NCBI GenBank assembly: GCA_027064585.1
Contig: JAMOPI010000037.1
Location: 1 to 64,000, forward strand
Reading direction: 5' to 3'
Source: Candidatus Desulfofervidaceae bacterium
GTDB lineage: Bacteria > Desulfobacterota > Desulfofervidia > Desulfofervidales > Desulfofervidaceae
DNA: 64,000 nt
The stretch's first letter is position 1; each line of letters starts with the position of its first letter. The notes beneath the pieces were generated by a model. That model was not told where the DNA came from. It saw only the letters and a program-made list of their open reading frames with translations, and did no database searches. The position numbers and the translations under genes were made by a program. This document shows, in pieces, positions 1 to 64,000 of this stretch.

Positions 1-1
1 A

Positions 2-298
2 ATATTAATTCCTAAGAAGCCAAGAAAGGATGCTACAGATTATCAAAAGCGTAAGGCGAAAAAGAGGTTTAGGAAGCGAGCGGGGATAGAGGCGGTGATT
101 GGGCACTTAAAGTCAGATTTTAGGCTTATTAGGAATTATCTTAGAGGGAGTATAGGGGACAGCATCAATTTGATGCTCGCAGCGGCTGCCTTTAACTTCA
201 AAAAATGGATGCGGGAGGCGGTAGGATTTTTATTTGCTCTTTTTCTCCTGATCTGGAAGGAGCAATATGAAAGGCAATTGAGCTTGGTTGAAGGCTAA
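2..298 (+). mobile_element. C-terminal part of an IS5-type transposase, cut by the window edge
   Basis: The reading frame is open from the first base to a TAA at 298, so the gene begins outside the window. The translated tail contains a run of basic residues, then a segment with IGHLKSDFRL, RNYLRG and GDSINLMLAAAAFNF, the typical C-terminal pattern of IS5-type DDE transposases, including the glutamate region of the catalytic triad (AGIEAVIGHLKSD). A GTG at 95 is an internal codon, not a start. About 20 bases after the stop lies a TTTTTCAGGGACGAC string that could be near the right end of the element, but the left end is not visible, so I cannot define the inverted repeats. I cannot tell whether the copy is intact. 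Confidence 0.75.
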
Positions 299-339
299 AA
301 CAGAGTTTTTCAGGGACGACTATGATAGCCCCTCTATTT

Positions 340-378
340 GTCACATATTTGTTAACTTTATGTCACCTAAAAGGTGAC
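340..378 (+). promoter_or_regulatory. Tandem palindromic activator sites upstream of phoU
   Basis: The proximal site at 362-378 is a perfect GTCACCT-AAA-AGGTGAC palindrome, extending to 21 bp (360-380) with the flanking AT pairs. A degenerate site of the same 7-3-7 layout (GTCACAT-ATT-TGTTAAC) lies at 340-356, its centre 22 bp upstream, which is two helical turns. The proximal centre is 60 bp upstream of the TGGCAC box at 430. The same arrangement occurs upstream of usp-sat. Binding by a bacterial enhancer-binding protein is inferred from this geometry; the NtrC-type regulator at 21750-23141 is the only candidate in the window. Confidence 0.65.
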
Positions 379-429
379 ATTTATCGGCCTTAATTTCATC
401 TTTTTAAGAGATAATCACGTATTTAATTC

Positions 430-444
430 TGGCACACTATTTGT
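430..444 (+). promoter_or_regulatory. Sigma-54 promoter for phoU and the AMP-binding gene
   Basis: TGGCAC at 430-435, five bases, then TTGT at 441-444 match the -24/-12 sigma-54 consensus (TGGCAC-N5-TTGC) with one difference. It lies about 30 bases before the phoU start and downstream of the paired palindromes, as expected for an activator-dependent promoter. Confidence 0.7.
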
Positions 445-474
445 AATGGTAAGGAAAGAGAGGTAACGAAACCC

Positions 475-1182
475 ATGTTTAGCATCTTTAAAAGACATTT
501 GTTAGACCAAAAACTTGCCTTATTGACTATGGCCGGAGAGGTAGAACGGCAACTAAACAATGTGCTTGAGGCTTTTTTTTCTCAAGACATAGAAAGGGCT
601 GAGCAGGTTATAGAAGGAGATAAACAAATTGATTTTCAGGAGGTAGAAAATGACCGCAAATGTCTATTCCTTTTAAGTCGGTATCAACCTGTTGCCCGGG
701 ATTTACGTCTCATTACAGCTATAATGCGAATTAACTCCACTTTAGAAAGGATAGGAGATGAAGCCGTACATATTGCCAAACAGGTGATTATCTTGAGCAA
801 ACGCCCCTTACTTATGTGCTGCCGGGAAGAACTGCCTGCCATGGGTTATGCCGTAAATAAAATGGTCAAAGAAGCACTTGATTCCTTTGTAAATGAAGAT
901 GTGGAATTGGCCTTAAAAGTCTGGGAGCACGATCAAGAAATAGACCAGATGTCTCAAGAAAATATGAAAAAACTATTAGACTTCATTGTTCACGAAACTC
1001 CTGCCATAAGACGAGGAGTAACACTTATCATGATTACCCATTCTTTAGAAAGAATCGGAGACCTCGCAGCGCATATTGCGGAACAAACAGTTTTCTTTGT
1101 AGAAGGTCGGATCCTACAGCATGGCTATGAGTGGGAAGAAATCAGGAAAGAATTAAATTCAGGTTTAAGGAGGGGAGCATGA
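475..1182 (+). CDS. phoU: PhoU family phosphate-signalling protein
   Basis: The 235-residue product has the two-repeat helical-bundle pattern of PhoU. Each repeat carries the acidic metal-binding motif and the LERIGD signature (STLERIGDEAVHIAKQ in the first half, HSLERIGDLAAHIAEQ in the second), and YQPVARDLR matches the conserved QPVAxDLR segment. PhoU normally links the Pst phosphate transporter to the PhoR kinase and restrains phosphate uptake in the cytoplasm. No pst or phoR genes are nearby. It is instead preceded by a sigma-54 promoter and overlaps the next gene by four bases (ATGA), so its role here may be detached from classic Pst control; that is inference. The ATG at 475 follows an AGAGAGG ribosome-binding site. 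Length is normal for the family. Confidence 0.92.
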   Translation: MFSIFKRHLLDQKLALLTMAGEVERQLNNVLEAFFSQDIERAEQVIEGDKQIDFQEVENDRKCLFLLSRYQPVARDLRLITAIMRINSTLERIGDEAVHIAKQVIILSKRPLLMCCREELPAMGYAVNKMVKEALDSFVNEDVELALKVWEHDQEIDQMSQENMKKLLDFIVHETPAIRRGVTLIMITHSLERIGDLAAHIAEQTVFFVEGRILQHGYEWEEIRKELNSGLRRGA

Positions 1183-2870
1183 GAGAAGAATTAATAAAAT
1201 ACTGGGAACAAATGGCCATTCAATTCCACTGGTTTAGACCTTGGGTTTCTATCTTCAAAGAAGGCAAGCCTGGCGGGCTGTGGTTTAAAGGGGGAGAAAC
1301 AAATATAACTTATAATGCCTTAGATGTACATGTCAATTCTCCCAAGCGAAATAAAGTAGCCCTTATCTGGGAAAGTGAAGACGGAAGGCGCATTCGTTTT
1401 ACCTATTTTGACCTATGGCGTGAAGTTATGCGTTTCAGCAATGTGTTAAAAAACTTTGGGGTAAAGAAAAGAGATCCGATCGTTATTTATATGCCCAATC
1501 TGCCTGAGGCTATAGTTGCCCTTCTAGCGGTAGCCCGTATAGGGGCCGTCCATGTACCAGTGGATATTCGGTATGGGCCCTTTGTTTTAAGGAAAATTAT
1601 CCACGAAACCGGAAGCAAAGTTCTTATTACTGCCAATGGTTATTACCGAAAAGGTAATGCCATTTGGCTTAAGCCACGCATAGAAGCGGCCTTAAGCGCC
1701 TGTGATATAGATTTTGTTATCATGGTTAAGCGACTGAAGGAAGAAGAAGTTAGGGAGAGCTTTTTCTGGTATCACGAGCTAATGGAAGGGCAAAAAACAG
1801 AATCTGATCCAGCCGAAGTAGAAGCCAATGAGCCTTTAGGGATCCTTTATACTCCAAATCACAAAGGCAGGATGGTCGGTATCACTTATCCTCATGGTGG
1901 CTATATGGTAGGCGTGGCCAAGAGTATGAAAGAGGTTTTTGGCCTGAGAGAAACAGATGTGGTCTGGTGGGCAAGTGAGTTGGGAAATATCATCGGCCAG
2001 AGCTATATGGTCTATGGCCCCTTGCTCAACGGATCCACTACTGTGCTTTACGAAGGGCATCTTTTATATCCAGGTCCAGAAAGGACCTGGTCAATTATTC
2101 ACAAATACGGGGTAACCCTCTTTGGTGCTTACCCTTCTCGTTTGCGAGTCTTGATGCCTTACGGCGAAAAACCTGTCCGCTGGTTGGATATCAGCACTTT
2201 AAGACATCTTTATTTGAGTGGTGAAGCCCTGGATGAACCCTTAACTCACTGGCTCCAAGAAACAGTGACCAAACGAGCCAATATTGTCAATCTCTGGATC
2301 ACTGCAGAGACAGGGGTATTTAGTCTTATGGCTAAGGGAAACAGATTAGGCAATTCTTATACTCCTTTACCATTTTTACAAAAGGTGTTTCCTGTCTTTA
2401 ATCCTGTAGTGGTTACTGTAGAAGGTAACACCCTTCCACCTGATCAAAAAGGTATCCTTGGTTTTAGTGAACCCCTTCCTAGCATGTTTGCTAATGTGTG
2501 GAATGATGAAAGGGCCTTTTTGGAATACTGGGCGCCCAATGGTATCTTCCTCAGTAAGGATTTTGCCATAAAAGACAAAAAGGGACTTATCAAATTATCA
2601 GGACATAGAAGTAGTAGGGTGATCAACATTGGTGGTTTGATCGTGCCGGCCGAGTTGATTGAACTGGCAATGAAAAGGCACAGCGCAGTTATTGAGGCTA
2701 CGGCTAGGGCCATGCCGGATTCTATTAAAGGTCAGGTGGCAGAAGTTGAAATACGAGTTAAAGAGGGGATTGAACGTACTCATGATCTACGGAGTGAACT
2801 TCTTCAGTTTGCTAAGACCGAGCTTGGGCCTGGAGTTATTATCAGGCAGATTACCTTTGAAAGGCATTAA
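1179..2870 (+). CDS. [23 protein letters not shown] AMP-binding protein lacking catalytic motifs
   Basis: The ATG at 1179 overlaps the phoU stop and follows AAGGAGG, giving 563 residues. The sequence tracks acetyl-CoA synthetase: IYMPNLPEAIVALLAVARIGAVH in the N-terminal domain, YPGPERTWSIIHKYGVTLF, NLWITAETG, and the late SGHRSSRVINIGG segment. Two features are wrong for an enzyme. The ATP-binding loop normally read as YTSGTTGKPKG is YTPNHKGRMVGI here, without the Ser/Thr run or the lysine. The protein also stops after the GPGVIIRQI segment, so the C-terminal catalytic lysine motif (PKTRSGK) is absent; true Acs is about 650 residues. Co-transcription with phoU from a sigma-54 promoter suggests a regulatory or ligand-sensing role, which is inference. 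Fold assignment is confident; activity is doubtful. Confidence 0.8.
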   Translation: MREELIKYWEQMAIQFHWFRPWVSIFKEGKPGGLWFKGGETNITYNALDVHVNSPKRNKVALIWESEDGRRIRFTYFDLWREVMRFSNVLKNFGVKKRDPIVIYMPNLPEAIVALLAVARIGAVHVPVDIRYGPFVLRKIIHETGSKVLITANGYYRKGNAIWLKPRIEAALSACDIDFVIMVKRLKEEEVRESFFWYHELMEGQKTESDPAEVEANEPLGILYTPNHKGRMVGITYPHGGYMVGVAKSMKEVFGLRETDVVWWASELGNIIGQSYMVYGPLLNGSTTVLYEGHLLYPGPERTWSIIHKYGVTLFGAYPSRLRVLMPYGEKPVRWLDISTLRHLYLSGEALDEPLTHWLQETVTKRANIVNLWITAETGVFSLMAKGNRLGNSYTPLPFLQKVFPVFNPVVVTVEGNTLPPDQKGILGFSEPLPSMFANVWNDERAFLEYWAPNGIFLSKDFAIKDKKGLIKLSGHRSSRVINIGGLIVPAELIELAMKRHSAVIEATARAMPDSIKGQVAEVEIRVKEGIERTHDLRSELLQFAKTELGPGVIIRQITFERH

Positions 2871-2963
2871 AAGGTTGAGGGTGGCTGCTCCAAATATCTT
2901 TTGATAATTTTCTCTTTTTAGGCTATTTTGGTCTTAATAAATAAAAGTGAGGTAGCTGTAAGG

Positions 2964-4868
2964 ATGGATTTTTTCAGAAAGTTACGTTTTCAGACAAAAT
3001 TGATCTTTTTTTCCTTGTTGCTAGTAGTTTTGCCTCTTTTAACCCTGGCGATACTTAGCTATCAGGGAGCAAAAAGAGGATTTATTGAAGTTGTAAAAGG
3101 TGATCTGAAAACAATGGTAAAACAAGAGGCAAAAAGGATTCAAGAAGGTTTTGACAATGTGGAAAATCAGGGACTAAAGGCTAAAGTGCTGATCTTACAG
3201 CTTCGTCGTCAGGAAAAAAATTTTTTGTTATACGCCGCTAAAGAAGGCTATGAAAAATATGAACAAAAAATTAATAAGCATCTAAGTGAAGTTAGGGCCT
3301 TTATTGCTGAAGCAAAGCGGCTGGGCTTGGATACCAGTAAGGTAGAAGCAACTTTGGAAGGATACATAAAAAATTTAAACCGCATAAAGAACTATCTTAA
3401 AACGCACGGATCGTTGGATGGAGTTGACCAATGGCCCATGAGACTGGCTGGAAGAAAGCTAGATAAGGTGTTTGCAAATCTGGTAAGGCAATATGCTGAG
3501 GCAAAGACCCTGGCCAATATAAGAAACTCCCTTTTGTCCCAAAAAATCGGCAAAACAGGCTATTTTTATGTAATGGATACAAAGGGAAACCTAATCATTC
3601 ATCCTCAAACTGGAGCTGAAAATCTTTCTACATACAAATTTGTGCAGCAAATACTTCAGACAAAGCAGGGCTTTATTTCCTACAACTGGAAGGGTAAACA
3701 TGTGCTGGCTGCTTATGACTACCTTCCAGCAAAAAAATGGATTGTTGTAGCTAATGGCTATACTGACGAGTTGCTAGAGACCCCTCTTTTTGTGGTTAAA
3801 AGAAATACTCTCTTCATCACCCTAGGCTTTATGCTAGCCGCAACGGCTATTTCTTACCTCTTTAGCCGTGGTATCAATAGGGTGATAGAAGATTTGGTGG
3901 AAGACACCAGTTTGGTAGCTCAGGGAGATTTAACTGTGTCTATAAAAAACAAACGTCAGGATGAATTTGGGAAATTGGCCCAAAACTTTAATAACATGGT
4001 CTTGCAATTGCGAAGATTGGTAGCCCAAATAACTACCGTTGCTGATCAGATAAATATGGCCTCTTCTGAAGTGGCTGCCTCCAGTCAAAGGCTGGCTGAG
4101 GGAGCAAGTGAACAGGCGGCATCAATAGAGGAGACTTCTTCCTCTATAGAAGAGATTGCCTCTATGGCCAAGCAGAATGCAGACAATGCCCTACAGACCG
4201 ACCAATTAATGAAACAAACCCAGCAAATTACCAGAGAAACCAAGGTATCTATGGAAGAACTTAGGGAGTCTATGGAAGATATGGCCAAATTATCTGAAGA
4301 AACCCAAAAGATTGTTAGGGGAATTGATGAAATTGCCTTTCAGACCAACCTTTTGGCCCTTAACGCCGCGGTAGAAGCGGCCAGGGCCGGAGAAGCAGGA
4401 CAGGGTTTTGCCGTGGTAGCCGATGAGGTGAGGAATCTGGCTCAAAGAACGGCTGCCGCTGCCAAAGATACTGCACAACTTATTGAACAAACAGTTAAAG
4501 GCATTCATACCAATCTGGATTTGGTCAAAAAGGTTGATAGCGATTTTAGCAAGGTGGAACAATCGGCTGCCAGGGTAGGCAGTTTGGTGGCTGAAATCAG
4601 CGCTGCTTCTCAAGAGCAAACTCAAGGCATCTCTCAGGTTAATACAGCTGTTTCCCAAATGGATAAGGCAACCCAGCAGGTAGCCTCTAATGCCGAAGAA
4701 ATGGCCTCGGCCAGTGAAGAGCTCAAAAATCAGGCAGCCAATTTGGTAGAACTTATCCGTCATTTCAAATTTGAAAAAGAAACAAAATATATCCCTGAAG
4801 TAGATTTTAGCACCCAACTGCAAAAGACATTTCCTGTATTACCGCAAAGATCAACAGGTAAAGTGTGA
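2964..4868 (+). CDS. Methyl-accepting chemotaxis protein with Cache-type sensor
   Basis: I start the gene at ATG 2964 (MDFFRKLRF), preceded by GTGAGGT, rather than at an upstream TTG at 2928; this gives 634 residues. A first membrane segment lies at about residues 12-34. The extracytoplasmic part contains a Cache module ([21 protein letters not shown]). A second membrane segment near residues 275-295 is followed by a HAMP domain ([15 protein letters not shown]). The cytoplasmic signalling hairpin is classic: [20 protein letters not shown], then [20 protein letters not shown]. The protein would sense a small molecule outside the membrane and control a CheA kinase; no che genes are in the window. 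The ligand cannot be predicted from what I see. Confidence 0.93.
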
Positions 4869-4925
4869 AAGTATAAGTGGGTTGATGAGAATTTTTCTGT
4901 AAAAACAAACAGAAATAGGAGCGAT

Positions 4926-6401
4926 ATGAGAAAGGTTTATAAAACAGAATCCGGGCGTTTATTGGTTATTTTTCTGCTTATTATCTCCTGTGTAGCCATT
5001 ACCTATTATTATCACTTTATCCTTTATACTACGGTAGTCTTTTCGCATTTCTTTTATGTGCCAATTGCTATTTCCTGTTTATGGTGGAAAAGACGGGGCA
5101 TCTGGGTAGCTATTTTGCTGGGTATGTGGTTAATCACTTCTTCCCTTCTAGCAGGTATGAGTGCCACTCTTTTAGAGAATATTTTGCGCTCGGGGATGTT
5201 TATTCTGGTTGCTCTGGTCATCAGCATACTCAGGGAACGAAGTCAGTATATAGGAAAAGAACTGCATGATATAATAGAAGGCATTCCCATCGCCCTTTTT
5301 GTAATTGACAAAAATCACAACGTTACCTACTGGAATAAGGCCTGCGAGATCTTGACCGGTCTTTCAGCCAAAGAGATAATTGGAACCAAAAAACACTGGA
5401 TGTCTCTTTATAAAAGAAAAAGGCCTACTTTAGCAGATCTGATTGTGGATAATATACCCAGGCCAGATGAGGTTAAAAACAGGGATTATCCTAAATGTAA
5501 ATGGTGGAAGTCACGGGTAATAGAGTGGGCATATAAAGGAGAGGGCTTTTTCCCTGAAGCAGGAAAAGAAGGCCGTTGGTTACACTTAACTGCTGCCCCT
5601 ATTAAAGATACATATGGGCAAATCATCGGAGCGGTAGAAACCCTAGAAGATATAACCAGAATAAAAAATACAGAAACACAGCTTTTTCAGATACAAAAAA
5701 TGGACTCTCTTGGACGCTTGGCTGCCGGTATAGCGCATGAATTTAATAATGTCCTCCATGTTATCCAGGGTAATATAGAAATTGCCCTTTTAGATACGAA
5801 ACCAGAAAGCAAGCTCCATACCTGTTTGACACGTATTCAGAAGGCGGCTTCACAGGCAGCCGGGCTTGTTCACCAGCTTCTTATATTTTTACAAAAGGCA
5901 CCTATTAAAACCAAAGTTTTTAATCTAAACCAAACGGTAATAGAAATAAGGAACATGCTAAAGCACATCTTAAGGAAAGACATCTTTCTTGAATTAAAGC
6001 TGGAAGAAGACCTATGGAAAATTGAAGGCAACCCCAACATGATAGAACAGGTAATCCTGAATCTGGTTGGTAATGCACAAGATGCCATGCCTAATGGGGG
6101 CAAAGTTGTAATTAAGACCGAAAATATTCTGAACGCCACAAAAAATGGAGTTAAAAGACATGTGTGCCTCTCGGTTAAAGATACAGGCATAGGCATGAGT
6201 GAAGAAGTTAAGGAACATCTATTTGAACCCTTTTTTACCACCAAGGAGAAAGGGAAGGGGACTGGTCTGGGACTCTCGGTAGTCTATGGGATTGTTAAGC
6301 AACACGGGGGGTGGATTGAGGTGGAAAGTGCTCCTGGGAAGGGTGCTACCTTTTACATTTATTTTCCTGCTTCATCAAAGATAGAAGAAAATATCCTGTA
6401 A
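4926..6401 (+). CDS. Membrane-anchored PAS histidine kinase
   Basis: The 491-residue protein has three or four hydrophobic segments in residues 10-102, a PAS domain from about 112 to 245 (IPIALFVIDKNHNVTYWNKA), a dimerisation domain with the phospho-acceptor His271 in GIAHEFNN, and a HATPase domain with the N box (NLVGNAQDAMPNGG), G1 box (DTGIGM), F box (FEPFFTTK) and G2 box (GTGLGL). This architecture usually carries a C-terminal receiver domain. Here the kinase ends cleanly, and receiver-like sequence follows at once in another frame (6389-6625), so this was probably a hybrid kinase that lost its receiver. RBS AGGAG precedes the ATG. The partner regulator is unknown. Confidence 0.9.
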   Translation: MRKVYKTESGRLLVIFLLIISCVAITYYYHFILYTTVVFSHFFYVPIAISCLWWKRRGIWVAILLGMWLITSSLLAGMSATLLENILRSGMFILVALVISILRERSQYIGKELHDIIEGIPIALFVIDKNHNVTYWNKACEILTGLSAKEIIGTKKHWMSLYKRKRPTLADLIVDNIPRPDEVKNRDYPKCKWWKSRVIEWAYKGEGFFPEAGKEGRWLHLTAAPIKDTYGQIIGAVETLEDITRIKNTETQLFQIQKMDSLGRLAAGIAHEFNNVLHVIQGNIEIALLDTKPESKLHTCLTRIQKAASQAAGLVHQLLIFLQKAPIKTKVFNLNQTVIEIRNMLKHILRKDIFLELKLEEDLWKIEGNPNMIEQVILNLVGNAQDAMPNGGKVVIKTENILNATKNGVKRHVCLSVKDTGIGMSEEVKEHLFEPFFTTKEKGKGTGLGLSVVYGIVKQHGGWIEVESAPGKGATFYIYFPASSKIEENIL

Positions 6402-6625
6402 CCACAGTGACCAATACACAAGAGGCCTTTAAAGACTTCAAAAAATTTGATCTGATTTTAGGTGATATAATTCTCTCTGATGGCAATGGTCTAAAATTGC
6501 TGGCCAAACAGATTTTACTAAATGGCATGCCAGTTGCGCTTACGAGTAAGTATAAAGACTATTTCTTTTTGAAGAAACGTTTCAACATTCCAAGTTGTTT
6601 AAAACTATCGCTAATGCAAATATAA
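6389..6625 (+). pseudogene. Decayed receiver domain left behind the histidine kinase
   Basis: In the frame different from the kinase, 6389-6625 reads YPVTTVTNTQEAFKDF, then FDLILGDIILSDGNGLKLL, then VALTSKYKD. This matches the middle of a response-regulator receiver of the type fused to PAS hybrid kinases (FDLIxSDVxLPDxNGLKL, then LTSGYxD). The N-terminal acidic pair and the final lysine motif are missing, and no ribosome-binding site precedes it. I read it as the remnant of the kinase's own receiver after a deletion and frameshift. Independent translation from the GTG at 6407 is possible but unsupported. Confidence 0.6.
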
Positions 6626-6643
6626 AGTATCAGGAGGGAAAAA

Positions 6644-7048
6644 ATGAAGGTAGAAGAAATAATGAATAAAAAGCTTCAAACGATAGAGCCTGACGCTACG
6701 GTATATGACGCCATAGAACGACTGGTGGATAAGAGGATCAGGTCTTTAGTAGTAAAACCTGAAGATGAAGTAGATGTTTACGGCGTTATTACTGTAAGAG
6801 ATATTGTTTTTAAGGTAATTAATAAAGCTCTGGACATTAAAAAGATAAAGGTTAAAGAAATTGCCTCAAAGCCATTGGTAAGTGTAAGTAAGGATACAGA
6901 TATAAAAACATTAATAAATTTGATGGCCACATCTAACATTGCCAGGGTATTTGTATTTGAAGAAGGAGAAATTATTGGTGTTGTGTCTTTATTAGATATT
7001 TTGTCTGCTTCAATAATAGAAAGGGCAAAAGAAAGACAATGCCTTTAA
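6644..7048 (+). CDS. Tandem CBS-domain protein
   Basis: The 134-residue protein is two CBS motifs and nothing else: the first opens with VEEIMNKKLQTIEPDATVYDAIE and the second with VKEIASKPLVSVSKDTDIKTLI, each ending in a hydrophobic GVxxxxD strand (YGVITVRDI and IGVVSLLDI). Such stand-alone Bateman modules bind adenine nucleotides and usually regulate a partner. AGGAGG sits a few bases before the ATG. No partner can be named. It is isolated between the kinase remnant and a convergent gene. Confidence 0.9.
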   Translation: MKVEEIMNKKLQTIEPDATVYDAIERLVDKRIRSLVVKPEDEVDVYGVITVRDIVFKVINKALDIKKIKVKEIASKPLVSVSKDTDIKTLINLMATSNIARVFVFEEGEIIGVVSLLDILSASIIERAKERQCL

Positions 7049-7152
7049 TTTTAAGAAAAACACAGAATCTGTGGCAATTTGTTGAATTTCAAATTTCATC
7101 CAGGTTTAAAAGGCCGATTTTTAAATATCACGAAAAATGCGAAGAATGGTTT

Positions 7153-7983
7153 TTAATTAAGATTTATAAAATAAGACAAAATATATCTTATTGCTGGAAT
7201 GAAAATGAGGAATCCCAAAATGATTTTTATGGCCCTTTCAGGTGTATGCCTTTGCAATCTTGCACCCGTATACATTCCTAACATGCCACCTATTCCAAAA
7301 AGTATGGCTACTTTAAGGGAAGGAGGATAACCAAAATGGGCATAAGACAGAACTCCACAGATAGAGGTAACAAAGGTGCCTGTTAAAGTAGCGCTGGCAA
7401 TGGCATGGACTGGCAAACCAAATACGCAGATAAGAAGGGGCGAAAGCAAGGCCCCACCGCCAATTCCATACGCGCCACTGATGGTGCTTGTAACCAGGAC
7501 GACAAAGAATATTGACACTGGAGAAAAAGAAAAAAACTCCTTGCCAAAGCAAAAATGCACTTTAAATAAAGAAATCTTTTTTATCCGGACATTGGTAACA
7601 GGTATCTTTCGTTTGCCTTTGTTGAAAAAGAGTCTCAATCCCAAAAGGCACAGAACGATTCCTACAAAGAGTTTAAAGGCTCGTGGATTGAGCAAAAAAG
7701 TAGTGTGTAGAAAAGTGCCTATAAAGACGCCTGGAATAGCACCACACACGATTGGTAATACTAAGGGGAGAATAAATCTTTTTTCTTTTCTGAACCAATA
7801 GATGGCGCTTGGTATAGCTATTATATTGTAAAGCAGATTGGTGGCACTGGCAACCGGTGAGGTGATGCCTAAAAGGCTTATTTGAACAGGTAGCAGAAGA
7901 AATGCCCCTGAAACTCCTGCTTGTGAGGTAAGACTAGCAATGATAAAGGCGATCAGGGGTAATATAAAAAGGCGAAAATCCAC
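7153..7983 (-). CDS. TauE/SafE-family membrane permease
   Basis: The protein has about eight hydrophobic segments in two related halves, each with the family's glycine-rich signature: SQAGVSGAFLLLPVQISLLG near the N-terminus and TISGAYGIGGGALLSPLLICVFG in the second half. The family exports or takes up sulfite, sulfoacetate and other sulfur or organic anions. I prefer the GTG start at 7983, because the upstream TTG at 8019 lies inside a strong GGCCGCC hairpin that probably belongs to the end of the preceding porin gene; the product is then about 276 residues. Start choice is uncertain since neither codon has a good ribosome-binding site. It is downstream of the porin on the same strand, so a periplasm-spanning anion route is conceivable. 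Confidence 0.85.
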   Translation of the reverse strand: MDFRLFILPLIAFIIASLTSQAGVSGAFLLLPVQISLLGITSPVASATNLLYNIIAIPSAIYWFRKEKRFILPLVLPIVCGAIPGVFIGTFLHTTFLLNPRAFKLFVGIVLCLLGLRLFFNKGKRKIPVTNVRIKKISLFKVHFCFGKEFFSFSPVSIFFVVLVTSTISGAYGIGGGALLSPLLICVFGLPVHAIASATLTGTFVTSICGVLSYAHFGYPPSLKVAILFGIGGMLGMYTGARLQRHTPERAIKIILGFLIFIPAIRYILSYFINLN

Positions 7984-7998
7984 TTTGTTTCTTTTGTA

Positions 7999-8017
7999 GG
8001 CCGCCAGAAAGGCGGCC
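7999..8017 (-). terminator. GC-rich hairpin after the porin gene
   Basis: GGCCGCC and GGCGGCC pair perfectly around a 5-base loop just beyond the porin stop codon. No T-tract follows on the minus strand, so it may stabilise the message end or reduce readthrough rather than act as a full intrinsic terminator. Confidence 0.4.
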
Positions 8018-8027
8018 AAAAAATTCT

Positions 8028-9308
8028 TTAGAATTTAAATTGAAAGTAAGTGTAGAAGTCAGTCATATTGCGTTGTTTGTCATGGGCCAGAAGATATTCT
8101 TTTGCACCATCAGTATACCATACATGATCAACACCAACCGCTAGCCAGGCAGAATATCCTTTGATGAAGTAATTAAGAGCGATTGAGATCCGATTAGAAG
8201 TAAGATCTTTATTATTATAAGCATCATCTGCGTTCATTTGTTCAAATCTCGCTCCAATAGCAGGCCTTCCGTAACCAACAAACTTATTATAAAGGAATTG
8301 CCCTGCAACCCACCAGTATTGACTATCTTTTTTCTTATTACCATATTCTCCATTATGATAATCATAATGGGAGTCTTTTGAGTAAATGAATCCCCATTGT
8401 AACATAGGGACATATCTATGATCTTTACCAAGTCTTTTTTCCCAAATACCATCAATGGCAAACATGTCATTGTCAAGATCATCCCATATCTCTTCTCTGG
8501 AGTATCCTATCCCGATGTTAAATACATCCCTTTTCCCAAGATAAGAATCTCCTCTTGTCCCTTTAATGGACTTTTCGGGTTTATATCCCAACCAAGTAGG
8601 GGTAAAGACAAGCCTTACTGTGCGTCTAACTCCCTTATATCCCTCTCCTTTTTTCCCCTTTGGGTTCCAATCGGATGGGTTGTTATTGGGCTGATTGAAT
8701 AAACCTAGGTGATATTCAAGCATCCCATCAAAAAGGTATCCAAAGACCGTAACGCCTGGATGTCTGATTTGAAGACAGGTTTCTTTTGTGTTAAGATATT
8801 TATTGACCTTACCCTTAAATACCCCATGGATATCATATCTATAGAAATAGTCAGTAGGAATGAGTTTTTTGTAATCAGACCTTTGGTGATATCTGCTAAC
8901 AGGTATACGCTGCCTGCCAAATCTTATCATAAATTCAGGACGAAATACAAGATTTACCCCAGTCTCTTTCATATAAGCTTTAGTACTATCATCTCTTTTT
9001 TTCCCACTTAATTTATATGGCTTGTAATAACACTCCCATTGGGTAAAGAACTGAACCAATTTGTTAATCTGACCTTTAACATAAAACTCTGCCTCTGTCA
9101 TTTCAAAATAGTTCTGACGATAATCTACGTCTTTACTTCTTTTATCCATATTAAAATAAAACAACTGCCCCCTTATAGCAAAATCAGCCCACTTCTCCTT
9201 AGAAAACTGGATCCGATACCCATAGGCCAGATTTACCCCTAAAAAGATAATCATAAACAACAAACTAACAAACCTAACAAACCTAAAAAACCTAAAAAAC
9301 CGCTTCAT
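8028..9308 (-). CDS. Outer-membrane beta-barrel porin-like protein
   Basis: The 426-residue product starts with a signal peptide: an arginine/phenylalanine-rich n-region, a hydrophobic core (LLFMIIFLGVNLA) and a likely cleavage after AYG. The mature part alternates polar and aromatic residues, lacks long hydrophobic helices and ends in FYTYFQFKF, the C-terminal phenylalanine signal used by the Bam machinery. Segments such as RQNYFEMTEAEFYVKGQI and FRPEFMIRFGRQRIPVSRY are like the trimeric phosphate-type or general porins annotated in sulfate reducers. AGGAGG precedes the ATG. The signal peptide is built on a 9-bp DNA repeat (see the repeat entry). The transported solute is unknown. Confidence 0.8.
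   Translation of the reverse strand: MKRFFRFFRFVRFVSLLFMIIFLGVNLAYGYRIQFSKEKWADFAIRGQLFYFNMDKRSKDVDYRQNYFEMTEAEFYVKGQINKLVQFFTQWECYYKPYKLSGKKRDDSTKAYMKETGVNLVFRPEFMIRFGRQRIPVSRYHQRSDYKKLIPTDYFYRYDIHGVFKGKVNKYLNTKETCLQIRHPGVTVFGYLFDGMLEYHLGLFNQPNNNPSDWNPKGKKGEGYKGVRRTVRLVFTPTWLGYKPEKSIKGTRGDSYLGKRDVFNIGIGYSREEIWDDLDNDMFAIDGIWEKRLGKDHRYVPMLQWGFIYSKDSHYDYHNGEYGNKKKDSQYWWVAGQFLYNKFVGYGRPAIGARFEQMNADDAYNNKDLTSNRISIALNYFIKGYSAWLAVGVDHVWYTDGAKEYLLAHDKQRNMTDFYTYFQFKF
9265..9302 (-). repeat. Four-unit 9-bp tandem repeat inside the porin signal peptide
   Basis: On the coding strand the unit AGGTTTTTT or AGGTTTGTT is repeated four times immediately after the start codon, encoding RFFRFFRFVRFV. The unit is a multiple of three, so copy-number change would alter the n-region length without a frameshift. 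Confidence 0.7.
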
Positions 9309-9572
9309 TTTCCCCCTCCTGAAACAATTTTTTTTTTAAATTAAACCTCTTTGCGAGCAGAAGGCAAAAAACATGCCATAATAAATAGAATCAAATAGTT
9401 CCCAAATCATCATTTGCCTGCATCTGTAAAAAACATAAGTGCGTTTAAAATAAACTTAAATACACTCACAGGGCAAAAGCAATGATAAAATAAAAAGGGA
9501 TTAAAGTAAAGCAAGCAATTTTGTCATTTATTTTACCCCTTGTGCTCATGCTTAATGGAGGAGGTAGGGTTT

Positions 9573-9611
9573 GTCATCTAATAATTGACTAATAGTCACT
9601 TAAAAAGTGAC
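9573..9611 (+). promoter_or_regulatory. Tandem palindromic activator sites upstream of usp-sat
   Basis: The proximal site 9595-9611 is GTCACTT-AAA-AAGTGAC, a perfect 7-bp palindrome with the same 3-base centre as the phoU site. A weaker copy, GTCATCT-AAT-AATTGAC, is at 9573-9589 with its centre again 22 bp upstream. The proximal centre is 61 bp from TGGCAC at 9664 (60 bp at phoU). The rest of the 456-bp gap 9309-9764 is AT-rich and I see no gene in it. Confidence 0.65.
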
Positions 9612-9663
9612 AGTTTTTCAATTCTTATCCTTTTTTAAGCAGTGTATCTCTACATTTTCTATT

Positions 9664-9678
9664 TGGCACAGAATTTGA
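9664..9678 (+). promoter_or_regulatory. Sigma-54 promoter of the usp-sat operon
   Basis: TGGCAC (9664-9669), five bases, and TTGA (9675-9678) match the -24/-12 consensus. Transcription would begin near 9690 and leave a leader of about 75 bases before the usp start at 9765. Confidence 0.7.
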
Positions 9679-9764
9679 TTATAACTAACTCCAAAAGAGG
9701 AAGTGGGTGAAATGACACTGTTATTGGTTGTTAGGAGTAGATTAAAAATAAGGAGGTGAATAAA

Positions 9765-10184
9765 ATGAAGTTTTTGCTTGCAGTAGATGGCTCAGAACAT
9801 GCGCTAAAGGCAGCTAAAGCGGCTTTACGCTTATTAAAAGATTGTGGCGGTGAAGTGATATTGACCTCGGTAGTTCAGGATATCGCTCCTATGGGAATTT
9901 GGGAAATGGGTCATCAGGAAAAGGCCTTAAAAAGTTTACATGCGAGGGCACGGGAAGCAGTAGAGGAAGCGAAGAAACTATTAAAAGCAGAAGGAGTGAG
10001 TGTAAGAACAACTCTGATATCAACTGGTGAACCTGCAGATGAAATCATCAGAATGGCAAAGAAAGAAGCAGTGGATGATAGTGATTGGCAGTCGGGGGCT
10101 GACGGGTTTGCCCCAGTATTTGCTGGGCAGTGTTGCCCACAAAAAGTAACCCACGCACATTGTTCTGTTTTAGTAATCAAATAA
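9765..10184 (+). CDS. Universal stress protein with two compensating frameshifts
   Basis: ATG 9765 follows AGGAGGTG. Residues 1 to about 104 are a normal UspA start (KFLLAVDGSEHALKAAKAA, then EIIRMAKKEAVD), and the end (KVTHAHCSVLVIK) is also normal. Between about 10075 and 10145 the reading frame yields unrelated residues, while the neighbouring frame reads IVIGSRGLTGLPQYLLGSVAHK, precisely the conserved nucleotide-binding block (GxxG-x9-GS). So the gene carries a shift near 10074-10078 and a restoring one in the AAAAA run at 10141-10145. As read, the ATP-binding motif is destroyed. Sequencing error, a real double mutation or recoding are all possible. It is the first gene of the sat operon. 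Confidence 0.8.
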   Translation: MKFLLAVDGSEHALKAAKAALRLLKDCGGEVILTSVVQDIAPMGIWEMGHQEKALKSLHARAREAVEEAKKLLKAEGVSVRTTLISTGEPADEIIRMAKKEAVDDSDWQSGADGFAPVFAGQCCPQKVTHAHCSVLVIK

Positions 10185-10206
10185 AAAGTAAAAAAGAGGT
10201 TTTACA

Positions 10207-11487
10207 ATGATGGATTTTATTGGTCATGGTGGAAAAGAAATTAAAGAAAGAATTTTAAGTCCTGGAGAAGCAAAGAAGAAGATTAAAAATCTAGTATCTG
10301 TAGAAATTTCCGGGCGTATTGCCAGGGAGTGTATTGACCTGGGCTATGGTTTCTTTACACCCCTGGAAGGCTTTATGGGAAAGGCAGATGTAGATAGTGT
10401 GTGCAAAAAGATGAGCCTCACAGATGGTACTATCTGGCCCATTCCCATCGTTTTTGACATTTCCTCCCAGGAGATTAAAGAAAAGGGCATTAAGGTAGGA
10501 GATACTATTGTTCTTACTCACACAGGCAATCCCCTAGCTATCCTTGAGGTAGAAGAAATCTTTTCTTATGACAAAGATGAAATGGCCCAGGCAGTATTGG
10601 GGACTACAGACACCAAACACCCAGGTGTGCGCATGATAGGACGGATGCAGGATACCTTTATTGGGGGCAAGGTTACTCTTGTAAATAAGCCCCAATTTAA
10701 TCCTCCTTTTGACCGTTTCTTCTATACTCCACGCCAATTAAGAAAAGAATTTAAAAAACGAGGTTGGGTAAGAATTGTGGCCCATCAAACTAGAAATGTG
10801 CCTCATACTGGTCATGAGTGGTTGATGAAAGGGGCGTGGTTCTGTGCACACGGAGATGCTCCAGTAATAGGTAATAAAGATGAAATAAAGCTAGGCACAG
10901 GAGTGCTTGTCAACTGTATTATTGGCCCTAAACGCACTGGTGACTATATTGACGAAGCTATTCTTTTGGCGCATCAGGCCTTACACGATGGACGGTATTT
11001 CAGAGATGATGTGCACATGGTTTCTATCACTTGTTGGGATATGCGTTATGCCGGACCTAAAGAGGCTATTTTTCACGCCATCTTAAGGACAAATCTGGGG
11101 TGCACCCACCATATGTTTGGACGTGATCATGCTGGTGTTGGTGATTATTATGGCACCTATGATGCCCATCGCATTTTTGACCAGTTACCACCAGGTAGTC
11201 TAAAGATTAAGCCCGTGCGGGTGCTAGAGTGGTGGTATTGTCCGGTATGTGCTGAGGTAACCTATTCCGGCCTCTGTGGACACACTAAAGAACGTCAGAA
11301 ATTCAGTGGAACACTCATTAGAAGCATTATTAAAGATGGCGTTAAGCCAACCAGAGTAATCATGAGGCCAGAGGTTTTTGATGTCGTAATGGAGTGTGCA
11401 GAAAAATATGGGTTTGGTTCTCCGTTTTGCACAGAGGAATATCTGCTTAAACGGAACCCTGTGTTTGTCGTACCACCTTTAGGATAA
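10207..11487 (+). CDS. sat: Sulfate adenylyltransferase (ATP sulfurylase)
   Basis: This 426-residue enzyme makes adenosine phosphosulfate and pyrophosphate from ATP and sulfate, the first cytoplasmic step of dissimilatory sulfate reduction. The active-site motif QTRNVPHTGHEWLMKGA contains the HxxH pair, and GRDHAGVGDYYGTYDA is the second nucleotide-binding motif. A CPVC-x8-C-x2-H cluster near residues 345-360 matches the zinc-type site of bacterial and archaeal dissimilatory enzymes. There is no APS-kinase fusion. Two ATGs in tandem open the gene; AGAGG lies upstream. It is 22 bases after usp and probably driven by the sigma-54 promoter at 9664. The aprBA and dsr genes are not in the window. 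Confidence 0.97.
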   Translation: MMDFIGHGGKEIKERILSPGEAKKKIKNLVSVEISGRIARECIDLGYGFFTPLEGFMGKADVDSVCKKMSLTDGTIWPIPIVFDISSQEIKEKGIKVGDTIVLTHTGNPLAILEVEEIFSYDKDEMAQAVLGTTDTKHPGVRMIGRMQDTFIGGKVTLVNKPQFNPPFDRFFYTPRQLRKEFKKRGWVRIVAHQTRNVPHTGHEWLMKGAWFCAHGDAPVIGNKDEIKLGTGVLVNCIIGPKRTGDYIDEAILLAHQALHDGRYFRDDVHMVSITCWDMRYAGPKEAIFHAILRTNLGCTHHMFGRDHAGVGDYYGTYDAHRIFDQLPPGSLKIKPVRVLEWWYCPVCAEVTYSGLCGHTKERQKFSGTLIRSIIKDGVKPTRVIMRPEVFDVVMECAEKYGFGSPFCTEEYLLKRNPVFVVPPLG

Positions 11488-11524
11488 TCAATGAGAAACA
11501 AATAAAAAGAAAGGAGGAAGAAAA

Positions 11525-11830
11525 ATGTTAGAAACCTATCCTATTAACATCTGGATTAATGAAGAACGGTTTGAAAAGTTAAAAGCCGCCAATCTTGCCG
11601 ATATGGCGGTGGATAGACTGGGGGGAATGAAAGTCATCCAGGTGCAGTGCACCGAAGAACAAAAGGACAAGATTTTAAAACATTTTCCCATGGCCAAGTT
11701 TGACACGGCAACAACAAAGAGTATTGAACTTTTACCTAGAGAGGTAAAAGACAAAATTTTTGATATTGCCATTAAGCTGAAAAGTATAGGGCCAGATGTA
11801 ATAGATGAATTTTTTAAATCTCTGGATTGA
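11525..11830 (+). CDS. Small conserved-looking protein downstream of sat, function unknown
   Basis: AAAGGAGG precedes the ATG by a normal distance, and the frame is closed by TGA at 11830. The 101-residue product is soluble, mixed alpha/beta by eye, with no cysteine pair or other metal motif, signal peptide or membrane segment; it ends in a helical stretch (VKDKIFDIAIKLKSIGPDVIDEFFKSLD). I do not recognise the family. Its position 37 bases after sat and before a sulfur-oxyanion exporter suggests a role around sulfate activation, by context only. Confidence 0.75.
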   Translation: MLETYPINIWINEERFEKLKAANLADMAVDRLGGMKVIQVQCTEEQKDKILKHFPMAKFDTATTKSIELLPREVKDKIFDIAIKLKSIGPDVIDEFFKSLD

Positions 11831-12085
11831 AACGTCCGCCCCCATGAGGGGGCGATTAAGAAAACAGGACCGGGTGAGGGTTTTATTGCAGGCAGGAATG
11901 GATATAAATACTGGTTACCAACCGAACACAGAAGAGATAGATGGGTGTTTTGGGCACGGGTGAAGTTCACAGTGTAAAATTCTTCCCCCACCGGGGCGTC
12001 CAAAGGTGTTCCCTGCCCAGGAACACTGACGGTCCGGCTGGGGGGCTAACAAAAATAAATAACACATAAATAAAGGAGGTAGGAG
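11831..12085 (+). promoter_or_regulatory. Candidate structured RNA leader before the TauE exporter gene
   Basis: This 255-base gap is GC-richer than its surroundings and full of pairing. CGCCCCC-ATGA-GGGGGCG forms a tight hairpin at 11837-11854, just after the unknown gene. GGACCG at 11867-11872 pairs perfectly with CGGTCC at 12030-12035, closing a domain of about 170 bases that includes CCCC-ACC-GGGG near 11986 and GTGTTCC/GGAACAC at 12006-12026. A clean AAAGGAGG ribosome-binding site follows before the ATG at 12086. It does not match any riboswitch consensus that I can recall. The minus strand is partly open (a frame from 12003), but this has no ribosome-binding site and I regard it as fortuitous. 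Confidence 0.5.
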
Positions 12086-13372
12086 ATGAAGCTTAAATCA
12101 ATTGGCAAATTTATTGGTGAAAGTTTGATGCAGGCAGGGGTGGCACAGGCTCAATGGGAATACGAAATGAGTCAGAATATCTTCAAGAGCAAAAAAAGGA
12201 TGATTATCCTGACTCTTTTAGCCATCTTACCCGTTATAGTAGGCATTGCCTTTGCTGACCAATTACCAGCGATTCTGGGCGGGAAAAAGGCCTATGCCCC
12301 TGCGTTTTTTGCCCCAAAGGTTTTAGGTGTAGCCATTGGCATTGGTCTGATGGCTGGTCTTATTACGGGTTGCATCGGCGCTGGAGGAGGTTTTGTTATC
12401 ACGCCGGCCCTGATGAGTGCGGGTGTTAAAGGCATTATGGCCGTAGGGACAGATTTGTTTCATATCTTTGCCAAGGCCATAATGGGAACAGTTATGCACA
12501 AAAAATTGGGAAACGTTTCTGTTAAACTGGCAGTTGCTTTTGTGGTGGGTTCCTTCCTGGGTGTGAATGTTGGAGCGGCCATCAATAAGGCCATTTATGC
12601 TAAAAGCCCAGTGATGAGTGATGCCTTTATCAGTCTTGTTTATGTTTTTTTGCTGGGTTTTTTAGGATTTTACGCCCTTATTGACTTTTTGAAGCTGAGA
12701 AAGGCTACGGCCAGTAGTGTTGAAGTAAGTGCCCATGGAGGTGGAGGTAAAGAAAAACCAAAAACAGTTACAGGACTGGCTACAACTTTGCAATCGGTTC
12801 CGCTCCCTCCCAGGATTAGTTTTGACGAAGACATTGTGCCCGGAGGACGGAAGATATGGGCCGGTTTTGTTACAGGTTGCGGTTTTATTGTCGGTTTTGT
12901 CGCCGCGATTATGGGTGTAGGTGGTGGCTTTCTTACCTTTCCGATGTTTGTTTACATCCTGGGGGTTTCTTCCTTTACCACCGTTGGAACAGATATTTTG
13001 CAGATTATCTTTACCGCTGGTTATGCCTCTATTTTTAAATATGCCATTTACGGATTTGTCTTTTACACCCTGGCTATGGGATTGTTAATCGGGTCATTAC
13101 TTGGCATTCAAATTGGAGCCCTGACGACAAAGGTTGTGCCTGGTCTTTATATCAGGGGATTTTATGCCCTAGCCATCATTGCTGGTTTTTTTAACCGATT
13201 ACTAGCCCTGCCCGGCAAATTGGCTGGCATTGGGGTTATACATGTCTCTAAGGCGACCGCAAATGCCCTGAACACAATAGGGGTCATTGGCTTTTTTGTG
13301 TTGATCGGTTTTTTTGGCCTGTGGGTCTTCAGTAAATTTATTGCTAATCTAAATACGTTAAAGGAGGAATAA
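12086..13372 (+). CDS. Large TauE/SafE-type sulfur-oxyanion permease
   Basis: The 428-residue membrane protein begins with a roughly 35-residue soluble segment, then a hydrophobic helix and two TauE halves. The signature segments are LITGCIGAGGGFVITPALMSAGVKGIMAVGTDLF and FVAAIMGVGGGFLTFPMFVYILGVSSFTTVGTD, both with the glycine-rich turn. A hydrophilic loop at about residues 210-245 separates the halves. Long TauE proteins beside sat or apr genes are common in sulfate reducers and are thought to move sulfate or sulfite; direction and substrate are not shown by sequence. AAAGGAGGTAGGAG precedes the ATG. The gene ends two bases before its partner at 13374. Confidence 0.88.
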   Translation: MKLKSIGKFIGESLMQAGVAQAQWEYEMSQNIFKSKKRMIILTLLAILPVIVGIAFADQLPAILGGKKAYAPAFFAPKVLGVAIGIGLMAGLITGCIGAGGGFVITPALMSAGVKGIMAVGTDLFHIFAKAIMGTVMHKKLGNVSVKLAVAFVVGSFLGVNVGAAINKAIYAKSPVMSDAFISLVYVFLLGFLGFYALIDFLKLRKATASSVEVSAHGGGGKEKPKTVTGLATTLQSVPLPPRISFDEDIVPGGRKIWAGFVTGCGFIVGFVAAIMGVGGGFLTFPMFVYILGVSSFTTVGTDILQIIFTAGYASIFKYAIYGFVFYTLAMGLLIGSLLGIQIGALTTKVVPGLYIRGFYALAIIAGFFNRLLALPGKLAGIGVIHVSKATANALNTIGVIGFFVLIGFFGLWVFSKFIANLNTLKEE

Positions 13373-13373
13373 G

Positions 13374-14081
13374 ATGGCAGTTATTGTTGAAAAAAAGGCA
13401 TTTAGTTTGGGATTAATTTTAACGATAGGCTTTGTAGCAATATTGATTACTGCCTTTAGCCCTGTTTTTAATGGTAAAACAGGGGCTTATCGGGCAGATG
13501 AAATCTTTAATAGTTTGGCCAAGGGTTCTACTTATTTTACTCCCAAGTTGCTTAAGAAGGCGGAAAAAATGAGTGGAAAGGAGTTTGAAATAGCTTTGAG
13601 ATTTAAAGAGGGGTTAGAAAAAGAGGAGGTGTTATTTAAAAACGCTGGCTGTGAAGTTATAAAACAGGCTGGCATATTAAAAGTAAAAGGCGATTTAGGA
13701 GAATTGGGGAAGGCTATCATAAAAGATACTGAAGATATGTATCATAATAGAGGAGAGGTGGTAAGGGCAAGATATGGATTTAATGAGAAAGAGGTACTTT
13801 ACTATTGGTGGCTAGCCTTAAAGCAGATGGATAAAATATTCAAAAAGGCAGGAAAGGTAAAAGAAGCGGACTTCTGCCACGCTTTGCTTGCAAAGGGTGT
13901 AGAAGCGAGCTATAATTTTTATGGGATAGAACCTGCGGAAGTAGGTGGACATGTGGCGTTGGTTACCTTTTTGCTTGCCTTTTATGTGGTCTATACTGTT
14001 TGGTGGGGATTCGCCATTTATTTCCTCTTTAAAGGTCTGGGATTGAAAACAACCAAGGCAAAGGTAAAAAAAGAGGCTTAA
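13374..14081 (+). CDS. Membrane protein paired with the TauE exporter, function unknown
   Basis: AAAGGAGG lies at the end of the exporter gene, so the two are translationally linked. The 235-residue protein has one hydrophobic segment at the N-terminus (residues 11-28) and one near the C-terminus (about 193-218), with a soluble helical middle of roughly 165 residues that should face one side of the membrane. The tail is lysine-rich, suggesting cytoplasmic ends and a periplasmic core. I see no catalytic motif. Its constant partner position suggests an accessory subunit of the exporter; that is inference. Confidence 0.75.
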   Translation: MAVIVEKKAFSLGLILTIGFVAILITAFSPVFNGKTGAYRADEIFNSLAKGSTYFTPKLLKKAEKMSGKEFEIALRFKEGLEKEEVLFKNAGCEVIKQAGILKVKGDLGELGKAIIKDTEDMYHNRGEVVRARYGFNEKEVLYYWWLALKQMDKIFKKAGKVKEADFCHALLAKGVEASYNFYGIEPAEVGGHVALVTFLLAFYVVYTVWWGFAIYFLFKGLGLKTTKAKVKKEA

Positions 14082-14088
14082 GCCACAA

Positions 14089-14111
14089 AGGCCCTGGATT
14101 TTCCAGGGCCT
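14089..14111 (+). terminator. Strong hairpin after the exporter pair
   Basis: AGGCCCTGG and CCAGGGCCT form a perfect 9-bp stem around ATTTT right after the stop codon. Only GTTAAAAG follows, with no T-run, so it may attenuate rather than terminate. Confidence 0.5.
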
Positions 14112-14130
14112 GTTAAAAGAAAAGATTAAT

Positions 14131-14525
14131 ATGGTAAAAAGGCAAAATATAAGTGAGTGGTTTGATATGCAGAAGGATTTTATTTTACTTGGTCTTATTG
14201 TAGGTATTCTCGCCAGTTTTACCGGGCTTGGAGGTGGATTTTTGATGGTGCCTCTACTACTTTTTCTTGGCTATGATGCTCAGAAGTCTGTAGGAACCTC
14301 ATTTATGGCAATTGTGGTTATTTCTATTTCGGCCTTATTTGCCCATAGTAAATTGAAAAATATAGATTATATAGGGTAGGGATATTGCTTGGTATTGGCG
14401 GTATAATTGGTGCCCAAATAGGCGCAAGATTGTTAGAACATGTGCCTACGGATACATTTAAGAAAATATTTGCTATTTTCCTCTTTTTGCTGGCCCTACG
14501 GATGTTTTTAATAGAAAAGAGCTAA
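14131..14525 (+). pseudogene. Half-length TauE/SafE gene broken by a frameshift
   Basis: The first frame (14131-14379) gives DFILLGLIVGILASFTGLGGGFLMVPLLLFLG, a TauE signature half, and runs into TAG at 14377. From 14379 another frame continues in perfect register with the family: GILLGIGGIIGAQIGARLLE and so on to TAA at 14525. Joined, they give a half-size TauE of about 130 residues, a size known for paired or homodimeric DUF81 proteins. The shift is between about 14374 and 14382. A sequencing error at the GGGTAGGGA stretch would restore it. Confidence 0.8.
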
Positions 14526-14527
14526 CG

Positions 14528-17077
14528 ATGTTTAAAAAAATCTTGGCATTTTTCAGAAGAAATCCCGAAGGGAAAACTATTCAAAAATCTTTTAAAGAAA
14601 TCTACACGCATTTTCAAGACCTTCTTTCTAAAAATACCAGGGCTTTATCCTTGATGGCGGATATAGAAGAAAAGCTTTCTGGACAGTATTTGTTTGACTT
14701 TCAATACATCAATAAAACTTACCAAGATTTAAATCAGACCATTGCGGACATTATCTGGCATTTAAATGAAATAGGTGGACAAAAATACACCTCTCTCTAT
14801 AAAGTATTTCAGAAAATTTCTCAGGAGATAGAAAGTATTATTTCCCCTAAAATAGAAATTCCTGTAACTCCTTATGTGTTACCCTTAAAAGAGGTAAAAA
14901 AAGATGCTGCGCCTGCTGTAGGTCATAAAATGGCCAATTTGGGTGAGATAAAAAACAGCTTAGGTCTGAATGTCCCAGATGGCTTTGTCATTACAGCTTA
15001 TGCCTATCTTCAATTTGTTACCCATAATCGTTTAGAAGAGTTGATTAAAGAAAGACTGGCCGCCCTTCCTGCTAAAACCAATTATGAATTGCTTAAAGAA
15101 ACAGGAGAATGTCTCCAGAAGAAGATCTTGGAGGCTTCTTTACCAAAAGAAATGGAAGAAGCAATCTATAAGGCATGTGAAGATTTATTTGCTAATAAGC
15201 AGGTTTCTTTGGCCATGCGTAGCAGTGCCCTTGCTGAAGATGCATCTTTTAGCTTCGCTGGACAGTATAAGTCTTTTCTTAATGTCTTTTACCCACATGT
15301 TCTTCTATGCTATAAGAAAATTGTAGCTAGCCAGTTTACTCCTGAAGCCATATTTTACTGGAAGAACAAGGGGTTAAACCTAACCGAGATGGCCATGAGC
15401 GTTGGGTGCATGAAAATGGTGAATGCTAAAGTTAGTGGGGTAATGTTTTCTGCTAACCCTGAAGGTGAAAAAAACGAAATTCTCATTAATGCTGTTTGGG
15501 GATTGGGTCCTTACGCCGTTAATGGCCCAGTTACACCAGATACCTACATTGTTGAGAAGGATACCTTAACGATAAAAGAAAAAAAAGTTGTGCCTAAAGA
15601 TGTCATGCTAACTATTTCTCCACAAGGAGGTACAAAGGAAGTTAGTGTGCCAGAGGAGTGGAGAAATAAGCCCTGTTTGAATGAATATCAAATTATTACT
15701 CTCGCCAGACAGGTCTTACTCTTAGAAAGGCACTTTGAAGGCAACCAGGACATTGAATGGGCAATGGATAAAGAAGATACTATTTATATATTGCAAACAA
15801 GACCTCTGCATTATTTACGCAAGTTTAAGCCAAACTGGGAGAAGAGTGCCTCCCATGAAGTCTTAATCTCTGAGGGCACAATTGCTTCCTTTGGTGTAGG
15901 AGCGGGTAAGGTTTATTTTGTTAAAAATAAAGAAGCATTAAAAGATTTCCCTGAAGGGGCAGTTTTAGTCGCTGAACACTCTTCTCCTCGTTTTGCCACC
16001 GTTATGCCAAAGGCTGCCGCTGTGGTAACAGACTTTGGCAGTGCTACTGGTCACATGGCCATTTTGGCTAGGGAGTATAATGTGCCAACATTGGTAGATA
16101 CAAAAATTGCTACCAAGGTTTTAAGGCCAGGGATGGAAGTAACAGTGGATGCATATCATGCTAAAGTCTATAAGGGTGTCATAAAAGAAATAGTAAAACA
16201 GGCCGAAAAAGAAGATGTTTTTATTAAAGAGACGCCTTTTTTTAAACGGCTGGAGAAAATGGCTCAGAAGATTGTTCCGCTTAATCTTATGGACCCTAAA
16301 GAAGGAAATTTTCACTCCAAGTTTTGTAAAACCTATCATGACATTACCCGTTTTGCCCACGAAATGGCCATGAAAGAAATGTTTTCCCTTATGGATATGG
16401 TTAAAATGGGGGGCGCCCAAATTGTGCGGGTAAAAACAAAAGTGCCTCTTAATCTATATGTGTTAGACCTAGGAGATGGGCTTAAAGAAAATAAAAAAGA
16501 AAGAGTATATACCGAAGAAGATATCCAGAGTGTTCCTTTGTCTGCTTTGCTCAAGGGGATGTCACATCCTGAGATTACCTGGGTTCGACCTGTCCCAAAG
16601 GGCTTGAAAGGTATTTCTGGTTTTTTTTCAGTTATGTATGAATCCACGCTTACAAAACACGAAGATTTCTGGGATAAAACTTATGCCATTATTTCCAAGG
16701 AATATCTAAATTTTAGCTGCAAGTTGGGTTATCATTACAGTAATGTGGAATCTTATTGTAGCCCAGATATAAATCGCAATTATATTTTTTTCACCTTTGT
16801 GGGTGGTGGGGCTGATATTACAAGACGACGGCGGCGGGTGAGATTCATCGGCACTGTATTGGTAAAACTGGGCTTTAAGATAGAAATTAAGGCTGATTTA
16901 ATTAAGGCCCAATTTCGTAAGTATGATGAGGCCATCACGGCCGAAAAATTAGACTATCTGGGCCGCTTAATGGGTTGCTCACAACAGTTGGATATGAGCC
17001 TTTCAGATGATTTTATGGTGGATAGATGTATTGAGGCCTTTTTAAGTGCTAACTACAGCTTTTTTGCCGGGAAATAA
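14528..17077 (+). CDS. PEP-synthase-like phosphotransferase without the PEP barrel
   Basis: The 849-residue protein starts with about 125 residues of helical unknown sequence. An ATP-grasp, pyruvate-phosphate-dikinase N-terminal domain follows (VGHKMANLGEIK; LAMRSSALAEDASFSFAGQY; QDIEWAMDKEDTIYILQTRPL), then a swivelling phosphohistidine domain with DFGSATGHMAILAREY and His509. The last 290 residues do not look like the PEP/pyruvate-binding TIM barrel of real PEP synthase and I do not recognise them. The ATP-grasp plus His arrangement implies phosphoryl transfer from ATP, with AMP and phosphate or pyrophosphate released, to an unknown acceptor. It follows the TauE pseudogene by two bases and precedes the kinase array. 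Confidence 0.85.
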   Translation: MFKKILAFFRRNPEGKTIQKSFKEIYTHFQDLLSKNTRALSLMADIEEKLSGQYLFDFQYINKTYQDLNQTIADIIWHLNEIGGQKYTSLYKVFQKISQEIESIISPKIEIPVTPYVLPLKEVKKDAAPAVGHKMANLGEIKNSLGLNVPDGFVITAYAYLQFVTHNRLEELIKERLAALPAKTNYELLKETGECLQKKILEASLPKEMEEAIYKACEDLFANKQVSLAMRSSALAEDASFSFAGQYKSFLNVFYPHVLLCYKKIVASQFTPEAIFYWKNKGLNLTEMAMSVGCMKMVNAKVSGVMFSANPEGEKNEILINAVWGLGPYAVNGPVTPDTYIVEKDTLTIKEKKVVPKDVMLTISPQGGTKEVSVPEEWRNKPCLNEYQIITLARQVLLLERHFEGNQDIEWAMDKEDTIYILQTRPLHYLRKFKPNWEKSASHEVLISEGTIASFGVGAGKVYFVKNKEALKDFPEGAVLVAEHSSPRFATVMPKAAAVVTDFGSATGHMAILAREYNVPTLVDTKIATKVLRPGMEVTVDAYHAKVYKGVIKEIVKQAEKEDVFIKETPFFKRLEKMAQKIVPLNLMDPKEGNFHSKFCKTYHDITRFAHEMAMKEMFSLMDMVKMGGAQIVRVKTKVPLNLYVLDLGDGLKENKKERVYTEEDIQSVPLSALLKGMSHPEITWVRPVPKGLKGISGFFSVMYESTLTKHEDFWDKTYAIISKEYLNFSCKLGYHYSNVESYCSPDINRNYIFFTFVGGGADITRRRRRVRFIGTVLVKLGFKIEIKADLIKAQFRKYDEAITAEKLDYLGRLMGCSQQLDMSLSDDFMVDRCIEAFLSANYSFFAGK

Positions 17078-17079
17078 TA

Positions 17080-19314
17080 ATGAAGAATTTTTTAACGGAA
17101 AGGAAAATTATTATAGGGTTTGGTATTGTTACAGTTATCCTTCTTTTTATGGCCTTTTTTACCAGCTTGAGGTCCTTTAAAAGGGTAAAACAGTTGGCAA
17201 TAGAGGAATTCAATCAACAGCAACTTGTCTTGGCAAGACATGTAGCTTTTTCCCTTAAAACAATTATTAATTCCTTAAAAGAAGAGTTGGCTATTCTCAA
17301 TTTATCACCAACCATTCAATATTTAGAGAAAGTCTCTTTAGCCAATCGGATGCGTATTACGCTTTCGGCTGTTCGGAATAAGGGGGTCTTAGAAATTAGA
17401 CGAATAGATACAAACTGTAATAGGGTGTATGTCTTAGATAAAAACGGCGTCTTTAAAGAAATTACCAGATGTAACAACGAAGAAATCAAATTGTTTAAGT
17501 GGTCTCAAAATCGTAAAAATAAAGGTAAGATTTATATTTCACCTATCCATACAGATAATCGTTCTGGAAAATTAATTATGTACCTGGTTACCCCTACTTA
17601 TCAAGATTCCTATGACGAAGCTCACCCAAAACCTACCCATAAATTTGTTGGGTGTTTGATGTTTACAATAGATGCAAATCAACTGGTAAGGATGGTGGCA
17701 AGCAAGGTAAAGTCAGGGAAAACAGGTTATGCCTGGGTTATAGATGAAACAGGGCGATTTATCTATCATCCCCGTAAAGAGTATGTAGGTCAGAACGCCT
17801 TTTCTGTCAGAAAAAAAGAAGCCCATATCCCTGTTTCTTTTGCCAGAATTAATGCCATTCAAAGAGAAAAAATGCTTAAGGGAAAAGAAGGAACAAGTTG
17901 GTATATAAGTAATTGGCATTTAGGCGTAATACGTAAAATGAAAAAACTCATCGCTTATACACCTATTTGGTTAAAAAAAAGGGGGGACTCACCTTTATGG
18001 TCGGTGGCAGTTGTTGCTCCTATGCAGGAAGTTGAGACTATGGTGAGCGATGTTTATAAACAACAGTTGCTGTTTCAAGGGCTTGTGTTATTGGCTATTA
18101 TACTTGTGAGTTTCAGCGTTGTTGGTTTTGAGAGACATTACTCTGTCCAGTTAAAAAAAGAAGTAGAGGAAAAGACAAAAGATTTGAGGGCTTCAGAGGA
18201 AAAATATAGGATGTTAGTAGAGAACGCCAATGACCTAATTTACTTAATAGATACCACAGGGAGAATTATATCTATTAACAAATACGGGTTAAACTTTTTT
18301 GTTGATGAAAACACTTGGGCTGAACCTAAGGATTTTGTAGGAAAGAACATCTTTTCCTATATCCATTCTCTTGATAATGCGTTTACACCTGAAGTCTTAA
18401 AAGAAGTTTTAAACTCAGGTGTTGTTTCACTAGAGCATGAAGTGGAGATCAACCAGCGGAAATACTGGTTAAATACAAAGTTAATCCAAATCAAGCGGCG
18501 AACAGGGGAAATAGCCATCCTGGGTATTTCAAGAGATATTACTCAGCATAAAGAAATGGCCAAGCAGTTGTTTAACACAGAAAAACTTGCTTCTTTAGGA
18601 GTTCTTTCTGCAGGTGTGGCACATGAGATTAACAATCCAATTGCTGTTATTTTAGGCTTTTGCGATCTGCTTTTAGAAGATGGGAGTTTGTCTCCTGAAG
18701 AAATACACCAGGTGTTAAAAAGGATCCAGGAGGAAGCAGAAAAATGCAAAAAGATAGTGGAAAATCTTCTTATGTTTACTCGCTTTAGAGAATATACTGA
18801 GGAAATTACTGATGTAAATGCCAATCTGGAAAGGGTGATAGCGTTGGTGAGCAATAATTTATTAATCAAAAAGATCAAATTAGAGAAACATCTCAGCCCT
18901 GATTTGCCAAAAATTAAGGCTGATGCTAGACAGATTCAGCAAGTCTTTCTTAATATTATCAACAATGCTATTCAAGCTATGCCCAATGGTGGAATTTTGA
19001 CGGTTACCACAAGGTTAAACACGCAATTAAACATGGTTGAAATTTTTATCAAGGATACCGGCCCAGGGATTAAACCAGAACACAGAAGAAAGATTTTTGA
19101 TCCATTCTTTACTACTAAAAAAGTAGGAGAAGGGACAGGTTTAGGTCTTACCGTCAGTTATGGCATTGTTACTAATTATGGTGGTACCATTGATTTTGAG
19201 ACCAAGACAGAAGAGGAAGATAAAGAAAACCACGGCACTACCTTTATTATCAGGTTGCCGGTTTATAATCCTAAACAGGAGGAGATAAAATGCCAGGCAA
19301 AATTCTTATTGTAG
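17080..19314 (+). CDS. Sensor histidine kinase with extracellular Cache domain (first of a duplicated pair)
   Basis: The 744 residues run: membrane segment at about 11-28; a large extracytoplasmic Cache region whose distal module holds SGKTGYAWVIDETGRFIYHP; a second membrane segment near 330-348; a PAS domain from about 370 to 495; the phospho-acceptor His515 in GVAHEINNP; and a HATPase domain (NNAIQAMPNGG, DTGPGI, FDPFFTTK, GTGLGL). It is clearly a paralogue of the kinase at 19718, sharing EFNQQQLVLARHVA versus QFNHQQLLLARQVA. It is 3 bases after the PEP-synthase-like gene and overlaps the next gene by 25 bases, so one transcript is likely. Confidence 0.93.
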   Translation: MKNFLTERKIIIGFGIVTVILLFMAFFTSLRSFKRVKQLAIEEFNQQQLVLARHVAFSLKTIINSLKEELAILNLSPTIQYLEKVSLANRMRITLSAVRNKGVLEIRRIDTNCNRVYVLDKNGVFKEITRCNNEEIKLFKWSQNRKNKGKIYISPIHTDNRSGKLIMYLVTPTYQDSYDEAHPKPTHKFVGCLMFTIDANQLVRMVASKVKSGKTGYAWVIDETGRFIYHPRKEYVGQNAFSVRKKEAHIPVSFARINAIQREKMLKGKEGTSWYISNWHLGVIRKMKKLIAYTPIWLKKRGDSPLWSVAVVAPMQEVETMVSDVYKQQLLFQGLVLLAIILVSFSVVGFERHYSVQLKKEVEEKTKDLRASEEKYRMLVENANDLIYLIDTTGRIISINKYGLNFFVDENTWAEPKDFVGKNIFSYIHSLDNAFTPEVLKEVLNSGVVSLEHEVEINQRKYWLNTKLIQIKRRTGEIAILGISRDITQHKEMAKQLFNTEKLASLGVLSAGVAHEINNPIAVILGFCDLLLEDGSLSPEEIHQVLKRIQEEAEKCKKIVENLLMFTRFREYTEEITDVNANLERVIALVSNNLLIKKIKLEKHLSPDLPKIKADARQIQQVFLNIINNAIQAMPNGGILTVTTRLNTQLNMVEIFIKDTGPGIKPEHRRKIFDPFFTTKKVGEGTGLGLTVSYGIVTNYGGTIDFETKTEEEDKENHGTTFIIRLPVYNPKQEEIKCQAKFLL

Positions 19315-19721
19315 ATGATGAAAAAGGAATGTTGGAATTGTTAAGTATGACCTTTAAACATAAAACGGATTATGAGGTAATTACCACGACTGATCCAGTG
19401 GAAGTGCCGCGTATTTTAGCAGAAAATGATATAGACATTGTTATCAGTGACCTTCGCATGCCGGAAATAGACGGAATAGAGCTTATGGATTATGTGAAGC
19501 AAGTAGATGAAACCATCCCTTTTATTGTGATTACAGCTTACGGTACGATTGAATCGGCAGTAGAAGCAATGAAAAAAGGCGCTTTTGATTATATCACTAA
19601 ACCTTTCAGAAAAGAACAGATCATTTTGACAGTTGATAGAGCAATGAAAATGCGCCAATTACAAAAAGAAAATATTAAACTTAAAGAACAATTGGAACAA
19701 ATGCGCAAAAAGCAGGTATGA
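19290..19721 (+). CDS. Stand-alone receiver protein, truncated NtrC-type regulator
   Basis: Translation starts at ATG 19290 behind CAGGAGGAG inside the end of the kinase gene. The 143 residues form a receiver (VDDEKGM at 8-14, phospho-Asp54 in ISDLRMPEIDG, TAYGT, KPF lysine) followed by a short coiled-coil linker. It aligns with residues 1-143 of the full NtrC-type regulator at 21750, ending exactly where that protein enters its AAA+ domain. The stop codon overlaps the next ATG (ATGA). It could relay or sink phosphate, or oligomerise with the full regulator. Confidence 0.9.
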   Translation: MPGKILIVDDEKGMLELLSMTFKHKTDYEVITTTDPVEVPRILAENDIDIVISDLRMPEIDGIELMDYVKQVDETIPFIVITAYGTIESAVEAMKKGAFDYITKPFRKEQIILTVDRAMKMRQLQKENIKLKEQLEQMRKKQV

Positions 19722-21778
19722 AGTATCCATCCCCAAAAACATTTTTGACCACCATATTTTTTGTTATCTTTATTTTACTGATAAGTTTTATTTTAGGCCT
19801 CCGCTCGTCCCAGGAATTAAAAAGAGTTGTAATACAACAATTCAACCACCAACAGCTTCTTCTTGCCCGTCAAGTTGCTCAGGAAATAAAGGGTAGTTTT
19901 AACGCCCTGATTGAAGAACTAATTGCCCTGAAAGAAATCTATTCAACCGTAGGAACATTTTCCCCCAGATTATTGCAGCCAATTTTTCAACGCATCCAAA
20001 AATTTGGGGCAAAAGATATTTTTATCATTGATGACAAGGGCAAAGTTATTTATCAAGAGGGTGTTCCGTTTTTACATGTTTCTTTTCCTATAAAATATTA
20101 CTTCAATAATAAAGAAATATCTGTTCTACTTGAAAGGCCCTGGATTTACATTTCTACATCTCTTGGAAAAAGTTTTATTGTCTTTCTCATTGATTCTTCA
20201 CTGTTGGTCAAAAAACATGTGGAAAAACTCTGTTCAGGGAAGACAGGTTATGCTTGGGTTATAGATGATGCAGGGTATTTTGTTTATCACCCGATTAAGG
20301 CTTTCATTGGTCAGAACGCCTTTAAGGCCAGACAAAAAAAAGCCCCTTACTTTTATTTTAAAGAGATAAATGAAATCCAGCGCCAAGAAATGTTACAAGG
20401 CAAAGAAGGAACAGGTGAATATATTTCCCTTTGGCATAGAGGATTAAGGGGTTATATCAAAAAGATTGTCGCATATACGCCTGTTCATATTCCCTACACG
20501 CAACATATTTGGTCAGTAGCAGTATGTGCCCCAGAAAAGGAAGTAAGTAAAGTGGTTCATTATCTTTATTTAAAGCAATTCATCATTCAAGGCAGCCTCA
20601 TTTTTACCCTCATCTGGTTAGGTCTCCTCCTTTTGTCTATGGAAAAGCGCTTTCGCACAACCCTGGAGGAAGAAGTAGTCAGAAAAACTATTTTTTTAAG
20701 AAAATCAGAAGAAAGGTATCGCCTTTTAATAGAATCCGCTGATGATTTAATTCTTACCTTAGATCTATCTGGAAAGATTCTTTCTCTTAACCAGGCTACA
20801 GCAAATTTTTTCAACAAAAAACCAGAAGAAATTATTGGTCAGCGCTTTGATGTCATCATGCAATGGCCTATTGATACATTAGCTGTTTGTTTAAACAAGC
20901 TCTCTGTTATGAAACGTAGTATTGTAAAAGAACACCTTATTAAAATAGGAGACAAAAAACACTGGCTTAATACCAAACTGATGCCCCTACGGTTAGAAGG
21001 AAAGGTTAAAGAAATCCTATGTATTGCCAGAGAAGTAACTCAAGAAAAACTCTTGCAAGAGCAATTGAGTAACACTGAAAAACTGGCCTCTCTAGGAACA
21101 CTGGCCGCAGGTGTGGCTCACGAAATCAACAACCCTCTGGGAATTATCATTGGTTTTGGAGAACTTTTACTTGAGAATACCCCAAAAGAATCTCAGGCTT
21201 ACCAGGATATAAAATTAATTCTTAAACATGCCCTTCATTGTAAGAATATCGTAGAAAATCTACTTAACTTTGCCCGTTCAACTAAGGGATTACACGAAAT
21301 GGTAGATATTAACGAAGCAATTAGGGAAATTATTAGTATTATAAAACATCCTCTGGAAATTAACAATATCAAGCTGGAAACAATGTTTGCATCAAATTTA
21401 CCTCTGGTGCGAGGCGATAAAAGAGAACTTCAGCAGGTGTTTCTAAACCTGATTATCAATGCTATAGATGCCATGCCGAAAGGAGGAAAACTTTCTATTA
21501 CTACTGAATTAGATGAGGACCAAAGCGTTAAAATTGTCTTTCAAGACACAGGCCATGGCATTAAAAGAGAACATCTGGACAAAATTTTTGACCCCTTTTT
21601 TACCACTAAACCCGAAGGGAAAGGCACGGGATTAGGCTTATCTGTCAGTTACAGTATTATTAGTAAGTATAACGGCCGGATTCGGTGTGAAAGCGAAGAA
21701 GGAAAAGGTGCTACTTTTATTATAAACTTACTACCTGCAGGAGGTTATTATGACAGGGAAAATCTTGGCCGTAGATGA
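19718..21778 (+). CDS. Sensor histidine kinase with extracellular Cache domain (second copy)
   Basis: The 686-residue paralogue of the 17080 kinase has the same order: membrane helix at about 10-28, Cache region ending in SGKTGYAWVIDDAGYFVYHP, second helix near 292-310, PAS at about 335-450, His468 in GVAHEINNP, and a HATPase domain (NLIINAIDAMPKGG, DTGHGI, FDPFFTTK, GTGLGL). The membrane-distal sensor part is shorter and more divergent than in the first copy, so the two may detect different ligands. It overlaps both neighbours, consistent with one operon. Confidence 0.93.
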   Translation: MKYPSPKTFLTTIFFVIFILLISFILGLRSSQELKRVVIQQFNHQQLLLARQVAQEIKGSFNALIEELIALKEIYSTVGTFSPRLLQPIFQRIQKFGAKDIFIIDDKGKVIYQEGVPFLHVSFPIKYYFNNKEISVLLERPWIYISTSLGKSFIVFLIDSSLLVKKHVEKLCSGKTGYAWVIDDAGYFVYHPIKAFIGQNAFKARQKKAPYFYFKEINEIQRQEMLQGKEGTGEYISLWHRGLRGYIKKIVAYTPVHIPYTQHIWSVAVCAPEKEVSKVVHYLYLKQFIIQGSLIFTLIWLGLLLLSMEKRFRTTLEEEVVRKTIFLRKSEERYRLLIESADDLILTLDLSGKILSLNQATANFFNKKPEEIIGQRFDVIMQWPIDTLAVCLNKLSVMKRSIVKEHLIKIGDKKHWLNTKLMPLRLEGKVKEILCIAREVTQEKLLQEQLSNTEKLASLGTLAAGVAHEINNPLGIIIGFGELLLENTPKESQAYQDIKLILKHALHCKNIVENLLNFARSTKGLHEMVDINEAIREIISIIKHPLEINNIKLETMFASNLPLVRGDKRELQQVFLNLIINAIDAMPKGGKLSITTELDEDQSVKIVFQDTGHGIKREHLDKIFDPFFTTKPEGKGTGLGLSVSYSIISKYNGRIRCESEEGKGATFIINLLPAGGYYDRENLGRR

Positions 21779-23141
21779 TGAAGTAGATATGTTAAGGCTG
21801 CTAGAAAGAATTATTAAAAGCAAAACAGACTATGATATTATTACTACGCCTTATCCAGAAAAGGTAGTTAAGCTTATTGAAAAGGAATATTTTGATTTAA
21901 TTCTAGTTGATTTAAGAATGCCTGATATTAGTGGCATGGAATTATTAAAACAAATTAAAGCCATTGAGCCAGATACTGCTGTTATTATCATTACCGCTTA
22001 TGGAACTGTTGAATCGGCAGTAGAAGCTATGAAAATTGGTGCTTTTGACTTTATTACTAAGCCATTTCGGCAGGAGCAGATTTTACTCACTATTAACCGG
22101 GCCATGCAGGTCCAGGCCCTAAAACGGGAAAACAGACAATTAAAAAATGAAATAAACAGGCAAAAGGATGCTGATTTTATTATTGGCAAGAGTCCTGCTA
22201 TGGAGTCAGTTTATAAATATCTCCTACAAGTTGCACCCTCGCTGGCTCCTGTGGTTATTACTGGAGAAACCGGCACAGGAAAAGAACTAGTAGCTAGGTT
22301 AATCCATAAACATAGTAAAAGAAAGGGAGCTTTTGTAGCTATAAATTGTAGTGCTTTCCCAGAAACATTGATAGAAAGCGAACTATTTGGCTATGTAAAA
22401 GGAGCTTTTTCTGGAGCCATTAAAGATAAAAAAGGTCTGGTAGAAGAGGCCGATAAAGGAACTTTATTTTTAGATGAAGTAGGCGATTTAAGTATGTTAA
22501 TGCAGACCAAACTTTTGCGATTTCTTCAAGAGGGTGAATTTCGTCCTGTGGGAAGTACAAAAGCAAAAAGGGCTGATGTACGTATCATTGCGGCGACCAA
22601 TAAAGATCTAGAAGAGCTTATTAAGCAAGGTAAATTCAGGGAAGATCTATATTATCGCCTTAATGTAATTAAAATTTATCTTCCCCCTTTAAGAAAGAGA
22701 AAAGAAGACATTCCTCTCCTCGCACATTACTTTTTAAAAAAATATGCCGAATTAAACAATAAAACCATAAAAGGATTCTCTGAAAGAGCAATGAGTGAAT
22801 TACTAAGTAGGAGTTGGCCAGGTAATGTTAGAGAATTGGAAAATGTTATTGAACGGGCGGTTATCGTTTCTCAGAAAGATCTGATTGACCTTTCAGATAT
22901 AAACCCATTTTCTCCCTTAAAATCTACTTACCCTCCTCAGGAGGATATTTTTGCTTTACCCTTTAAAAAGGCTAGGCATAGAGTATTAATGGATTTTTAC
23001 CAACGTTATTTAACCAATGTCTTAATCCAGTCCAAGGGAAATGTGTCTCGAGCGGCTGAAGTATGCGGTTTAAAAAGACAATATTTCTATCGGTTAATGA
23101 AAATGGCTAATATAAAAGCAGATATATTCAGGGAAAATTAA
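21750..23141 (+). CDS. NtrC-family sigma-54 activator (response regulator)
   Basis: ATG 21750 follows CAGGAGG within the kinase gene. The 463 residues comprise a receiver with Asp54 (VDLRMPDISG), a coiled linker, an AAA+ domain with Walker A GETGTGKE (172-179), Walker B LFLDEVG (239-245), an R-finger region and RSWPGNVRELENV, then a Fis-type helix-turn-helix at the C-terminus (GNVSRAAEVCGLKRQYFYRLM). The sigma-54 contact loop is GAFSGA (218-223) rather than GAFTGA, a conservative Thr-to-Ser change. Since the two sigma-54 promoters in the window share a palindrome, this protein is their best candidate activator; that is inference. Confidence 0.95.
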   Translation: MTGKILAVDDEVDMLRLLERIIKSKTDYDIITTPYPEKVVKLIEKEYFDLILVDLRMPDISGMELLKQIKAIEPDTAVIIITAYGTVESAVEAMKIGAFDFITKPFRQEQILLTINRAMQVQALKRENRQLKNEINRQKDADFIIGKSPAMESVYKYLLQVAPSLAPVVITGETGTGKELVARLIHKHSKRKGAFVAINCSAFPETLIESELFGYVKGAFSGAIKDKKGLVEEADKGTLFLDEVGDLSMLMQTKLLRFLQEGEFRPVGSTKAKRADVRIIAATNKDLEELIKQGKFREDLYYRLNVIKIYLPPLRKRKEDIPLLAHYFLKKYAELNNKTIKGFSERAMSELLSRSWPGNVRELENVIERAVIVSQKDLIDLSDINPFSPLKSTYPPQEDIFALPFKKARHRVLMDFYQRYLTNVLIQSKGNVSRAAEVCGLKRQYFYRLMKMANIKADIFREN

Positions 23142-23161
23142 TTTACTGACTGATGTTACGC

Positions 23162-24404
23162 ATTTTGCAACTTTTCAACTCCATTATAGCAGTAAAATTA
23201 GCCTTAGGAGTTATTTTAGAACAGGAAGTCACTGAATTCTTAGGTAGAGGGCATTACGAAAGACAAAAAAGAGAAAACACTGGTTAATGGCTATGAGCCA
23301 TTTCATATAAAAACAGCTGAGGGCAAAATTTGTGTGTATAAACCTCAAGTAAGAGACACAGAAAAGCCTTTTTGTTCAAAACTGGCAGCTTTTTTCAGGA
23401 ATAACACTAAAGTTTTAGAAAAGCTAGCTCTTGAAATGTATGCTAGAGGTCTTTCCACCAGGGACATAGAAGATGCGCTTATTGAAGCCACGGGAGATAT
23501 GATTTTAAGTAAAACGGCCGTAAGTAATGTTACTGAGATACTTTATAAAGAGTTTGAGGAGTTTCAAAATCGTGATCTAAGTGAGTACGAAATAGAATAC
23601 CTCTTTTTAGATGCCATTTATGAAACCTTAAGGGCAAGATTTGGGGTAAGGGAAGCGGTATTGTGTGCCTGGGGGATTACCAGAGATGGGAAGAAGGTAT
23701 TATTGCATATAGGGTTAGGGAATAGAGAAAGCTATGAAGACTGGCTTTCATTTTTAAGGGACATGGTAAGAAGAGGATTGAGGACTCCTACTACAGTAAC
23801 TACAGATGGTGCACCTGGTTTGATAAAGGCGGTAGAAGTAGTTTTTCCAAAGAGTTTAAGGATAAGATGCTGGTATCATCGTATGCAGAACTTTTGTAGC
23901 AAGGTGCCAGAAGAGATTTGGCCAGAGATAAAGGCAGAGATTATGGCCATAAGGGATGCGGCTGGATACGAACAGGGGAAACAGATGGCCTATGATTTTA
24001 TTGAAAAATACAAAGACAAATTTCCTTCCCTTGTGAGGGCTTTTAAAGAGGATTTGGATGCCTTACTCAATCACTTAAGACTTCCATTTAGGCATAGGCG
24101 ATATGTGAGGGCAACGAATTTAGTAGAAAGGAGCTTTGAAGAAGAACGGAGGAGGACGAAGGTAATTCCATGTTTTTTGACAGAGAAATCAGCTTTAAAG
24201 TTAGTTTTCTCAGTCCTTATTAGGGCAGCCAAAAGATGGCGTAGGGTAAGTTTTACCAAGACAAAGCTTAACTGTCTGGATAGGTTAAGAGAAAAATTAG
24301 GAATCATGGAAGGATTTCAAGATAAACAAGATAAACAAGATAAACAAGATAAACAAGAAAAACAAGAAAAACAAGAAAAACAAGAATTGAAAGAGGTATG
24401 TTAA
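23162..24404 (+). pseudogene. IS256-family transposase, frameshifted near its N-terminus
   Basis: An upstream frame from about 23162 reads ALGVILEQEVTEFLGRGHYERQKRENTG, the typical IS256 N-terminal segment, then hits TAA at about 23283; a shifted frame continues NGYEPFHIKTAEGKICVYKPQVRD and runs uninterrupted to TAA 24404. The catalytic core is intact: LDAIYETLR (first Asp), TVTTDGAPGL (second Asp), RCWYHRMQNF (the CxxH motif) and a late Glu region (NLVERSFEEERRRTKV). Starting at GTG 23334 would give 356 residues lacking the normal N-terminal DNA-binding part. I regard it as inactive unless the shift is an error. Confidence 0.85.
24318..24386 (+). repeat. 9-bp tandem repeat at the transposase C-terminus
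   Basis: GATAAACAA occurs four times, followed by three copies of the variant GAAAAACAA, encoding a (Q-D/E-K) tail before the stop. Such a tail is not part of the IS256 fold and must have grown by slippage. Confidence 0.85.
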
Positions 24405-24422
24405 TTATGTATTTAGCTACCC

Positions 24423-24449
24423 TTTTTACAGGAAATTTGGGACTTGACC
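24423..24449 (+). mobile_element. Likely right end of the IS256 element
   Basis: TTTTTACAGGAAATTTGGGACTTGACC has the form of IS256-type terminal repeats (TTTACAxxAAATTxxGGACTTGAC). No matching inverted copy is visible before 23162, so the left end appears lost. Confidence 0.5.
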
Positions 24450-24816
24450 AGTGTTGATAAAGGCTATTTTTTAGATCCTAGGATGAAAGCCATTTTCTTG
24501 GCTAATGCTCCTAAGATTTGAATGAACATTCAACTTTTGAACTTGACAATTTTTTAGAAAATTCTTATAAGAAAGTATCCCACTTACAATAGGGATTCGG
24601 ATTGTTCAGGAGTTTATTTGATATAGCATGGTAAAAAAGGAGTTTGAGTGGTTTATTTTTTAACACATTAGCCACAACCCAAGTCTTAGTGCGAAATATC
24701 TTAGCAATAAACAATACTTTTAAGGCAGATGGATGGGAAGAATAGACCCTTTGCGTTTTTTCTCTTTTTGAGTGTCTACAAATTCTAAAAATAACAAATA
24801 AAACGAGGCAGCAAGG
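24450..24816. other. 367-base AT-rich spacer before rho, no gene identified
   Basis: The spacer is AT-rich and contains no convincing gene or hairpin. A minus-strand frame is open for about 55 codons around 24560-24719 but lacks a start with a ribosome-binding site and resembles no family I know; it may be insertion-sequence debris. Promoter elements for rho presumably lie here, but I cannot pick a clear -35/-10 pair. Confidence 0.4.
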
Positions 24817-26064
24817 ATGAATTTGGCACAGCTTAAAACGATGAAAGTTACAGATTTACTTAGCTTGGCGAAGGAACTTAACATTGAAACCTCCCCAGGT
24901 ATGAACAAACAGGAATTGATCTTCACTCTCCTTCAGACACAGGCAGAACGTAACGAGGCCATTTACGGAGAGGGGGTATTGGAGATCTTACCTGACGGAT
25001 TTGGTTTTTTACGTTCTCCCTATAATAATTATCTGCCTGGGCCAGACGATATCTATGTTTCACCCTCGCAGATCAAAAAGTTTGGTCTGCGCACAGGTGA
25101 TACGGTAAGTGGAGAAATACGTCCTCCAAAGGAGGGAGAGAAATATTTTGCTTTATTAAAGGTAGAAAGTATCAATGGTGAGCCTCCGGAAAAGGCTAAA
25201 GAGGTCATCTCGTTTGATAACTTAACTCCTCTTTTTCCAAATGAGAAGATTCGTTTAGAATATGACCCGCAAAACTATTCCACCCGGATCATGGATTTAC
25301 TTACTCCTATCGGCAAGGGACAGCGTGGGCTTATTGTTGCTCCTCCTCGTACCGGAAAAACCATGCTTTTAAAGGACATCGCCCATGCGATTGAGGCCAA
25401 TCATCCTGAAGTCTATCTCATTATCCTGTTAATTGACGAACGCCCAGAGGAAGTAACTGACTGGAGACGGACGGTTAGTGCCGAGGTTATCAGTTCTACC
25501 TTTGATGAGCCGGCCCATCGCCATATTCAAGTGGCGGAAATGGTCATAGAAAAGGCTAAGCGAATGGTAGAACGAAAAAAGGATGTGGTAATTCTTTTAG
25601 ATAGTATTACCCGGCTGGCACGAGCCTACAATACAGTAGTCCCTGCCAGCGGTAAGATTCTTTCTGGAGGAATTGATGCCCATGCCCTTCATCGGCCTAA
25701 ACGTTTTTTTGGTGCGGCCCGTAACATTGAAGAAGGCGGTAGTCTTACCATCATCGCTACGGCCCTAATAGAAACGGGTAGCCGCATGGACGAAGTCATC
25801 TTTGAAGAATTTAAGGGCACAGGTAATATGGAGATCCACCTAGACCGGCGCTTAAGTGATAAGCGGGTATTTCCAGCCATTGATATCAACAAGTCAGGTA
25901 CGCGGAGAGAAGAGTTACTTACAGATCCACAATACTTACCGCGGATCTGGCTCTTACGTAAGCTTCTTTCTCCCCTAAATCCGGTGGACGCCATGGAATT
26001 TCTCCTAGATAAAATCAAAGCCACCGAAACGAATGAAGAGTTTTTAAATTCCATGAACCAGTAA
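24817..26064 (+). CDS. rho: Transcription termination factor Rho
   Basis: The 415-residue helicase has the N-terminal helical Rho_N domain ([18 protein letters not shown]), the cold-shock-like RNA-binding domain ([38 protein letters not shown]), Walker A ([11 protein letters not shown]), the segment [13 protein letters not shown], Walker B ([16 protein letters not shown]) and the R-loop region ([15 protein letters not shown]). It winds along nascent RNA and releases RNA polymerase. No insertion is seen in the N-terminal region. The downstream rpmE-prfA-prmC order is a common one in this phylum. Confidence 0.97.
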
Positions 26065-26135
26065 ACTTGTCAAAAAACGAAAATAAGAGTATAAATCCCC
26101 TGCAGAAAGGTGGTTAGACGAAAGGAGGTTTTGTT

Positions 26136-26345
26136 ATGAAAAAGGGCATTCATCCTAAATACTACCGTACCAAAATTAGATGTGCTTGTGGATTTGAGTT
26201 AGAAGTGGGCTCTACCCAAAAGGACATAAAGGTAGAAATCTGTTCCCACTGTCATCCTTTCTTCACCGGAAAGGAAAAATTTGTAGATACAGCAGGACAA
26301 ATTGAAAAATTCCGTAGAAAATACGGACTTACTGAAGAAAAGTAA
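26136..26345 (+). CDS. rpmE: 50S ribosomal protein L31 (zinc type)
   Basis: The 69-residue protein begins [10 protein letters not shown] and carries the zinc-binding cysteines of the C+ form (CACG near residue 16 and CSHCHPF near 37), ending in a basic tail. GGAGG lies before the ATG. It is in the usual place between rho and prfA. Confidence 0.97.
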
Positions 26346-26347
26346 CG

Positions 26348-27433
26348 ATGAAGACAGGTGGAATTTGGCAAAGATTAGAAGTTGTTGAGCATCGGTTTAC
26401 TGAATTAGAACAGGCCTTGGCTGACCCGACTATTTTAACTAATCCTGAAAAGTATAGGCGATATGCCAAGGAACATGCCGAGTTGGCCAAGATTGTTCAA
26501 GTCTATCGTGAGTACAAGAAGCTAGACAAAGAACTGGAAGAAAACAAAGAGCTTCTACGGGATAAGGACGAAGAGATCCGGGCCTTAGCCAAGGCAGAGA
26601 TAGCAGCCATTAAAGAAAAATTAGAAAAAAAAGAAAGAGAGCTTAAGATCCTGCTTTTGCCTAAGGATCCCAATGACGAAAAGAATGTCATTCTAGAAAT
26701 TCGGGCTGGTACAGGGGGTGAAGAAGCAGCCCTCTTTGCGGCTGACCTTTTTAAGATGTATTCTAAATACGCCGAAGCCAAGGGCTGGAAGGTAGATATT
26801 CTCAGTTCTCACCTTACGGGGATGGGTGGATTTAAAGAAGTTATTGCTTCTGTAGAAGGTAAGGGGGCCTATAGTCGGCTTAAGTATGAAAGTGGGGTGC
26901 ACCGGGTGCAACGTGTACCTGAGACTGAGTCCCAGGGACGTATTCATACCTCGGCCGTTACGGTTGCTATCTTGCCGGAAGCCGAAGAGGTAGAGGTTAA
27001 CATTGATCCGAAAGATTTAAAGATTGAGGTTTTTCGGTCTTCTGGTCCAGGTGGACAAAATGTCAATAAGCTGGAAACCGCGGTTAGGATCACTCATATC
27101 CCTACGGGTATTGTTGTGCAATGTCAGGACGAGCGTTCCCAGCTTAAAAATAAGATGAAGGCCATGAAGATTCTAAGGGCCAGACTTCTGGACAAAATGC
27201 GGCAGGAACAGGAACAGCAAATTGCCGAACAAAGGCGCAGTCAAGTAGGCACGGGTGATCGTAGTGAACGTATTCGTACTTATAACTTTCCCCAAGGCCG
27301 GGTGACAGACCACCGCATTGGTCTCACCCTTTACCGCTTAGAGGAAATTTTAGAAGGTAATTTAGATGAAATTATTGATGCCCTTATCACTTATTATCAG
27401 GCCGAGGCCATTAAAAACATGAATTTACAGTAA
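26348..27433 (+). CDS. prfA: Peptide chain release factor 1
   Basis: The 361-residue factor recognises UAA and UAG in the ribosomal A site and triggers hydrolysis of peptidyl-tRNA. It has the helical N-terminal domain, the [23 protein letters not shown] segment, and the catalytic GGQ loop in [19 protein letters not shown], followed by [12 protein letters not shown]. The PET sequence rather than SPF identifies RF1 over RF2. The start lies 3 bases after the rpmE stop, and the next gene is its methyltransferase, PrmC. Confidence 0.97.
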
Positions 27434-27436
27434 ATC

Positions 27437-28309
27437 GTGACATCACCTGTCAAACAGTGGACCATCAAGAAAGTTCTGCAGTGGACAACAGAGTATTTTA
27501 AAGAAAAGGACATTGATGCCCCCCGGCTCACAGCCGAATACCTGCTGGCGCATGCCTTAAAAACTACCCGTTTACAGCTTTATCTAAATTATGATAAACC
27601 CCTCACTCCCTCTGAACTGAGTACTTTTAAAACCTTTATTAAACAACGGCTAGCCCATAAGCCCTTAGCCTACATCATTGGTGAACATACCTTTTGGACC
27701 TTATCTTTAAAAATTACCCCTGATGTCCTTATCCCCCGCCCAGAGACAGAAATGGTAGTAGAAACATGTTTAGAAATTATCCGTAAACATCACCTTAATC
27801 TCCCTTTTATTTTAGACTGGGGTACAGGCAGCGGGGCCATTGCGTTAGCATTAGCAAAAGAACTGTTAGAAGTGAGGCTCGTAGGTACAGATATCTCTTT
27901 TGCGGCCCTAAAGGTAGCTAAAGAAAATGCCCTTAGACACCAAGTAACATTACACTTGATCCAAACTAAAGATCTAACTCCTTTTAGGCCTGGTTTCTTT
28001 GATTTAATTGTGAGCAACCCTCCTTATATCAGGAGTAAGGACATCCCTAACCTTGCCCCTGAGATCAGGAATTACGAACCAAAGGAGGCCCTGGATGGTG
28101 GTGAGGATGGATTAAAATACATCAGGTATCTTCTGCAAAATGCCCATTTTTATCTTAAAAAAAGGGGTTGGCTGGTAATGGAAATTGGTTATGACCAAGC
28201 AGAGGCGGTAGTGGCCATGGTAAAAGAAATAGATGTCTGGACAAATTGCCAATTTTTTAAAGACTATGCTGGTATTAAGCGCGTAGTTATGGTAGAAACT
28301 GGTGGATAA
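27437..28309 (+). CDS. prmC: Release factor glutamine methyltransferase PrmC
   Basis: The 290-residue enzyme transfers a methyl group from S-adenosylmethionine to the glutamine of the GGQ motif in release factors. The N-terminal helical recognition domain is followed by PRPETEMVVE, the cofactor motif DWGTGSGAIALALA and the active-site NPPY (IVSNPPYIRSKDI). The GTG start is 3 bases after prfA. It is a typical prfA partner. Confidence 0.95.
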   Translation: MTSPVKQWTIKKVLQWTTEYFKEKDIDAPRLTAEYLLAHALKTTRLQLYLNYDKPLTPSELSTFKTFIKQRLAHKPLAYIIGEHTFWTLSLKITPDVLIPRPETEMVVETCLEIIRKHHLNLPFILDWGTGSGAIALALAKELLEVRLVGTDISFAALKVAKENALRHQVTLHLIQTKDLTPFRPGFFDLIVSNPPYIRSKDIPNLAPEIRNYEPKEALDGGEDGLKYIRYLLQNAHFYLKKRGWLVMEIGYDQAEAVVAMVKEIDVWTNCQFFKDYAGIKRVVMVETGG

Positions 28310-28332
28310 AAATTAGTGGTTAGAGGGAAAGG

Positions 28333-29583
28333 ATGGATAAGTTTGTTATTCATGGAGGCAGGCCGTTAAAGGGAAAAGTAGTCATCAACGGGGCGAAAAA
28401 TGCTGCCTTGCCTATGTTAGCGGCCAGTCTTCTTACCTCTGAACCTATTACCTATCACTGTGTTCCTGCTTTACAGGATATTATTACCATTAAAAGGCTA
28501 CTTTCAGACCTAGGTGTTATTTTTAGCGGTAGTGATCCGTTGACGGCACAGGCAGCCGAAATTACAAGCTGTCATGCACCCTATGAACTTGTCCGCACGA
28601 TGCGGGCCTCTATTCTGGTGCTTGGTCCCTTAGTGGCGCGGGTAGGCAAAGCGGTTGTAAGTTTGCCTGGTGGCTGCGCCATTGGCGCCAGACCAGTAGA
28701 CCTTCACTTAAAGGGTCTTACTCAAATGGGAGCGGAAATCCGGTTAAAGAGAGGTTATATACACGCCGAAGCAAGACAGTTAAAGGGTACTGAAATCTAC
28801 CTTGACATTCCTACCGTTACCGGTACCGAAAACCTGATGATGGCCGCTTGCTTGGCTAAGGGAGAAACAATTATCCGCAACGCCGCCTGTGAACCTGAGG
28901 TAGAGGCCCTGGCAAAGATGCTCAAGCAAATGGGGGCTGAGATAGAAGGGGAAGGCACAGACATCTTAAGAATAAAAGGTGTAGAAGTCCTGCACGGTAC
29001 AGAGTGTACCATTATTCCTGATCGGATTGAGGCCGGTACCTACATGGTAGCCGCGGGAATTACGGGGGGAGAAATTTATCTTAAAAATTGCTGTCTGGAA
29101 CACATGGCAGCCGTGGTAGATAAACTGCAACAGGCTGGGCTTATTATTGAAAAAAAAGGCGCTGAGGTCAAAGTAAAGGCACCGGCTGTCATTAAGAGTA
29201 CAGACATTACGACCCTACCTTACCCCGGCTTTCCTACCGATATGCAGGCGCAGTTTATGGCCCTGATGTGTTTGGGAGATGGTGTAAGTGTGATTACAGA
29301 AAAAATCTTTGAAAACCGGTTTATGCATGTCCTTGAACTTAAACGCCTTGGAGCAGATATTAAAATTGATGGACCTCGTGCCGTTGTAAAAGGAGTGAAA
29401 GAACTTCTGGGGGCACCAGTTATGGCCACTGACCTGCGGGCTAGTGCCTCTTTGGTTTTAGCCGGTTTGGCCGCCAAGGGCACAACCGAAGTCTTACGTA
29501 TCTATCACCTAGACCGTGGTTATGTGAGTATGGAGGAAAAACTAAAGGCCCTGGGGGCAGATATTGAAAGAGTCCCCGCTTAA
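28333..29583 (+). CDS. murA: UDP-N-acetylglucosamine 1-carboxyvinyltransferase
   Basis: The 416-residue enzyme performs the first committed step of peptidoglycan synthesis, adding enolpyruvate from PEP to UDP-GlcNAc in the cytoplasm. [14 protein letters not shown] near the N-terminus, the mobile loop [19 protein letters not shown] with the catalytic cysteine (the fosfomycin-sensitive type), and [12 protein letters not shown] match the family. AGGGAAAGG precedes the ATG. Confidence 0.97.
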
Positions 29584-31906
29584 ACATCCCCTTATTTTCT
29601 TCTTACCTTTTTTTCTGTTTGGTCTTATTCTTGGCAAGATATTCACAGAAGCAATCGGCCTTTACATTTTAGGACTTTTCTTTGCCTGCTTTCTTTGCTT
29701 ATTTTCTTCTCTACGTCAGGTCTCCTTTGCTATTTTGCTTATATGTCTGGCTGCCCTCTGGCAGGCTCGTTTCTTTTATCCTCCTACCAATAAAAGACAC
29801 ATCTATCATTATTTAGAACGGAAATTAACTCTTGAGGCCGAGGTAGATCAAGTAACACTTACATTTGAAAAGGAATATCTCATTCTAAAAAATATTGTTA
29901 TTCTTACTCCTTCTCCCCAATCTGTTAAAGGAAAAATGCGGCTTATCATTTATAACCCGCTTAAGCTGTATCACCTAGGTGATATCTTACGCTTTAAGGT
30001 CAGACTAAGGCCCATTCGTGGCTTTGCCAATCCAGGTCAGGTGGATACTTCTATATATTGGCATGGTCAGGGGATATGGGTACAGGCGTATGTAACCGGG
30101 AAAAAGGTCAACCTGTGTCATCATAAGAAACCATTTTTTATCAGGATCTGGCTAGAAGGATATCGTGACAAGATTAGGAAATTCTTGCAGTGCCACCTTT
30201 CCCAGCCCTGTTTAGGTGTCTACCAAACCTTACTTTTAGGAGAAAGGCAGGCCCTTCTCCCACAGATAAGAGATGAATTTCGTTTTACCGGCACAAGTCA
30301 CCTCTTAGCCATTTCTGGACTTCATTTGGGTATGGTGATGACTATTTTCTTCGCTATTTTCCGGTATTTGCTTTCCCGTTCGGAATGGTGCCTCTTACAG
30401 TTTCAAATCAAAAGGCTTGCTGCCTTTTTTGCCTTAATCCCTAGCTTTATTTACGCTTCTTTAGCCCACTTTTCTCCAGCTACAAGTCGGTCCTTTTTGA
30501 TGCTCTTGCTTTTTTGGTGGCTTTATTTTAGTCGTCGTTTAAAAAGTACCTGGGTCTTTTTGGCTACGGCCGCCTGGTGTTTACTTTTATTACACCCACC
30601 CTTGCTCTTCCGCATCTCTTTTCAGCTCTCATTTATCGCTCTAGCTTCTATTCTTTTTTTAACGCCGCGTCTCTATCAGGCTATTACCCGTCAACCCTTA
30701 CCATTAAGGAAACAGATAAAAAATTTTTCTCTTTTTAAAAAAGTTTGTTATTATATGTTTCTTACTTTTATAGTTAGCCTGGCTGCCTTGATCGGCACCA
30801 TGCCTTTAGTGCTACATTACTTTGGCGGCACCTCTCTTATTAGTCCTCTTATTAACCCCTTCATCATTCCCTTAGTGGGGTTTTGCATCCTGCCTGCCGG
30901 ACTTTTGGCCATCTTTTGCCTTCCTTTTTTTCCGTTTTTAAGTCAAGTCTTACTCAGATTTGGGGAAAAGCTTCTTTTTCTTCTCCTTACTTGGCTGCAT
31001 AAGTTGGCTAGTCTACCGGGAATATTCATTTACACGCCTCTTTTAAACTGGACCGAAGTCTTAGTTATTTATCTGCTTTTGTTAGGCATTTTTATTCTGC
31101 CCAAAAGATTTTGGCCCTATTTGGCCTTAAGCGCTATGTGTATTTTTATTTTTGTTTTTGGCTATTACTTTCATAAACATCATCCTTATAAATTTAGCGT
31201 TACTTTTTATGATGTCGGCCAAGGTAATTCCATCCTTCTTCAGTTTCCAAAAGGGAAAACCATGCTTATCGGTGCCGGAGGATTTAGACACAGCCTCTTT
31301 GATCCTGGCAAATCCATTGTCGCCCCTGCCCTTTGGGCTGAAAAATACCTGCATCTTGACTATCTTGTTATTCCTGTATCTAAGTCAGGTTATATAAACG
31401 GCCTGCCCTTTATTGCCTCTCATTTTCATCCCAAGGCCGTCTGGAGTATTAGCAAAACCATCTATAATCCTAAATACTGGGAGCTTTTTTATTTCTGTCA
31501 GCAAAGGCATATTCCTATTCTTACCCCAAACCTTTTACCCCAAACGCAAGTGATAGATGGCGTTATTTTAAAAAGACTTGGAGACGATCTTAACCTAGAA
31601 TGTATTTATAAAGGAGTGAAGTTTCTCTTTCTGTTTCAAGCGGGCGATTTACTTCCTCAACTTCAAGGCAAAACTAATGTGCTTTTTGCTCCTGCTGGCC
31701 ATAAAACAGCAAGCTTACTGATTAAGAACATAAGGCCCCGCTATGTCATCTTTTCCGTGTCCAGAAGACCCTCACCACGGATTATTCAGCCCTATCAGCA
31801 AGGAGGAAGTCGTTTATTTTTTACCTACCGCGACGGGATGATCCGTTTTGTTACCGATGGACGGCATTTAACGGTAAAAACCTTTCGTTCTCAAACCAAA
31901 GGATAG
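29564..31906 (+). CDS. comEC: ComEC/Rec2-type DNA uptake channel protein with degenerate hydrolase domain
   Basis: The TTG at 29564 overlaps murA by 20 bases; a weak ribosome-binding site makes the exact start uncertain. The protein, about 780 residues, has N-terminal membrane helices, a DUF4131-type soluble segment, a multi-helix Competence domain ([35 protein letters not shown]) and a C-terminal metallo-beta-lactamase-like domain starting [17 protein letters not shown]. That domain normally holds THPxxDHIGG; here the corresponding stretch reads [20 protein letters not shown], so the metal ligands are gone. In competent bacteria the channel passes single-stranded DNA across the inner membrane. 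The last 56 bases overlap the convergent ABC gene. Confidence 0.88.
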
Positions 31907-32516
31907 ACGAAGTAACCTTTTCTAAAAAATTCTTATCATGAGACACGACAATATAAGAAAGGGAAAGGCGATTAAGGATGTTAACCAGGCGTTCGGTGTT
32001 TTTGGGATCTAGGTCTCCGGTAGGTTCGTCCAAAAGTAACACCTCTGGACGCATGGCTAAGACAGAGGCCAGAGCCACTAAGCGTTTTTCTCCCCCGGAA
32101 AGCTTATAAGTTACCCTCTTTTCAAAGCCCTCAAGACCCACTAAGGAAAGCACCTCTTTGATAAGGCCTGGAAGTTGCTTGCGGGGTATGCCCAAATTTA
32201 AGAGACCAAAGGCAATTTCCTCCTCTACAGTTGGACAAAAAAGCTGATCGTCTGGGTCTTGAAATAAAAGCCCTATGCGGCGGCGCACTTCATAAAAGTC
32301 ATTCTCATCTCTCCTTGGACGACCAAAGATGATTACTTCTCCTGCCTGGGGTTTCAAAAGTCCCACCATAAGCTGCAAAAGAGTTGTCTTGCCGGCACCA
32401 TTGGGACCCATAATTCCTATTCTTTCCCCGGCCGAAAAGGAAAAACTGAGTGCCCTGAATAATGGTGATCTTCCAGGATAAGCAAATTGAATATCTTTTA
32501 GCCTGATAATCTCCAT
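31851..32516 (-). CDS. nikO: ECF-type nickel/cobalt transporter ATPase
   Basis: I start at ATG 32516, just after the stop of the transmembrane subunit. The 221 residues contain Walker A (GPNGAGKTTLL), the Q-loop (LLFQDPDDQLF), the signature YKLSGGEKRLVALA, Walker B (VLLLDEPTGDLDP) and the switch histidine (VVSHD). FQDPDDQ is typical of CbiO/NikO-type energy-coupling ATPases. The gene is last in the operon and its 3' end runs antisense into comEC. Confidence 0.9.
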   Translation of the reverse strand: MEIIRLKDIQFAYPGRSPLFRALSFSFSAGERIGIMGPNGAGKTTLLQLMVGLLKPQAGEVIIFGRPRRDENDFYEVRRRIGLLFQDPDDQLFCPTVEEEIAFGLLNLGIPRKQLPGLIKEVLSLVGLEGFEKRVTYKLSGGEKRLVALASVLAMRPEVLLLDEPTGDLDPKNTERLVNILNRLSLSYIVVSHDKNFLEKVTSSILWFENERFLPLNAVHR

Positions 32517-32518
32517 GG

Positions 32519-33265
32519 TTAAAAGGCCCACAGGATAAGAAAGATTAGATAAAAAGCTGCCCCAAGGGCAAAAAGTTTATCTTTCCTTTGCATCTTAAAG
32601 TGTTTATAGGTAGGGAATACCCCTTTAAAGCCGCGGCAAAGCATGGCCTTATATACCCTTTCTGAGCGATCATAACTCTTGATCAGCAAACTGGATACTA
32701 AATAGGCATAAGTTTTATAAGTGTGAAGATTTGTCCGCGGTACAAATCCCCTCAATTTAATAGCGGCCATAAGTTTTTGGTATTCCCGGTGGATAACATG
32801 GACATAGCGAAAGGAGAAAAAAATTAATTGTACTAATTTCTCTGAGACATGCAGGTGATGTAAGGCATGCGCAATGGTAAAAACCGAACTGGTAGAGAGT
32901 AAAAGCACTAGGCAGGTAAGAATAAGATTGGATTTTAAAAAGATATGTAGGGCATAGATGGCCCCCTCTTTAGTGAGGGAAAGGGGGCCTACGGAATAGA
33001 GAACTTTGCCCGGATAGGTAAAGGGAAGCACAATTACAAGTAAAAGAATAAAATAATTGGCCACCAGGACTTGACGCAACACGCGGCGAGGTTCCAGTTG
33101 AGCCAATACAAAAAGAAAGCCTACGAATAGACCTGCCCAAATGAGGCTTAAAAGGTGTGAGGATAAGGCTACAATAATGGCATAGCTAAAGGCAACAACT
33201 ACCTTTACCCGCGGATCAAGCTGATGAAGAAAACTTCTTCCTTCGGCCAGGGATTCTTCAAACAT
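32519..33265 (-). CDS. nikQ: ECF-type nickel/cobalt transporter T-component
   Basis: The 248-residue membrane protein matches CbiQ/NikQ: LHQLDPRVKVVVAFSYAII at the N-terminus, several hydrophobic helices, and the coupling-helix pattern LRGF and SYDRSERVYKAMLCRGFKG with the Ala-Arg-Gly type motif that contacts the ATPases. It lies directly between the NikL-like gene and nikO with only a few bases of spacing. Confidence 0.92.
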   Translation of the reverse strand: MFEESLAEGRSFLHQLDPRVKVVVAFSYAIIVALSSHLLSLIWAGLFVGFLFVLAQLEPRRVLRQVLVANYFILLLVIVLPFTYPGKVLYSVGPLSLTKEGAIYALHIFLKSNLILTCLVLLLSTSSVFTIAHALHHLHVSEKLVQLIFFSFRYVHVIHREYQKLMAAIKLRGFVPRTNLHTYKTYAYLVSSLLIKSYDRSERVYKAMLCRGFKGVFPTYKHFKMQRKDKLFALGAAFYLIFLILWAF

Positions 33266-33268
33266 CTC

Positions 33269-33856
33269 TTAATCCCGTTTTCTCCAGATAGCCCAAAGCC
33301 CAAATATACCAAAAATATAACCAATTCCTCCCACGACAGTAGTCAAAGAGGGACGAGAAAGGTCTTCTTTGATCTCTACTATCTGTTTTAAAAGGGGTGC
33401 CACCTCTCTTTTTACCTCTTCCCGCACGATTTGACGCAAAACATCATTTGAAATTTGAGCAGGTGCCGCTGAAGTTGAAGTTTGGAAAGATGGAGAAGGG
33501 CCTGGCTTAGAAGATGCTCCTTTTTCTACTCCACCTTCTTTTAAATCGCTCTCCTTAACTGAAGTAATAGCCCGATGGCCCATTTCCGCATCTACAACGA
33601 TTTTAAGGTCAGTGATGAGAGGAGGTTTAAAATCAAACTCACCTTGTTTATCTGTCTTACCGGTCAAAAGCAATTTCCCAGTTTTGGCATCATATACCTT
33701 CACCTTGGCATGTTTGGCCTTGGTGCCATCGCTAAAATAAGTTTCCGTATGGACAATTCCATCTTCTACATAGGCAAAGGTAGTAATTTTGTGGGCATAA
33801 ACAGACGTTACCAAAAGGCAACTTATGAGGAGACTTCCTAAAATTATCTTTTTCAT
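33269..33856 (-). CDS. NikL/CbiL-like accessory protein of the nickel transporter
   Basis: The 195 residues comprise a signal peptide (ISCLLVTSVYAHK), an extracytoplasmic beta-sandwich segment of the carboxypeptidase-regulatory type (KVKVYDAKTGKLLLTGKTD, GEFDFKPP), a Ser/Pro/Ala-rich linker, a coiled coil (LRQIVREEVKREVAPLLKQ) and one C-terminal membrane helix (TVVGGIGYIFGIFGLWAIW) ending in WRKRD. This layout is found in the extra NikL or CbiL component of nickel ECF transporters. The histidine next to the predicted cleavage site may help bind metal. It overlaps nikM by four bases. Confidence 0.75.
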   Translation of the reverse strand: MKKIILGSLLISCLLVTSVYAHKITTFAYVEDGIVHTETYFSDGTKAKHAKVKVYDAKTGKLLLTGKTDKQGEFDFKPPLITDLKIVVDAEMGHRAITSVKESDLKEGGVEKGASSKPGPSPSFQTSTSAAPAQISNDVLRQIVREEVKREVAPLLKQIVEIKEDLSRPSLTTVVGGIGYIFGIFGLWAIWRKRD

Positions 33857-34458
33857 ACCTTTACTCCTAGGATTTCTGGTTTGGCCCTTAGAATAAAACC
33901 TAGGGCCACACTGGTAATAACGGCCTCAATAATGATTACTGGTACATGAGCAAGCAGAACCAACTTGGCTACCGGGATAAATTGCTGGCCGGTAATAGCC
34001 AGCTCCAAGGCCACGAAAATGCCAGCAAGTCCCACTCCAATGACGGCCGCCAACGCACCCGCCACTCCTACTGCCCATTTGCTTTTTTTACGCAAAAATG
34101 GACGACAAATATAAAAGGCCACCACTGCTGGAAAGGCCATGTTAAAGGTATTTACTCCTAAGACCGTTAATCCCCCAAACTGAAACAAGATGGCCTGTAA
34201 AAAGAGAGCGATAAGCAAGGCAGGAAAGGCAATCCAGCCTAGGATAATGCCAACAAGTCCATTTAAAAGAAGATGCACGCTGGTTGGACCTAAAGGAACG
34301 TGAATAAGAGAAGCCACGAAAAAGGCAGAAGAAAGGATGGCCGTCTGCGGAATCTTGTCATGCTCCAATTTGTTAAGGCCTAAAGCCGTTGCTCCTATCG
34401 TTAAAACGGCGCCGGTTACCAACACAGACGCCGGTAGTATGCCTTCTGAAATATGCAT
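33853..34458 (-). CDS. nikM: ECF-type nickel/cobalt substrate-binding subunit
   Basis: The true start is ATG 34458, because family members begin MHISEG and the amino group plus His2 bind the metal. AGAGGTG lies just upstream, and the ATG overlaps the previous stop as TAATG. The 201-residue membrane protein continues with SLIHVPLGPTSVHLLLNGLVGIILG, carrying the second metal-binding histidines, and several helices. It captures Ni or Co at the outer face; nickel is favoured by the companion proteins and the nikR gene at 52039. Confidence 0.93.
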   Translation of the reverse strand: MHISEGILPASVLVTGAVLTIGATALGLNKLEHDKIPQTAILSSAFFVASLIHVPLGPTSVHLLLNGLVGIILGWIAFPALLIALFLQAILFQFGGLTVLGVNTFNMAFPAVVAFYICRPFLRKKSKWAVGVAGALAAVIGVGLAGIFVALELAITGQQFIPVAKLVLLAHVPVIIIEAVITSVALGFILRAKPEILGVKV

Positions 34459-35285
34459 TATTTCACCTCTTTTGGTACAGGATATGCCTTGACCCAAATG
34501 ACGGCATCCATTTCTACTGGATACTTCTTGCCCTTATACGTCTTCATACCACCGTCTCCCAGTGCTGAAAAGCCCCACCAACCAGCCCAAGGAATGGCAT
34601 AGGAGAAGATGCCATTGGCATCGGTTTTGACCACCTGTGTTACCATGCAATCTTCTGGCGCATGTATTTTGCCACCTACATTGTAATATTCCACTTCTAC
34701 TTCCAAGTTGGGTGCTGGTTTGCCATTCATCAAGACTAAACCTCTAAAGACATTACCTGCCCACAAACCATAGGGACGGGTCAGGGGAATAATCTCAGCC
34801 TTTAAGCCAATAGGTTCATCCCATCCTTCTTCTGCCCCAAAGGCGTCCACAACTACCTTGGCCATCTGCCAGATAAACTGCTCTTCGGCCGGTTCAAAAT
34901 AAGGTTGCGGCACGACATAGAATTGATAATCACCTGGTCTTTTAAGGGTGTAACTTGTATGCCAAGCTGTAGCTGTTTTGCCTTTATATTCCTTGGCCTC
35001 TGGGTGCCAAGTAGGAAATACAGGCAATTTCATGGGTTTAAGATGAGAAAGAAGGCTATACCGTTTGCCATTAACATATACACCAAACGCCTGTGGCCTA
35101 GCCATCTCCATCGTGGGTCCACCTTCCATTGGATGGGTAAAGATGAGCTTTAGCTGTAGAGTGCGGTTTTCATCGGGCATAACAATATTGTCTGAAGGCA
35201 AAAGCAACATGAAATGGGCCATTGCCGTTAAAGGGAATAAACCTGACAACAACAGAACCAAGAAACCGACTAACTTTTTCCGCAT
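34458..35285 (-). CDS. DUF4198/NikK-like periplasmic nickel-uptake protein
   Basis: I start at ATG 35285 (MRKKLVGF), preceded by AAGGAGGGAG, giving 275 residues. A signal peptide ends at TAMAHF, leaving a histidine at or near the mature N-terminus, as in the downstream NikL-like protein. The body has PRPYGLWAGNVFRGLVLMNGKPAPNLEVEVEYYN and DANGIFSYAIPWAGWWGFSALG, the pattern of DUF4198 proteins found with nickel ECF transporters. Metal delivery to NikM is likely from context. It is the first gene of the operon, downstream of a hairpin with a T-run. Confidence 0.82.
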   Translation of the reverse strand: MRKKLVGFLVLLLSGLFPLTAMAHFMLLLPSDNIVMPDENRTLQLKLIFTHPMEGGPTMEMARPQAFGVYVNGKRYSLLSHLKPMKLPVFPTWHPEAKEYKGKTATAWHTSYTLKRPGDYQFYVVPQPYFEPAEEQFIWQMAKVVVDAFGAEEGWDEPIGLKAEIIPLTRPYGLWAGNVFRGLVLMNGKPAPNLEVEVEYYNVGGKIHAPEDCMVTQVVKTDANGIFSYAIPWAGWWGFSALGDGGMKTYKGKKYPVEMDAVIWVKAYPVPKEVK

Positions 35286-35315
35286 CTTTTCTCCCTCCTT
35301 TTTTGAGTTTTCTAC

Positions 35316-35370
35316 AAAAAAGGCCACGAAAGCCCCTTGTCCTCCAGGACAAAGAAGACCTCCGTGGCCT
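35316..35370 (-). terminator. Terminator-like hairpin in the leader of the nickel transporter operon
   Basis: On the minus strand AGGCCACG (35370-35363) pairs with CGTGGCCT (35328-35321), followed by TTTTTTG; an inner TTGTCCT/AGGACAA hairpin sits in the loop. It lies between a possible TTATATAAAT promoter region (about 35378-35395) and the first gene, only about 30 bases before the start, so it would act as an attenuator unless the transcript starts inside it. A simple terminator of an upstream transcript is the alternative, but the next gene upstream on this strand is far away. Confidence 0.6.
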
Positions 35371-35424
35371 TATTTGAAATTTATATAACATAAAGTTTTT
35401 TAAAAAGCAAGTAAAGATACACCT

Positions 35425-35712
35425 CCAAAATCCGCGATTGATTTACAGTATTCCGCAAAAATCGATAAATTTCCCTTTTTCCTTCTGGCCTCAAAAAGAA
35501 ATTTGTGCCGCAGCGAGCGCGTCTCACCGCTGGCTGCTAAACCACTTAGGGCTTGGTCTTGACCGCTAAGCGAGCGAAGGCGCTATAATTATGATTGGGT
35601 TTGAGGAAAAGATCAATGTTTTCTCACCTTTTAGGTGAAAGACATTTTTTAAAAAAGTTGTTTTATTATAGTATACTTCCGGGGTTTCTTGTAGGGCAAT
35701 CACGGATTTTGG
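35425..35712. repeat. Structured intergenic repeat, short copy A
   Basis: The 288-bp copy is bounded by CCAAAATCCGCGATTG and its near-inverse CAATCACGGATTTTGG. It contains the right-hand module shared with copies B and C (GCAGCGAGCG to AAGCGAGCGAAGGCGC, TATAATTATGATTGGG, then TCACCTTTTAGGTGA and TTTTTTAAAAAA), but lacks the roughly 200-bp left module seen in them. The inner stem is decayed. Confidence 0.8.
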
Positions 35713-35743
35713 GTGCACCTAGCCTTTAAAGCAATCACTTAGT

Positions 35744-38700
35744 TTATGACTTTTTCCATACGGCCCAGGGAACGATAACTTCTTCGGGAGATATGTTGCC
35801 GTGGGCGTAGAGGGGTTGTTTGTAAGATCCTGTTAAGGCCACGCGGATATCTAGGCGAAACCCGTGGTCAGAGAAGACAAGGATCTTTTTTGTGCCCTTG
35901 GTAAGAGGAGAAAGGGTCTTTTTTAGAGAAGGAAGAATTTCGTCTTTTAAGATATGGGGAAGGAGCCGCGCCTTGTGGATGTAGGTATCAATGAGATCAA
36001 TCTTAAAGATGCGCAGCCTACCCTTTTTCATAAGATGTAGTCCAGGGGCAATGTTTTCAAAGCAGGGATCAAGGCCCAGGGCCGTAAGTTGGGTAAAGGT
36101 ATCAGTAGGGGCTTTAGCCCAGTAGCTACCCTCTGCCTCCAGTTTGTAGCCCAAGGGTGGGAAAATGTCTCGTTTTATCTCTTCCCACAGATCCCAACGC
36201 ATGCCATCCAAAAGCAGGGCCGTGCCTTGAGGAGGAAGCTTCAAGGGAATGTATCTTTGTTGTTTGTAAAATGAAATAAAGAGCTTATCCAATTCCTTTC
36301 GCCAGCTAAGGCAGCGTTTAATCAATTTGCGCATAGTGGTCTGGGGCAGATGGCTGGCAAGGAGAATACCCAAGTGGGTCTCAAAAGAGAGGAGTTTTTC
36401 TTTATAAAAACTTTCCCACTCCTTACGCTCAGAAAGAGATGGTACTGACATCTGGGTAAGGGACTCTAGGGCCTTATAACTTGTAATCACTCTTTGTGTA
36501 TCTTCATCCAGGCCATCAAAAGGTATTTCTTCTCCTCTTTCTAAAAGCACGGCCAAGATTTTGTTCTTAAGGCGGGGGAAAAGTCTTTCGCGGGTAAAGG
36601 CTAGGGATAAGTCAGCTTGATAACTTTGTAGATATTGCCAGAGCACCTCTTCATCTTCTATTTCCTGTGCCCATTCCTTAAAGGCCTCTTCTTCCAAGCA
36701 TTTTAAGGCCAATTTTAAAAGGCTGGCCTGCTGTCCTTGCCACTCTGTTTCTGGCACCCGCGCCAGCTCAGCCGCCAAAACTACAGGCAGGCCATGTAAA
36801 TGGCACCAGGCGATATAAACTAAGAGGGCAAAAAAACGTTCTTGCCACTTTTGCACTAAGGGCAAAAAAGAGGCGTCATATTCCCTTATAGTTAACTCTA
36901 GGGCCGGGGGAATACCACTGACAGAGCTCGTAATCTTTACATAGGTTTCAGGGCGAAGTCCTTCTCTTCCTTCTAGCCACTCGTTAAAAATGGCTACAAT
37001 TTGTGCCTTGGTTAAACTTTGCCCTTTTAAGCGTGTAATGAGGCTATCTAGATTTCTCTCTACAATTTTAATTCCATGGGAGAATGCCTTTTTGAGATGG
37101 GGTGTCAGGCGCATAAGGGCTTTCACATCCCGGTGAGACCTAAGCGTATTTTTTATTTCCTGCGCCAGCTTTTTTTCACCGATTTCCTTTAGTCCTGTAA
37201 CATACTCCTTAAGCTGTTCGGCTAGAGGAGGGGATTGTAAGGCTTGAAGTGAGGCGGTAATGCCCTCTTGCATACGGGCCTGAAGCTGGGCAGCAGGGGG
37301 TAGAAATAGGCCTTCGCCTAAGTGCCAGCCACACTTACATACAGGGGCCTCCTGTAGGCAGCTAAGGACATCCTGACGGCACATCTGCCTTAAAATCCGA
37401 TTTAACTCTGTCTCTATTTCTTCTAAAAAGGCCCGCGCTGGTAAAACGGGAATAGCTGCCCAAGTTTTAAGCAATTTATATTCATCTTCCTGCCGTAGTT
37501 GAAAATACGGGGTAAAGCGTTCAGGGGCAAATTGCGCATGATGGGCCTCGGCATAGGCATAAGTATAGGCGTTAAAAAAGGCCTGAAACTTTTCTTCCAA
37601 AATGGTGATGGCCTTCGGTTGAAAGAGGAGGTTTTCTTTAAGCATAACCGCCCTGGCAGCCTGACAGAGGCCAGAAAGTTCTTCCTGATCAGGAGGGATG
37701 TGTAAATCAGGGTGATTTAAGTAGTTATAGATAAACAGGACGCGATTTCTCTTTTCATAAAATGCTTCTAGACTTTGCCAGCGTGCATAAAGGATGTCTA
37801 AAAAGGACATGTCCTTTAAGGCTTCACAGAAGCGTTTAAGACCTTCGGTGACTGGTAAGGAGATCTTTATGGCCTCAAGTAATGCCTTGCATTTCTGAAT
37901 AGTTTCTTGGGCAAGCCCTAAGGCCTCGGCCGAAAAGAGGGGGTGAGACTTGTATTGGACAAAAAAGGCCTCTAGCGCCTGCACTTTGGGGTAGTGTTCT
38001 TCCTTAAATTTTTTTAAAAACTGCCATAAGGCATCCTGCTGGGTAATGGTAAGTTGCTTCGCTTCTAGTGCCTTTTCCTGCAAATTGGAGGGAAGAAAAG
38101 GCAGGGAGATAAGAAGTTCACTTTCTTCTGGACTTAAGCCTTGGGCCTGTTCCAGGGTATCAATCTTATCTAGATTGGTCAGATTTATCTTAATGGCTGG
38201 CAGACGTCTGTTTTGTCTATAGGGAATGAGGGTGCCTGTGTGGATAAGGCCGAGAAGCAGAAGCTCATATTGCTCCTGGCAAAGACCAAATTCTCCCCAG
38301 CGTAGGTATTCATACAATGCCTTCTCCTTCCACACGGGCTGAGATTGAAAAAGGGTCAATACCTCTTTTAAAAGCGGGGAACGTGTACCTTCAATGGCAA
38401 TCCGATAGCCCCCAGGTATCTTTTTAAGCATACCCAGCGGGCGCAAAAGCCCCTCTATAAGCATCTTAAGAGATTTCTCCCCGCGTTTGAGGGTGATCTC
38501 TCCGGGAATAATCACCGCCTCGGCCAGGTGTTGTCGCTGAAACAAAGGTGGTGGGAGGGTGTGGGGGGCAATAAGGTGGTGCTGAGGGTAGCGTCTTTCT
38601 AAAATCAGGGCCACCATGCCTTCTAAAAAACGATGCCAATTGTTTTGGCTAAAGATAACGACCTGGGCCGTGTCCTTTTCTGAAAGGTATAGGGTGCCCT

Positions 38701-40741
38701 GGCGATATGACCAGGTAATTTCTTGCACGGCCTGTTTGAGGCTATCTTGAAAGAGTTCCTGCACCGCTGCTTTAAAACGCTGGCCACGGCGGGTATTGTC
38801 GTTTTGATAGTGCTCTAAAAGCTGTCCATAAATATAGGCCTTTTGTAAGCTCTCTTCATTAATCTCCCCTGGTTCCCAGATGGCAACGCCTGGGGGAAGG
38901 GCAGGGGGGGTAAAGGTCTCTTTAAGGGGATGCTTGAGGATAAACAGAAAAAAATCGGCCGTGCGCAAAGAGGTATTGATTTCTTCTAAAATAGAAGGCA
39001 GTTTTTCTGTTTCAAGGAAATAAATCTTTCCCTTCCGCCTGGTGTTTTGCCAAATGAGGTCTGTCTCTAAGACATCATTTAAATAAAGTTCAGCGAAAGG
39101 AATAAAAGAAGCATGGGCATGGGTGTAAATAAAGTTATAGACCCGACTGTCTTGAGGAGAAAGTTCTTTTTTTAAATGTTCATAGCGCTTTTTCAGGATA
39201 AATTGTGTATCTTCTTCTAAATCAAGATAAAACTTGTCTTTTAAAAAATCCTCCCCTGTTTCATGCCGCAAGTATGCCCCTTGTTGGGCCAAAAGGGTGA
39301 GGATATCGTGAACGAAACGGAAGTTTAAAGTGGGATCAAGGTCGGTGAATGGATAAAGGATGGCTAGGGTAAGCTCCTTAGTGCTGGGACGGTGTTGAAT
39401 AGGAGAAATGGCCAATAGGATCAGAAGTTTTATCAGCTGTAAGGCCACCTTCTGTGTGTCCGGGTCAGGAAAGAGCTTGGGAATGAGCTGGGTATAGAGA
39501 CGATAGACACGTTCGTAATAGGGATTGGTTTCTAGCGTTTCTCTGATTCTATCTAGAAAGTGGTCAAAGATCAAAGTAGGGGAAAGCAATGTCTGGGCTG
39601 GGGCATCAAGTAATGCTGGGATGTGCCTTTTCGGATCGCCTTTAAGACGGCTATAGACAAAGTCTACTGCTCCACGGTGTTGGGAAAAGAGCCCGCGTAG
39701 TTCATCCAAAAGCTGGATGGTGAGGGGATGCACTGGATAAAGCCGATACCACTTCTCCCAGTCAAAGGGAAGGTAATTAAAGGTCTGTTTGAATCTCTGA
39801 TAGAGTTCCTGCAGATACGCCCTTGCCCCAGGCCGTTTTTTCACCAGACGATCACTCACGATTTCCTCAATGTGGCTGCCGGCAAAGAGAAGACGCACGG
39901 GATAACGGTCTTTGATCTTGGCAAAGGCCTCTTGCGGAATATCGCCTGTGGTCTCAATGCGTTCCTGCAGGGTCGCCACAATCCAAAGGGGCACCTCAGG
40001 GGCTATTTCTCCTAAAAATTGTAAAAACCGAATATCTTCCTGAAACTCGCCTGAGCCTGACTTGGCCTTAAGAAACTCAGAAAGTTCATCTATCAACAAC
40101 ACAACGCCCTTCTGTCGCTTTTCAGCCAGGATTTCCTTTAAGTGTTCAAATAAGCTCCTTCTTTCTAAGACAGGCCGATAGGGAAGGGCAAGCTCCTGGA
40201 GTAATCTATTTAAATGCGGCCAGTATTTCAGGCTGAAAAGTTCGTCTTCAGAAATGCCCAGTTGTTGCCTGAATATCCCAAGTTTTTCTTTATAAGGAGA
40301 GAGAAGAGATTTCAATTGTTCTAAAAAGTTTGTAGGAACAAAAGCCCGCGCAAATCGTCTTTGTAAGGCGGCATTAATGGCCTCTAAGACAATTTCCTGA
40401 AGTCTTATCTCACTACCATAATCAAGGAGAGAGATAGGAATGACCAGCCAAGGACCTGTGGGCTTGGGGATTTCTGGCAGAGGGGGAATTTCTCTAGCAG
40501 AAAGATAGAGATAAAGGGCCGCCAAAAAGTGGGACTTACCGCTTCCATATCCCCCTTCAATAAAAAAGCCTTTGCCCCTTTCTTCGGCCAGACTGTAATA
40601 AATCGCCTGAAAGGCCCTAGTAACTTCTCTGGTAAAGACAAGTTCAGCCTTAAGCTGCCTGCCTTCTGGTGACAGGGCATCCTTTAAATGGATGACCGTT
40701 TTTAATACAGGCAGGGAAATAAGATCACCAATACATTTCAT
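35744..40741 (-). CDS. Giant BrxC/PglY-like ATPase fused to a PglZ-like domain
   Basis: I start at ATG 40741 ([11 protein letters not shown]), since the upstream 33 codons read through a repeat-like hairpin; the product is 1665 residues. An N-terminal P-loop ATPase has Walker A GGYGSGKS (63-70) and Walker B VLLIDE (214-219), the style seen in BrxC/PglY and DUF6079 proteins. A long helical middle contains a CxxxxxxxCKCGW cysteine cluster near residues 1130-1145. The last 165 residues are PglZ-like: [11 protein letters not shown] (about 1508-1518) and SDHG (1624-1627), alkaline-phosphatase-fold motifs. In BREX phage defence the ATPase and PglZ are separate proteins beside a methyltransferase; none is here. 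It sits behind jag in a housekeeping block. A defence role is inferred. Confidence 0.8.
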
Positions 40742-40850
40742 AAGCCAATTTTTACCAAAAAAACAAAGAGAGGCAAGAGGCCCCCTTGTCCCTTGAGGGA
40801 AAGGGGTAAGATTTACTTTTGGCATAAGGCCTATTGTCAACTTTGAGGGC

Positions 40851-41504
40851 TTATCTTTTTGCCCTACGCCTTTTAAGGGGAATGATATTTACCCGCTTGA
40901 GTTCTCCTTCCCCTACACTTTGTGTCTTCACCTGCTTGTCTTTTTGAAGAGTAAGATGAATGATCTTTCGCTCTTTTGCTGGCAGTGGTAGGGTAGAAAG
41001 GACTTTCCCCGTTTTTTTTACCTTGGCCGCCAGCTTTTTGGCCAAATCAGCAAGACTTTTTGTCCGACGTTGCCGATATCCTTCTGCATCTAGAGTGATC
41101 TTAACCGGCAAAAGCCCCTTCCACTGCTTTTGGACCATCTTTTGAAACAGATGTTCCAATTCCATTAAGGTCTGTCCCTGTTTACCAATGAGGATACCAG
41201 AACCGTCTCCAATAATGTTAAACCTCACTTCTGTCTCGCTAATTTCAGTTTCAATCTTAGTAGGCATAGGGAAATAAGAAAGGAGTTTTTCTAGCATCTC
41301 TTGAGCAAGCTTGATTGCCTCTTCTTTTCCTTTTTTGAGAGAGACTCTAATCTTGGCCTTTTTTAAACCCATCAAGCCAAAGATACCAGTGCTACCTTCA
41401 GAGATGATCTCAATGTTTAAATCTTCCCGTTTGGCATTTAAAGTTTCGCATGCCTTGGCTATGGCGTCTTCTACAGTTTTGCCTTCAAATTCATAGGTTT
41501 CCAT
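40851..41504 (-). CDS. jag: Jag/KhpB-type RNA-binding protein
   Basis: ATG 41504 follows AGGAGG. The 217 residues have the Jag_N domain ([34 protein letters not shown]), a KH domain with the GxxG loop variant ([18 protein letters not shown]) and an R3H domain ([19 protein letters not shown]). It binds RNA and helps control cell-envelope growth in other bacteria. It directly follows yidC, the conserved order. Confidence 0.94.
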
Positions 41505-41506
41505 CA

Positions 41507-43102
41507 CTATCCTCCTAGTTTGCGGTTAACATAGGCCTGTTGCACGATAGACAAAAGATTATTGACCAACCAGTAAAGCACAAGCCCAGAAGGAAAATTT
41601 AAAAACAGGAAGGTAAAAATAATCGGCATAAAGAGCATAAACCTTGCTTGCGAGGGGTCCATCGTGCTTGGTGTCATCTTTTGTTGGACAAACATAGAAA
41701 TACCCATCAAGATAGGGGTGATGTAATAGGGATCTTTGGCCGAGAGGTCTGCCAGCCAAAGTTTGTGGGTAAAGGGGAGATAGGTAATAAAGGAGGCATG
41801 GCGTAGCTCTATCGCATAGGCGAGGGCCATGTAAAGGGCAAAGAAGACTGGAATTTGCAGAAGCATAGGCAGGCAGCCTCCCATAGGATTAACCTTATAT
41901 GTCTTGTAAAGCTTCATTAATTCCCGATTAAGTGCTTCTTTATCATCCTTATATTTCTCCCGCAGACGCTGGATATGGGGCTGTAGCTTTTGCATACGGC
42001 GCATAGACTCATAGCTCATATGGGTAAGGGGCCAAAAGAGAATCTTGATCACTACAGTCAAAAGGATGATGGCCAGCCCATAGTTGTGTGTGTATTTATA
42101 AAACCACTTAAGGACATAAAGAAGCCACTTGGCAATCGTGTCAAAGAAGCCAAAATGCACAGCTTTATCTAGATGATACCCTAATTTTTTTAGCCTTTCT
42201 AATTCTTTAGGGCCAAAATAAAGCAGAAAAGAAATATCCTTTTGCTCACCGGGCTTAATCTTCATCGGTGGGGTAAGCCATTCTCCTACTAAAACCTGCC
42301 CTTCACGGGAGACAACAAAGGAAGATTTTTGCAAATGTTTGTTGACTAGCGTTGTCATAAAATACTTATCACTCAAACCAGCCCACCGAAGTTCACCTGA
42401 TTTAACCATCTCTCCCTTAATTTTCTTCCACTTTATTTTATCAAACTTATTTTGTAAATAAAAGATTGCCCCTCTAAACCCGTAGCGATCTTTTTCCTTA
42501 GGCCATTTGTTGGCCAAAAAGATAACTAGATTATCTGAAAGGTCGTTTTTAGTCTGATTGGTAATCTGAATGTCCATGTCTATATGATAGTCATCTGGAT
42601 AAAAAGTAAAGACCTTTTTTACCACCAGTCCGTTAAGACTGGTCGTGAAGGTCAGACGCTGAGGCTTATCTCCTTTTTTAAGGGTAAGTTGGAACTTGTC
42701 AGGGGTAAAATAAGCGGTATCTAGAGGTATGTTTTTATGTAAAAAGCGAAGCCCTAAGGGTAAAACTTCATTAGCAACAACGATATGTACAGGAGGCGAG
42801 TGGGGATCTACAGTTTGCCGATATCTTTTTAAGATAAAATCTTTTATTCTGCCTCCGCTTTCACAAAAGACGGCCTGGTAAAGAGGAGTAGAAACGACGA
42901 TTTCCTTACCTAAGTCCTTGACCAAGCTTGGTTTAGTTAGAGGTAGAGCCTTTTGAGAAGGAGCTTCTTTTTGTTTTTTTTGTTTGGCTATGGTCGTCTG
43001 AGGTACGTTTTTAGGCACGGGTTTTTGGGGGACAAAAAATATATCATATATAATAATGACCAGCATAGATAATACAAATGCTAATATTGCCCGGTAAGCC
43101 AT
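41507..43102 (-). CDS. yidC: Membrane protein insertase YidC
   Basis: The 531-residue protein has the N-terminal membrane anchor (RAILAFVLSMLVIIIYDIFF), a large periplasmic P1 domain typical of Gram-negative YidC, and the conserved five-helix insertase core (YGLAIILLTVVIKILFWPLTH; RRMQKLQPHIQRLREKYKDD; PMGGCLPMLLQIPVFFALYMAL; FPSGLVLYWLVNNLLSIVQQ). It inserts proteins into the inner membrane alone or with SecYEG. Confidence 0.97.
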   Translation of the reverse strand: MAYRAILAFVLSMLVIIIYDIFFVPQKPVPKNVPQTTIAKQKKQKEAPSQKALPLTKPSLVKDLGKEIVVSTPLYQAVFCESGGRIKDFILKRYRQTVDPHSPPVHIVVANEVLPLGLRFLHKNIPLDTAYFTPDKFQLTLKKGDKPQRLTFTTSLNGLVVKKVFTFYPDDYHIDMDIQITNQTKNDLSDNLVIFLANKWPKEKDRYGFRGAIFYLQNKFDKIKWKKIKGEMVKSGELRWAGLSDKYFMTTLVNKHLQKSSFVVSREGQVLVGEWLTPPMKIKPGEQKDISFLLYFGPKELERLKKLGYHLDKAVHFGFFDTIAKWLLYVLKWFYKYTHNYGLAIILLTVVIKILFWPLTHMSYESMRRMQKLQPHIQRLREKYKDDKEALNRELMKLYKTYKVNPMGGCLPMLLQIPVFFALYMALAYAIELRHASFITYLPFTHKLWLADLSAKDPYYITPILMGISMFVQQKMTPSTMDPSQARFMLFMPIIFTFLFLNFPSGLVLYWLVNNLLSIVQQAYVNRKLGG

Positions 43103-43130
43103 CTTTTTTCTCCAAAATAGGTTTTTTGAA

Positions 43131-43340
43131 TTACTTTACAGGGTCATATCCGCCAGGATGAAAGGGATGACACTTGGCCACACGTTTTAGGGCCAAAAGA
43201 CCGCCCCTTAACAAGCCATAGCGCCTAATGGCCTCTATGGCATAAGAGGAGCAGGTGGGATAAAAACGGCAAGAGGGAGGGAAAAGGGGAGAGATAAATC
43301 TTTGGTAAAATTTTATTGTAAATATAACAAAGTGCTTCAT
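43131..43340 (-). CDS. yidD: Membrane protein insertion efficiency factor YidD
   Basis: The 69-residue protein shows the family pattern [28 protein letters not shown] and [13 protein letters not shown], with three conserved cysteines and an amphipathic N-terminus that sits on the inner membrane. It overlaps rnpA by four bases. Confidence 0.96.
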
Positions 43341-43678
43341 CTGGGGTTACACAATAAGTTACTCAATTCTTTAACTATATCATGATAAGTTAACGTCGCT
43401 GCCTTGGGTTTGGCAATAATCACAATGTCGTGTCCTTTAGGCAACTGGTATTTATGCAATCTAAAAAATTCCCTTAAGAGTCGTTTTACTCTATTTCGCT
43501 TTACTGCCTTGCCTACCCGACGACTAACCGTTACGCCTAACCGCAATAGGCCTTGAGGGTTGGGCTTTAAAAACACAATAAAGTGTGGCGTGTAGTATTT
43601 CTGCCCATTTTGTGTAACATCTAAAAATTCCTGACGTTTACGAATGCGCTCCCATCGGGCTAAACCAAATCTTTTCAT
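43337..43678 (-). CDS. rnpA: Ribonuclease P protein component
   Basis: The 113-residue basic protein carries the RNR motif region [23 protein letters not shown] and [14 protein letters not shown] near the end. It supports the catalytic RNA in 5' tRNA processing. Its ATG overlaps the rpmH stop (TAATG). Confidence 0.96.
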
Positions 43679-43818
43679 TAACTAAATACAGTCAACCTCT
43701 TTCTTCCTTTAGCCCGTCTTCTCTTTAACACCTTTCTACCGGCCTTGGTTTTCATCCGGGCACGAAATCCATGTACCCTCTTGCCTTTTTTGATGTGTGG
43801 CTGGTAAGTCCTTTTCAT
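43678..43818 (-). CDS. rpmH: 50S ribosomal protein L34
   Basis: Reading the minus strand from ATG 43818 gives a 46-residue, very basic protein beginning [20 protein letters not shown], followed by [20 protein letters not shown], unmistakably L34. TGCCAGG precedes the start. The gene opens the conserved rpmH-rnpA-yidD-yidC-jag block. Confidence 0.97.
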
Positions 43819-43850
43819 CCTGGCACCCTTTCCCTATGTTTTTGTTAAAC

Positions 43851-43988
43851 CTATTCAGCCGCGTCTTTTTTAACAGATTGTTCTGGTGGTGGTAATAACC
43901 CCTTCTTTCTCAACTTTAACCTTTTTAACCGCCGCCTCCTCCGTCTTTCTATCTCCCGTCTGCGTTCATGTTTTTTGTGCCTACCCAT
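43851..43988 (-). CDS. 45-residue arginine-rich protein upstream of rpmH, unknown
   Basis: AGGAGG lies seven bases before ATG 43988, and the frame ends at TAG 43851-43853. The product starts MGRHKKHERRREIERRRRRR, continues LKRLKLRKKG and ends with an acidic, proline-containing tail. The composition suggests RNA or ribosome binding. The size and charge recall the small bacterial AURKAIP1/COX24-like proteins, but the sequence similarity is not convincing. The good ribosome-binding site and the position in a ribosomal block support a real gene. Confidence 0.6.
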   Translation of the reverse strand: MGRHKKHERRREIERRRRRRLKRLKLRKKGLLPPPEQSVKKDAAE

Positions 43989-44051
43989 ATATATCCTCCT
44001 GTTTGCGGTCGGCTTTTGATAACAAAAATCTTGGCGTTCGTCAACTCCCTT

Positions 44052-44546
44052 CCCAAAGCCCGTGATTGATTTTTAAAAGAAGGCATTTAAGATGAGGCAG
44101 GCATTAAGAAAAATGCCAGCATTATCCCTTCTCCTTTTTAAAAATTATATGCCAGGGCCTCAGTTATACGGTCAAGGGTCTTCACTCACTGCGTTCGCTG
44201 CGACCTGCGCCAAAGGCGCAGGCGGCGCCCTGCGGGCTTGCCCTTGACCGCCCTCGGCCCTGGCAAAAAAGGAAAATCGCAAGGAGAAAGGGGAAAAAGA
44301 AATTTTTCTTTTTCTTCCTGGCCTCAAAAAGAAAAAAGCGCCGTAGCGAGCGAGGTCAAGGCTGGCCGAAGGCCACCCGTAGGGCTTGGCCTTGACCGCA
44401 TAAGCGAGCGGAGGCGCTACAATTATGATTGGGTCTTGAAGAAAAAATAAATGTTTTTCACCTTTTAGGTGAAAGGCGTTTTTTAAAAAATCCCTTTATG
44501 ACAAGCAACTTGTGGGGATTTTGGGAGGTCAACCACGGATTTTGGG
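44052..44546. repeat. Structured intergenic repeat, full-length copy B
   Basis: The 495-bp copy starts CCCAAAGCCCGTGATTG and ends CAACCACGGATTTTGGG. Left module: GCCAGGGCC (44151-44159) pairs with GGCCCTGGC (44256-44264), enclosing GTCAAGGG/CCCTTGAC and CCTGCGCC-AAA-GGCGCAGG. Right module: GCGCCGTAGCGAGCG with CGAGCGGAGGCGC, enclosing GTCAAGGC and GCCTTGAC, with GGCCGAAGGCC inside; then TTTCACCT-TTT-AGGTGAAA and TTTTTTAAAAAA. It fills most of the gap between the small basic gene and the YkgJ gene. Confidence 0.85.
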
Positions 44547-44614
44547 CTTTTCCCCTTCACATTTAATCTCATTTCTGTTAATCTCTCACCACAAAACTTA
44601 TGGGAGGAAAGCTA

Positions 44615-45319
44615 ATGTCTGAAGAAATTTTGACTGCCGAGAGCAAGTTTAATTTTGCCTGTCACAAAGGTCTTTCCTGTTATACCCAGTGTTGTCGCAA
44701 GGTAAATATTTGGCTTTTACCCTATGATGTCTTGCGCATGAAGAATGCCTTGGGTATTTCTTCAGAAGAATTTTTGGTTAAATACACCCTACCGCGAAAG
44801 GGGCAAAAGGGACTGCCAGTAGTGCTTTTAAAGATGGAGGATAATGAAGAGAAGACTTGTCCTTTTGTAACCCCAGATGGGTGTACTATCTATCCTGATA
44901 GACCATGGCCCTGTCGTGCTTATCCCATTGAACAAACAGAAAAGGACGGAGAATATCATCTTATAAAATTTCCTTTCTGTAAGGGTTTTGAAGAGAAGCG
45001 AGAATGGACGGTAGAGGAATGGATAGAGGATCAGGGATTAAAGCCATATCTAGAAATGGAAAAAGCATATAGGACGGTAACTAACAGTCCCAACTGGGAA
45101 CGTATTTCCTATCTTAAAGGAGAACCGTGGCAAATGTTTTACCTGGCCTGCTATAATATAGACAAGTTTAAACTCTTCGTTAAAGAAAGCCCTATGATAA
45201 AAAAGATTGTGCCAAAGGAAAGACTAGAAAGGGCTAAAGAAGATGAAACTGCACTATTAAAATTTGCCTTTGAATGGGTTAGATTTACCGTCCTAGGCGA
45301 ACCTGTATTTGAAAAATAA
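44615..45319 (+). CDS. YkgJ-family cysteine-cluster protein
   Basis: ATG 44615 follows GGGAGGAAAGCT and gives 234 residues. The pattern is FACHKGLSCYTQCCRKV near the start, then CPFVTPDGCTIYPDRPWPCRAYP and FCKGF. This array of eight conserved cysteines defines PF03692, proteins thought to bind zinc or an Fe-S cluster; the biochemical role is unknown. It stands alone between repeat B and a convergent PadR gene. Confidence 0.9.
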   Translation: MSEEILTAESKFNFACHKGLSCYTQCCRKVNIWLLPYDVLRMKNALGISSEEFLVKYTLPRKGQKGLPVVLLKMEDNEEKTCPFVTPDGCTIYPDRPWPCRAYPIEQTEKDGEYHLIKFPFCKGFEEKREWTVEEWIEDQGLKPYLEMEKAYRTVTNSPNWERISYLKGEPWQMFYLACYNIDKFKLFVKESPMIKKIVPKERLERAKEDETALLKFAFEWVRFTVLGEPVFEK

Positions 45320-45324
45320 ACAAA

Positions 45325-45858
45325 TCAGGAGGTGGTAAAAAGACGCTTTAGTTCTTCTGTGAAAGCCACCTCCGATGCTAACAGTTTTTTCAGATGTTCT
45401 GGGATAAGCGTCCTGTAAAAAGGCTCATTTTTTTGTGCTAGTTTTTTTTCTAATTTTTCCGCCCACGCAATGGCTTCCTTTAAATTAGCAATTCTTTTAT
45501 TTAACAGCCTTTCCATCCGTTCCGGGCTAGGTGGAGGAAGTTTTTCCAAAAAATAAAGGCCTACATCTAGATTAAAGAACGGCCTTTCTAGGATGACAAG
45601 ACTACGAATAACCAGCCTTTTAAAATATTTTTCCCCTTTTGGCGTAATATGATAGACATGGCGCTCTGGCCTATTGCCCTCTCTTTCCTTTTCACAGTAC
45701 AGAAACCCCTTTTGAGCAAGTTTTTCTAAGGTGTAATAAATAGAAGTAAGCGTCACATTAGTAAGAGGTCTAATTTCATCCTTAATAAGCTTTTTAATTT
45801 CATACCCATGCATACTTTTGTTTTTCAAGAGTCCCAAAAGGATCAACTCTAATTTCAT
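45325..45858 (-). CDS. PadR-family transcriptional regulator
   Basis: The 177-residue protein has the winged-helix start of PadR: LILLGLLKNKSMHGYEIKKLI, LTSIYYTLEKLAQKGFL and the wing with RHVYHITPKGEKYF. The C-terminal dimerisation helices follow. GGAGAGG precedes the ATG. Its ligand and target are unknown; it follows the peptidase gene on the same strand. Confidence 0.9.
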   Translation of the reverse strand: MKLELILLGLLKNKSMHGYEIKKLIKDEIRPLTNVTLTSIYYTLEKLAQKGFLYCEKEREGNRPERHVYHITPKGEKYFKRLVIRSLVILERPFFNLDVGLYFLEKLPPPSPERMERLLNKRIANLKEAIAWAEKLEKKLAQKNEPFYRTLIPEHLKKLLASEVAFTEELKRLFTTS

Positions 45859-45874
45859 GGCCTCTCCTTTCCAG

Positions 45875-46999
45875 CTAAGGTTTTAAAGTTATAATATTCA
45901 ACAATAGATTAGCAGATTTTTCCATATCTTGTAAAGGGATGAGTTCTTCACAAGTGTGTACTTTTTTCATACCCGTGCCTATAATGATACTTACGATGCC
46001 CTTGTCGTTAAAAATGTTGGCATCACTACCTCCCCCACTTACCTTTAACTGCATGTTTAAACCCAACCTTTCGCCCGCCCTTTTTGCCAACTGAATAAGG
46101 GGATGATCTTCTTTCACATACATTAAAGGATAGTCATCTTTAACACTAATTTCTATCTTTGGCAGATCCCCCTTTTTAGGCACGGCTTTAAGAGTCTCTT
46201 TAAAGGCATTTATAATCTTCTCTGTTTGGGCTTCTAGCTTTTCTTTTTTGTGACTCCTTACTTCACCTTTTATCACTACCTCATCCGGTACGATGTTTGT
46301 GGCCGTGCCGCCTTCTATTAGTCCTAGATTACAGGTGGTTTCTTCATCAATACGTCCTAGCTGTAAAGAAGATATAGCCTTTGCCGCTAACCAGATGGCA
46401 TTAATGCCTTCTTCTGGATGCACTCCAGCATGAGCAGCCTTACCCATGACCTTAATTTGCAAACGGTTAGCCGTTGGGGCCCGATGGATGATTTCCGCCG
46501 GATTGCCTCCATCCAAAACTAATCCCCACTTGGCCTTAAGGAGAGAATAATCCAGATGTTTTGCGCCTAAAAGGCCAATCTCTTCGCAGATGGTAAATAC
46601 AGGTTGTAAGGGCGGATGCGGAAGATTATGTTCTTTGATGGTCCTTAATACTTCCAAAATAATGGCTACACCCGATTTATCATCTGCCCCCAAAATAGTT
46701 GTGCCGTCACTTTTGAGAATGCCGTTTTTTTCTCTGACGACTATTTCCTCTCCTGGCTTCTGCACCGTATCCAGGTGGGCATTGAGCATAAGGGGAATAT
46801 CTCCTTCTCCGTCTACCCAGCCAACGATGTTGCCACAAGTACTTCCTAATACATCTTTGGCCTTATCCTCTGTCCACGCAATCCCAAGCTCGTTTAAATA
46901 TTCCTTGACATAACTGGCTACTAGTCCTTCTTGTTTGGAAGGACTAGCCAGACGAACTAGGTGAATAAAGGTCTCCTTTAGTCTTTCTAGGTTAATCAT
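45875..46999 (-). CDS. M20-family metallopeptidase (PepT-like)
   Basis: ATG 46999 is preceded by AGGAGG eight bases away and overlaps the end of dxr by eight bases. The 374 residues contain the zinc ligands of the M20 fold: NAHLDTV, LGADDKSGVA, ICEEIGLLGA with the catalytic glutamate pair, LVLDGG, and the late VSGGGSDANIFND and HTCEELI. A dimerisation domain (NRLQIKVMGKAAHAGVHPEEGINA) is inserted. It probably trims peptides in the cytoplasm; the exact substrate is uncertain. Confidence 0.9.
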   Translation of the reverse strand: MINLERLKETFIHLVRLASPSKQEGLVASYVKEYLNELGIAWTEDKAKDVLGSTCGNIVGWVDGEGDIPLMLNAHLDTVQKPGEEIVVREKNGILKSDGTTILGADDKSGVAIILEVLRTIKEHNLPHPPLQPVFTICEEIGLLGAKHLDYSLLKAKWGLVLDGGNPAEIIHRAPTANRLQIKVMGKAAHAGVHPEEGINAIWLAAKAISSLQLGRIDEETTCNLGLIEGGTATNIVPDEVVIKGEVRSHKKEKLEAQTEKIINAFKETLKAVPKKGDLPKIEISVKDDYPLMYVKEDHPLIQLAKRAGERLGLNMQLKVSGGGSDANIFNDKGIVSIIIGTGMKKVHTCEELIPLQDMEKSANLLLNIITLKP

Positions 47000-48155
47000 T
47001 GTTGTTTCCTCCTGTTTCAATCAGAGACATGGTTTCCTTCCTTGCCCAATTATCTATAGCAAAAATGGTCTCTAAGTCCAAATCTTTTATCGGCTTATGT
47101 ATTTGCATCACGGCTTCAATCAAGCGAGGAATGTCTGTAAAGCCAATCTTTCCGCCTAAAAAGCTCTCTACGGCCACCTCGTTGGCGGCATTTAGCACCA
47201 CAGGCATGCTTCCTCCTATCTTAGCTGCCTTTAGGGCCAGCTTTAAACAGGGGAAGCGTTCAAAATCAGGAGGAAAAAAGCTTAGGTTATGTTCCCATAA
47301 GTTTAGAGGGGGTAAGGACAATTCCAGCCTTTCAGGATAGTTTAGGGCAAAGGCAATAGGAAGTTTCATGTCCGGTTGGCTTAAATGGGCAAAAATAGTG
47401 CCGTCTTTAAACTCCACCAAAGAGTGCACAAGACTTTGAGGGTGAATAAGGATCTTTATCCGTTCAAGCCCTAGGTCAAATAGCCACATGGCCTCAATGA
47501 CTTCTAGGCCCTTATTCATCAAGGTGGCCGAGTCCACACTGATCTTGGCCCCCATAGACCAACGGGGATGCTGAATGGCCTCTTGGGGCGTAATCCTACT
47601 TAGATCTACCTTCCTTTCCCAGAAGGGACCTCCAGAAGCCGTAAGGATAATGTGTTTTACTTCTTCTTTTCTTCTTCCAGACAAAAGCTGAAAAATAGCA
47701 CTGTGTTCGCTATCTACAGGTAGGAGTTGATCCTCCCGCTTAATGGCCTTTTTTATAAGATTGCCTCCAGTCACCAAGGCCTCTTTATTGGCTAGGGCAA
47801 CGGTTTTTTCAGCCTTTATAGCTGCCAAGGTGGGCTTTAGACCACTGATGCCCAACATGGCCGAAACGACAAGAGAAACTTCAGGCCGCGTAGCCAGTTC
47901 CACATATCCTTCCTCACCGTAAAGGATTTCTGTTTTTATTCCCTTGGGCAGGATTTTCTTTAATCCCTCTGCCCTTTCTTTATCAAGCATGCACACCCAT
48001 TTGGGTTTAAAGGTCAGGATTTGCTCTTTTAAGAGACTTACATTTTTCCCTGCCCCTAAGCCAAGCACCTTAAATCTTTCTGGGAATTGAGATACTACTT
48101 CCAAGGTTTGACGTCCGATAGAGCCCGTAGAACCCAGGATACTTAGGTATTTCAT
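46992..48155 (-). CDS. dxr: 1-deoxy-D-xylulose 5-phosphate reductoisomerase
   Basis: ATG 48155 overlaps the cdsA stop (ATGA). The 387-residue enzyme converts DXP to MEP in isoprenoid synthesis using NADPH. GSTGSIGRQTLEVV is the nucleotide-binding loop, and ALANKEALV, VDSEHSAIFQ, ASGGPFW and MNKGLEVIEAMWLF are the metal and substrate motifs. It follows uppS and cdsA, the usual order. Confidence 0.97.
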   Translation of the reverse strand: MKYLSILGSTGSIGRQTLEVVSQFPERFKVLGLGAGKNVSLLKEQILTFKPKWVCMLDKERAEGLKKILPKGIKTEILYGEEGYVELATRPEVSLVVSAMLGISGLKPTLAAIKAEKTVALANKEALVTGGNLIKKAIKREDQLLPVDSEHSAIFQLLSGRRKEEVKHIILTASGGPFWERKVDLSRITPQEAIQHPRWSMGAKISVDSATLMNKGLEVIEAMWLFDLGLERIKILIHPQSLVHSLVEFKDGTIFAHLSQPDMKLPIAFALNYPERLELSLPPLNLWEHNLSFFPPDFERFPCLKLALKAAKIGGSMPVVLNAANEVAVESFLGGKIGFTDIPRLIEAVMQIHKPIKDLDLETIFAIDNWARKETMSLIETGGNNND

Positions 48156-48943
48156 TTTAACCACCACTGCCAGATATAATAACTAAAGGGCAAGGCAAAT
48201 AATACCCCGTCAATTCTATCCAATAAGCCACCGTGACCTGGTAAAATTTGCCCACTATCCTTTAGCCCTGCATGACGTTTAATCACAGATTCAAAAAAAT
48301 CACCAACTTGTTCTATGATAGTTAAAAATGGGGCTAGAAACAGGGCCTTAAAATGGGCCGTTGGGAGAAAAGAGTTTGACAGGAGTCCCAGCACAAAGGC
48401 ACTGGCCATACCACCAAACAATCCCTCCCAGGACTTTTTGGGACTTACGGCTGGATAAAGCTTGTGCTTGCCAAAACGGCATCCCAAATAAAAGGCCCCG
48501 GTGTCGCTGGCAAAGACAATAAACAATGTCCAAAGTAGAAGGAACCTCCCTTTGATGAGAGAAAGGAAACAAAAGGCATGTCCCAAAAGAAGGGCAGGAT
48601 AGAGGAGACTAAGGGCGACAATAGGTAAGTGGGCAGTCAATTCAGGTTGACGTCCATAGGTAGCGATGAAGAAGAGAGCAAGAAGAAAGAAGGTAAGGAC
48701 TAGTCCCAAAAGGGGTCGGTGTGAAGCAAAGAAGAATAAAAACAAGATATTAAGGCAGAGGCAGAGATAAAGAAGGCTTTTTTGTTTAAGCTGCCATATC
48801 CTGGCATGCTCCCAAGTGGCAAAGCCCCCTATCAAAAGCACAAAGAAAGTAAAGAAAAATAAAGGTGAGCAAAGGACAAACCAAATGAGAATAGGCAAGG
48901 CCAGAATGGCCGTAAAGATGCGTTTTCTATGCTCTCTATTCAC
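48152..48943 (-). CDS. cdsA: Phosphatidate cytidylyltransferase
   Basis: The 263-residue membrane protein has about seven helices and the signature PKKSWEGLFGGMASAF and LPGHGGLLDRIDG. It makes CDP-diacylglycerol for phospholipid synthesis. The GTG start follows AGGAGA and overlaps the end of uppS by eight bases. Confidence 0.95.
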   Translation of the reverse strand: MNREHRKRIFTAILALPILIWFVLCSPLFFFTFFVLLIGGFATWEHARIWQLKQKSLLYLCLCLNILFLFFFASHRPLLGLVLTFFLLALFFIATYGRQPELTAHLPIVALSLLYPALLLGHAFCFLSLIKGRFLLLWTLFIVFASDTGAFYLGCRFGKHKLYPAVSPKKSWEGLFGGMASAFVLGLLSNSFLPTAHFKALFLAPFLTIIEQVGDFFESVIKRHAGLKDSGQILPGHGGLLDRIDGVLFALPFSYYIWQWWLK

Positions 48944-49679
48944 TCTTTCTTTCTCCTTTTAATTGTTCAGAAGTCTTGCCAAACCGGCGTTCGCGCCGCT
49001 GATAATCCTTTAAAGCCTTTATAAAATCCTCTTTGCCAAAGTCAGGCCACAGGGTAGGGGTAACATAAAGTTCAGCATAGGCAGCCTGCCAGATTAAAAA
49101 ATTACTTAGACGCATCTCCCCACTGGTGCGGATAATAAGATCAGGATCAGGCAAACCTTTTGTCCAGAGATAACGAGGAAAAAGAGTGGTGTCAATCTCT
49201 TCTGGTGTGATCTTTCCTGCTAGGACATCTTTAACAATTCCTTTAACCGCCTGAATGATTTCTTGCCGTCCGCCATAGCTTAAGGCCAAGTTTAAAATCA
49301 TCTGCTGGCAGTGGGTTGTCTTTTGAATGGCTTCTTGGATTATGTTATAGGTAGAAGCAGGAAGTAAACTTAGATCACCAGATACTCTAAATTGTATATC
49401 TTGCTTGATTATATTGGAAATCTCTTGTTTAAGGTACTTTTCCAACAGTTGCATGAGAAACTCTACTTCTTCCTTGGGTCGTTGCCAGTTTTCCAAGGAA
49501 AAGGTATAAAGGGTAAGGACTTTTATACCGATTTCTCTGGCTGCCTCTACGATTTCCTTGGCCCTTTTGGTACCTTCCTGATGACCAAAGAAACGAGGAC
49601 GCCCTCTCTTTTTTGCCCAGCGGCCATTGCCATCCATGATAACCGCTACATGTTTGGGAAGTTTATCCAAAGAAGGCAT
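48936..49679 (-). CDS. uppS: Undecaprenyl diphosphate synthase (cis-prenyltransferase)
   Basis: ATG 49679 is chosen because GGAGG lies seven bases before it; the alternative ATG 49694 has none. The 247 residues contain HVAVIMDGNGRWAKKRG, GHQEGTKRAKEIV, TLYTFSLENWQRP, NLALSYGGRQEI and LIIRTSGEMRLSNFLIWQ. It elongates FPP with IPP to make the lipid carrier of peptidoglycan synthesis. Confidence 0.97.
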   Translation of the reverse strand: MPSLDKLPKHVAVIMDGNGRWAKKRGRPRFFGHQEGTKRAKEIVEAAREIGIKVLTLYTFSLENWQRPKEEVEFLMQLLEKYLKQEISNIIKQDIQFRVSGDLSLLPASTYNIIQEAIQKTTHCQQMILNLALSYGGRQEIIQAVKGIVKDVLAGKITPEEIDTTLFPRYLWTKGLPDPDLIIRTSGEMRLSNFLIWQAAYAELYVTPTLWPDFGKEDFIKALKDYQRRERRFGKTSEQLKGERKSE

Positions 49680-49683
49680 TAAC

Positions 49684-50412
49684 TTATCCTCCATTTACGC
49701 TGCCACCATGCAGTTTATAGTTTTTTAACACAATTTGCCTTATTTTTTCTGCCAGTTTTTGTTTGTCTTTTTCCGTAAACCCCTTTACCTCTATAGGTTT
49801 GTCTATAACAATAGTAACCTCGCCTTTTTTTATCCGTTTTCCCCCCTTAGGCAGAATGTGTCTTGTGCCGATGATAGTCACCGGCACAATAGGCACCCCT
49901 GTCCGCAGGGCCAAAAGCATTCCTCCGCCCTTAAATGGTCTGATCCTTCCATCAAGGCTGCGCGTGCCTTCGGGAAAAACAATAATGGAATAGCCCTCTT
50001 TTATCTTTTTCATGGCCTTGAGTAAGGCCTTATATGCCTCCTTTGGGCTTTCTCGCTTTACGGGGATATAACCACAGGCCTTCATGCCCCATCCTACCAG
50101 GGGAATATAAAAAAGGCTCTGCTTGGCCATCCACTTAAATTGGACCGGTAAATAGGCCATCAGCGTAAAGATATCATATTGACTTTGATGATTGGCAGCA
50201 AAGACATATGGTCGTTTGAGATCAATGTTTTCAAGGCCAATGATTTTTACCTTTATCCCACTTACCCAAAGGATGGTCTTGGCCCAAAACCGAGCCAAAA
50301 GATGAGGTACTGTCCTCTTAGTCCAGGGCAAAAGGCTAGCTACAAGGGCAATAGGATAAAAGACAAAGCTTATGACAGCAATCCAGGTAAATACAAGAAA
50401 AAAGCGCAGCAT
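49684..50412 (-). CDS. plsC: 1-acyl-sn-glycerol-3-phosphate acyltransferase
   Basis: The 242-residue protein has N-terminal hydrophobic segments and the acyltransferase motifs AANHQSQYDIFTLM (HxxxxD), GYIPVKRE, FPEGTRS and VPIVPVTIIG. It makes phosphatidic acid, the substrate of CdsA encoded downstream. The end overlaps the uppS ribosome-binding region. Confidence 0.94.
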   Translation of the reverse strand: MLRFFLVFTWIAVISFVFYPIALVASLLPWTKRTVPHLLARFWAKTILWVSGIKVKIIGLENIDLKRPYVFAANHQSQYDIFTLMAYLPVQFKWMAKQSLFYIPLVGWGMKACGYIPVKRESPKEAYKALLKAMKKIKEGYSIIVFPEGTRSLDGRIRPFKGGGMLLALRTGVPIVPVTIIGTRHILPKGGKRIKKGEVTIVIDKPIEVKGFTEKDKQKLAEKIRQIVLKNYKLHGGSVNGG

Positions 50413-50418
50413 GATTAG

Positions 50419-50817
50419 TTAGCCTTTTATACACTTTACCCAAACTTTTCTGTTCCTAGGTCCATCGAATTCGCAGAAAAAGATGGCCTGCCAGGTGCCC
50501 AGCACAAGGCGATTGTTTTCTACAATCACCGTGACTGAGGAACCGATGAGACTGGCCTTTATATGGGCTGGAGAGTTGCCCTCTAAGTGTTTATAGTCGG
50601 CCTGCCAGGGGATAATCTGGTTAAGAATCTTCAAAATGTCTTCTGGAACACTAGGATCGGCATTTTCATTAATGGTTACCCCAGCAGTGGTATGAGGCAC
50701 ATAAACTACACAAATTCCGTCATCTATGTTATGCTTTTTTACTACTTCTTCTACCTTGGTCGTAATGTCAATAAATTGGGTACGTTTGGTAGTATTGACA
50801 TAGATAGTTTCAACCAT
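50419..50817 (-). CDS. YjbQ family (UPF0047) protein
   Basis: The 132-residue protein has FIDITTKVEEVV, VVYVPHTTAGVTINENADP, HIKASLIGSSVTV and the GTWQAIFFCEFDGPR signature. Members have a trimeric barrel fold with a conserved His/Asp/Cys site and show thiamin-phosphate-synthase activity in some bacteria; the natural role is unsettled. GGAGGAGAG precedes the ATG. Confidence 0.93.
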   Translation of the reverse strand: MVETIYVNTTKRTQFIDITTKVEEVVKKHNIDDGICVVYVPHTTAGVTINENADPSVPEDILKILNQIIPWQADYKHLEGNSPAHIKASLIGSSVTVIVENNRLVLGTWQAIFFCEFDGPRNRKVWVKCIKG

Positions 50818-50831
50818 GGCTTCTCTCCTCC

Positions 50832-51356
50832 TTAGGTGATAACGACCTCATCCTTGCTGTCTTTCTCCTCTAAATACACATCTACCCGTTCGTTCTTGGC
50901 CGTGGGCACATAAAGCCCAATGTAATTGGCCATAATCGGTAACTCGCGGTGATTTCTGTCAACAAGCACGGCTACTTCTATCTTTTGTGGTCGGCCAAAG
51001 TCCATAATGGCATCCATGGCGGCCCGGATGGTACGACCAGTGAAAATGACATCATCTACTAAAATAACAATTTTGTCGTCTATATTAAATGGAATTTCTG
51101 TCTTTTTTAAAAGGGGCTGTTGGGAAAGTCGTGTCCAGTCATCCCGGTAAAGGTTAATGTCCAGTGTGCCTAAAAAAGGAGATTTGCCCTCTATGTGAGT
51201 AATAATGTCCCGCAGGCGTTTAGCCAAAAATGCCCCGCCAGTGTGAATACCAATCAAGGCCAGATTTTCACCTCCCTTATTGTGTTCTAAGATTTCATAG
51301 GCAATGCGCATCAATGCCCTTTTCATTTCCTCGGCAGTCATGATTACCTTCGCCAT
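50832..51356 (-). CDS. pyrR: PyrR bifunctional regulator/uracil phosphoribosyltransferase
   Basis: I start at ATG 51356 behind GGAGAT; an upstream ATG 51368 is possible. The 174 residues include ALMRIAYEILEHN, LIGIHTGGAFLAKRL, the PRPP loop VILVDDVIFTGRTIRAAMDA and DRNHRELPI. In Firmicutes it binds pyr mRNA; here no pyr genes adjoin, so only the enzyme activity can be suggested. Confidence 0.94.
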   Translation of the reverse strand: MAKVIMTAEEMKRALMRIAYEILEHNKGGENLALIGIHTGGAFLAKRLRDIITHIEGKSPFLGTLDINLYRDDWTRLSQQPLLKKTEIPFNIDDKIVILVDDVIFTGRTIRAAMDAIMDFGRPQKIEVAVLVDRNHRELPIMANYIGLYVPTAKNERVDVYLEEKDSKDEVVIT

Positions 51357-51473
51357 TTTTATCTCCATCTCTACTCAGTTTATGAGATTCTCAGTGTAAC
51401 AGAAATAGTCCGAAAAGACAATGCAGCAGGAAGCGTGTAATGTGTGATGGGTAATGCGCAAAGCTTAGTATCT

Positions 51474-51947
51474 CCCAAAATCCGCGATTGATTTATAGTA
51501 TTCCGCAAAAATTGATGAAATTCCCTTCCTCCTTACTTAAAGAAATTATACGCCAAGGCCTCGTTAGGTGGTCAAGGGTCTACGCTCGCCTTGCTCGCTC
51601 CGACCTGCGCCTTTAGGCGCAGGCTGCGCCCTGCAGGCTTGCCCTTGACCACACTCGGCCTTGGCAAAAAGAAAAATCACAAAGGAGGAAAGGGAAAAAG
51701 AAATTTTCCTTTTTCCTTCTGGTCTCAAAAAGAAATTTGCGCCGAAGCGAGCGAAGTCAAGGCTGGCCGAAGGCCACTCGTAGGGCTTGCCCTTGACCGC
51801 ATGAGCGAGCGGAGGCGCTATAATTATAATTGGGCTTGAGGAAAAGATGAATGTTTTTCACCTTTTAGGTGAAAGACGTTTTTTAAAAAAATCGCTTTAT
51901 TACAGCCTACTTGTGGGCTCTATTGGAGGGCAATCACGGATTTTGGG
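51474..51947. repeat. Structured intergenic repeat, full-length copy C with target duplication
   Basis: The 474-bp copy has termini CCCAAAATCCGCGATTG and CAATCACGGATTTTGGG (one mismatch in 17 as inverted repeats) and is flanked on both sides by ATCT (51470-51473 and 51948-51951), a possible 4-bp target duplication. GCCAAGGCC (51552-51560) pairs with GGCCTTGGC (51657-51665), differing from copy B by a compensatory G-C to A-T change. The remaining modules match copy B. Confidence 0.87.
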
Positions 51948-51964
51948 ATCTATTTTTGCTTGTT

Positions 51965-51990
51965 TAATATTAAGCTTTAGGCTAATATTA
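51965..51990 (+). promoter_or_regulatory. Two TAATATTA boxes upstream of nikR, possible operator
   Basis: Two identical self-palindromic TAATATTA boxes lie 18 bp apart (51965-51972 and 51983-51990), about 50 bases before the nikR start. NikR proteins bind paired half-sites and often regulate themselves, so this is a reasonable operator, but no similar pair is evident before the nickel transporter operon. Confidence 0.35.
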
Positions 51991-52038
51991 ACTGATAAGA
52001 AAAGCTTATAATAAAAAATCTTTTGAAAGGAGTGCATA

Positions 52039-52455
52039 ATGGGTAATTTAGTCCGGTTTGGCATTTCTATGGAAGCAGGGTTATTAAGAGATTTTGATGA
52101 GTTTATTAAAAAAAAAGGATTTAAAAATCGTTCACAAGCCATTGCTCAGTGTCTAAGGGATTATCTTTCGCAAGCATTAGAAACCATTCCAGAGGCCGTG
52201 GTTACAGGGATAATTATTCTTGTTTATAATCATGAAAAACGTGACTTGGTAGATACCTTGATAGACCTTCAACATGCGTTTGTGGGCAATATTATTTCTA
52301 CCCTTCATGTTCACCTAGATCATCATCACTGTCTAGAAATTATTGTGGTCAAGGGCAAGACAAGCGATTTAAAGGAGTTGGCCAATAAGTTGATCAGCGT
52401 AAAGGGAGTAAAACAGGGTTGCTTCCGCGTGGTTTCTCCTGTCCAAGATGAATAA
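52039..52455 (+). CDS. nikR: Nickel-responsive regulator NikR
   Basis: The 138-residue protein has an N-terminal ribbon-helix-helix (LVRFGISMEAGLLRDFDEFI, RSQAIAQCLRDYL) and a C-terminal ACT-type domain with the nickel ligands in STLHVHLDHHHCLEIIVVKG. AAAGGAG precedes the ATG. With nickel bound it represses nickel uptake; the NikKMLQO-like operon at 31.9-35.4 kb is the likely target. It stands just before the hydrogenase genes. Confidence 0.95.
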   Translation: MGNLVRFGISMEAGLLRDFDEFIKKKGFKNRSQAIAQCLRDYLSQALETIPEAVVTGIIILVYNHEKRDLVDTLIDLQHAFVGNIISTLHVHLDHHHCLEIIVVKGKTSDLKELANKLISVKGVKQGCFRVVSPVQDE

Positions 52456-52559
52456 CTTCTCCCTTAAATTTTTTTTCTTTTTATCTCTTTACAGAAAACC
52501 TTTCTTAGTTTATAAGAACTGTAACACCTTTTTATAAAAAAGTAATATTGGAGGTAGAT

Positions 52560-53201
52560 ATGCCTATTTCGCTGGGGGTAGAGGCCGTAGGTGCCTTGGT
52601 TAACCGGTTTCCAGAGTTGTGCGGGGGATGTGGGCTTTGCGAAAAGGCCTGTCATAAAGAGGCCATCACCATGCAGATTAAGGCCTTAAAGGGCATGTGG
52701 CGGCGGCTGCCCGAGATAGACTTAAATAAGTGCATTAGGTGTGGTTATTGTGCCGCTGTATGTCAGAGTGGGGCGATTAAACAGGGGGTGGATACACTTA
52801 TTAAGATGCTCCTAGAAGAAAAACCCAAATATGTTGTTTTTTACTGCAACTGGGCGGGTTTATTAGGCAAAGAACTAGAGCTTTTAAAGAATTCTCTTCC
52901 CCAAGGCTGTCAGTTATTGCGTGTTATGTGTACAGGGCGAATTGAACCCAAGCAGATTCTGGAGCTTTTGCGGCAGGGGATAAAGGGTATATTGATCTTT
53001 GCTTGTCCTTTAGAAAGGTGTGAATACCAGTTAGGTAATTTTCGCCTTACCCATCGTGTAGCCTTGCTTAAGCAGATTTTAAAAGATGCCGGTTTTGACA
53101 GCGAGCGCATAGAGGCTGTATTTGAACGCCTAGATAGGGATCAGGTAGAGGCAAAAATAAAGAAATTTATAGGAAAGATTGAGCGTTTAGGATTACAATA
53201 G
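52560..53201 (+). CDS. Ferredoxin-FlpD/MvhD fusion, hydrogenase electron-transfer subunit
   Basis: ATG 52560 follows GGAGGTAG; 213 residues. The N-terminal half carries two [4Fe-4S] motifs (CGGCGLCEKACH and CIRCGYCAAVCQ). The second half matches FlpD/MvhD (YCNWAGLLG, LRVMCTGRIEPKQILE, GIKGILIFACPLERCEYQLGN), the subunit that joins hydrogenases or formate dehydrogenases to heterodisulfide-reductase-like electron-bifurcating complexes. The expected [2Fe-2S] cysteines of MvhD are only partly present. It is ten bases before the [FeFe] hydrogenase gene, so it is probably its partner. No hdrA gene is in the window. Confidence 0.85.
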   Translation: MPISLGVEAVGALVNRFPELCGGCGLCEKACHKEAITMQIKALKGMWRRLPEIDLNKCIRCGYCAAVCQSGAIKQGVDTLIKMLLEEKPKYVVFYCNWAGLLGKELELLKNSLPQGCQLLRVMCTGRIEPKQILELLRQGIKGILIFACPLERCEYQLGNFRLTHRVALLKQILKDAGFDSERIEAVFERLDRDQVEAKIKKFIGKIERLGLQ

Positions 53202-53210
53202 GAGGGAAGG

Positions 53211-55010
53211 ATGCAGGTAATTTTAGACGGACAAAGCCTTAATGTAGATGCATGTACTGTTTATGTATTATTGCAAAAGCAAGGTAAGTCTTTTTACCGA
53301 CTAGATCACCCATTTTATGCCTTTATCCAAAATCCAGATTGTCCTTTGTTAAATTTGGTTGAAGTCAATGGCAAAGTTTATTCTGCACTAGCTCTCAAGC
53401 AAAAGCTGGTGCAAGAAGGGATGGAGATCAACACTGAAAGTGAAACGATTAAAAAACTCTTAGCCGAACGGCTGGAGAAGTTAGAAAAAGATCATGAATG
53501 TCTGCTTATACGAGAGATGCAAGAAATTGTCGCTCGGGATGCGGCAGACAGCCGTTTATTGGACTTTGAGGCCCGGCAAGGTTGGCAGTTTGAGCTGCGA
53601 AAGTCTTGGCCATCTACCGTGCATGATGCCAATAAATGCGTGCGTTGCGGTGGATGTGTAACGATTTGTAACGAGATTCAGGAAGTAGGGGCCCTGTGTA
53701 TGGATCCTGACCAAGGGGTTTTGATAGATGACCAAAAATGCGTGCGCTGTGGACAGTGTGTTTTGGTTTGTCCTTTGGGTTATGCGGAACAAAACATTAA
53801 GGCCTTTGTAGAATGGATGGGATGTAAGTTATGTCCTTTTAGCCAGCCTGTGGCTGCGTTTCACGAGGAAGATAATATTTTTGATGTCTGGGAGGCATTG
53901 CAGGATAAAGATAAGTTTGTTGTTGTCCAGTTTGCTCCATCTGTAAGGGCGAGTTTGGGGGAATTCTTTGACATGCCAGCAGGTAGTCTGGTTATGGGTA
54001 AGCTCTACGCCGCCCTGCGTCGGCTTGGCTTTGACCATGTGGGTGATACCAATTTTGGCGCCGACTTGACCATCATGGAAGAAGGGCATGAGTTAGTTAA
54101 GCGCATTACCGAAGGTGGAGTTTTGCCCCAATTTACCTCCTGTTGTCCGGCCTGGATAAGATACTGTGAGACCTTTTATCCAGAGCTTATTCCTCATATC
54201 TCTTCGGCCAAATCACCGCAGCAGATGTTTGGTCCAATTGCCAAGACCTATTTGGCGGAAAAGAGAGGGATTGATCCTCGCAAGATGATCGTCGTTTCCA
54301 TTATGCCCTGTACCGCCAAGAAGTTTGAATGCACAAGGGAGGAAATGTGTGGTGCCTGGAAGTATTGGATAGAAAAAGGAGAGGTTGGAGAAGGAGAAAG
54401 ATTTCCAGATGTGGATTATGTCTTAACGACCAGGGAGTGTGCCCGTTTGCTAAAAATGGGTGGAATTGATCTTAAAGAGATGCCAGAAGAAAGGCCTGAT
54501 CCCTTGGTGGGTGAGTATACAGGTGCAGCCACCATCTTTGGCCGTACAGGTGGCGTAATGGAGGCGGCCCTAAGAACGGCCTATGAAGTAATTACGGGCA
54601 AAGGCCTTTCTAAACTAGAGTTTGAAATATTGGGCGGCCTAAACAATATCAAAACGGCTGAAATTGGCATAAACGGCAAAAAAATTAAAGTAGCCGTAGC
54701 GCATAGCCTAAAGGCAGTTAAGGAGATCTGTGACTCCGTAAAGGCAGGCGGTGAGTTTGCAAAATGTACCTTTATTGAATTTATGGCCTGTCCTGGCGGC
54801 TGCATAGGTGGGGGTGGACAGCCTGTTCTGACTTCTCTTAAGACCATAGAGGCAAGGATAGAGGGATTAAATACTGATGATAGACACCGTTCTTTACGTA
54901 AATCCCATGAAAATCCAGAGATAAAACAACTCTATCAAGACTTCCTCAAAGAGCCTTTAAGTCATCTTTCCCACCATCTGTTGCATACTACTTACCGTGC
55001 AAGAACATAA
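53211..55010 (+). CDS. Cytoplasmic-type [FeFe] hydrogenase, monomeric, with clusterless N-terminal domain
   Basis: The 599-residue enzyme has two [4Fe-4S] motifs (CVRCGGCVTIC near residue 143 and CVRCGQCVLVCP near 177) and the H-cluster motifs TSCCPAW (about 310), MPCTAKKFEC (about 365) and MACPGGCIGGGGQP (about 525). The C-terminal tail (LSHLSHHLLHTTY) is the fused small-subunit domain. The N-terminal 100 residues follow the [2Fe-2S] ferredoxin fold of clostridial hydrogenase, but three of its four cysteines are missing, and the histidine-ligated cluster motif after it is missing too. There is no signal peptide. With the FlpD-like gene upstream it likely exchanges electrons in the cytoplasm. 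A terminator follows. Confidence 0.93.
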   Translation: MQVILDGQSLNVDACTVYVLLQKQGKSFYRLDHPFYAFIQNPDCPLLNLVEVNGKVYSALALKQKLVQEGMEINTESETIKKLLAERLEKLEKDHECLLIREMQEIVARDAADSRLLDFEARQGWQFELRKSWPSTVHDANKCVRCGGCVTICNEIQEVGALCMDPDQGVLIDDQKCVRCGQCVLVCPLGYAEQNIKAFVEWMGCKLCPFSQPVAAFHEEDNIFDVWEALQDKDKFVVVQFAPSVRASLGEFFDMPAGSLVMGKLYAALRRLGFDHVGDTNFGADLTIMEEGHELVKRITEGGVLPQFTSCCPAWIRYCETFYPELIPHISSAKSPQQMFGPIAKTYLAEKRGIDPRKMIVVSIMPCTAKKFECTREEMCGAWKYWIEKGEVGEGERFPDVDYVLTTRECARLLKMGGIDLKEMPEERPDPLVGEYTGAATIFGRTGGVMEAALRTAYEVITGKGLSKLEFEILGGLNNIKTAEIGINGKKIKVAVAHSLKAVKEICDSVKAGGEFAKCTFIEFMACPGGCIGGGGQPVLTSLKTIEARIEGLNTDDRHRSLRKSHENPEIKQLYQDFLKEPLSHLSHHLLHTTYRART

Positions 55011-55015
55011 TCTTT

Positions 55016-55056
55016 ACCACCCCTTTCTTCTGGAAAGGGGTGGTGTAACTTTTTTT
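55016..55056 (+). terminator. Intrinsic terminator after the cytoplasmic hydrogenase
   Basis: ACCACCCCTTTC (55016-55027) and GAAAGGGGTGGT (55033-55044) form a perfect 12-bp stem with a TTCTG loop, followed by GTAAC and seven T. Confidence 0.9.
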
Positions 55057-55057
55057 G

Positions 55058-55087
55058 TTGACAAATAACACCATTTTATGCTATGTG
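55058..55087 (+). promoter_or_regulatory. Sigma-70-type promoter for periplasmic hydAB
   Basis: TTGACA at 55058-55063, 17-18 bases, then TATGTG at 55082-55087. It begins directly after the terminator T-run and lies about 55 bases before the hydA start, so hydAB seems to be transcribed separately. Confidence 0.55.
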
Positions 55088-55141
55088 TTTAATACGAAAT
55101 TGGATTTTTGTGTTACTTAATAACCCCAAAGGAGGTTTGCG

Positions 55142-56428
55142 ATGCGTCAGTGTGAAGGTGTAGGGTATTTAGGGGTAGTGCCTAGTAGCAAGGCAACAGA
55201 TCCCGCGGAAATGTTCTTTGTGCAAGTAGATAAGACCAAGTGTATTGAATGCGGCACCTGTGGTGAGTATTGTCCGACCGGAGCCATTAGGCCTGTAGGC
55301 GAAGACGGACCACGGGAAGTTGTTCATCCTGGGTTGTGTGTAAATTGTGGCCAGTGTCTGACCCATTGTCCGGCAGGTGCAATTTATGAAGTGGTAAGCT
55401 GGATAGATGAAATCTTTGCGGCCATTGATGATCCAAATAAATATACGGTTGCTGTACCTGCGCCAGCTATTCGTTATGGACTGGCTGAATGTTTTGGTTA
55501 TCCTCCTGGTACCAATGTTTATGGAAAGATGGTAACGGCCTTACGGGAGCTTGGTTTTGATAAGGTTTGGGACAATGAGTTTACGGCTGACTTAACCATT
55601 ATGGAAGAAGGGACAGAGTTAATTAAGCGTATTACCGGCGAGCTTGAAAGACCGCTTCCGCAATTTACTTCTTGTTGTCCGGCGTGGATAAAATATGCAG
55701 AGACATTTTATCCTGACTTGTTACCGCATATTTCCTCTTGTAAGTCTCCTATCGGTATGGCAGGTGGTGCTGCCAAAGTCTATGGAGCAAAAGAGGCCGG
55801 GGTTGACCCGAAAAAGATGTATCTTGTTTCTATTATGCCTTGCATTGCCAAGAAGTTTGAGGGGCTAAGACCAGAGATTACTGGTATTGATGCAACCATT
55901 ACCACCAGAGAACTTGCCTATATGATTAAGGCAAAAGGTATTAACTTTAAGAATCTGCCTGAGGACTTTGCCGATCCGATTATGGGCACTTCCTCTGGTG
56001 CAGCGACGATCTTTGCCGCTACAGGCGGTGTGATGGAGGCAGCTTTAAGGTTTGCCGTATGGAAACTTACGGGTGAGAAAAAGAAGGTTATAGAGTTTAA
56101 GTCTGTACGTGGTTTAAAAGGTATAAAGGAAGCAACCGTGAAGTTGCCCAAGACCTTAAAGACACCACATGGGAAGATAAAGGAAATTCGTGTCGCCGTG
56201 GCCAGTGGTCTGAAATATGCTAAGGTGCTTTGCGATCAAGTCAGGGCGGGTAAGTCTCCATATCATTTTATTGAAGTCATGGCCTGTCCTGGTGGTTGTG
56301 TTTCTGGTGGTGGAGAGCCTATTTTGCCTGGTGTGCGTGAAGCGATGGAAAGAACGCTTAAGCGCTGGTATGGCAGCTTGAAGAAACGGTTGGAGTATTA
56401 TCAAAGCAACAAACTGCTAAATGCTTAA
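55142..56428 (+). CDS. hydA: Periplasmic [FeFe] hydrogenase large subunit
   Basis: The 428-residue protein closely follows Desulfovibrio HydA: two [4Fe-4S] motifs (CIECGTCGEYCP, CVNCGQCLTHCP), then TSCCPAWIKYAETFYPDLLPH, SIMPCIAKKFEGLRPE and MACPGGCVSGGGEP for the H-cluster. It lacks the N-terminal extra domains and any signal peptide, consistent with export as a partner of the Tat-signal-bearing HydB. AAAGGAGG precedes the ATG. It oxidises H2 in the periplasm and passes electrons to cytochromes; none is encoded here. Confidence 0.96.
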   Translation: MRQCEGVGYLGVVPSSKATDPAEMFFVQVDKTKCIECGTCGEYCPTGAIRPVGEDGPREVVHPGLCVNCGQCLTHCPAGAIYEVVSWIDEIFAAIDDPNKYTVAVPAPAIRYGLAECFGYPPGTNVYGKMVTALRELGFDKVWDNEFTADLTIMEEGTELIKRITGELERPLPQFTSCCPAWIKYAETFYPDLLPHISSCKSPIGMAGGAAKVYGAKEAGVDPKKMYLVSIMPCIAKKFEGLRPEITGIDATITTRELAYMIKAKGINFKNLPEDFADPIMGTSSGAATIFAATGGVMEAALRFAVWKLTGEKKKVIEFKSVRGLKGIKEATVKLPKTLKTPHGKIKEIRVAVASGLKYAKVLCDQVRAGKSPYHFIEVMACPGGCVSGGGEPILPGVREAMERTLKRWYGSLKKRLEYYQSNKLLNA

Positions 56429-56447
56429 ATGTTAAGGAGGTTTAAAG

Positions 56448-56819
56448 ATGAAATTGGTTGAATTTACCCGCAGGCAGTTTTTAAAGGCAGGCATGGTTGT
56501 AACAGGTGGCCTGCTTATAGGATTAAAATGGACAAATAAGGCCTATGCGGCCATAAAATCGCAGGCCGAGTATATGAAGGACAGATTAAAAGGGATTTAC
56601 AAACACGATGCCGAGATGGAGTATCGTTGTTCCCAAGACAATCCTATGATTAGTTATGCCTATAAACACTTTTTTGGCCATCCAATGAGTGAGCTCGCAG
56701 AGAAACTTTTACATACCCAATATCATGACCGGTCAGCGGTTTTGAAAAAACTTGAAGAGCAAGGGTTATTTTCCTGGAAGGAATTTAATAGCATTCCTGC
56801 GCACTATCCTTTTGAATAA
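56448..56819 (+). CDS. hydB: Periplasmic [FeFe] hydrogenase small subunit with Tat signal
   Basis: The 123-residue protein begins with a twin-arginine signal (TRRQFLKAGMVVTGGLLIG, cleavage likely after AYA). The mature part contains YKHFFGHPMSELAEKLLHTQY and ends HYPFE, matching Desulfovibrio HydB. It wraps around HydA and carries it through the Tat pore. AAGGAGG lies before the ATG. Confidence 0.95.
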   Translation: MKLVEFTRRQFLKAGMVVTGGLLIGLKWTNKAYAAIKSQAEYMKDRLKGIYKHDAEMEYRCSQDNPMISYAYKHFFGHPMSELAEKLLHTQYHDRSAVLKKLEEQGLFSWKEFNSIPAHYPFE

Positions 56820-56828
56820 TTTTTTATT

Positions 56829-56920
56829 TGCCTGCGGGGAGGGCGTAAGCCTGAACCTCAGGGCTGGAAGTAGCTTTAAGGATCATCCAGCCCGACCTGC
56901 AGGAAGGTCGGGTTTTTTAT
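56829..56920 (+). promoter_or_regulatory. Leader with mutually exclusive hairpins before the hydrogenase-maturation operon
   Basis: CCCGACCT (56891-56898) and AGGTCGGG (56905-56912) plus six T form a perfect intrinsic terminator. Upstream, GGGCTGG (56861-56867) pairs perfectly with CCAGCCC (56887-56893), which takes three bases of the terminator stem; AGCCTGA/TCAGGGCT (56848-56866) gives a further alternative. The ribosome-binding site of the next gene follows at once. This is the layout of an attenuator or riboswitch, though a plain terminator of hydAB with a chance upstream helix is possible. Confidence 0.6.
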
Positions 56921-56932
56921 TTGGAGGGAAAA

Positions 56933-57178
56933 ATGGAAAGAATAGGTGCCGTGGTTATCGTGATAAAAGACAGAAAAAAGGCCGCTGGCAAAGTAAACCA
57001 GATTCTGAGTGAATATGGAGACATCATCATTGGCCGTATGGGTATCCCCTATCGGAGAAAAAACTTGAGCATTATTACCTTGATTGTGGAAGGAAATACC
57101 GATGTCCTTGGGGCAATGACGGGCAAGCTGGGTATGCTTGAAGATGTAGAGGTTAAGTCAATTTTGGTTACCAAATAG
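56933..57178 (+). CDS. TM1266-type iron-only hydrogenase system protein
   Basis: ATG 56933 follows TGGAGGG; 81 residues. The ACT-like fold pattern (RIGAVVIVIKDRKKAAGKVNQIL, IIIGRMGIPYRRKNLSIITLIVEG, KLGMLEDVEVKSILVTK) matches the small protein annotated as an iron-only hydrogenase system regulator and found next to hydE/F/G in many anaerobes. It may bind a ligand through the ACT-like fold; its biochemical role is unproven. The next gene follows at 57182. Confidence 0.88.
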   Translation: MERIGAVVIVIKDRKKAAGKVNQILSEYGDIIIGRMGIPYRRKNLSIITLIVEGNTDVLGAMTGKLGMLEDVEVKSILVTK

Positions 57179-57181
57179 GAT

Positions 57182-58567
57182 GTGGCAAACAAAATGGGTA
57201 GCCGTTTGGAAACAGATTTAATTGGCAGTTTAGAGATTGCAGGAGATGTTTATTGGGGGGTTTATACTGAACGGGCAAGAAGAAACTTTGATTTTGGATT
57301 TGCCAAGGTTCATCCTGACCTCATCGCTGCCTTGGCCATGGTAAAAAAGGCCTGCTGTCTGGCCAACTATGAGCTTGGTTTTTTAGAAGAGAAAAAGGCC
57401 AAGGCCATTCTTACGGCCTGCGATGAAGTTATTGAGGGCAGACTGCAAGATCAATTTCCTTTAGATGCCTTACAAGGCGGGGCCGGCACTTCTACCAATA
57501 TGAATATCAATGAAGTCATTGCCAATCGGGCCATTGAAATCCTAGGTGGTCAAAAAGGAGATTATTATTTAGTGCATCCCCTACACGATGTCAATTTGCA
57601 TCAATCCACCAACGATACCTATCCCACGGCGATAAAGGTGGCCTGTATCTTTAAGCTACGTGCTTTAAGCGAGACCATTGCCCGGCTGCAAGGTGCCTTT
57701 CAACGCAAGGAAAAGGAATTTGCTGGGATTGTTAAAATCGGCCGCACCGAGTTGCAGGAGGCCGTGCCCATTACTTTAGGAGCAGAGTTTGCTGCCTTTG
57801 CCGAGGCCATTGCCAGGGATAGATGGCGCACCTTTAAGTGTGAAGAGCGGCTGCGGGTGGTTAATTTGGGTGGTACTGCCGTGGGTACAGGTCTTACGGC
57901 CCCAAGAGAGTATATTTTTTTAGTGATTGAACGCCTGCGGGAGATTACTGGACTTGGGCTTTGCCGGGGAGAAAATCTGCCTGGAGAGACGGCCAATGCC
58001 GATCCCTTTGTGGAGGTTTCAGGTATCATGAAGGCCCATGCCTCTAATTTAATAAAAATTTGTAATGATCTGCGCCTTTTAAACCTGTTGGGAGAAATAA
58101 AGTTACCTGCCTTGCAGTCAGGTTCTTCCATCATGCCGGGTAAGGTCAATCCGGCATTATGTGAGGCCGGCATTCAGATTGGCCTTAAAGTCATGGCCAA
58201 TGATTTTCTTATTACTGAAGCCGCCAGTCGGAGTACCCTCCAGATTAATGAATTTTTACCCTTACTTGCGCATGCCCTCCTGGAATCAATGGACTTGCTC
58301 CTCAACTTTGACCGCGTCCTCACAGAATATGTCAAAGGGATTAAGGCCGACGCAAAGAAATGTAAAGAATATGTAGACAAAAGCCTGACTATTGTTACTG
58401 CCCTTTTGCCAGTAATTGGTTATAAACAGGCCGAGGCCTTGGTTAAGGAATTTTTAGAAAGCGGTGAGACGGATTTTCGGGCCTTTTTAAAGAAGCGGCT
58501 AGGAGAAGAATTGGTGGAAGAGGTGCTTTCGCCTTATAAATTAACTGCCTTGGGGTATAGGCGATGA
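57182..58567 (+). CDS. aspA: Aspartate ammonia-lyase
   Basis: The 461-residue protein belongs to the aspartase/fumarase superfamily: DLIGSLEIAGDVYWGVYT, GGAGTSTNMNINEVIANRA, VHPLHDVNLHQSTNDTYPTA, GRTELQEAVPITLG and the signature GSSIMPGKVNPALCE. Its GTG start is three bases after the TM1266-type gene. Aspartase genes recur in [FeFe]-hydrogenase maturation clusters; a link to ammonia release for bridging-ligand synthesis is proposed in general terms, and here is inference from context. Its end overlaps hydF by four bases. Confidence 0.92.
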   Translation: MANKMGSRLETDLIGSLEIAGDVYWGVYTERARRNFDFGFAKVHPDLIAALAMVKKACCLANYELGFLEEKKAKAILTACDEVIEGRLQDQFPLDALQGGAGTSTNMNINEVIANRAIEILGGQKGDYYLVHPLHDVNLHQSTNDTYPTAIKVACIFKLRALSETIARLQGAFQRKEKEFAGIVKIGRTELQEAVPITLGAEFAAFAEAIARDRWRTFKCEERLRVVNLGGTAVGTGLTAPREYIFLVIERLREITGLGLCRGENLPGETANADPFVEVSGIMKAHASNLIKICNDLRLLNLLGEIKLPALQSGSSIMPGKVNPALCEAGIQIGLKVMANDFLITEAASRSTLQINEFLPLLAHALLESMDLLLNFDRVLTEYVKGIKADAKKCKEYVDKSLTIVTALLPVIGYKQAEALVKEFLESGETDFRAFLKKRLGEELVEEVLSPYKLTALGYRR

Positions 58568-59817
58568 ACAAAACACCACGTGGCAACCGCTTACACATTG
58601 CCCTCTTTGGACGCACAAATGTGGGCAAATCTTCCTTTTTAAACATGATTATAGGACAGGATATTGCCATTACCTCACCTGTAGCCGGCACGACTACAGA
58701 TGTAGTGGAAAAGGCGATGGAGCTTTTACCTATTGGGCCGGTGGTATTTTTGGATACAGCTGGTCTAGACGACATGTCCATGCTAGCAGAGCTAAGGCTT
58801 AAAAAGACCTACCGTGTGTTTGACCGCACGGATATTGCCCTGCTTATCTTAGAACCCGATGTTTGGACCGAATATGAAGAGGAAATCTTAAAAGAAGCGC
58901 AAAAGAGAAAGATTCCTTTGATTGGCATTATTAACAAAATTGACCTTAAAGAGCCAACTCCGAATTTTATTAAGCAGGTAAAGTCCCGTATAGGACGGGT
59001 TATTCTTGTCTCAGCCCTGGATGAATCTCATCGTGATGATTACATCAATGCCTTAAAGGCCCATCTTTTAGAGGTTTGCCCGGCCGACTTTTTACAACCG
59101 CCCCCCTTAATCGGTGATCTTTTACCCCCAGGTGGACTGGCTGTTTTAGTCGTGCCCATTGATTTGGAAGCACCCAAAGGCAGGTTGATCCTGCCACAAG
59201 TGCAGACAATACGCGATGCCTTAGATAACGATGCTGCTGCCCTGGTGGTCAAAGAGAGAGAATTGGCTCATATCTTAAGCATTCTAAAGACACCGCCTAA
59301 TGTGGTTGTCTGTGATTCGCAGGTGGTCTTAAAGATGTGTGCCGATACGCCTAAAGAAATTCCAGCGACAACCTTTTCTATCCTTTTTTCTCGGTATAAA
59401 GGAGACTTAGTAGAACAAGCAAGAGGAGCAGCCCATATTGAGGCCTTAAAACCAGGGGATAAGGTTTTAATTGCCGAGGCCTGCACGCATCATCCAATTG
59501 AGGATGACATTGGGCGGGTAAAGATCCCCCGTTGGCTGCGGCAGTATGTAGGCGGAGATTTGCAGATTGATGTCTATGCTGGCAAGGACTATCCAGAAAA
59601 CTTAAAAGAATACAAGCTTGTCATCCATTGTGGTGCCTGTGTCCTCAATCGGCGGGAAATGCTTACGCGTATTCAGAAGGCCAAAGAGGCCGGGGTGCCC
59701 ATTACCAATTACGGCATCTGTATTTCCTTTTTACAAGGTGTATTAAAACGCACTTTAAGTCCATTCCCAGCTGCCTTACTTGCCTTTGAAAAGGAACTAA
59801 AGCGTTTGCGGAGTTGA
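58564..59817 (+). CDS. hydF: [FeFe] hydrogenase maturation GTPase HydF
   Basis: The 417-residue scaffold on which the 2Fe subcluster is assembled. The GTPase domain has GRTNVGKSS (16-24), TSPVAGTTTD, DTAGLDD and NKID. The C-terminal cluster domain has Cys307-x-His and Cys356-x2-Cys359 (EACTHHP, HCGACVLNRRE), as required for the [4Fe-4S] site. It overlaps aspA by four bases. All expected motifs are present. Confidence 0.96.
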   Translation: MNKTPRGNRLHIALFGRTNVGKSSFLNMIIGQDIAITSPVAGTTTDVVEKAMELLPIGPVVFLDTAGLDDMSMLAELRLKKTYRVFDRTDIALLILEPDVWTEYEEEILKEAQKRKIPLIGIINKIDLKEPTPNFIKQVKSRIGRVILVSALDESHRDDYINALKAHLLEVCPADFLQPPPLIGDLLPPGGLAVLVVPIDLEAPKGRLILPQVQTIRDALDNDAAALVVKERELAHILSILKTPPNVVVCDSQVVLKMCADTPKEIPATTFSILFSRYKGDLVEQARGAAHIEALKPGDKVLIAEACTHHPIEDDIGRVKIPRWLRQYVGGDLQIDVYAGKDYPENLKEYKLVIHCGACVLNRREMLTRIQKAKEAGVPITNYGICISFLQGVLKRTLSPFPAALLAFEKELKRLRS

Positions 59818-59920
59818 ATTTAGAAGGAGAAATTTCCGTTTGTTTCAGAAGTGCACATTTTAACTATAAAACTACAAAAATAAAGGCCAGAAATTAACTC
59901 AAATAAGGAGCATTTTCAAA

Positions 59921-60937
59921 ATGGCATTGACCAAGGAAGAAATTATTTATTATCTCACCCATAAAGAGGCCGAAGAAGACCTCTTTCGCCAGGCCGATGC
60001 CATGAGAAGGCAATATTGTGGAGAAGTTGCTCATCTAAGAGGAGTAATCCATTTTTCCAACTACTGCCGTTGCAATGATCTTTATTGCGGCCTGCGGCGC
60101 GATAACAAAGAAATGAAACGCATGCGCATGGATGAAGACATGATTGTGGACTTGGCCCTGAAGATTGCCTCTCAGGGTATAAAAACCATCGTCTTACAGT
60201 CAGGCGAAGATTTGTTTTACACACGCGAAATGATTTGCCGCATAATTAAACGCATAAAGGAAAAGGCCGATGTAGCCATTACCTTAAGCTTGGGAGAACG
60301 CCCTTATGATGACTTTAAGGCCTTTAAAAACGCTGGGGCCGATCGGTATTTAATGAAACATGAAACCATGAATGAAAAACTATATGAAAAGATGCGTCCT
60401 GATAGAAAATTAAAAGACAGGCTTAATGCGCTTGAGTTCTTACGCAAGCTTGGCTTTCAGGTAGGTACAGGCAATATTGTCGGACTGCCGGGACAAACGA
60501 TAGAGGACCTGGCCGCTGACATCCTCTTTTTTCAAGACTTTCAACCAGACATGATCAACATTGGCCCCTTTATTCCCCATAAACAAACGCCCTTAAAGGA
60601 CTATCCCCCAGGCGATTTTGACCTTATGCTACGGGTGTTTGCCTTGACCCGTATCGTTACCTTAAATACGCATCTAGCAGCAGCTAATACCGTGGCGACT
60701 TTAAGGCCAATAGAAGGGCAATACTTATGCTTTGTCAAAGGTGGGGCTAATGTGTTAATGCCCAATTGCAATCCCTTTGCTGAAAGCAGAGAAAAAAGGG
60801 TAGAATTTGAATTTCAATGTGCTCCCAAGAAGCGCTATGTGAGTGTAGAAGAGGCAAAAGAGGTGTTAAAAAGGGCAGGTAGAGAAATTGCTAAAGATAA
60901 AGGACATTCTTTAAAGATGGAGAGGCAGATATGCTAA
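59921..60937 (+). CDS. hydE: [FeFe] hydrogenase maturase HydE with rearranged radical-SAM motif
   Basis: The 338-residue protein matches HydE throughout ([82 protein letters not shown]). The [4Fe-4S] motif should read CxxxCxxC; here residues 49-56 are C-R-C-N-D-L-Y-C. The middle cysteine is at 51, and aspartate occupies 53. Everything around it is normal, so it looks like a rotation of the codons TGC-AAT-GAT rather than random decay. HydE supplies part of the 2Fe-subcluster precursor. The gene follows a 103-base gap with AAGGAGC before the ATG and overlaps the NifH-like gene by seven bases. Confidence 0.93.
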
Positions 60938-61686
60938 AGATTGCCATTTACGGAAAGGGAGGCATTGGTAAATCTACCGTAACTTCCCATCTGGCTGCGG
61001 CCTTTGCCATGATGGGCAAGCGGGTGATGCAGATTGGCTGTGATCCCAAGACTGATTCTACGATGAATCTTTTAGGTGGTCAGTCTCCCAAGCCCATTCT
61101 GCGTTATCTGGAAGAATACGGCCAGCCAGAGAGCGTAGAAGAAATTGCCAAGATAGGATTTAAAGGCATAGTCTGCCTAGAAGTAGGTGGGCCAACACCA
61201 GGGCTTGGCTGTGCGGGCAGGGGAATTATTACGGCCTTTGAGCTGTTGGATGAGTTAGGGGCGTATGAAATATACAGGCCAGATGTTATTCTCTACGATG
61301 TCTTAGGAGATGTAGTCTGTGGGGGATTTGCCGTGCCTATGCGGGAGGGCTATGCTGAAAAGGTATTGATCGTTACCTCTGGTGAAAAATTGGCCCTTTA
61401 TGCCGCCAGAAATATTATCCAGGCGATAAGAAACTTTGCCGACAGAAACTATGCCAAATTGGGCGGATTGATTTTAAACCAAAGAAATGTTGCTCACGAA
61501 AAAGAAATCGTAGAAAGATTTGCGCAAGAAATGGGGACAAAGATCTTGGGTGTTATTCCTCGCGACGATAACATCAACCGCTATGAGGCTGAGGGTAAAA
61601 CGGTGATTGAGGGTAATCCGGAGCTGCCAGTAGCCAAGGCCTTTTTTGAGCTGGCGCAAAGGATCCTGGAGGAAGAGGGATGCTAA
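60931..61686 (+). CDS. NifH-like Fe protein (nitrogenase-like reductase)
   Basis: The 251-residue ATPase has the P-loop GKGGIGKST (8-16), CDPKTDST, the two cluster ligands Cys94 ([11 protein letters not shown]) and Cys130 ([14 protein letters not shown]), and the switch regions of NifH/BchL-type proteins. It should form a homodimer with one bridging [4Fe-4S] cluster and pass electrons with ATP hydrolysis to a NifDK-type partner. It is shorter than true NifH (about 290 residues). It overlaps hydE upstream and the NifD-like gene downstream by seven bases each, so it is translated as part of the maturation operon. Confidence 0.93.
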
Positions 61687-62978
61687 TAGAGAAGGCACGA
61701 ATAAAAATTGGTGATTTAAAAGAAAAAAAGGACTTTCCCTTTGCCCCTTTGGAGGCAATAGGGCCAAACCTTTCTGGCTGGGGTGTGGTGGAGACCTCTC
61801 TGCTTTTGCCTCAATCTGTATGCTTAATGGTAGGCCCATTAGCCTGCCTTAGGCATTCGGCCTTTATGGCCCATGCCAGAAAATTTTATGATCGCTTTTA
61901 CATGCTGCCCTTAGAGGAAGTAGATATCGTTATGGGTAAGCATATTCCCAAAGTGAAAGCGGCTATGGCCGAGATTATAAAGAAGGAGAGTCCTAAAATA
62001 TTGCTTTTATCTGGCACCTGCTGTGACCATATCTTGGGCACAGAGTACAAAGAGGCCATTAAGGAAATAAAAGAGGAATTTGGGGTAGAGGTGATCTATC
62101 TTGTAATGGCCCCTTTGACCATTGGCCTTAAGCCTTCTCCCTTTGAAATGGCCTATACAGCCCTTTATGCATATTTAAAGGATAAAAGGACAAGGGAAGA
62201 TAAAAAGGCCATTAACATCCTAGGCACCTTTTTGCCTTTGGAAGAAGAAAGTGAGCTTTATTCCCTGCTTAAACAAGCAGGTTGTGAGCGTATTTATCAA
62301 ATTCCTACCTGTAGGGAAATAGAAGACTTAAATGAGATGGCTTCTGCCAGTTTAAATATTGTTGTTCACCCTCTTGGCCGCATCTTGGCAGAGAAGATGA
62401 AAAAGGAAATGGGTATAAACTATGTGTTTGTGCCAACAAGTTATGATTTTGAGGAAGTAGAGAGAAATTATAAACGGATGGAAGAAGAGTTTAACGTAAA
62501 TTTTGACCTTGCATCCCTTAAAAAGCAGGCTAAGGAGAAAATAGAAACCGCATCTGAACTGATTAAAGATAAAAAAGTAACCGTTGGATGTAGCATAAAC
62601 GGTAGTTGCTTTGAACTAGCAATGGCCTTAGTACGTTATGGGGCAAAACTAAAAGCCATCTTTGCCCGAGGGCCAATCAAATCCTTTGAATGGGAATATA
62701 TCAAATGGCTGCAGGTACACAGCCCAGAGACCTATGTTTACAATATCTCTCATCCTTATCTGGGAGAAGACTTAAGGGTATTTGATGAGATAGAAATTGC
62801 CTTTGGCGTAGACGCAGGTATCTATTGCACGCAGGCAGTAAACATTCCCCTTTCTCGGTATCAAGCCCAACGATATGGCTATGAAAACATTATCTGGTTA
62901 TTTGAGGAGATAGAGAAAAATTTGGCCAATCCGGTAAGCAATTATGACTGGATTTATAAGCATAATTTGTTGATATAA
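61680..62978 (+). CDS. NifD-like component-1 subunit
   Basis: The 432-residue protein resembles the nitrogenase component 1/BchN fold. Cluster-type cysteines are Cys56 in [11 protein letters not shown] (the GPxxC position) and Cys114/115 in [13 protein letters not shown] (the ECP position); Cys48 may substitute for the missing first ligand. The active-site cofactor cysteine and histidine of real NifD are not recognisable, so it is unlikely to fix nitrogen. [19 protein letters not shown] in the last third corresponds to the third Rossmann-like domain. The substrate is unknown. Its start overlaps the NifH-like stop. Confidence 0.85.
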
Positions 62979-62994
62979 AGCGAGGGAAAGCAAA

Positions 62995-64000
62995 ATGGAG
63001 CTATATCACTACCTTTTACCCTTGCCCTCTGGTTATTTTGGTGTAAGCTCAGTCCTTTATGACCTGGGCGGACTGGTGGTTGTCTACGGCCCAGCCGGTG
63101 GGGCCTGGCACATCAATATTGAAGATGAACCGCGCTGGTATCGGAATAAGGCAACGGTATTAGGGGCCGGCCTTCTGGAAATGGATGTCATTTTAGGAAA
63201 GGATCCGGCCTTTGTAGAACGAATTGCTACAGTGGCCAACGATTTAAAACGGTGTTTTGTCGCCATTGTTGGCACACCAGTTTCATCCATTATCGGAGTG
63301 GATTTAAAGGGGCTGGCCAAGGCGGTAGAAAAAAGGGTAGGGGTGCCAGTGTTATGCATTAATACCACAGGGGCAGAGACATATTTAGAAGGGGCAGAGA
63401 GGGCCTTTTTGGCCTTGGCCAAGACCTTTATGCAGCCACCAACCCAAAAGATACAAAAGGGAATAAACATCCTTGGGGCGATCCATTTAGATATGGGTAA
63501 CCCTTCACATTTAAAGCCCTTATTTTCGCTTATCCAAGAGGCAGGCTGGGAAGTCGTAAGTTGTTGGAGTATGGGCAGTAGGGTAGAAGAAATAAAAAGG
63601 GCGGCGTGTGCCAGTTTGAATCTTGTTATTGGGAGAAGCGGGCTTAAGCTGGCTGCGTTTATGTATGAAAATTATGGTATTCCTTATATAATTGGCTTAC
63701 CGGTAGGAGAGAAGATGGGAAAAGAGCTCGTCCAACTTTTAGCAGGTAAGCAGACTACTTTGTCTAAAAAAGAAGGAAAGAAAAAGGCAGTAATCATAGG
63801 CGAGCCGGTCATTGGCTATAGCCTAAAAAGATGTCTGCAAGCAGAATTTGGGCTAAAGGCCCAAGTAATATCTATTTTGCCCTTTGACGCACTCTTTGCT
63901 GAAAACAAAGGCTGCATCGGTAGTTTGCTAGAGAGAGATGAGGGTGATGTTTATACCACCTCTGAAGCAGAAATCGCTGCCCTTATCAATCAGCCAGAGA
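62995..64000 (+). CDS. NifK-like component-1 subunit, incomplete at the window end
   Basis: ATG 62995 follows GAGGGAAAG, 16 bases after the NifD-like gene, and the frame is open to base 64000 (335 codons visible). The start YHYLLPLPSGYFGVSSVLYDL and VVVYGPAGGAWHINIE align with the NifK/BchB opening, but the cluster-ligand positions hold non-cysteine residues (YGPAGGAWH and VGTPVSSIIGVDL). Later segments (GAIHLDMGNPSHLKPLFSLIQEAGWEVVSCWSMG; GRSGLKLAAFMYENYGIPYIIGLPVG) are typical of the second and third domains. A subunit without ligands suggests that the cluster is held mainly by the partner. Confidence 0.82.
   Translation, partial: MELYHYLLPLPSGYFGVSSVLYDLGGLVVVYGPAGGAWHINIEDEPRWYRNKATVLGAGLLEMDVILGKDPAFVERIATVANDLKRCFVAIVGTPVSSIIGVDLKGLAKAVEKRVGVPVLCINTTGAETYLEGAERAFLALAKTFMQPPTQKIQKGINILGAIHLDMGNPSHLKPLFSLIQEAGWEVVSCWSMGSRVEEIKRAACASLNLVIGRSGLKLAAFMYENYGIPYIIGLPVGEKMGKELVQLLAGKQTTLSKKEGKKKAVIIGEPVIGYSLKRCLQAEFGLKAQVISILPFDALFAENKGCIGSLLERDEGDVYTTSEAEIAALINQPE

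Follow-up and report, generated by a model that had tools for sequence, protein, structure and literature searches.

Two promoters in the window, the 64,000-nucleotide stretch analyzed here, share a tandem pair of palindromes placed at a conserved distance from a sigma-54-type -24/-12 element. The 71-kb contig C37 begins with the window; it belongs to the 1.92 Mb genome (G000) of a thermophilic, sulfate-reducing Candidatus Desulfofervidaceae bacterium. These pairs are probably sigma-54 enhancers, with the NtrC-type bEBP encoded at 21750-23141 as their most likely activator, driving the phoU promoter (P1), the usp-sat promoter (P2) and possibly a third, divergent promoter (P3). They very probably mark a genuine, if ordinary, small regulon of genes for sulfur and acetate functions.

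Tandem palindromes at P1 and P2

The primary palindrome at P1, GTCACCTAAAAGGTGAC, occupies positions 362-378 (center 370), and TGGCAC follows at 430, 60 bp on. Its counterpart at P2, GTCACTTAAAAAGTGAC, occupies 9595-9611 (center 9603), 61 bp before the TGGCAC at 9664, so that both primary palindromes end 51-52 bp 5' of TGGCAC-N5-TTG. Exactly 22 bp 5' of each primary site lies a weaker copy, predicted to be the upstream enhancer site (GTCACATATTTGTTAAC at 340-356 for P1 and GTCATCTAATAATTGAC at 9573-9589 for P2). The motif, the spacing and the 22-bp duplication had all been claimed in the original prediction, and every element is present where it was placed, correct to the base.

The promoter elements read TGGCAC-ACTAT-TTG(T) at P1 (430-443, plus strand) and TGGCAC-AGAAT-TTG(A) at P2 (9664-9677, plus strand). 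The -24 box is a perfect TGGCAC in both, and the spacing is sigma-54-like. At -12 they have TTGT and TTGA, respectively, in place of TTGC, which leaves the conserved GC of the -12 incomplete at both promoters, a weakness to which the original prediction gave no emphasis. In a set of eight promoters from the window and from related genomes (see below), TGGCAY was found in 8 of 8 and the -24/-12 spacing was right in all; the -12 is TTGC in the P1 and ligase promoters of the same-genus genome G003 and in the TauE promoter of HotSeep-1. RpoN is encoded in G000 on contig C31 (PF04552, E=1e-64).

A third sigma-54-like element (P3), TGGCATGTTTTTTGCC, lies on the minus strand at 9363-9378 and precedes the divergent gene at 8028-9308, with the P2 palindromes ~195-235 bp upstream of it. 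As these palindromes stand between the divergent P2 and P3, they may serve both promoters. A P3-like element, TGGCATGATTTTTGCC, also precedes the HotSeep-1 orthologue of the divergent gene (L137:16491).

A genome-wide pattern search found the perfect palindrome GTCAC-N7-GTGAC in only two copies in the 1,923,821 bases of G000, namely the primary sites of P1 and P2. Requiring TGGC at 35-65 bp returned the same two sites alone. In 16 simulated genomes (order-3 Markov, same base statistics, 30.8 Mb in all), the bare palindrome averaged 0.3 copies per genome and the strict composite never appeared. A scan for the palindrome upstream of a sigma-54 box had been proposed in the original prediction, and P1 and P2 are its sole matches in G000. 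More lenient composite patterns yielded no further convincing promoter in the genome; the extra matches had low matrix scores and no correctly placed -24/-12 pair. The motif was derived from the P1 and P2 sites themselves, and we therefore regard its recurrence in relatives, scored with a matrix fixed beforehand, as stronger evidence than its uniqueness in the genome. Genome uniqueness, simulation and recurrence together bear out the view that chance agreement between P1 and P2 is very unlikely.

Recent duplication was considered as the source of this likeness and rejected. The flanks of P1 and P2 are unalike and the spacers only weakly alike (0.59 versus 0.50 when shuffled; 10 of 500 shuffles reach this value), and the likeness would reflect an old duplication at most.

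Could the palindromes instead be terminator hairpins, or stem from a dispersed repeat, and not bind a protein at all? The palindrome at 9595-9611 has TTTTT after it and a terminator-like score, and the phoU palindrome has a 15-bp core in common with a repeat of ~40 copies. However, no gene reads into P2 from upstream, where the neighboring gene is divergent, and the T tract is absent at phoU, at P1 of G003 and at the HotSeep-1 sites. The flanks of the dispersed repeat do not match those of the phoU palindrome, and its window copies lack a sigma-54 box. Since this explanation also leaves the tandem 22-bp spacing and the fixed distance to TGGCAY unexplained, we consider it highly improbable. An Rfam scan of the window gave no match.

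The dispersed intergenic element is itself ~200-300 bp long, with window copies at ~35560-35720, ~44390-44560 and ~51790-51950 and ~40 copies genome-wide (L155-L184). Its hairpin, TTTTTCACCTTTTAGGTGAAAGRYGTTTTTTAAAAAA, hardly varies between copies, and it ends in ...AATCACGGATTTTGGG, in many cases with a TTGAC-like box behind; it has no Rfam match in the window.

A PhoB box, which consists of direct, not inverted, repeats, governs phoU in many bacteria. The phoU site can be read as three 11-bp direct repeats, TGTCAC-N5-TGTTAAC-N4-TGTCAC, and resembles a PhoB box in its period and its TGTCA units, so that P1 could belong to the phosphate regulon and its likeness to the sat site be partly fortuitous. 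No other array of three TGTNA at an 11-bp period occurs in the loci scanned, contig C9 carries PhoB- and PhoR-like genes beside pst, and PhoB targets in D. vulgaris include PhoU (PMC3333781). Nevertheless, such direct repeats are absent from the sat site and from the sites of the relatives, the middle repeat being the one missing at sat and in G003, the primary element has a perfect inverted symmetry that PhoB does not need, and the spacing to TGGCAC is conserved. We therefore think it improbable that P1 is simply a PhoB-controlled promoter, while dual control by PhoB and a sigma-54 activator is possible. In our reading, none of the PhoB box, terminator and dispersed-repeat explanations would account for the common geometry together with its conservation.

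Recurrence in relatives of the class

The comparison set comprised six genomes of the class (G000-G005), among them G003, from the same genus, and G002, taken here to be HotSeep-1, Candidatus Desulfofervidus auxilii. We built a 19-bp matrix from the two window sites alone and applied it to the other genomes. In G003, the five best-scoring 19-mers in 20 kb all fall in three sigma-54-like promoters. The first, with an identical tandem pair (L136:8376-8416), precedes a degraded phoU and then usp-sat; both palindromes and the -24/-12 element of P2 are 100% identical in G003. The second, the counterpart of P1, has GTCTCTTAAAAAGTGAC at the same distance from a promoter element with a -12 of TTGC, and stands before a degraded acetate-CoA-ligase gene and then a chemoreceptor gene; its weaker upstream copy is 71% identical to that of P1 in the window. 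The third has two weaker copies 34 bp apart and a -12 of TTGC, before an intact acetate-CoA ligase gene just 3' of the bEBP.

In HotSeep-1, GTATCCTAAAAAATGAC occurs at the same -69 position before TGGCATGAGTTTTGC, ahead of a TauE-hypothetical-kinase-bEBP gene series, and 2 of 2000 shuffles reach its score. A weak copy lies 22 bp upstream of this primary site. The score is 14.8, and a higher-scoring site (17.8) occurs elsewhere in the same 20 kb, at L137:6555. G005 has two weak sites between kinase-bEBP and TauE-hypothetical-sat, which are differently placed (-89/-57), and G001 has a shorter 16-bp variant at -56 before kinase-bEBP that is not significant by the matrix. Every supported motif site is found no more than ~22 kb from an orthologous kinase/NtrC-type pair. 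Brocadiales relatives of the bEBP (~48% identical, with an ERQYLQRM helix) were also considered and set aside, as no such motif was found near their sigma-54-like boxes.

Comparison of P1 between G000 and G003 shows where conservation is concentrated. Identity reaches 82% in the palindrome and 79% in the -24/-12 element but falls to 55% in the spacer (47% on average for shuffles) and to the random level downstream of the promoter. In both genomes P1 stands before an acetate-CoA-ligase and chemoreceptor pair. Sites kept amid a nearly randomized spacer read as a footprint of selection.

Two further features of these loci were noted. The phoU that separates P2 from usp-sat in G003 is decayed, as is the second usp there (L136:8523-8790 and 9340-9757), and G000 has neither phoU nor the first usp at the corresponding place behind P2. 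By eye, transposase C-terminal remnants of the same type lie just 5' of the P1 enhancer in both genomes (window 1-300 in G000 and L136:5750-5850 in G003), in opposite orientations.

The linked regulator and its candidate targets

The sensor kinase gene (19718-21778, plus strand; dCache, PAS, HisKA and HATPase domains) adjoins the bEBP gene (21750-23141, plus strand) in all six genomes, although in G004 the kinase is partial, at a contig end, and the kinase is the likely partner of the bEBP. Orthologues of the bEBP occur in the other five genomes, each beside a kinase, with 67-94% identity. The protein has a receiver domain (PF00072) whose D54 is conserved in all six orthologues, and an AAA+ domain (PF00158, E=1e-70) with a GAFSGA loop, a variant listed as compatible with activation (PMC4641369). 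Its only cysteines are Cys200 and Cys439, and none lies in the receiver domain. The C-terminus is HTH-like by alignment (GNVSRAAEVCGLKRQYFYRLMK; ..KRQYFYRLMK..), with no Pfam HTH match at 1e-3. The putative recognition helix KRQY[FL][YH]RL[MIL]K is conserved among the orthologues and unlike that of the other eight strong bEBPs of G000.

The bEBP of G004 (L125, G004:C60), a genome of another genus, is 94% identical to that of the window, against 77% for the same-genus copy, whereas the sole Sat of G004 is 47% identical to the window Sat. This mismatch may point to gene transfer or to faulty binning.

As bEBPs can regulate genes far from their own loci, it is conceivable that the sites are sigma-54 enhancers for another of the eight remaining bEBPs (the genome encodes nine strong ones) and that the neighboring kinase/bEBP pair is a bystander. 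Against this, the motif lies near orthologues of this particular bEBP in G000, G003, HotSeep-1 and, weakly, G005, and directly before the operon encoding it in HotSeep-1, and no other bEBP is linked to the motif in the loci read. We consider another activator unlikely. The bEBP at 21750-23141 is the best candidate because, in other genomes too, the motif keeps company with its orthologues. Its proposed role as activator is thus strengthened by genomic linkage, which is clear in G003 and HotSeep-1 and weak in G005.

With this bEBP as the preferred activator, we propose the following mechanism. The adjacent kinase would activate the bEBP by phosphorylation, and the phosphorylated dimer would bind the two 17-bp palindromes, whose 22-bp offset of two helical turns would place them on the same face of the DNA. 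A bEBP ring assembled at the enhancer would then contact sigma-54 RNA polymerase at the TGGCAY-N5-TTG ~52 bp downstream. P1 would drive phoU, the acetate-CoA-ligase gene and the chemoreceptor gene, as a presumed operon. P2 would drive usp, sat, the DUF6955 gene and TauE, perhaps reading through to the kinase and the bEBP, and P3 may drive the divergent 426-aa gene and TauE pair from the same palindromes. All genes from usp through the bEBP lie in one direction; the main gaps precede the TauE gene at 12086 (255 bp) and the gene at 14528 (~450 bp). Autoregulation of the bEBP is thus possible in G000 and would be more direct in HotSeep-1.

Behind P1 lie a phoU paralogue of the PhoU family (475-1182, plus strand; PF01895, TIGR02135 above cut-off), an acetate--CoA-ligase-like AMP-binding enzyme (PF00501 and PF16177, NF001208 below its cut-off; listed as 1131-2870, plus strand, with a true start probably slightly downstream) and a chemoreceptor (MCP with Cache, 2928-4868, plus strand) whose G003 relative is likewise behind a motif-bearing promoter. 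Behind P2 are a universal stress protein (9756-10184; PF00582), an accessory sulfate adenylyltransferase (Sat, 10207-11487; over the cut-offs of both TIGR00339 and NF003166, with the catalytic motifs QTRNVPH..H and GRDHAG), a DUF6955 protein (11525-11830; PF22271) and a TauE/SafE-type exporter (12086-13372; PF01925), all on the plus strand.

P3 precedes an uncharacterized 426-aa protein (8028-9308, minus strand), followed by another TauE/SafE-type exporter (7153-8019, minus strand; PF01925). The 426-aa protein has no Pfam or NCBIfam match and has 81-82% identical orthologues in HotSeep-1 and G005; three of the six genomes carry its gene, always ~10-15 kb or less from the bEBP. In G000 (9378, minus strand) and HotSeep-1 the gene stands behind a sigma-54-like box of its own, and in G005 it is located 3' of sat, with the same orientation.

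Two other features of the sat cluster were noted. By eye, an apparently frameshifted second TauE lies at 14131-14526, between a 235-aa ORF and a PPDK_N gene, and G003 has a TauE fragment at the matching place. The adjacent 849-aa protein (14528-17077) has PEP-synthase-like domains and falls below the curated PEP synthase cut-offs.

The window Sat is an accessory copy, as a second Sat, 47% identical to it, is encoded on contig C33; the window type is otherwise found in G003 alone. Likewise, the window PhoU is an extra copy, as a canonical pst-phoU-phoB-phoR-like operon is present on contig C9, as judged from gene order and N-terminal sequences. Sat joins TauE and the kinase-bEBP pair in G000, G003 and G005, and the conserved core of the regulon is the TauE/SafE-type exporter with the kinase/bEBP rather than Sat or PhoU. 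The original prediction had placed sulfate activation and a phoU/AMP-binding pair in one regulon: the shared enhancer fits this, but with accessory Sat and PhoU copies around a different core. From the exporters, our guess is that the signal is a sulfur oxyanion such as sulfite.

Comparison with known regulons

The Desulfofervidia comprise thermophilic partners of methane- and alkane-oxidizing archaea, and their relatives. For this uncultivated class of sulfate reducers, which includes HotSeep-1, the analysis provides a testable prediction of regulator, site and target. It also suggests that a single two-component signal governs acetate activation, the export of sulfur oxyanions and an accessory enzyme of sulfate activation. 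A bolder and more doubtful idea is that the Desulfofervidia possess a dedicated sigma-54 two-component regulon of their own, in which an extra PhoU is induced along with acetate activation, TauE-type exporters of sulfur oxyanions and an accessory ATP sulfurylase; this would be an undescribed response for sulfite or pyrophosphate/energy homeostasis. A literature search for this regulon found nothing relevant, and no sigma-54 regulon for Desulfofervidia, including HotSeep-1, was found in the literature searched.

The kind of system is nevertheless well known, being two-component, sigma-54-dependent, with a tandem palindromic enhancer and a small local regulon, and the mechanism is standard. In D. 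vulgaris, the sites of sigma-54 response-regulator bEBPs are mostly within 100 bp of the promoter, the bEBP genes are often beside their targets, and a regulon typically comprises one to four operons (Rajeev 2011, PMC3333781; Kazakov 2015, PMC4641369). The arrangement predicted for the window resembles this in all three respects. The grouped half-sites in D. vulgaris are TGT/ACA with 9, 11 or 12 bp between them, whereas P1 has TGT-N13-ACA. No listed D. vulgaris regulon combines sat, TauE, usp and acetate-CoA ligase, and the main text of PMC4641369 contains neither 'sulfate adenylyltransferase', 'phoU' or 'universal stress' nor a GTCAC motif.

A second comparison is with FisR of Cupriavidus and Acinetobacter, a sigma-54 bEBP that adjoins and activates a sulfur operon including a TauE exporter (PMC7315123). 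FisR responds to sulfide and controls SQR and persulfide dioxygenase, and the Cupriavidus type has cysteines in its regulatory domain (PMC7315123). Like FisR, the window bEBP stands beside a sulfur operon with a TauE exporter; unlike FisR, it has a receiver domain without cysteine and a neighboring sensor kinase.
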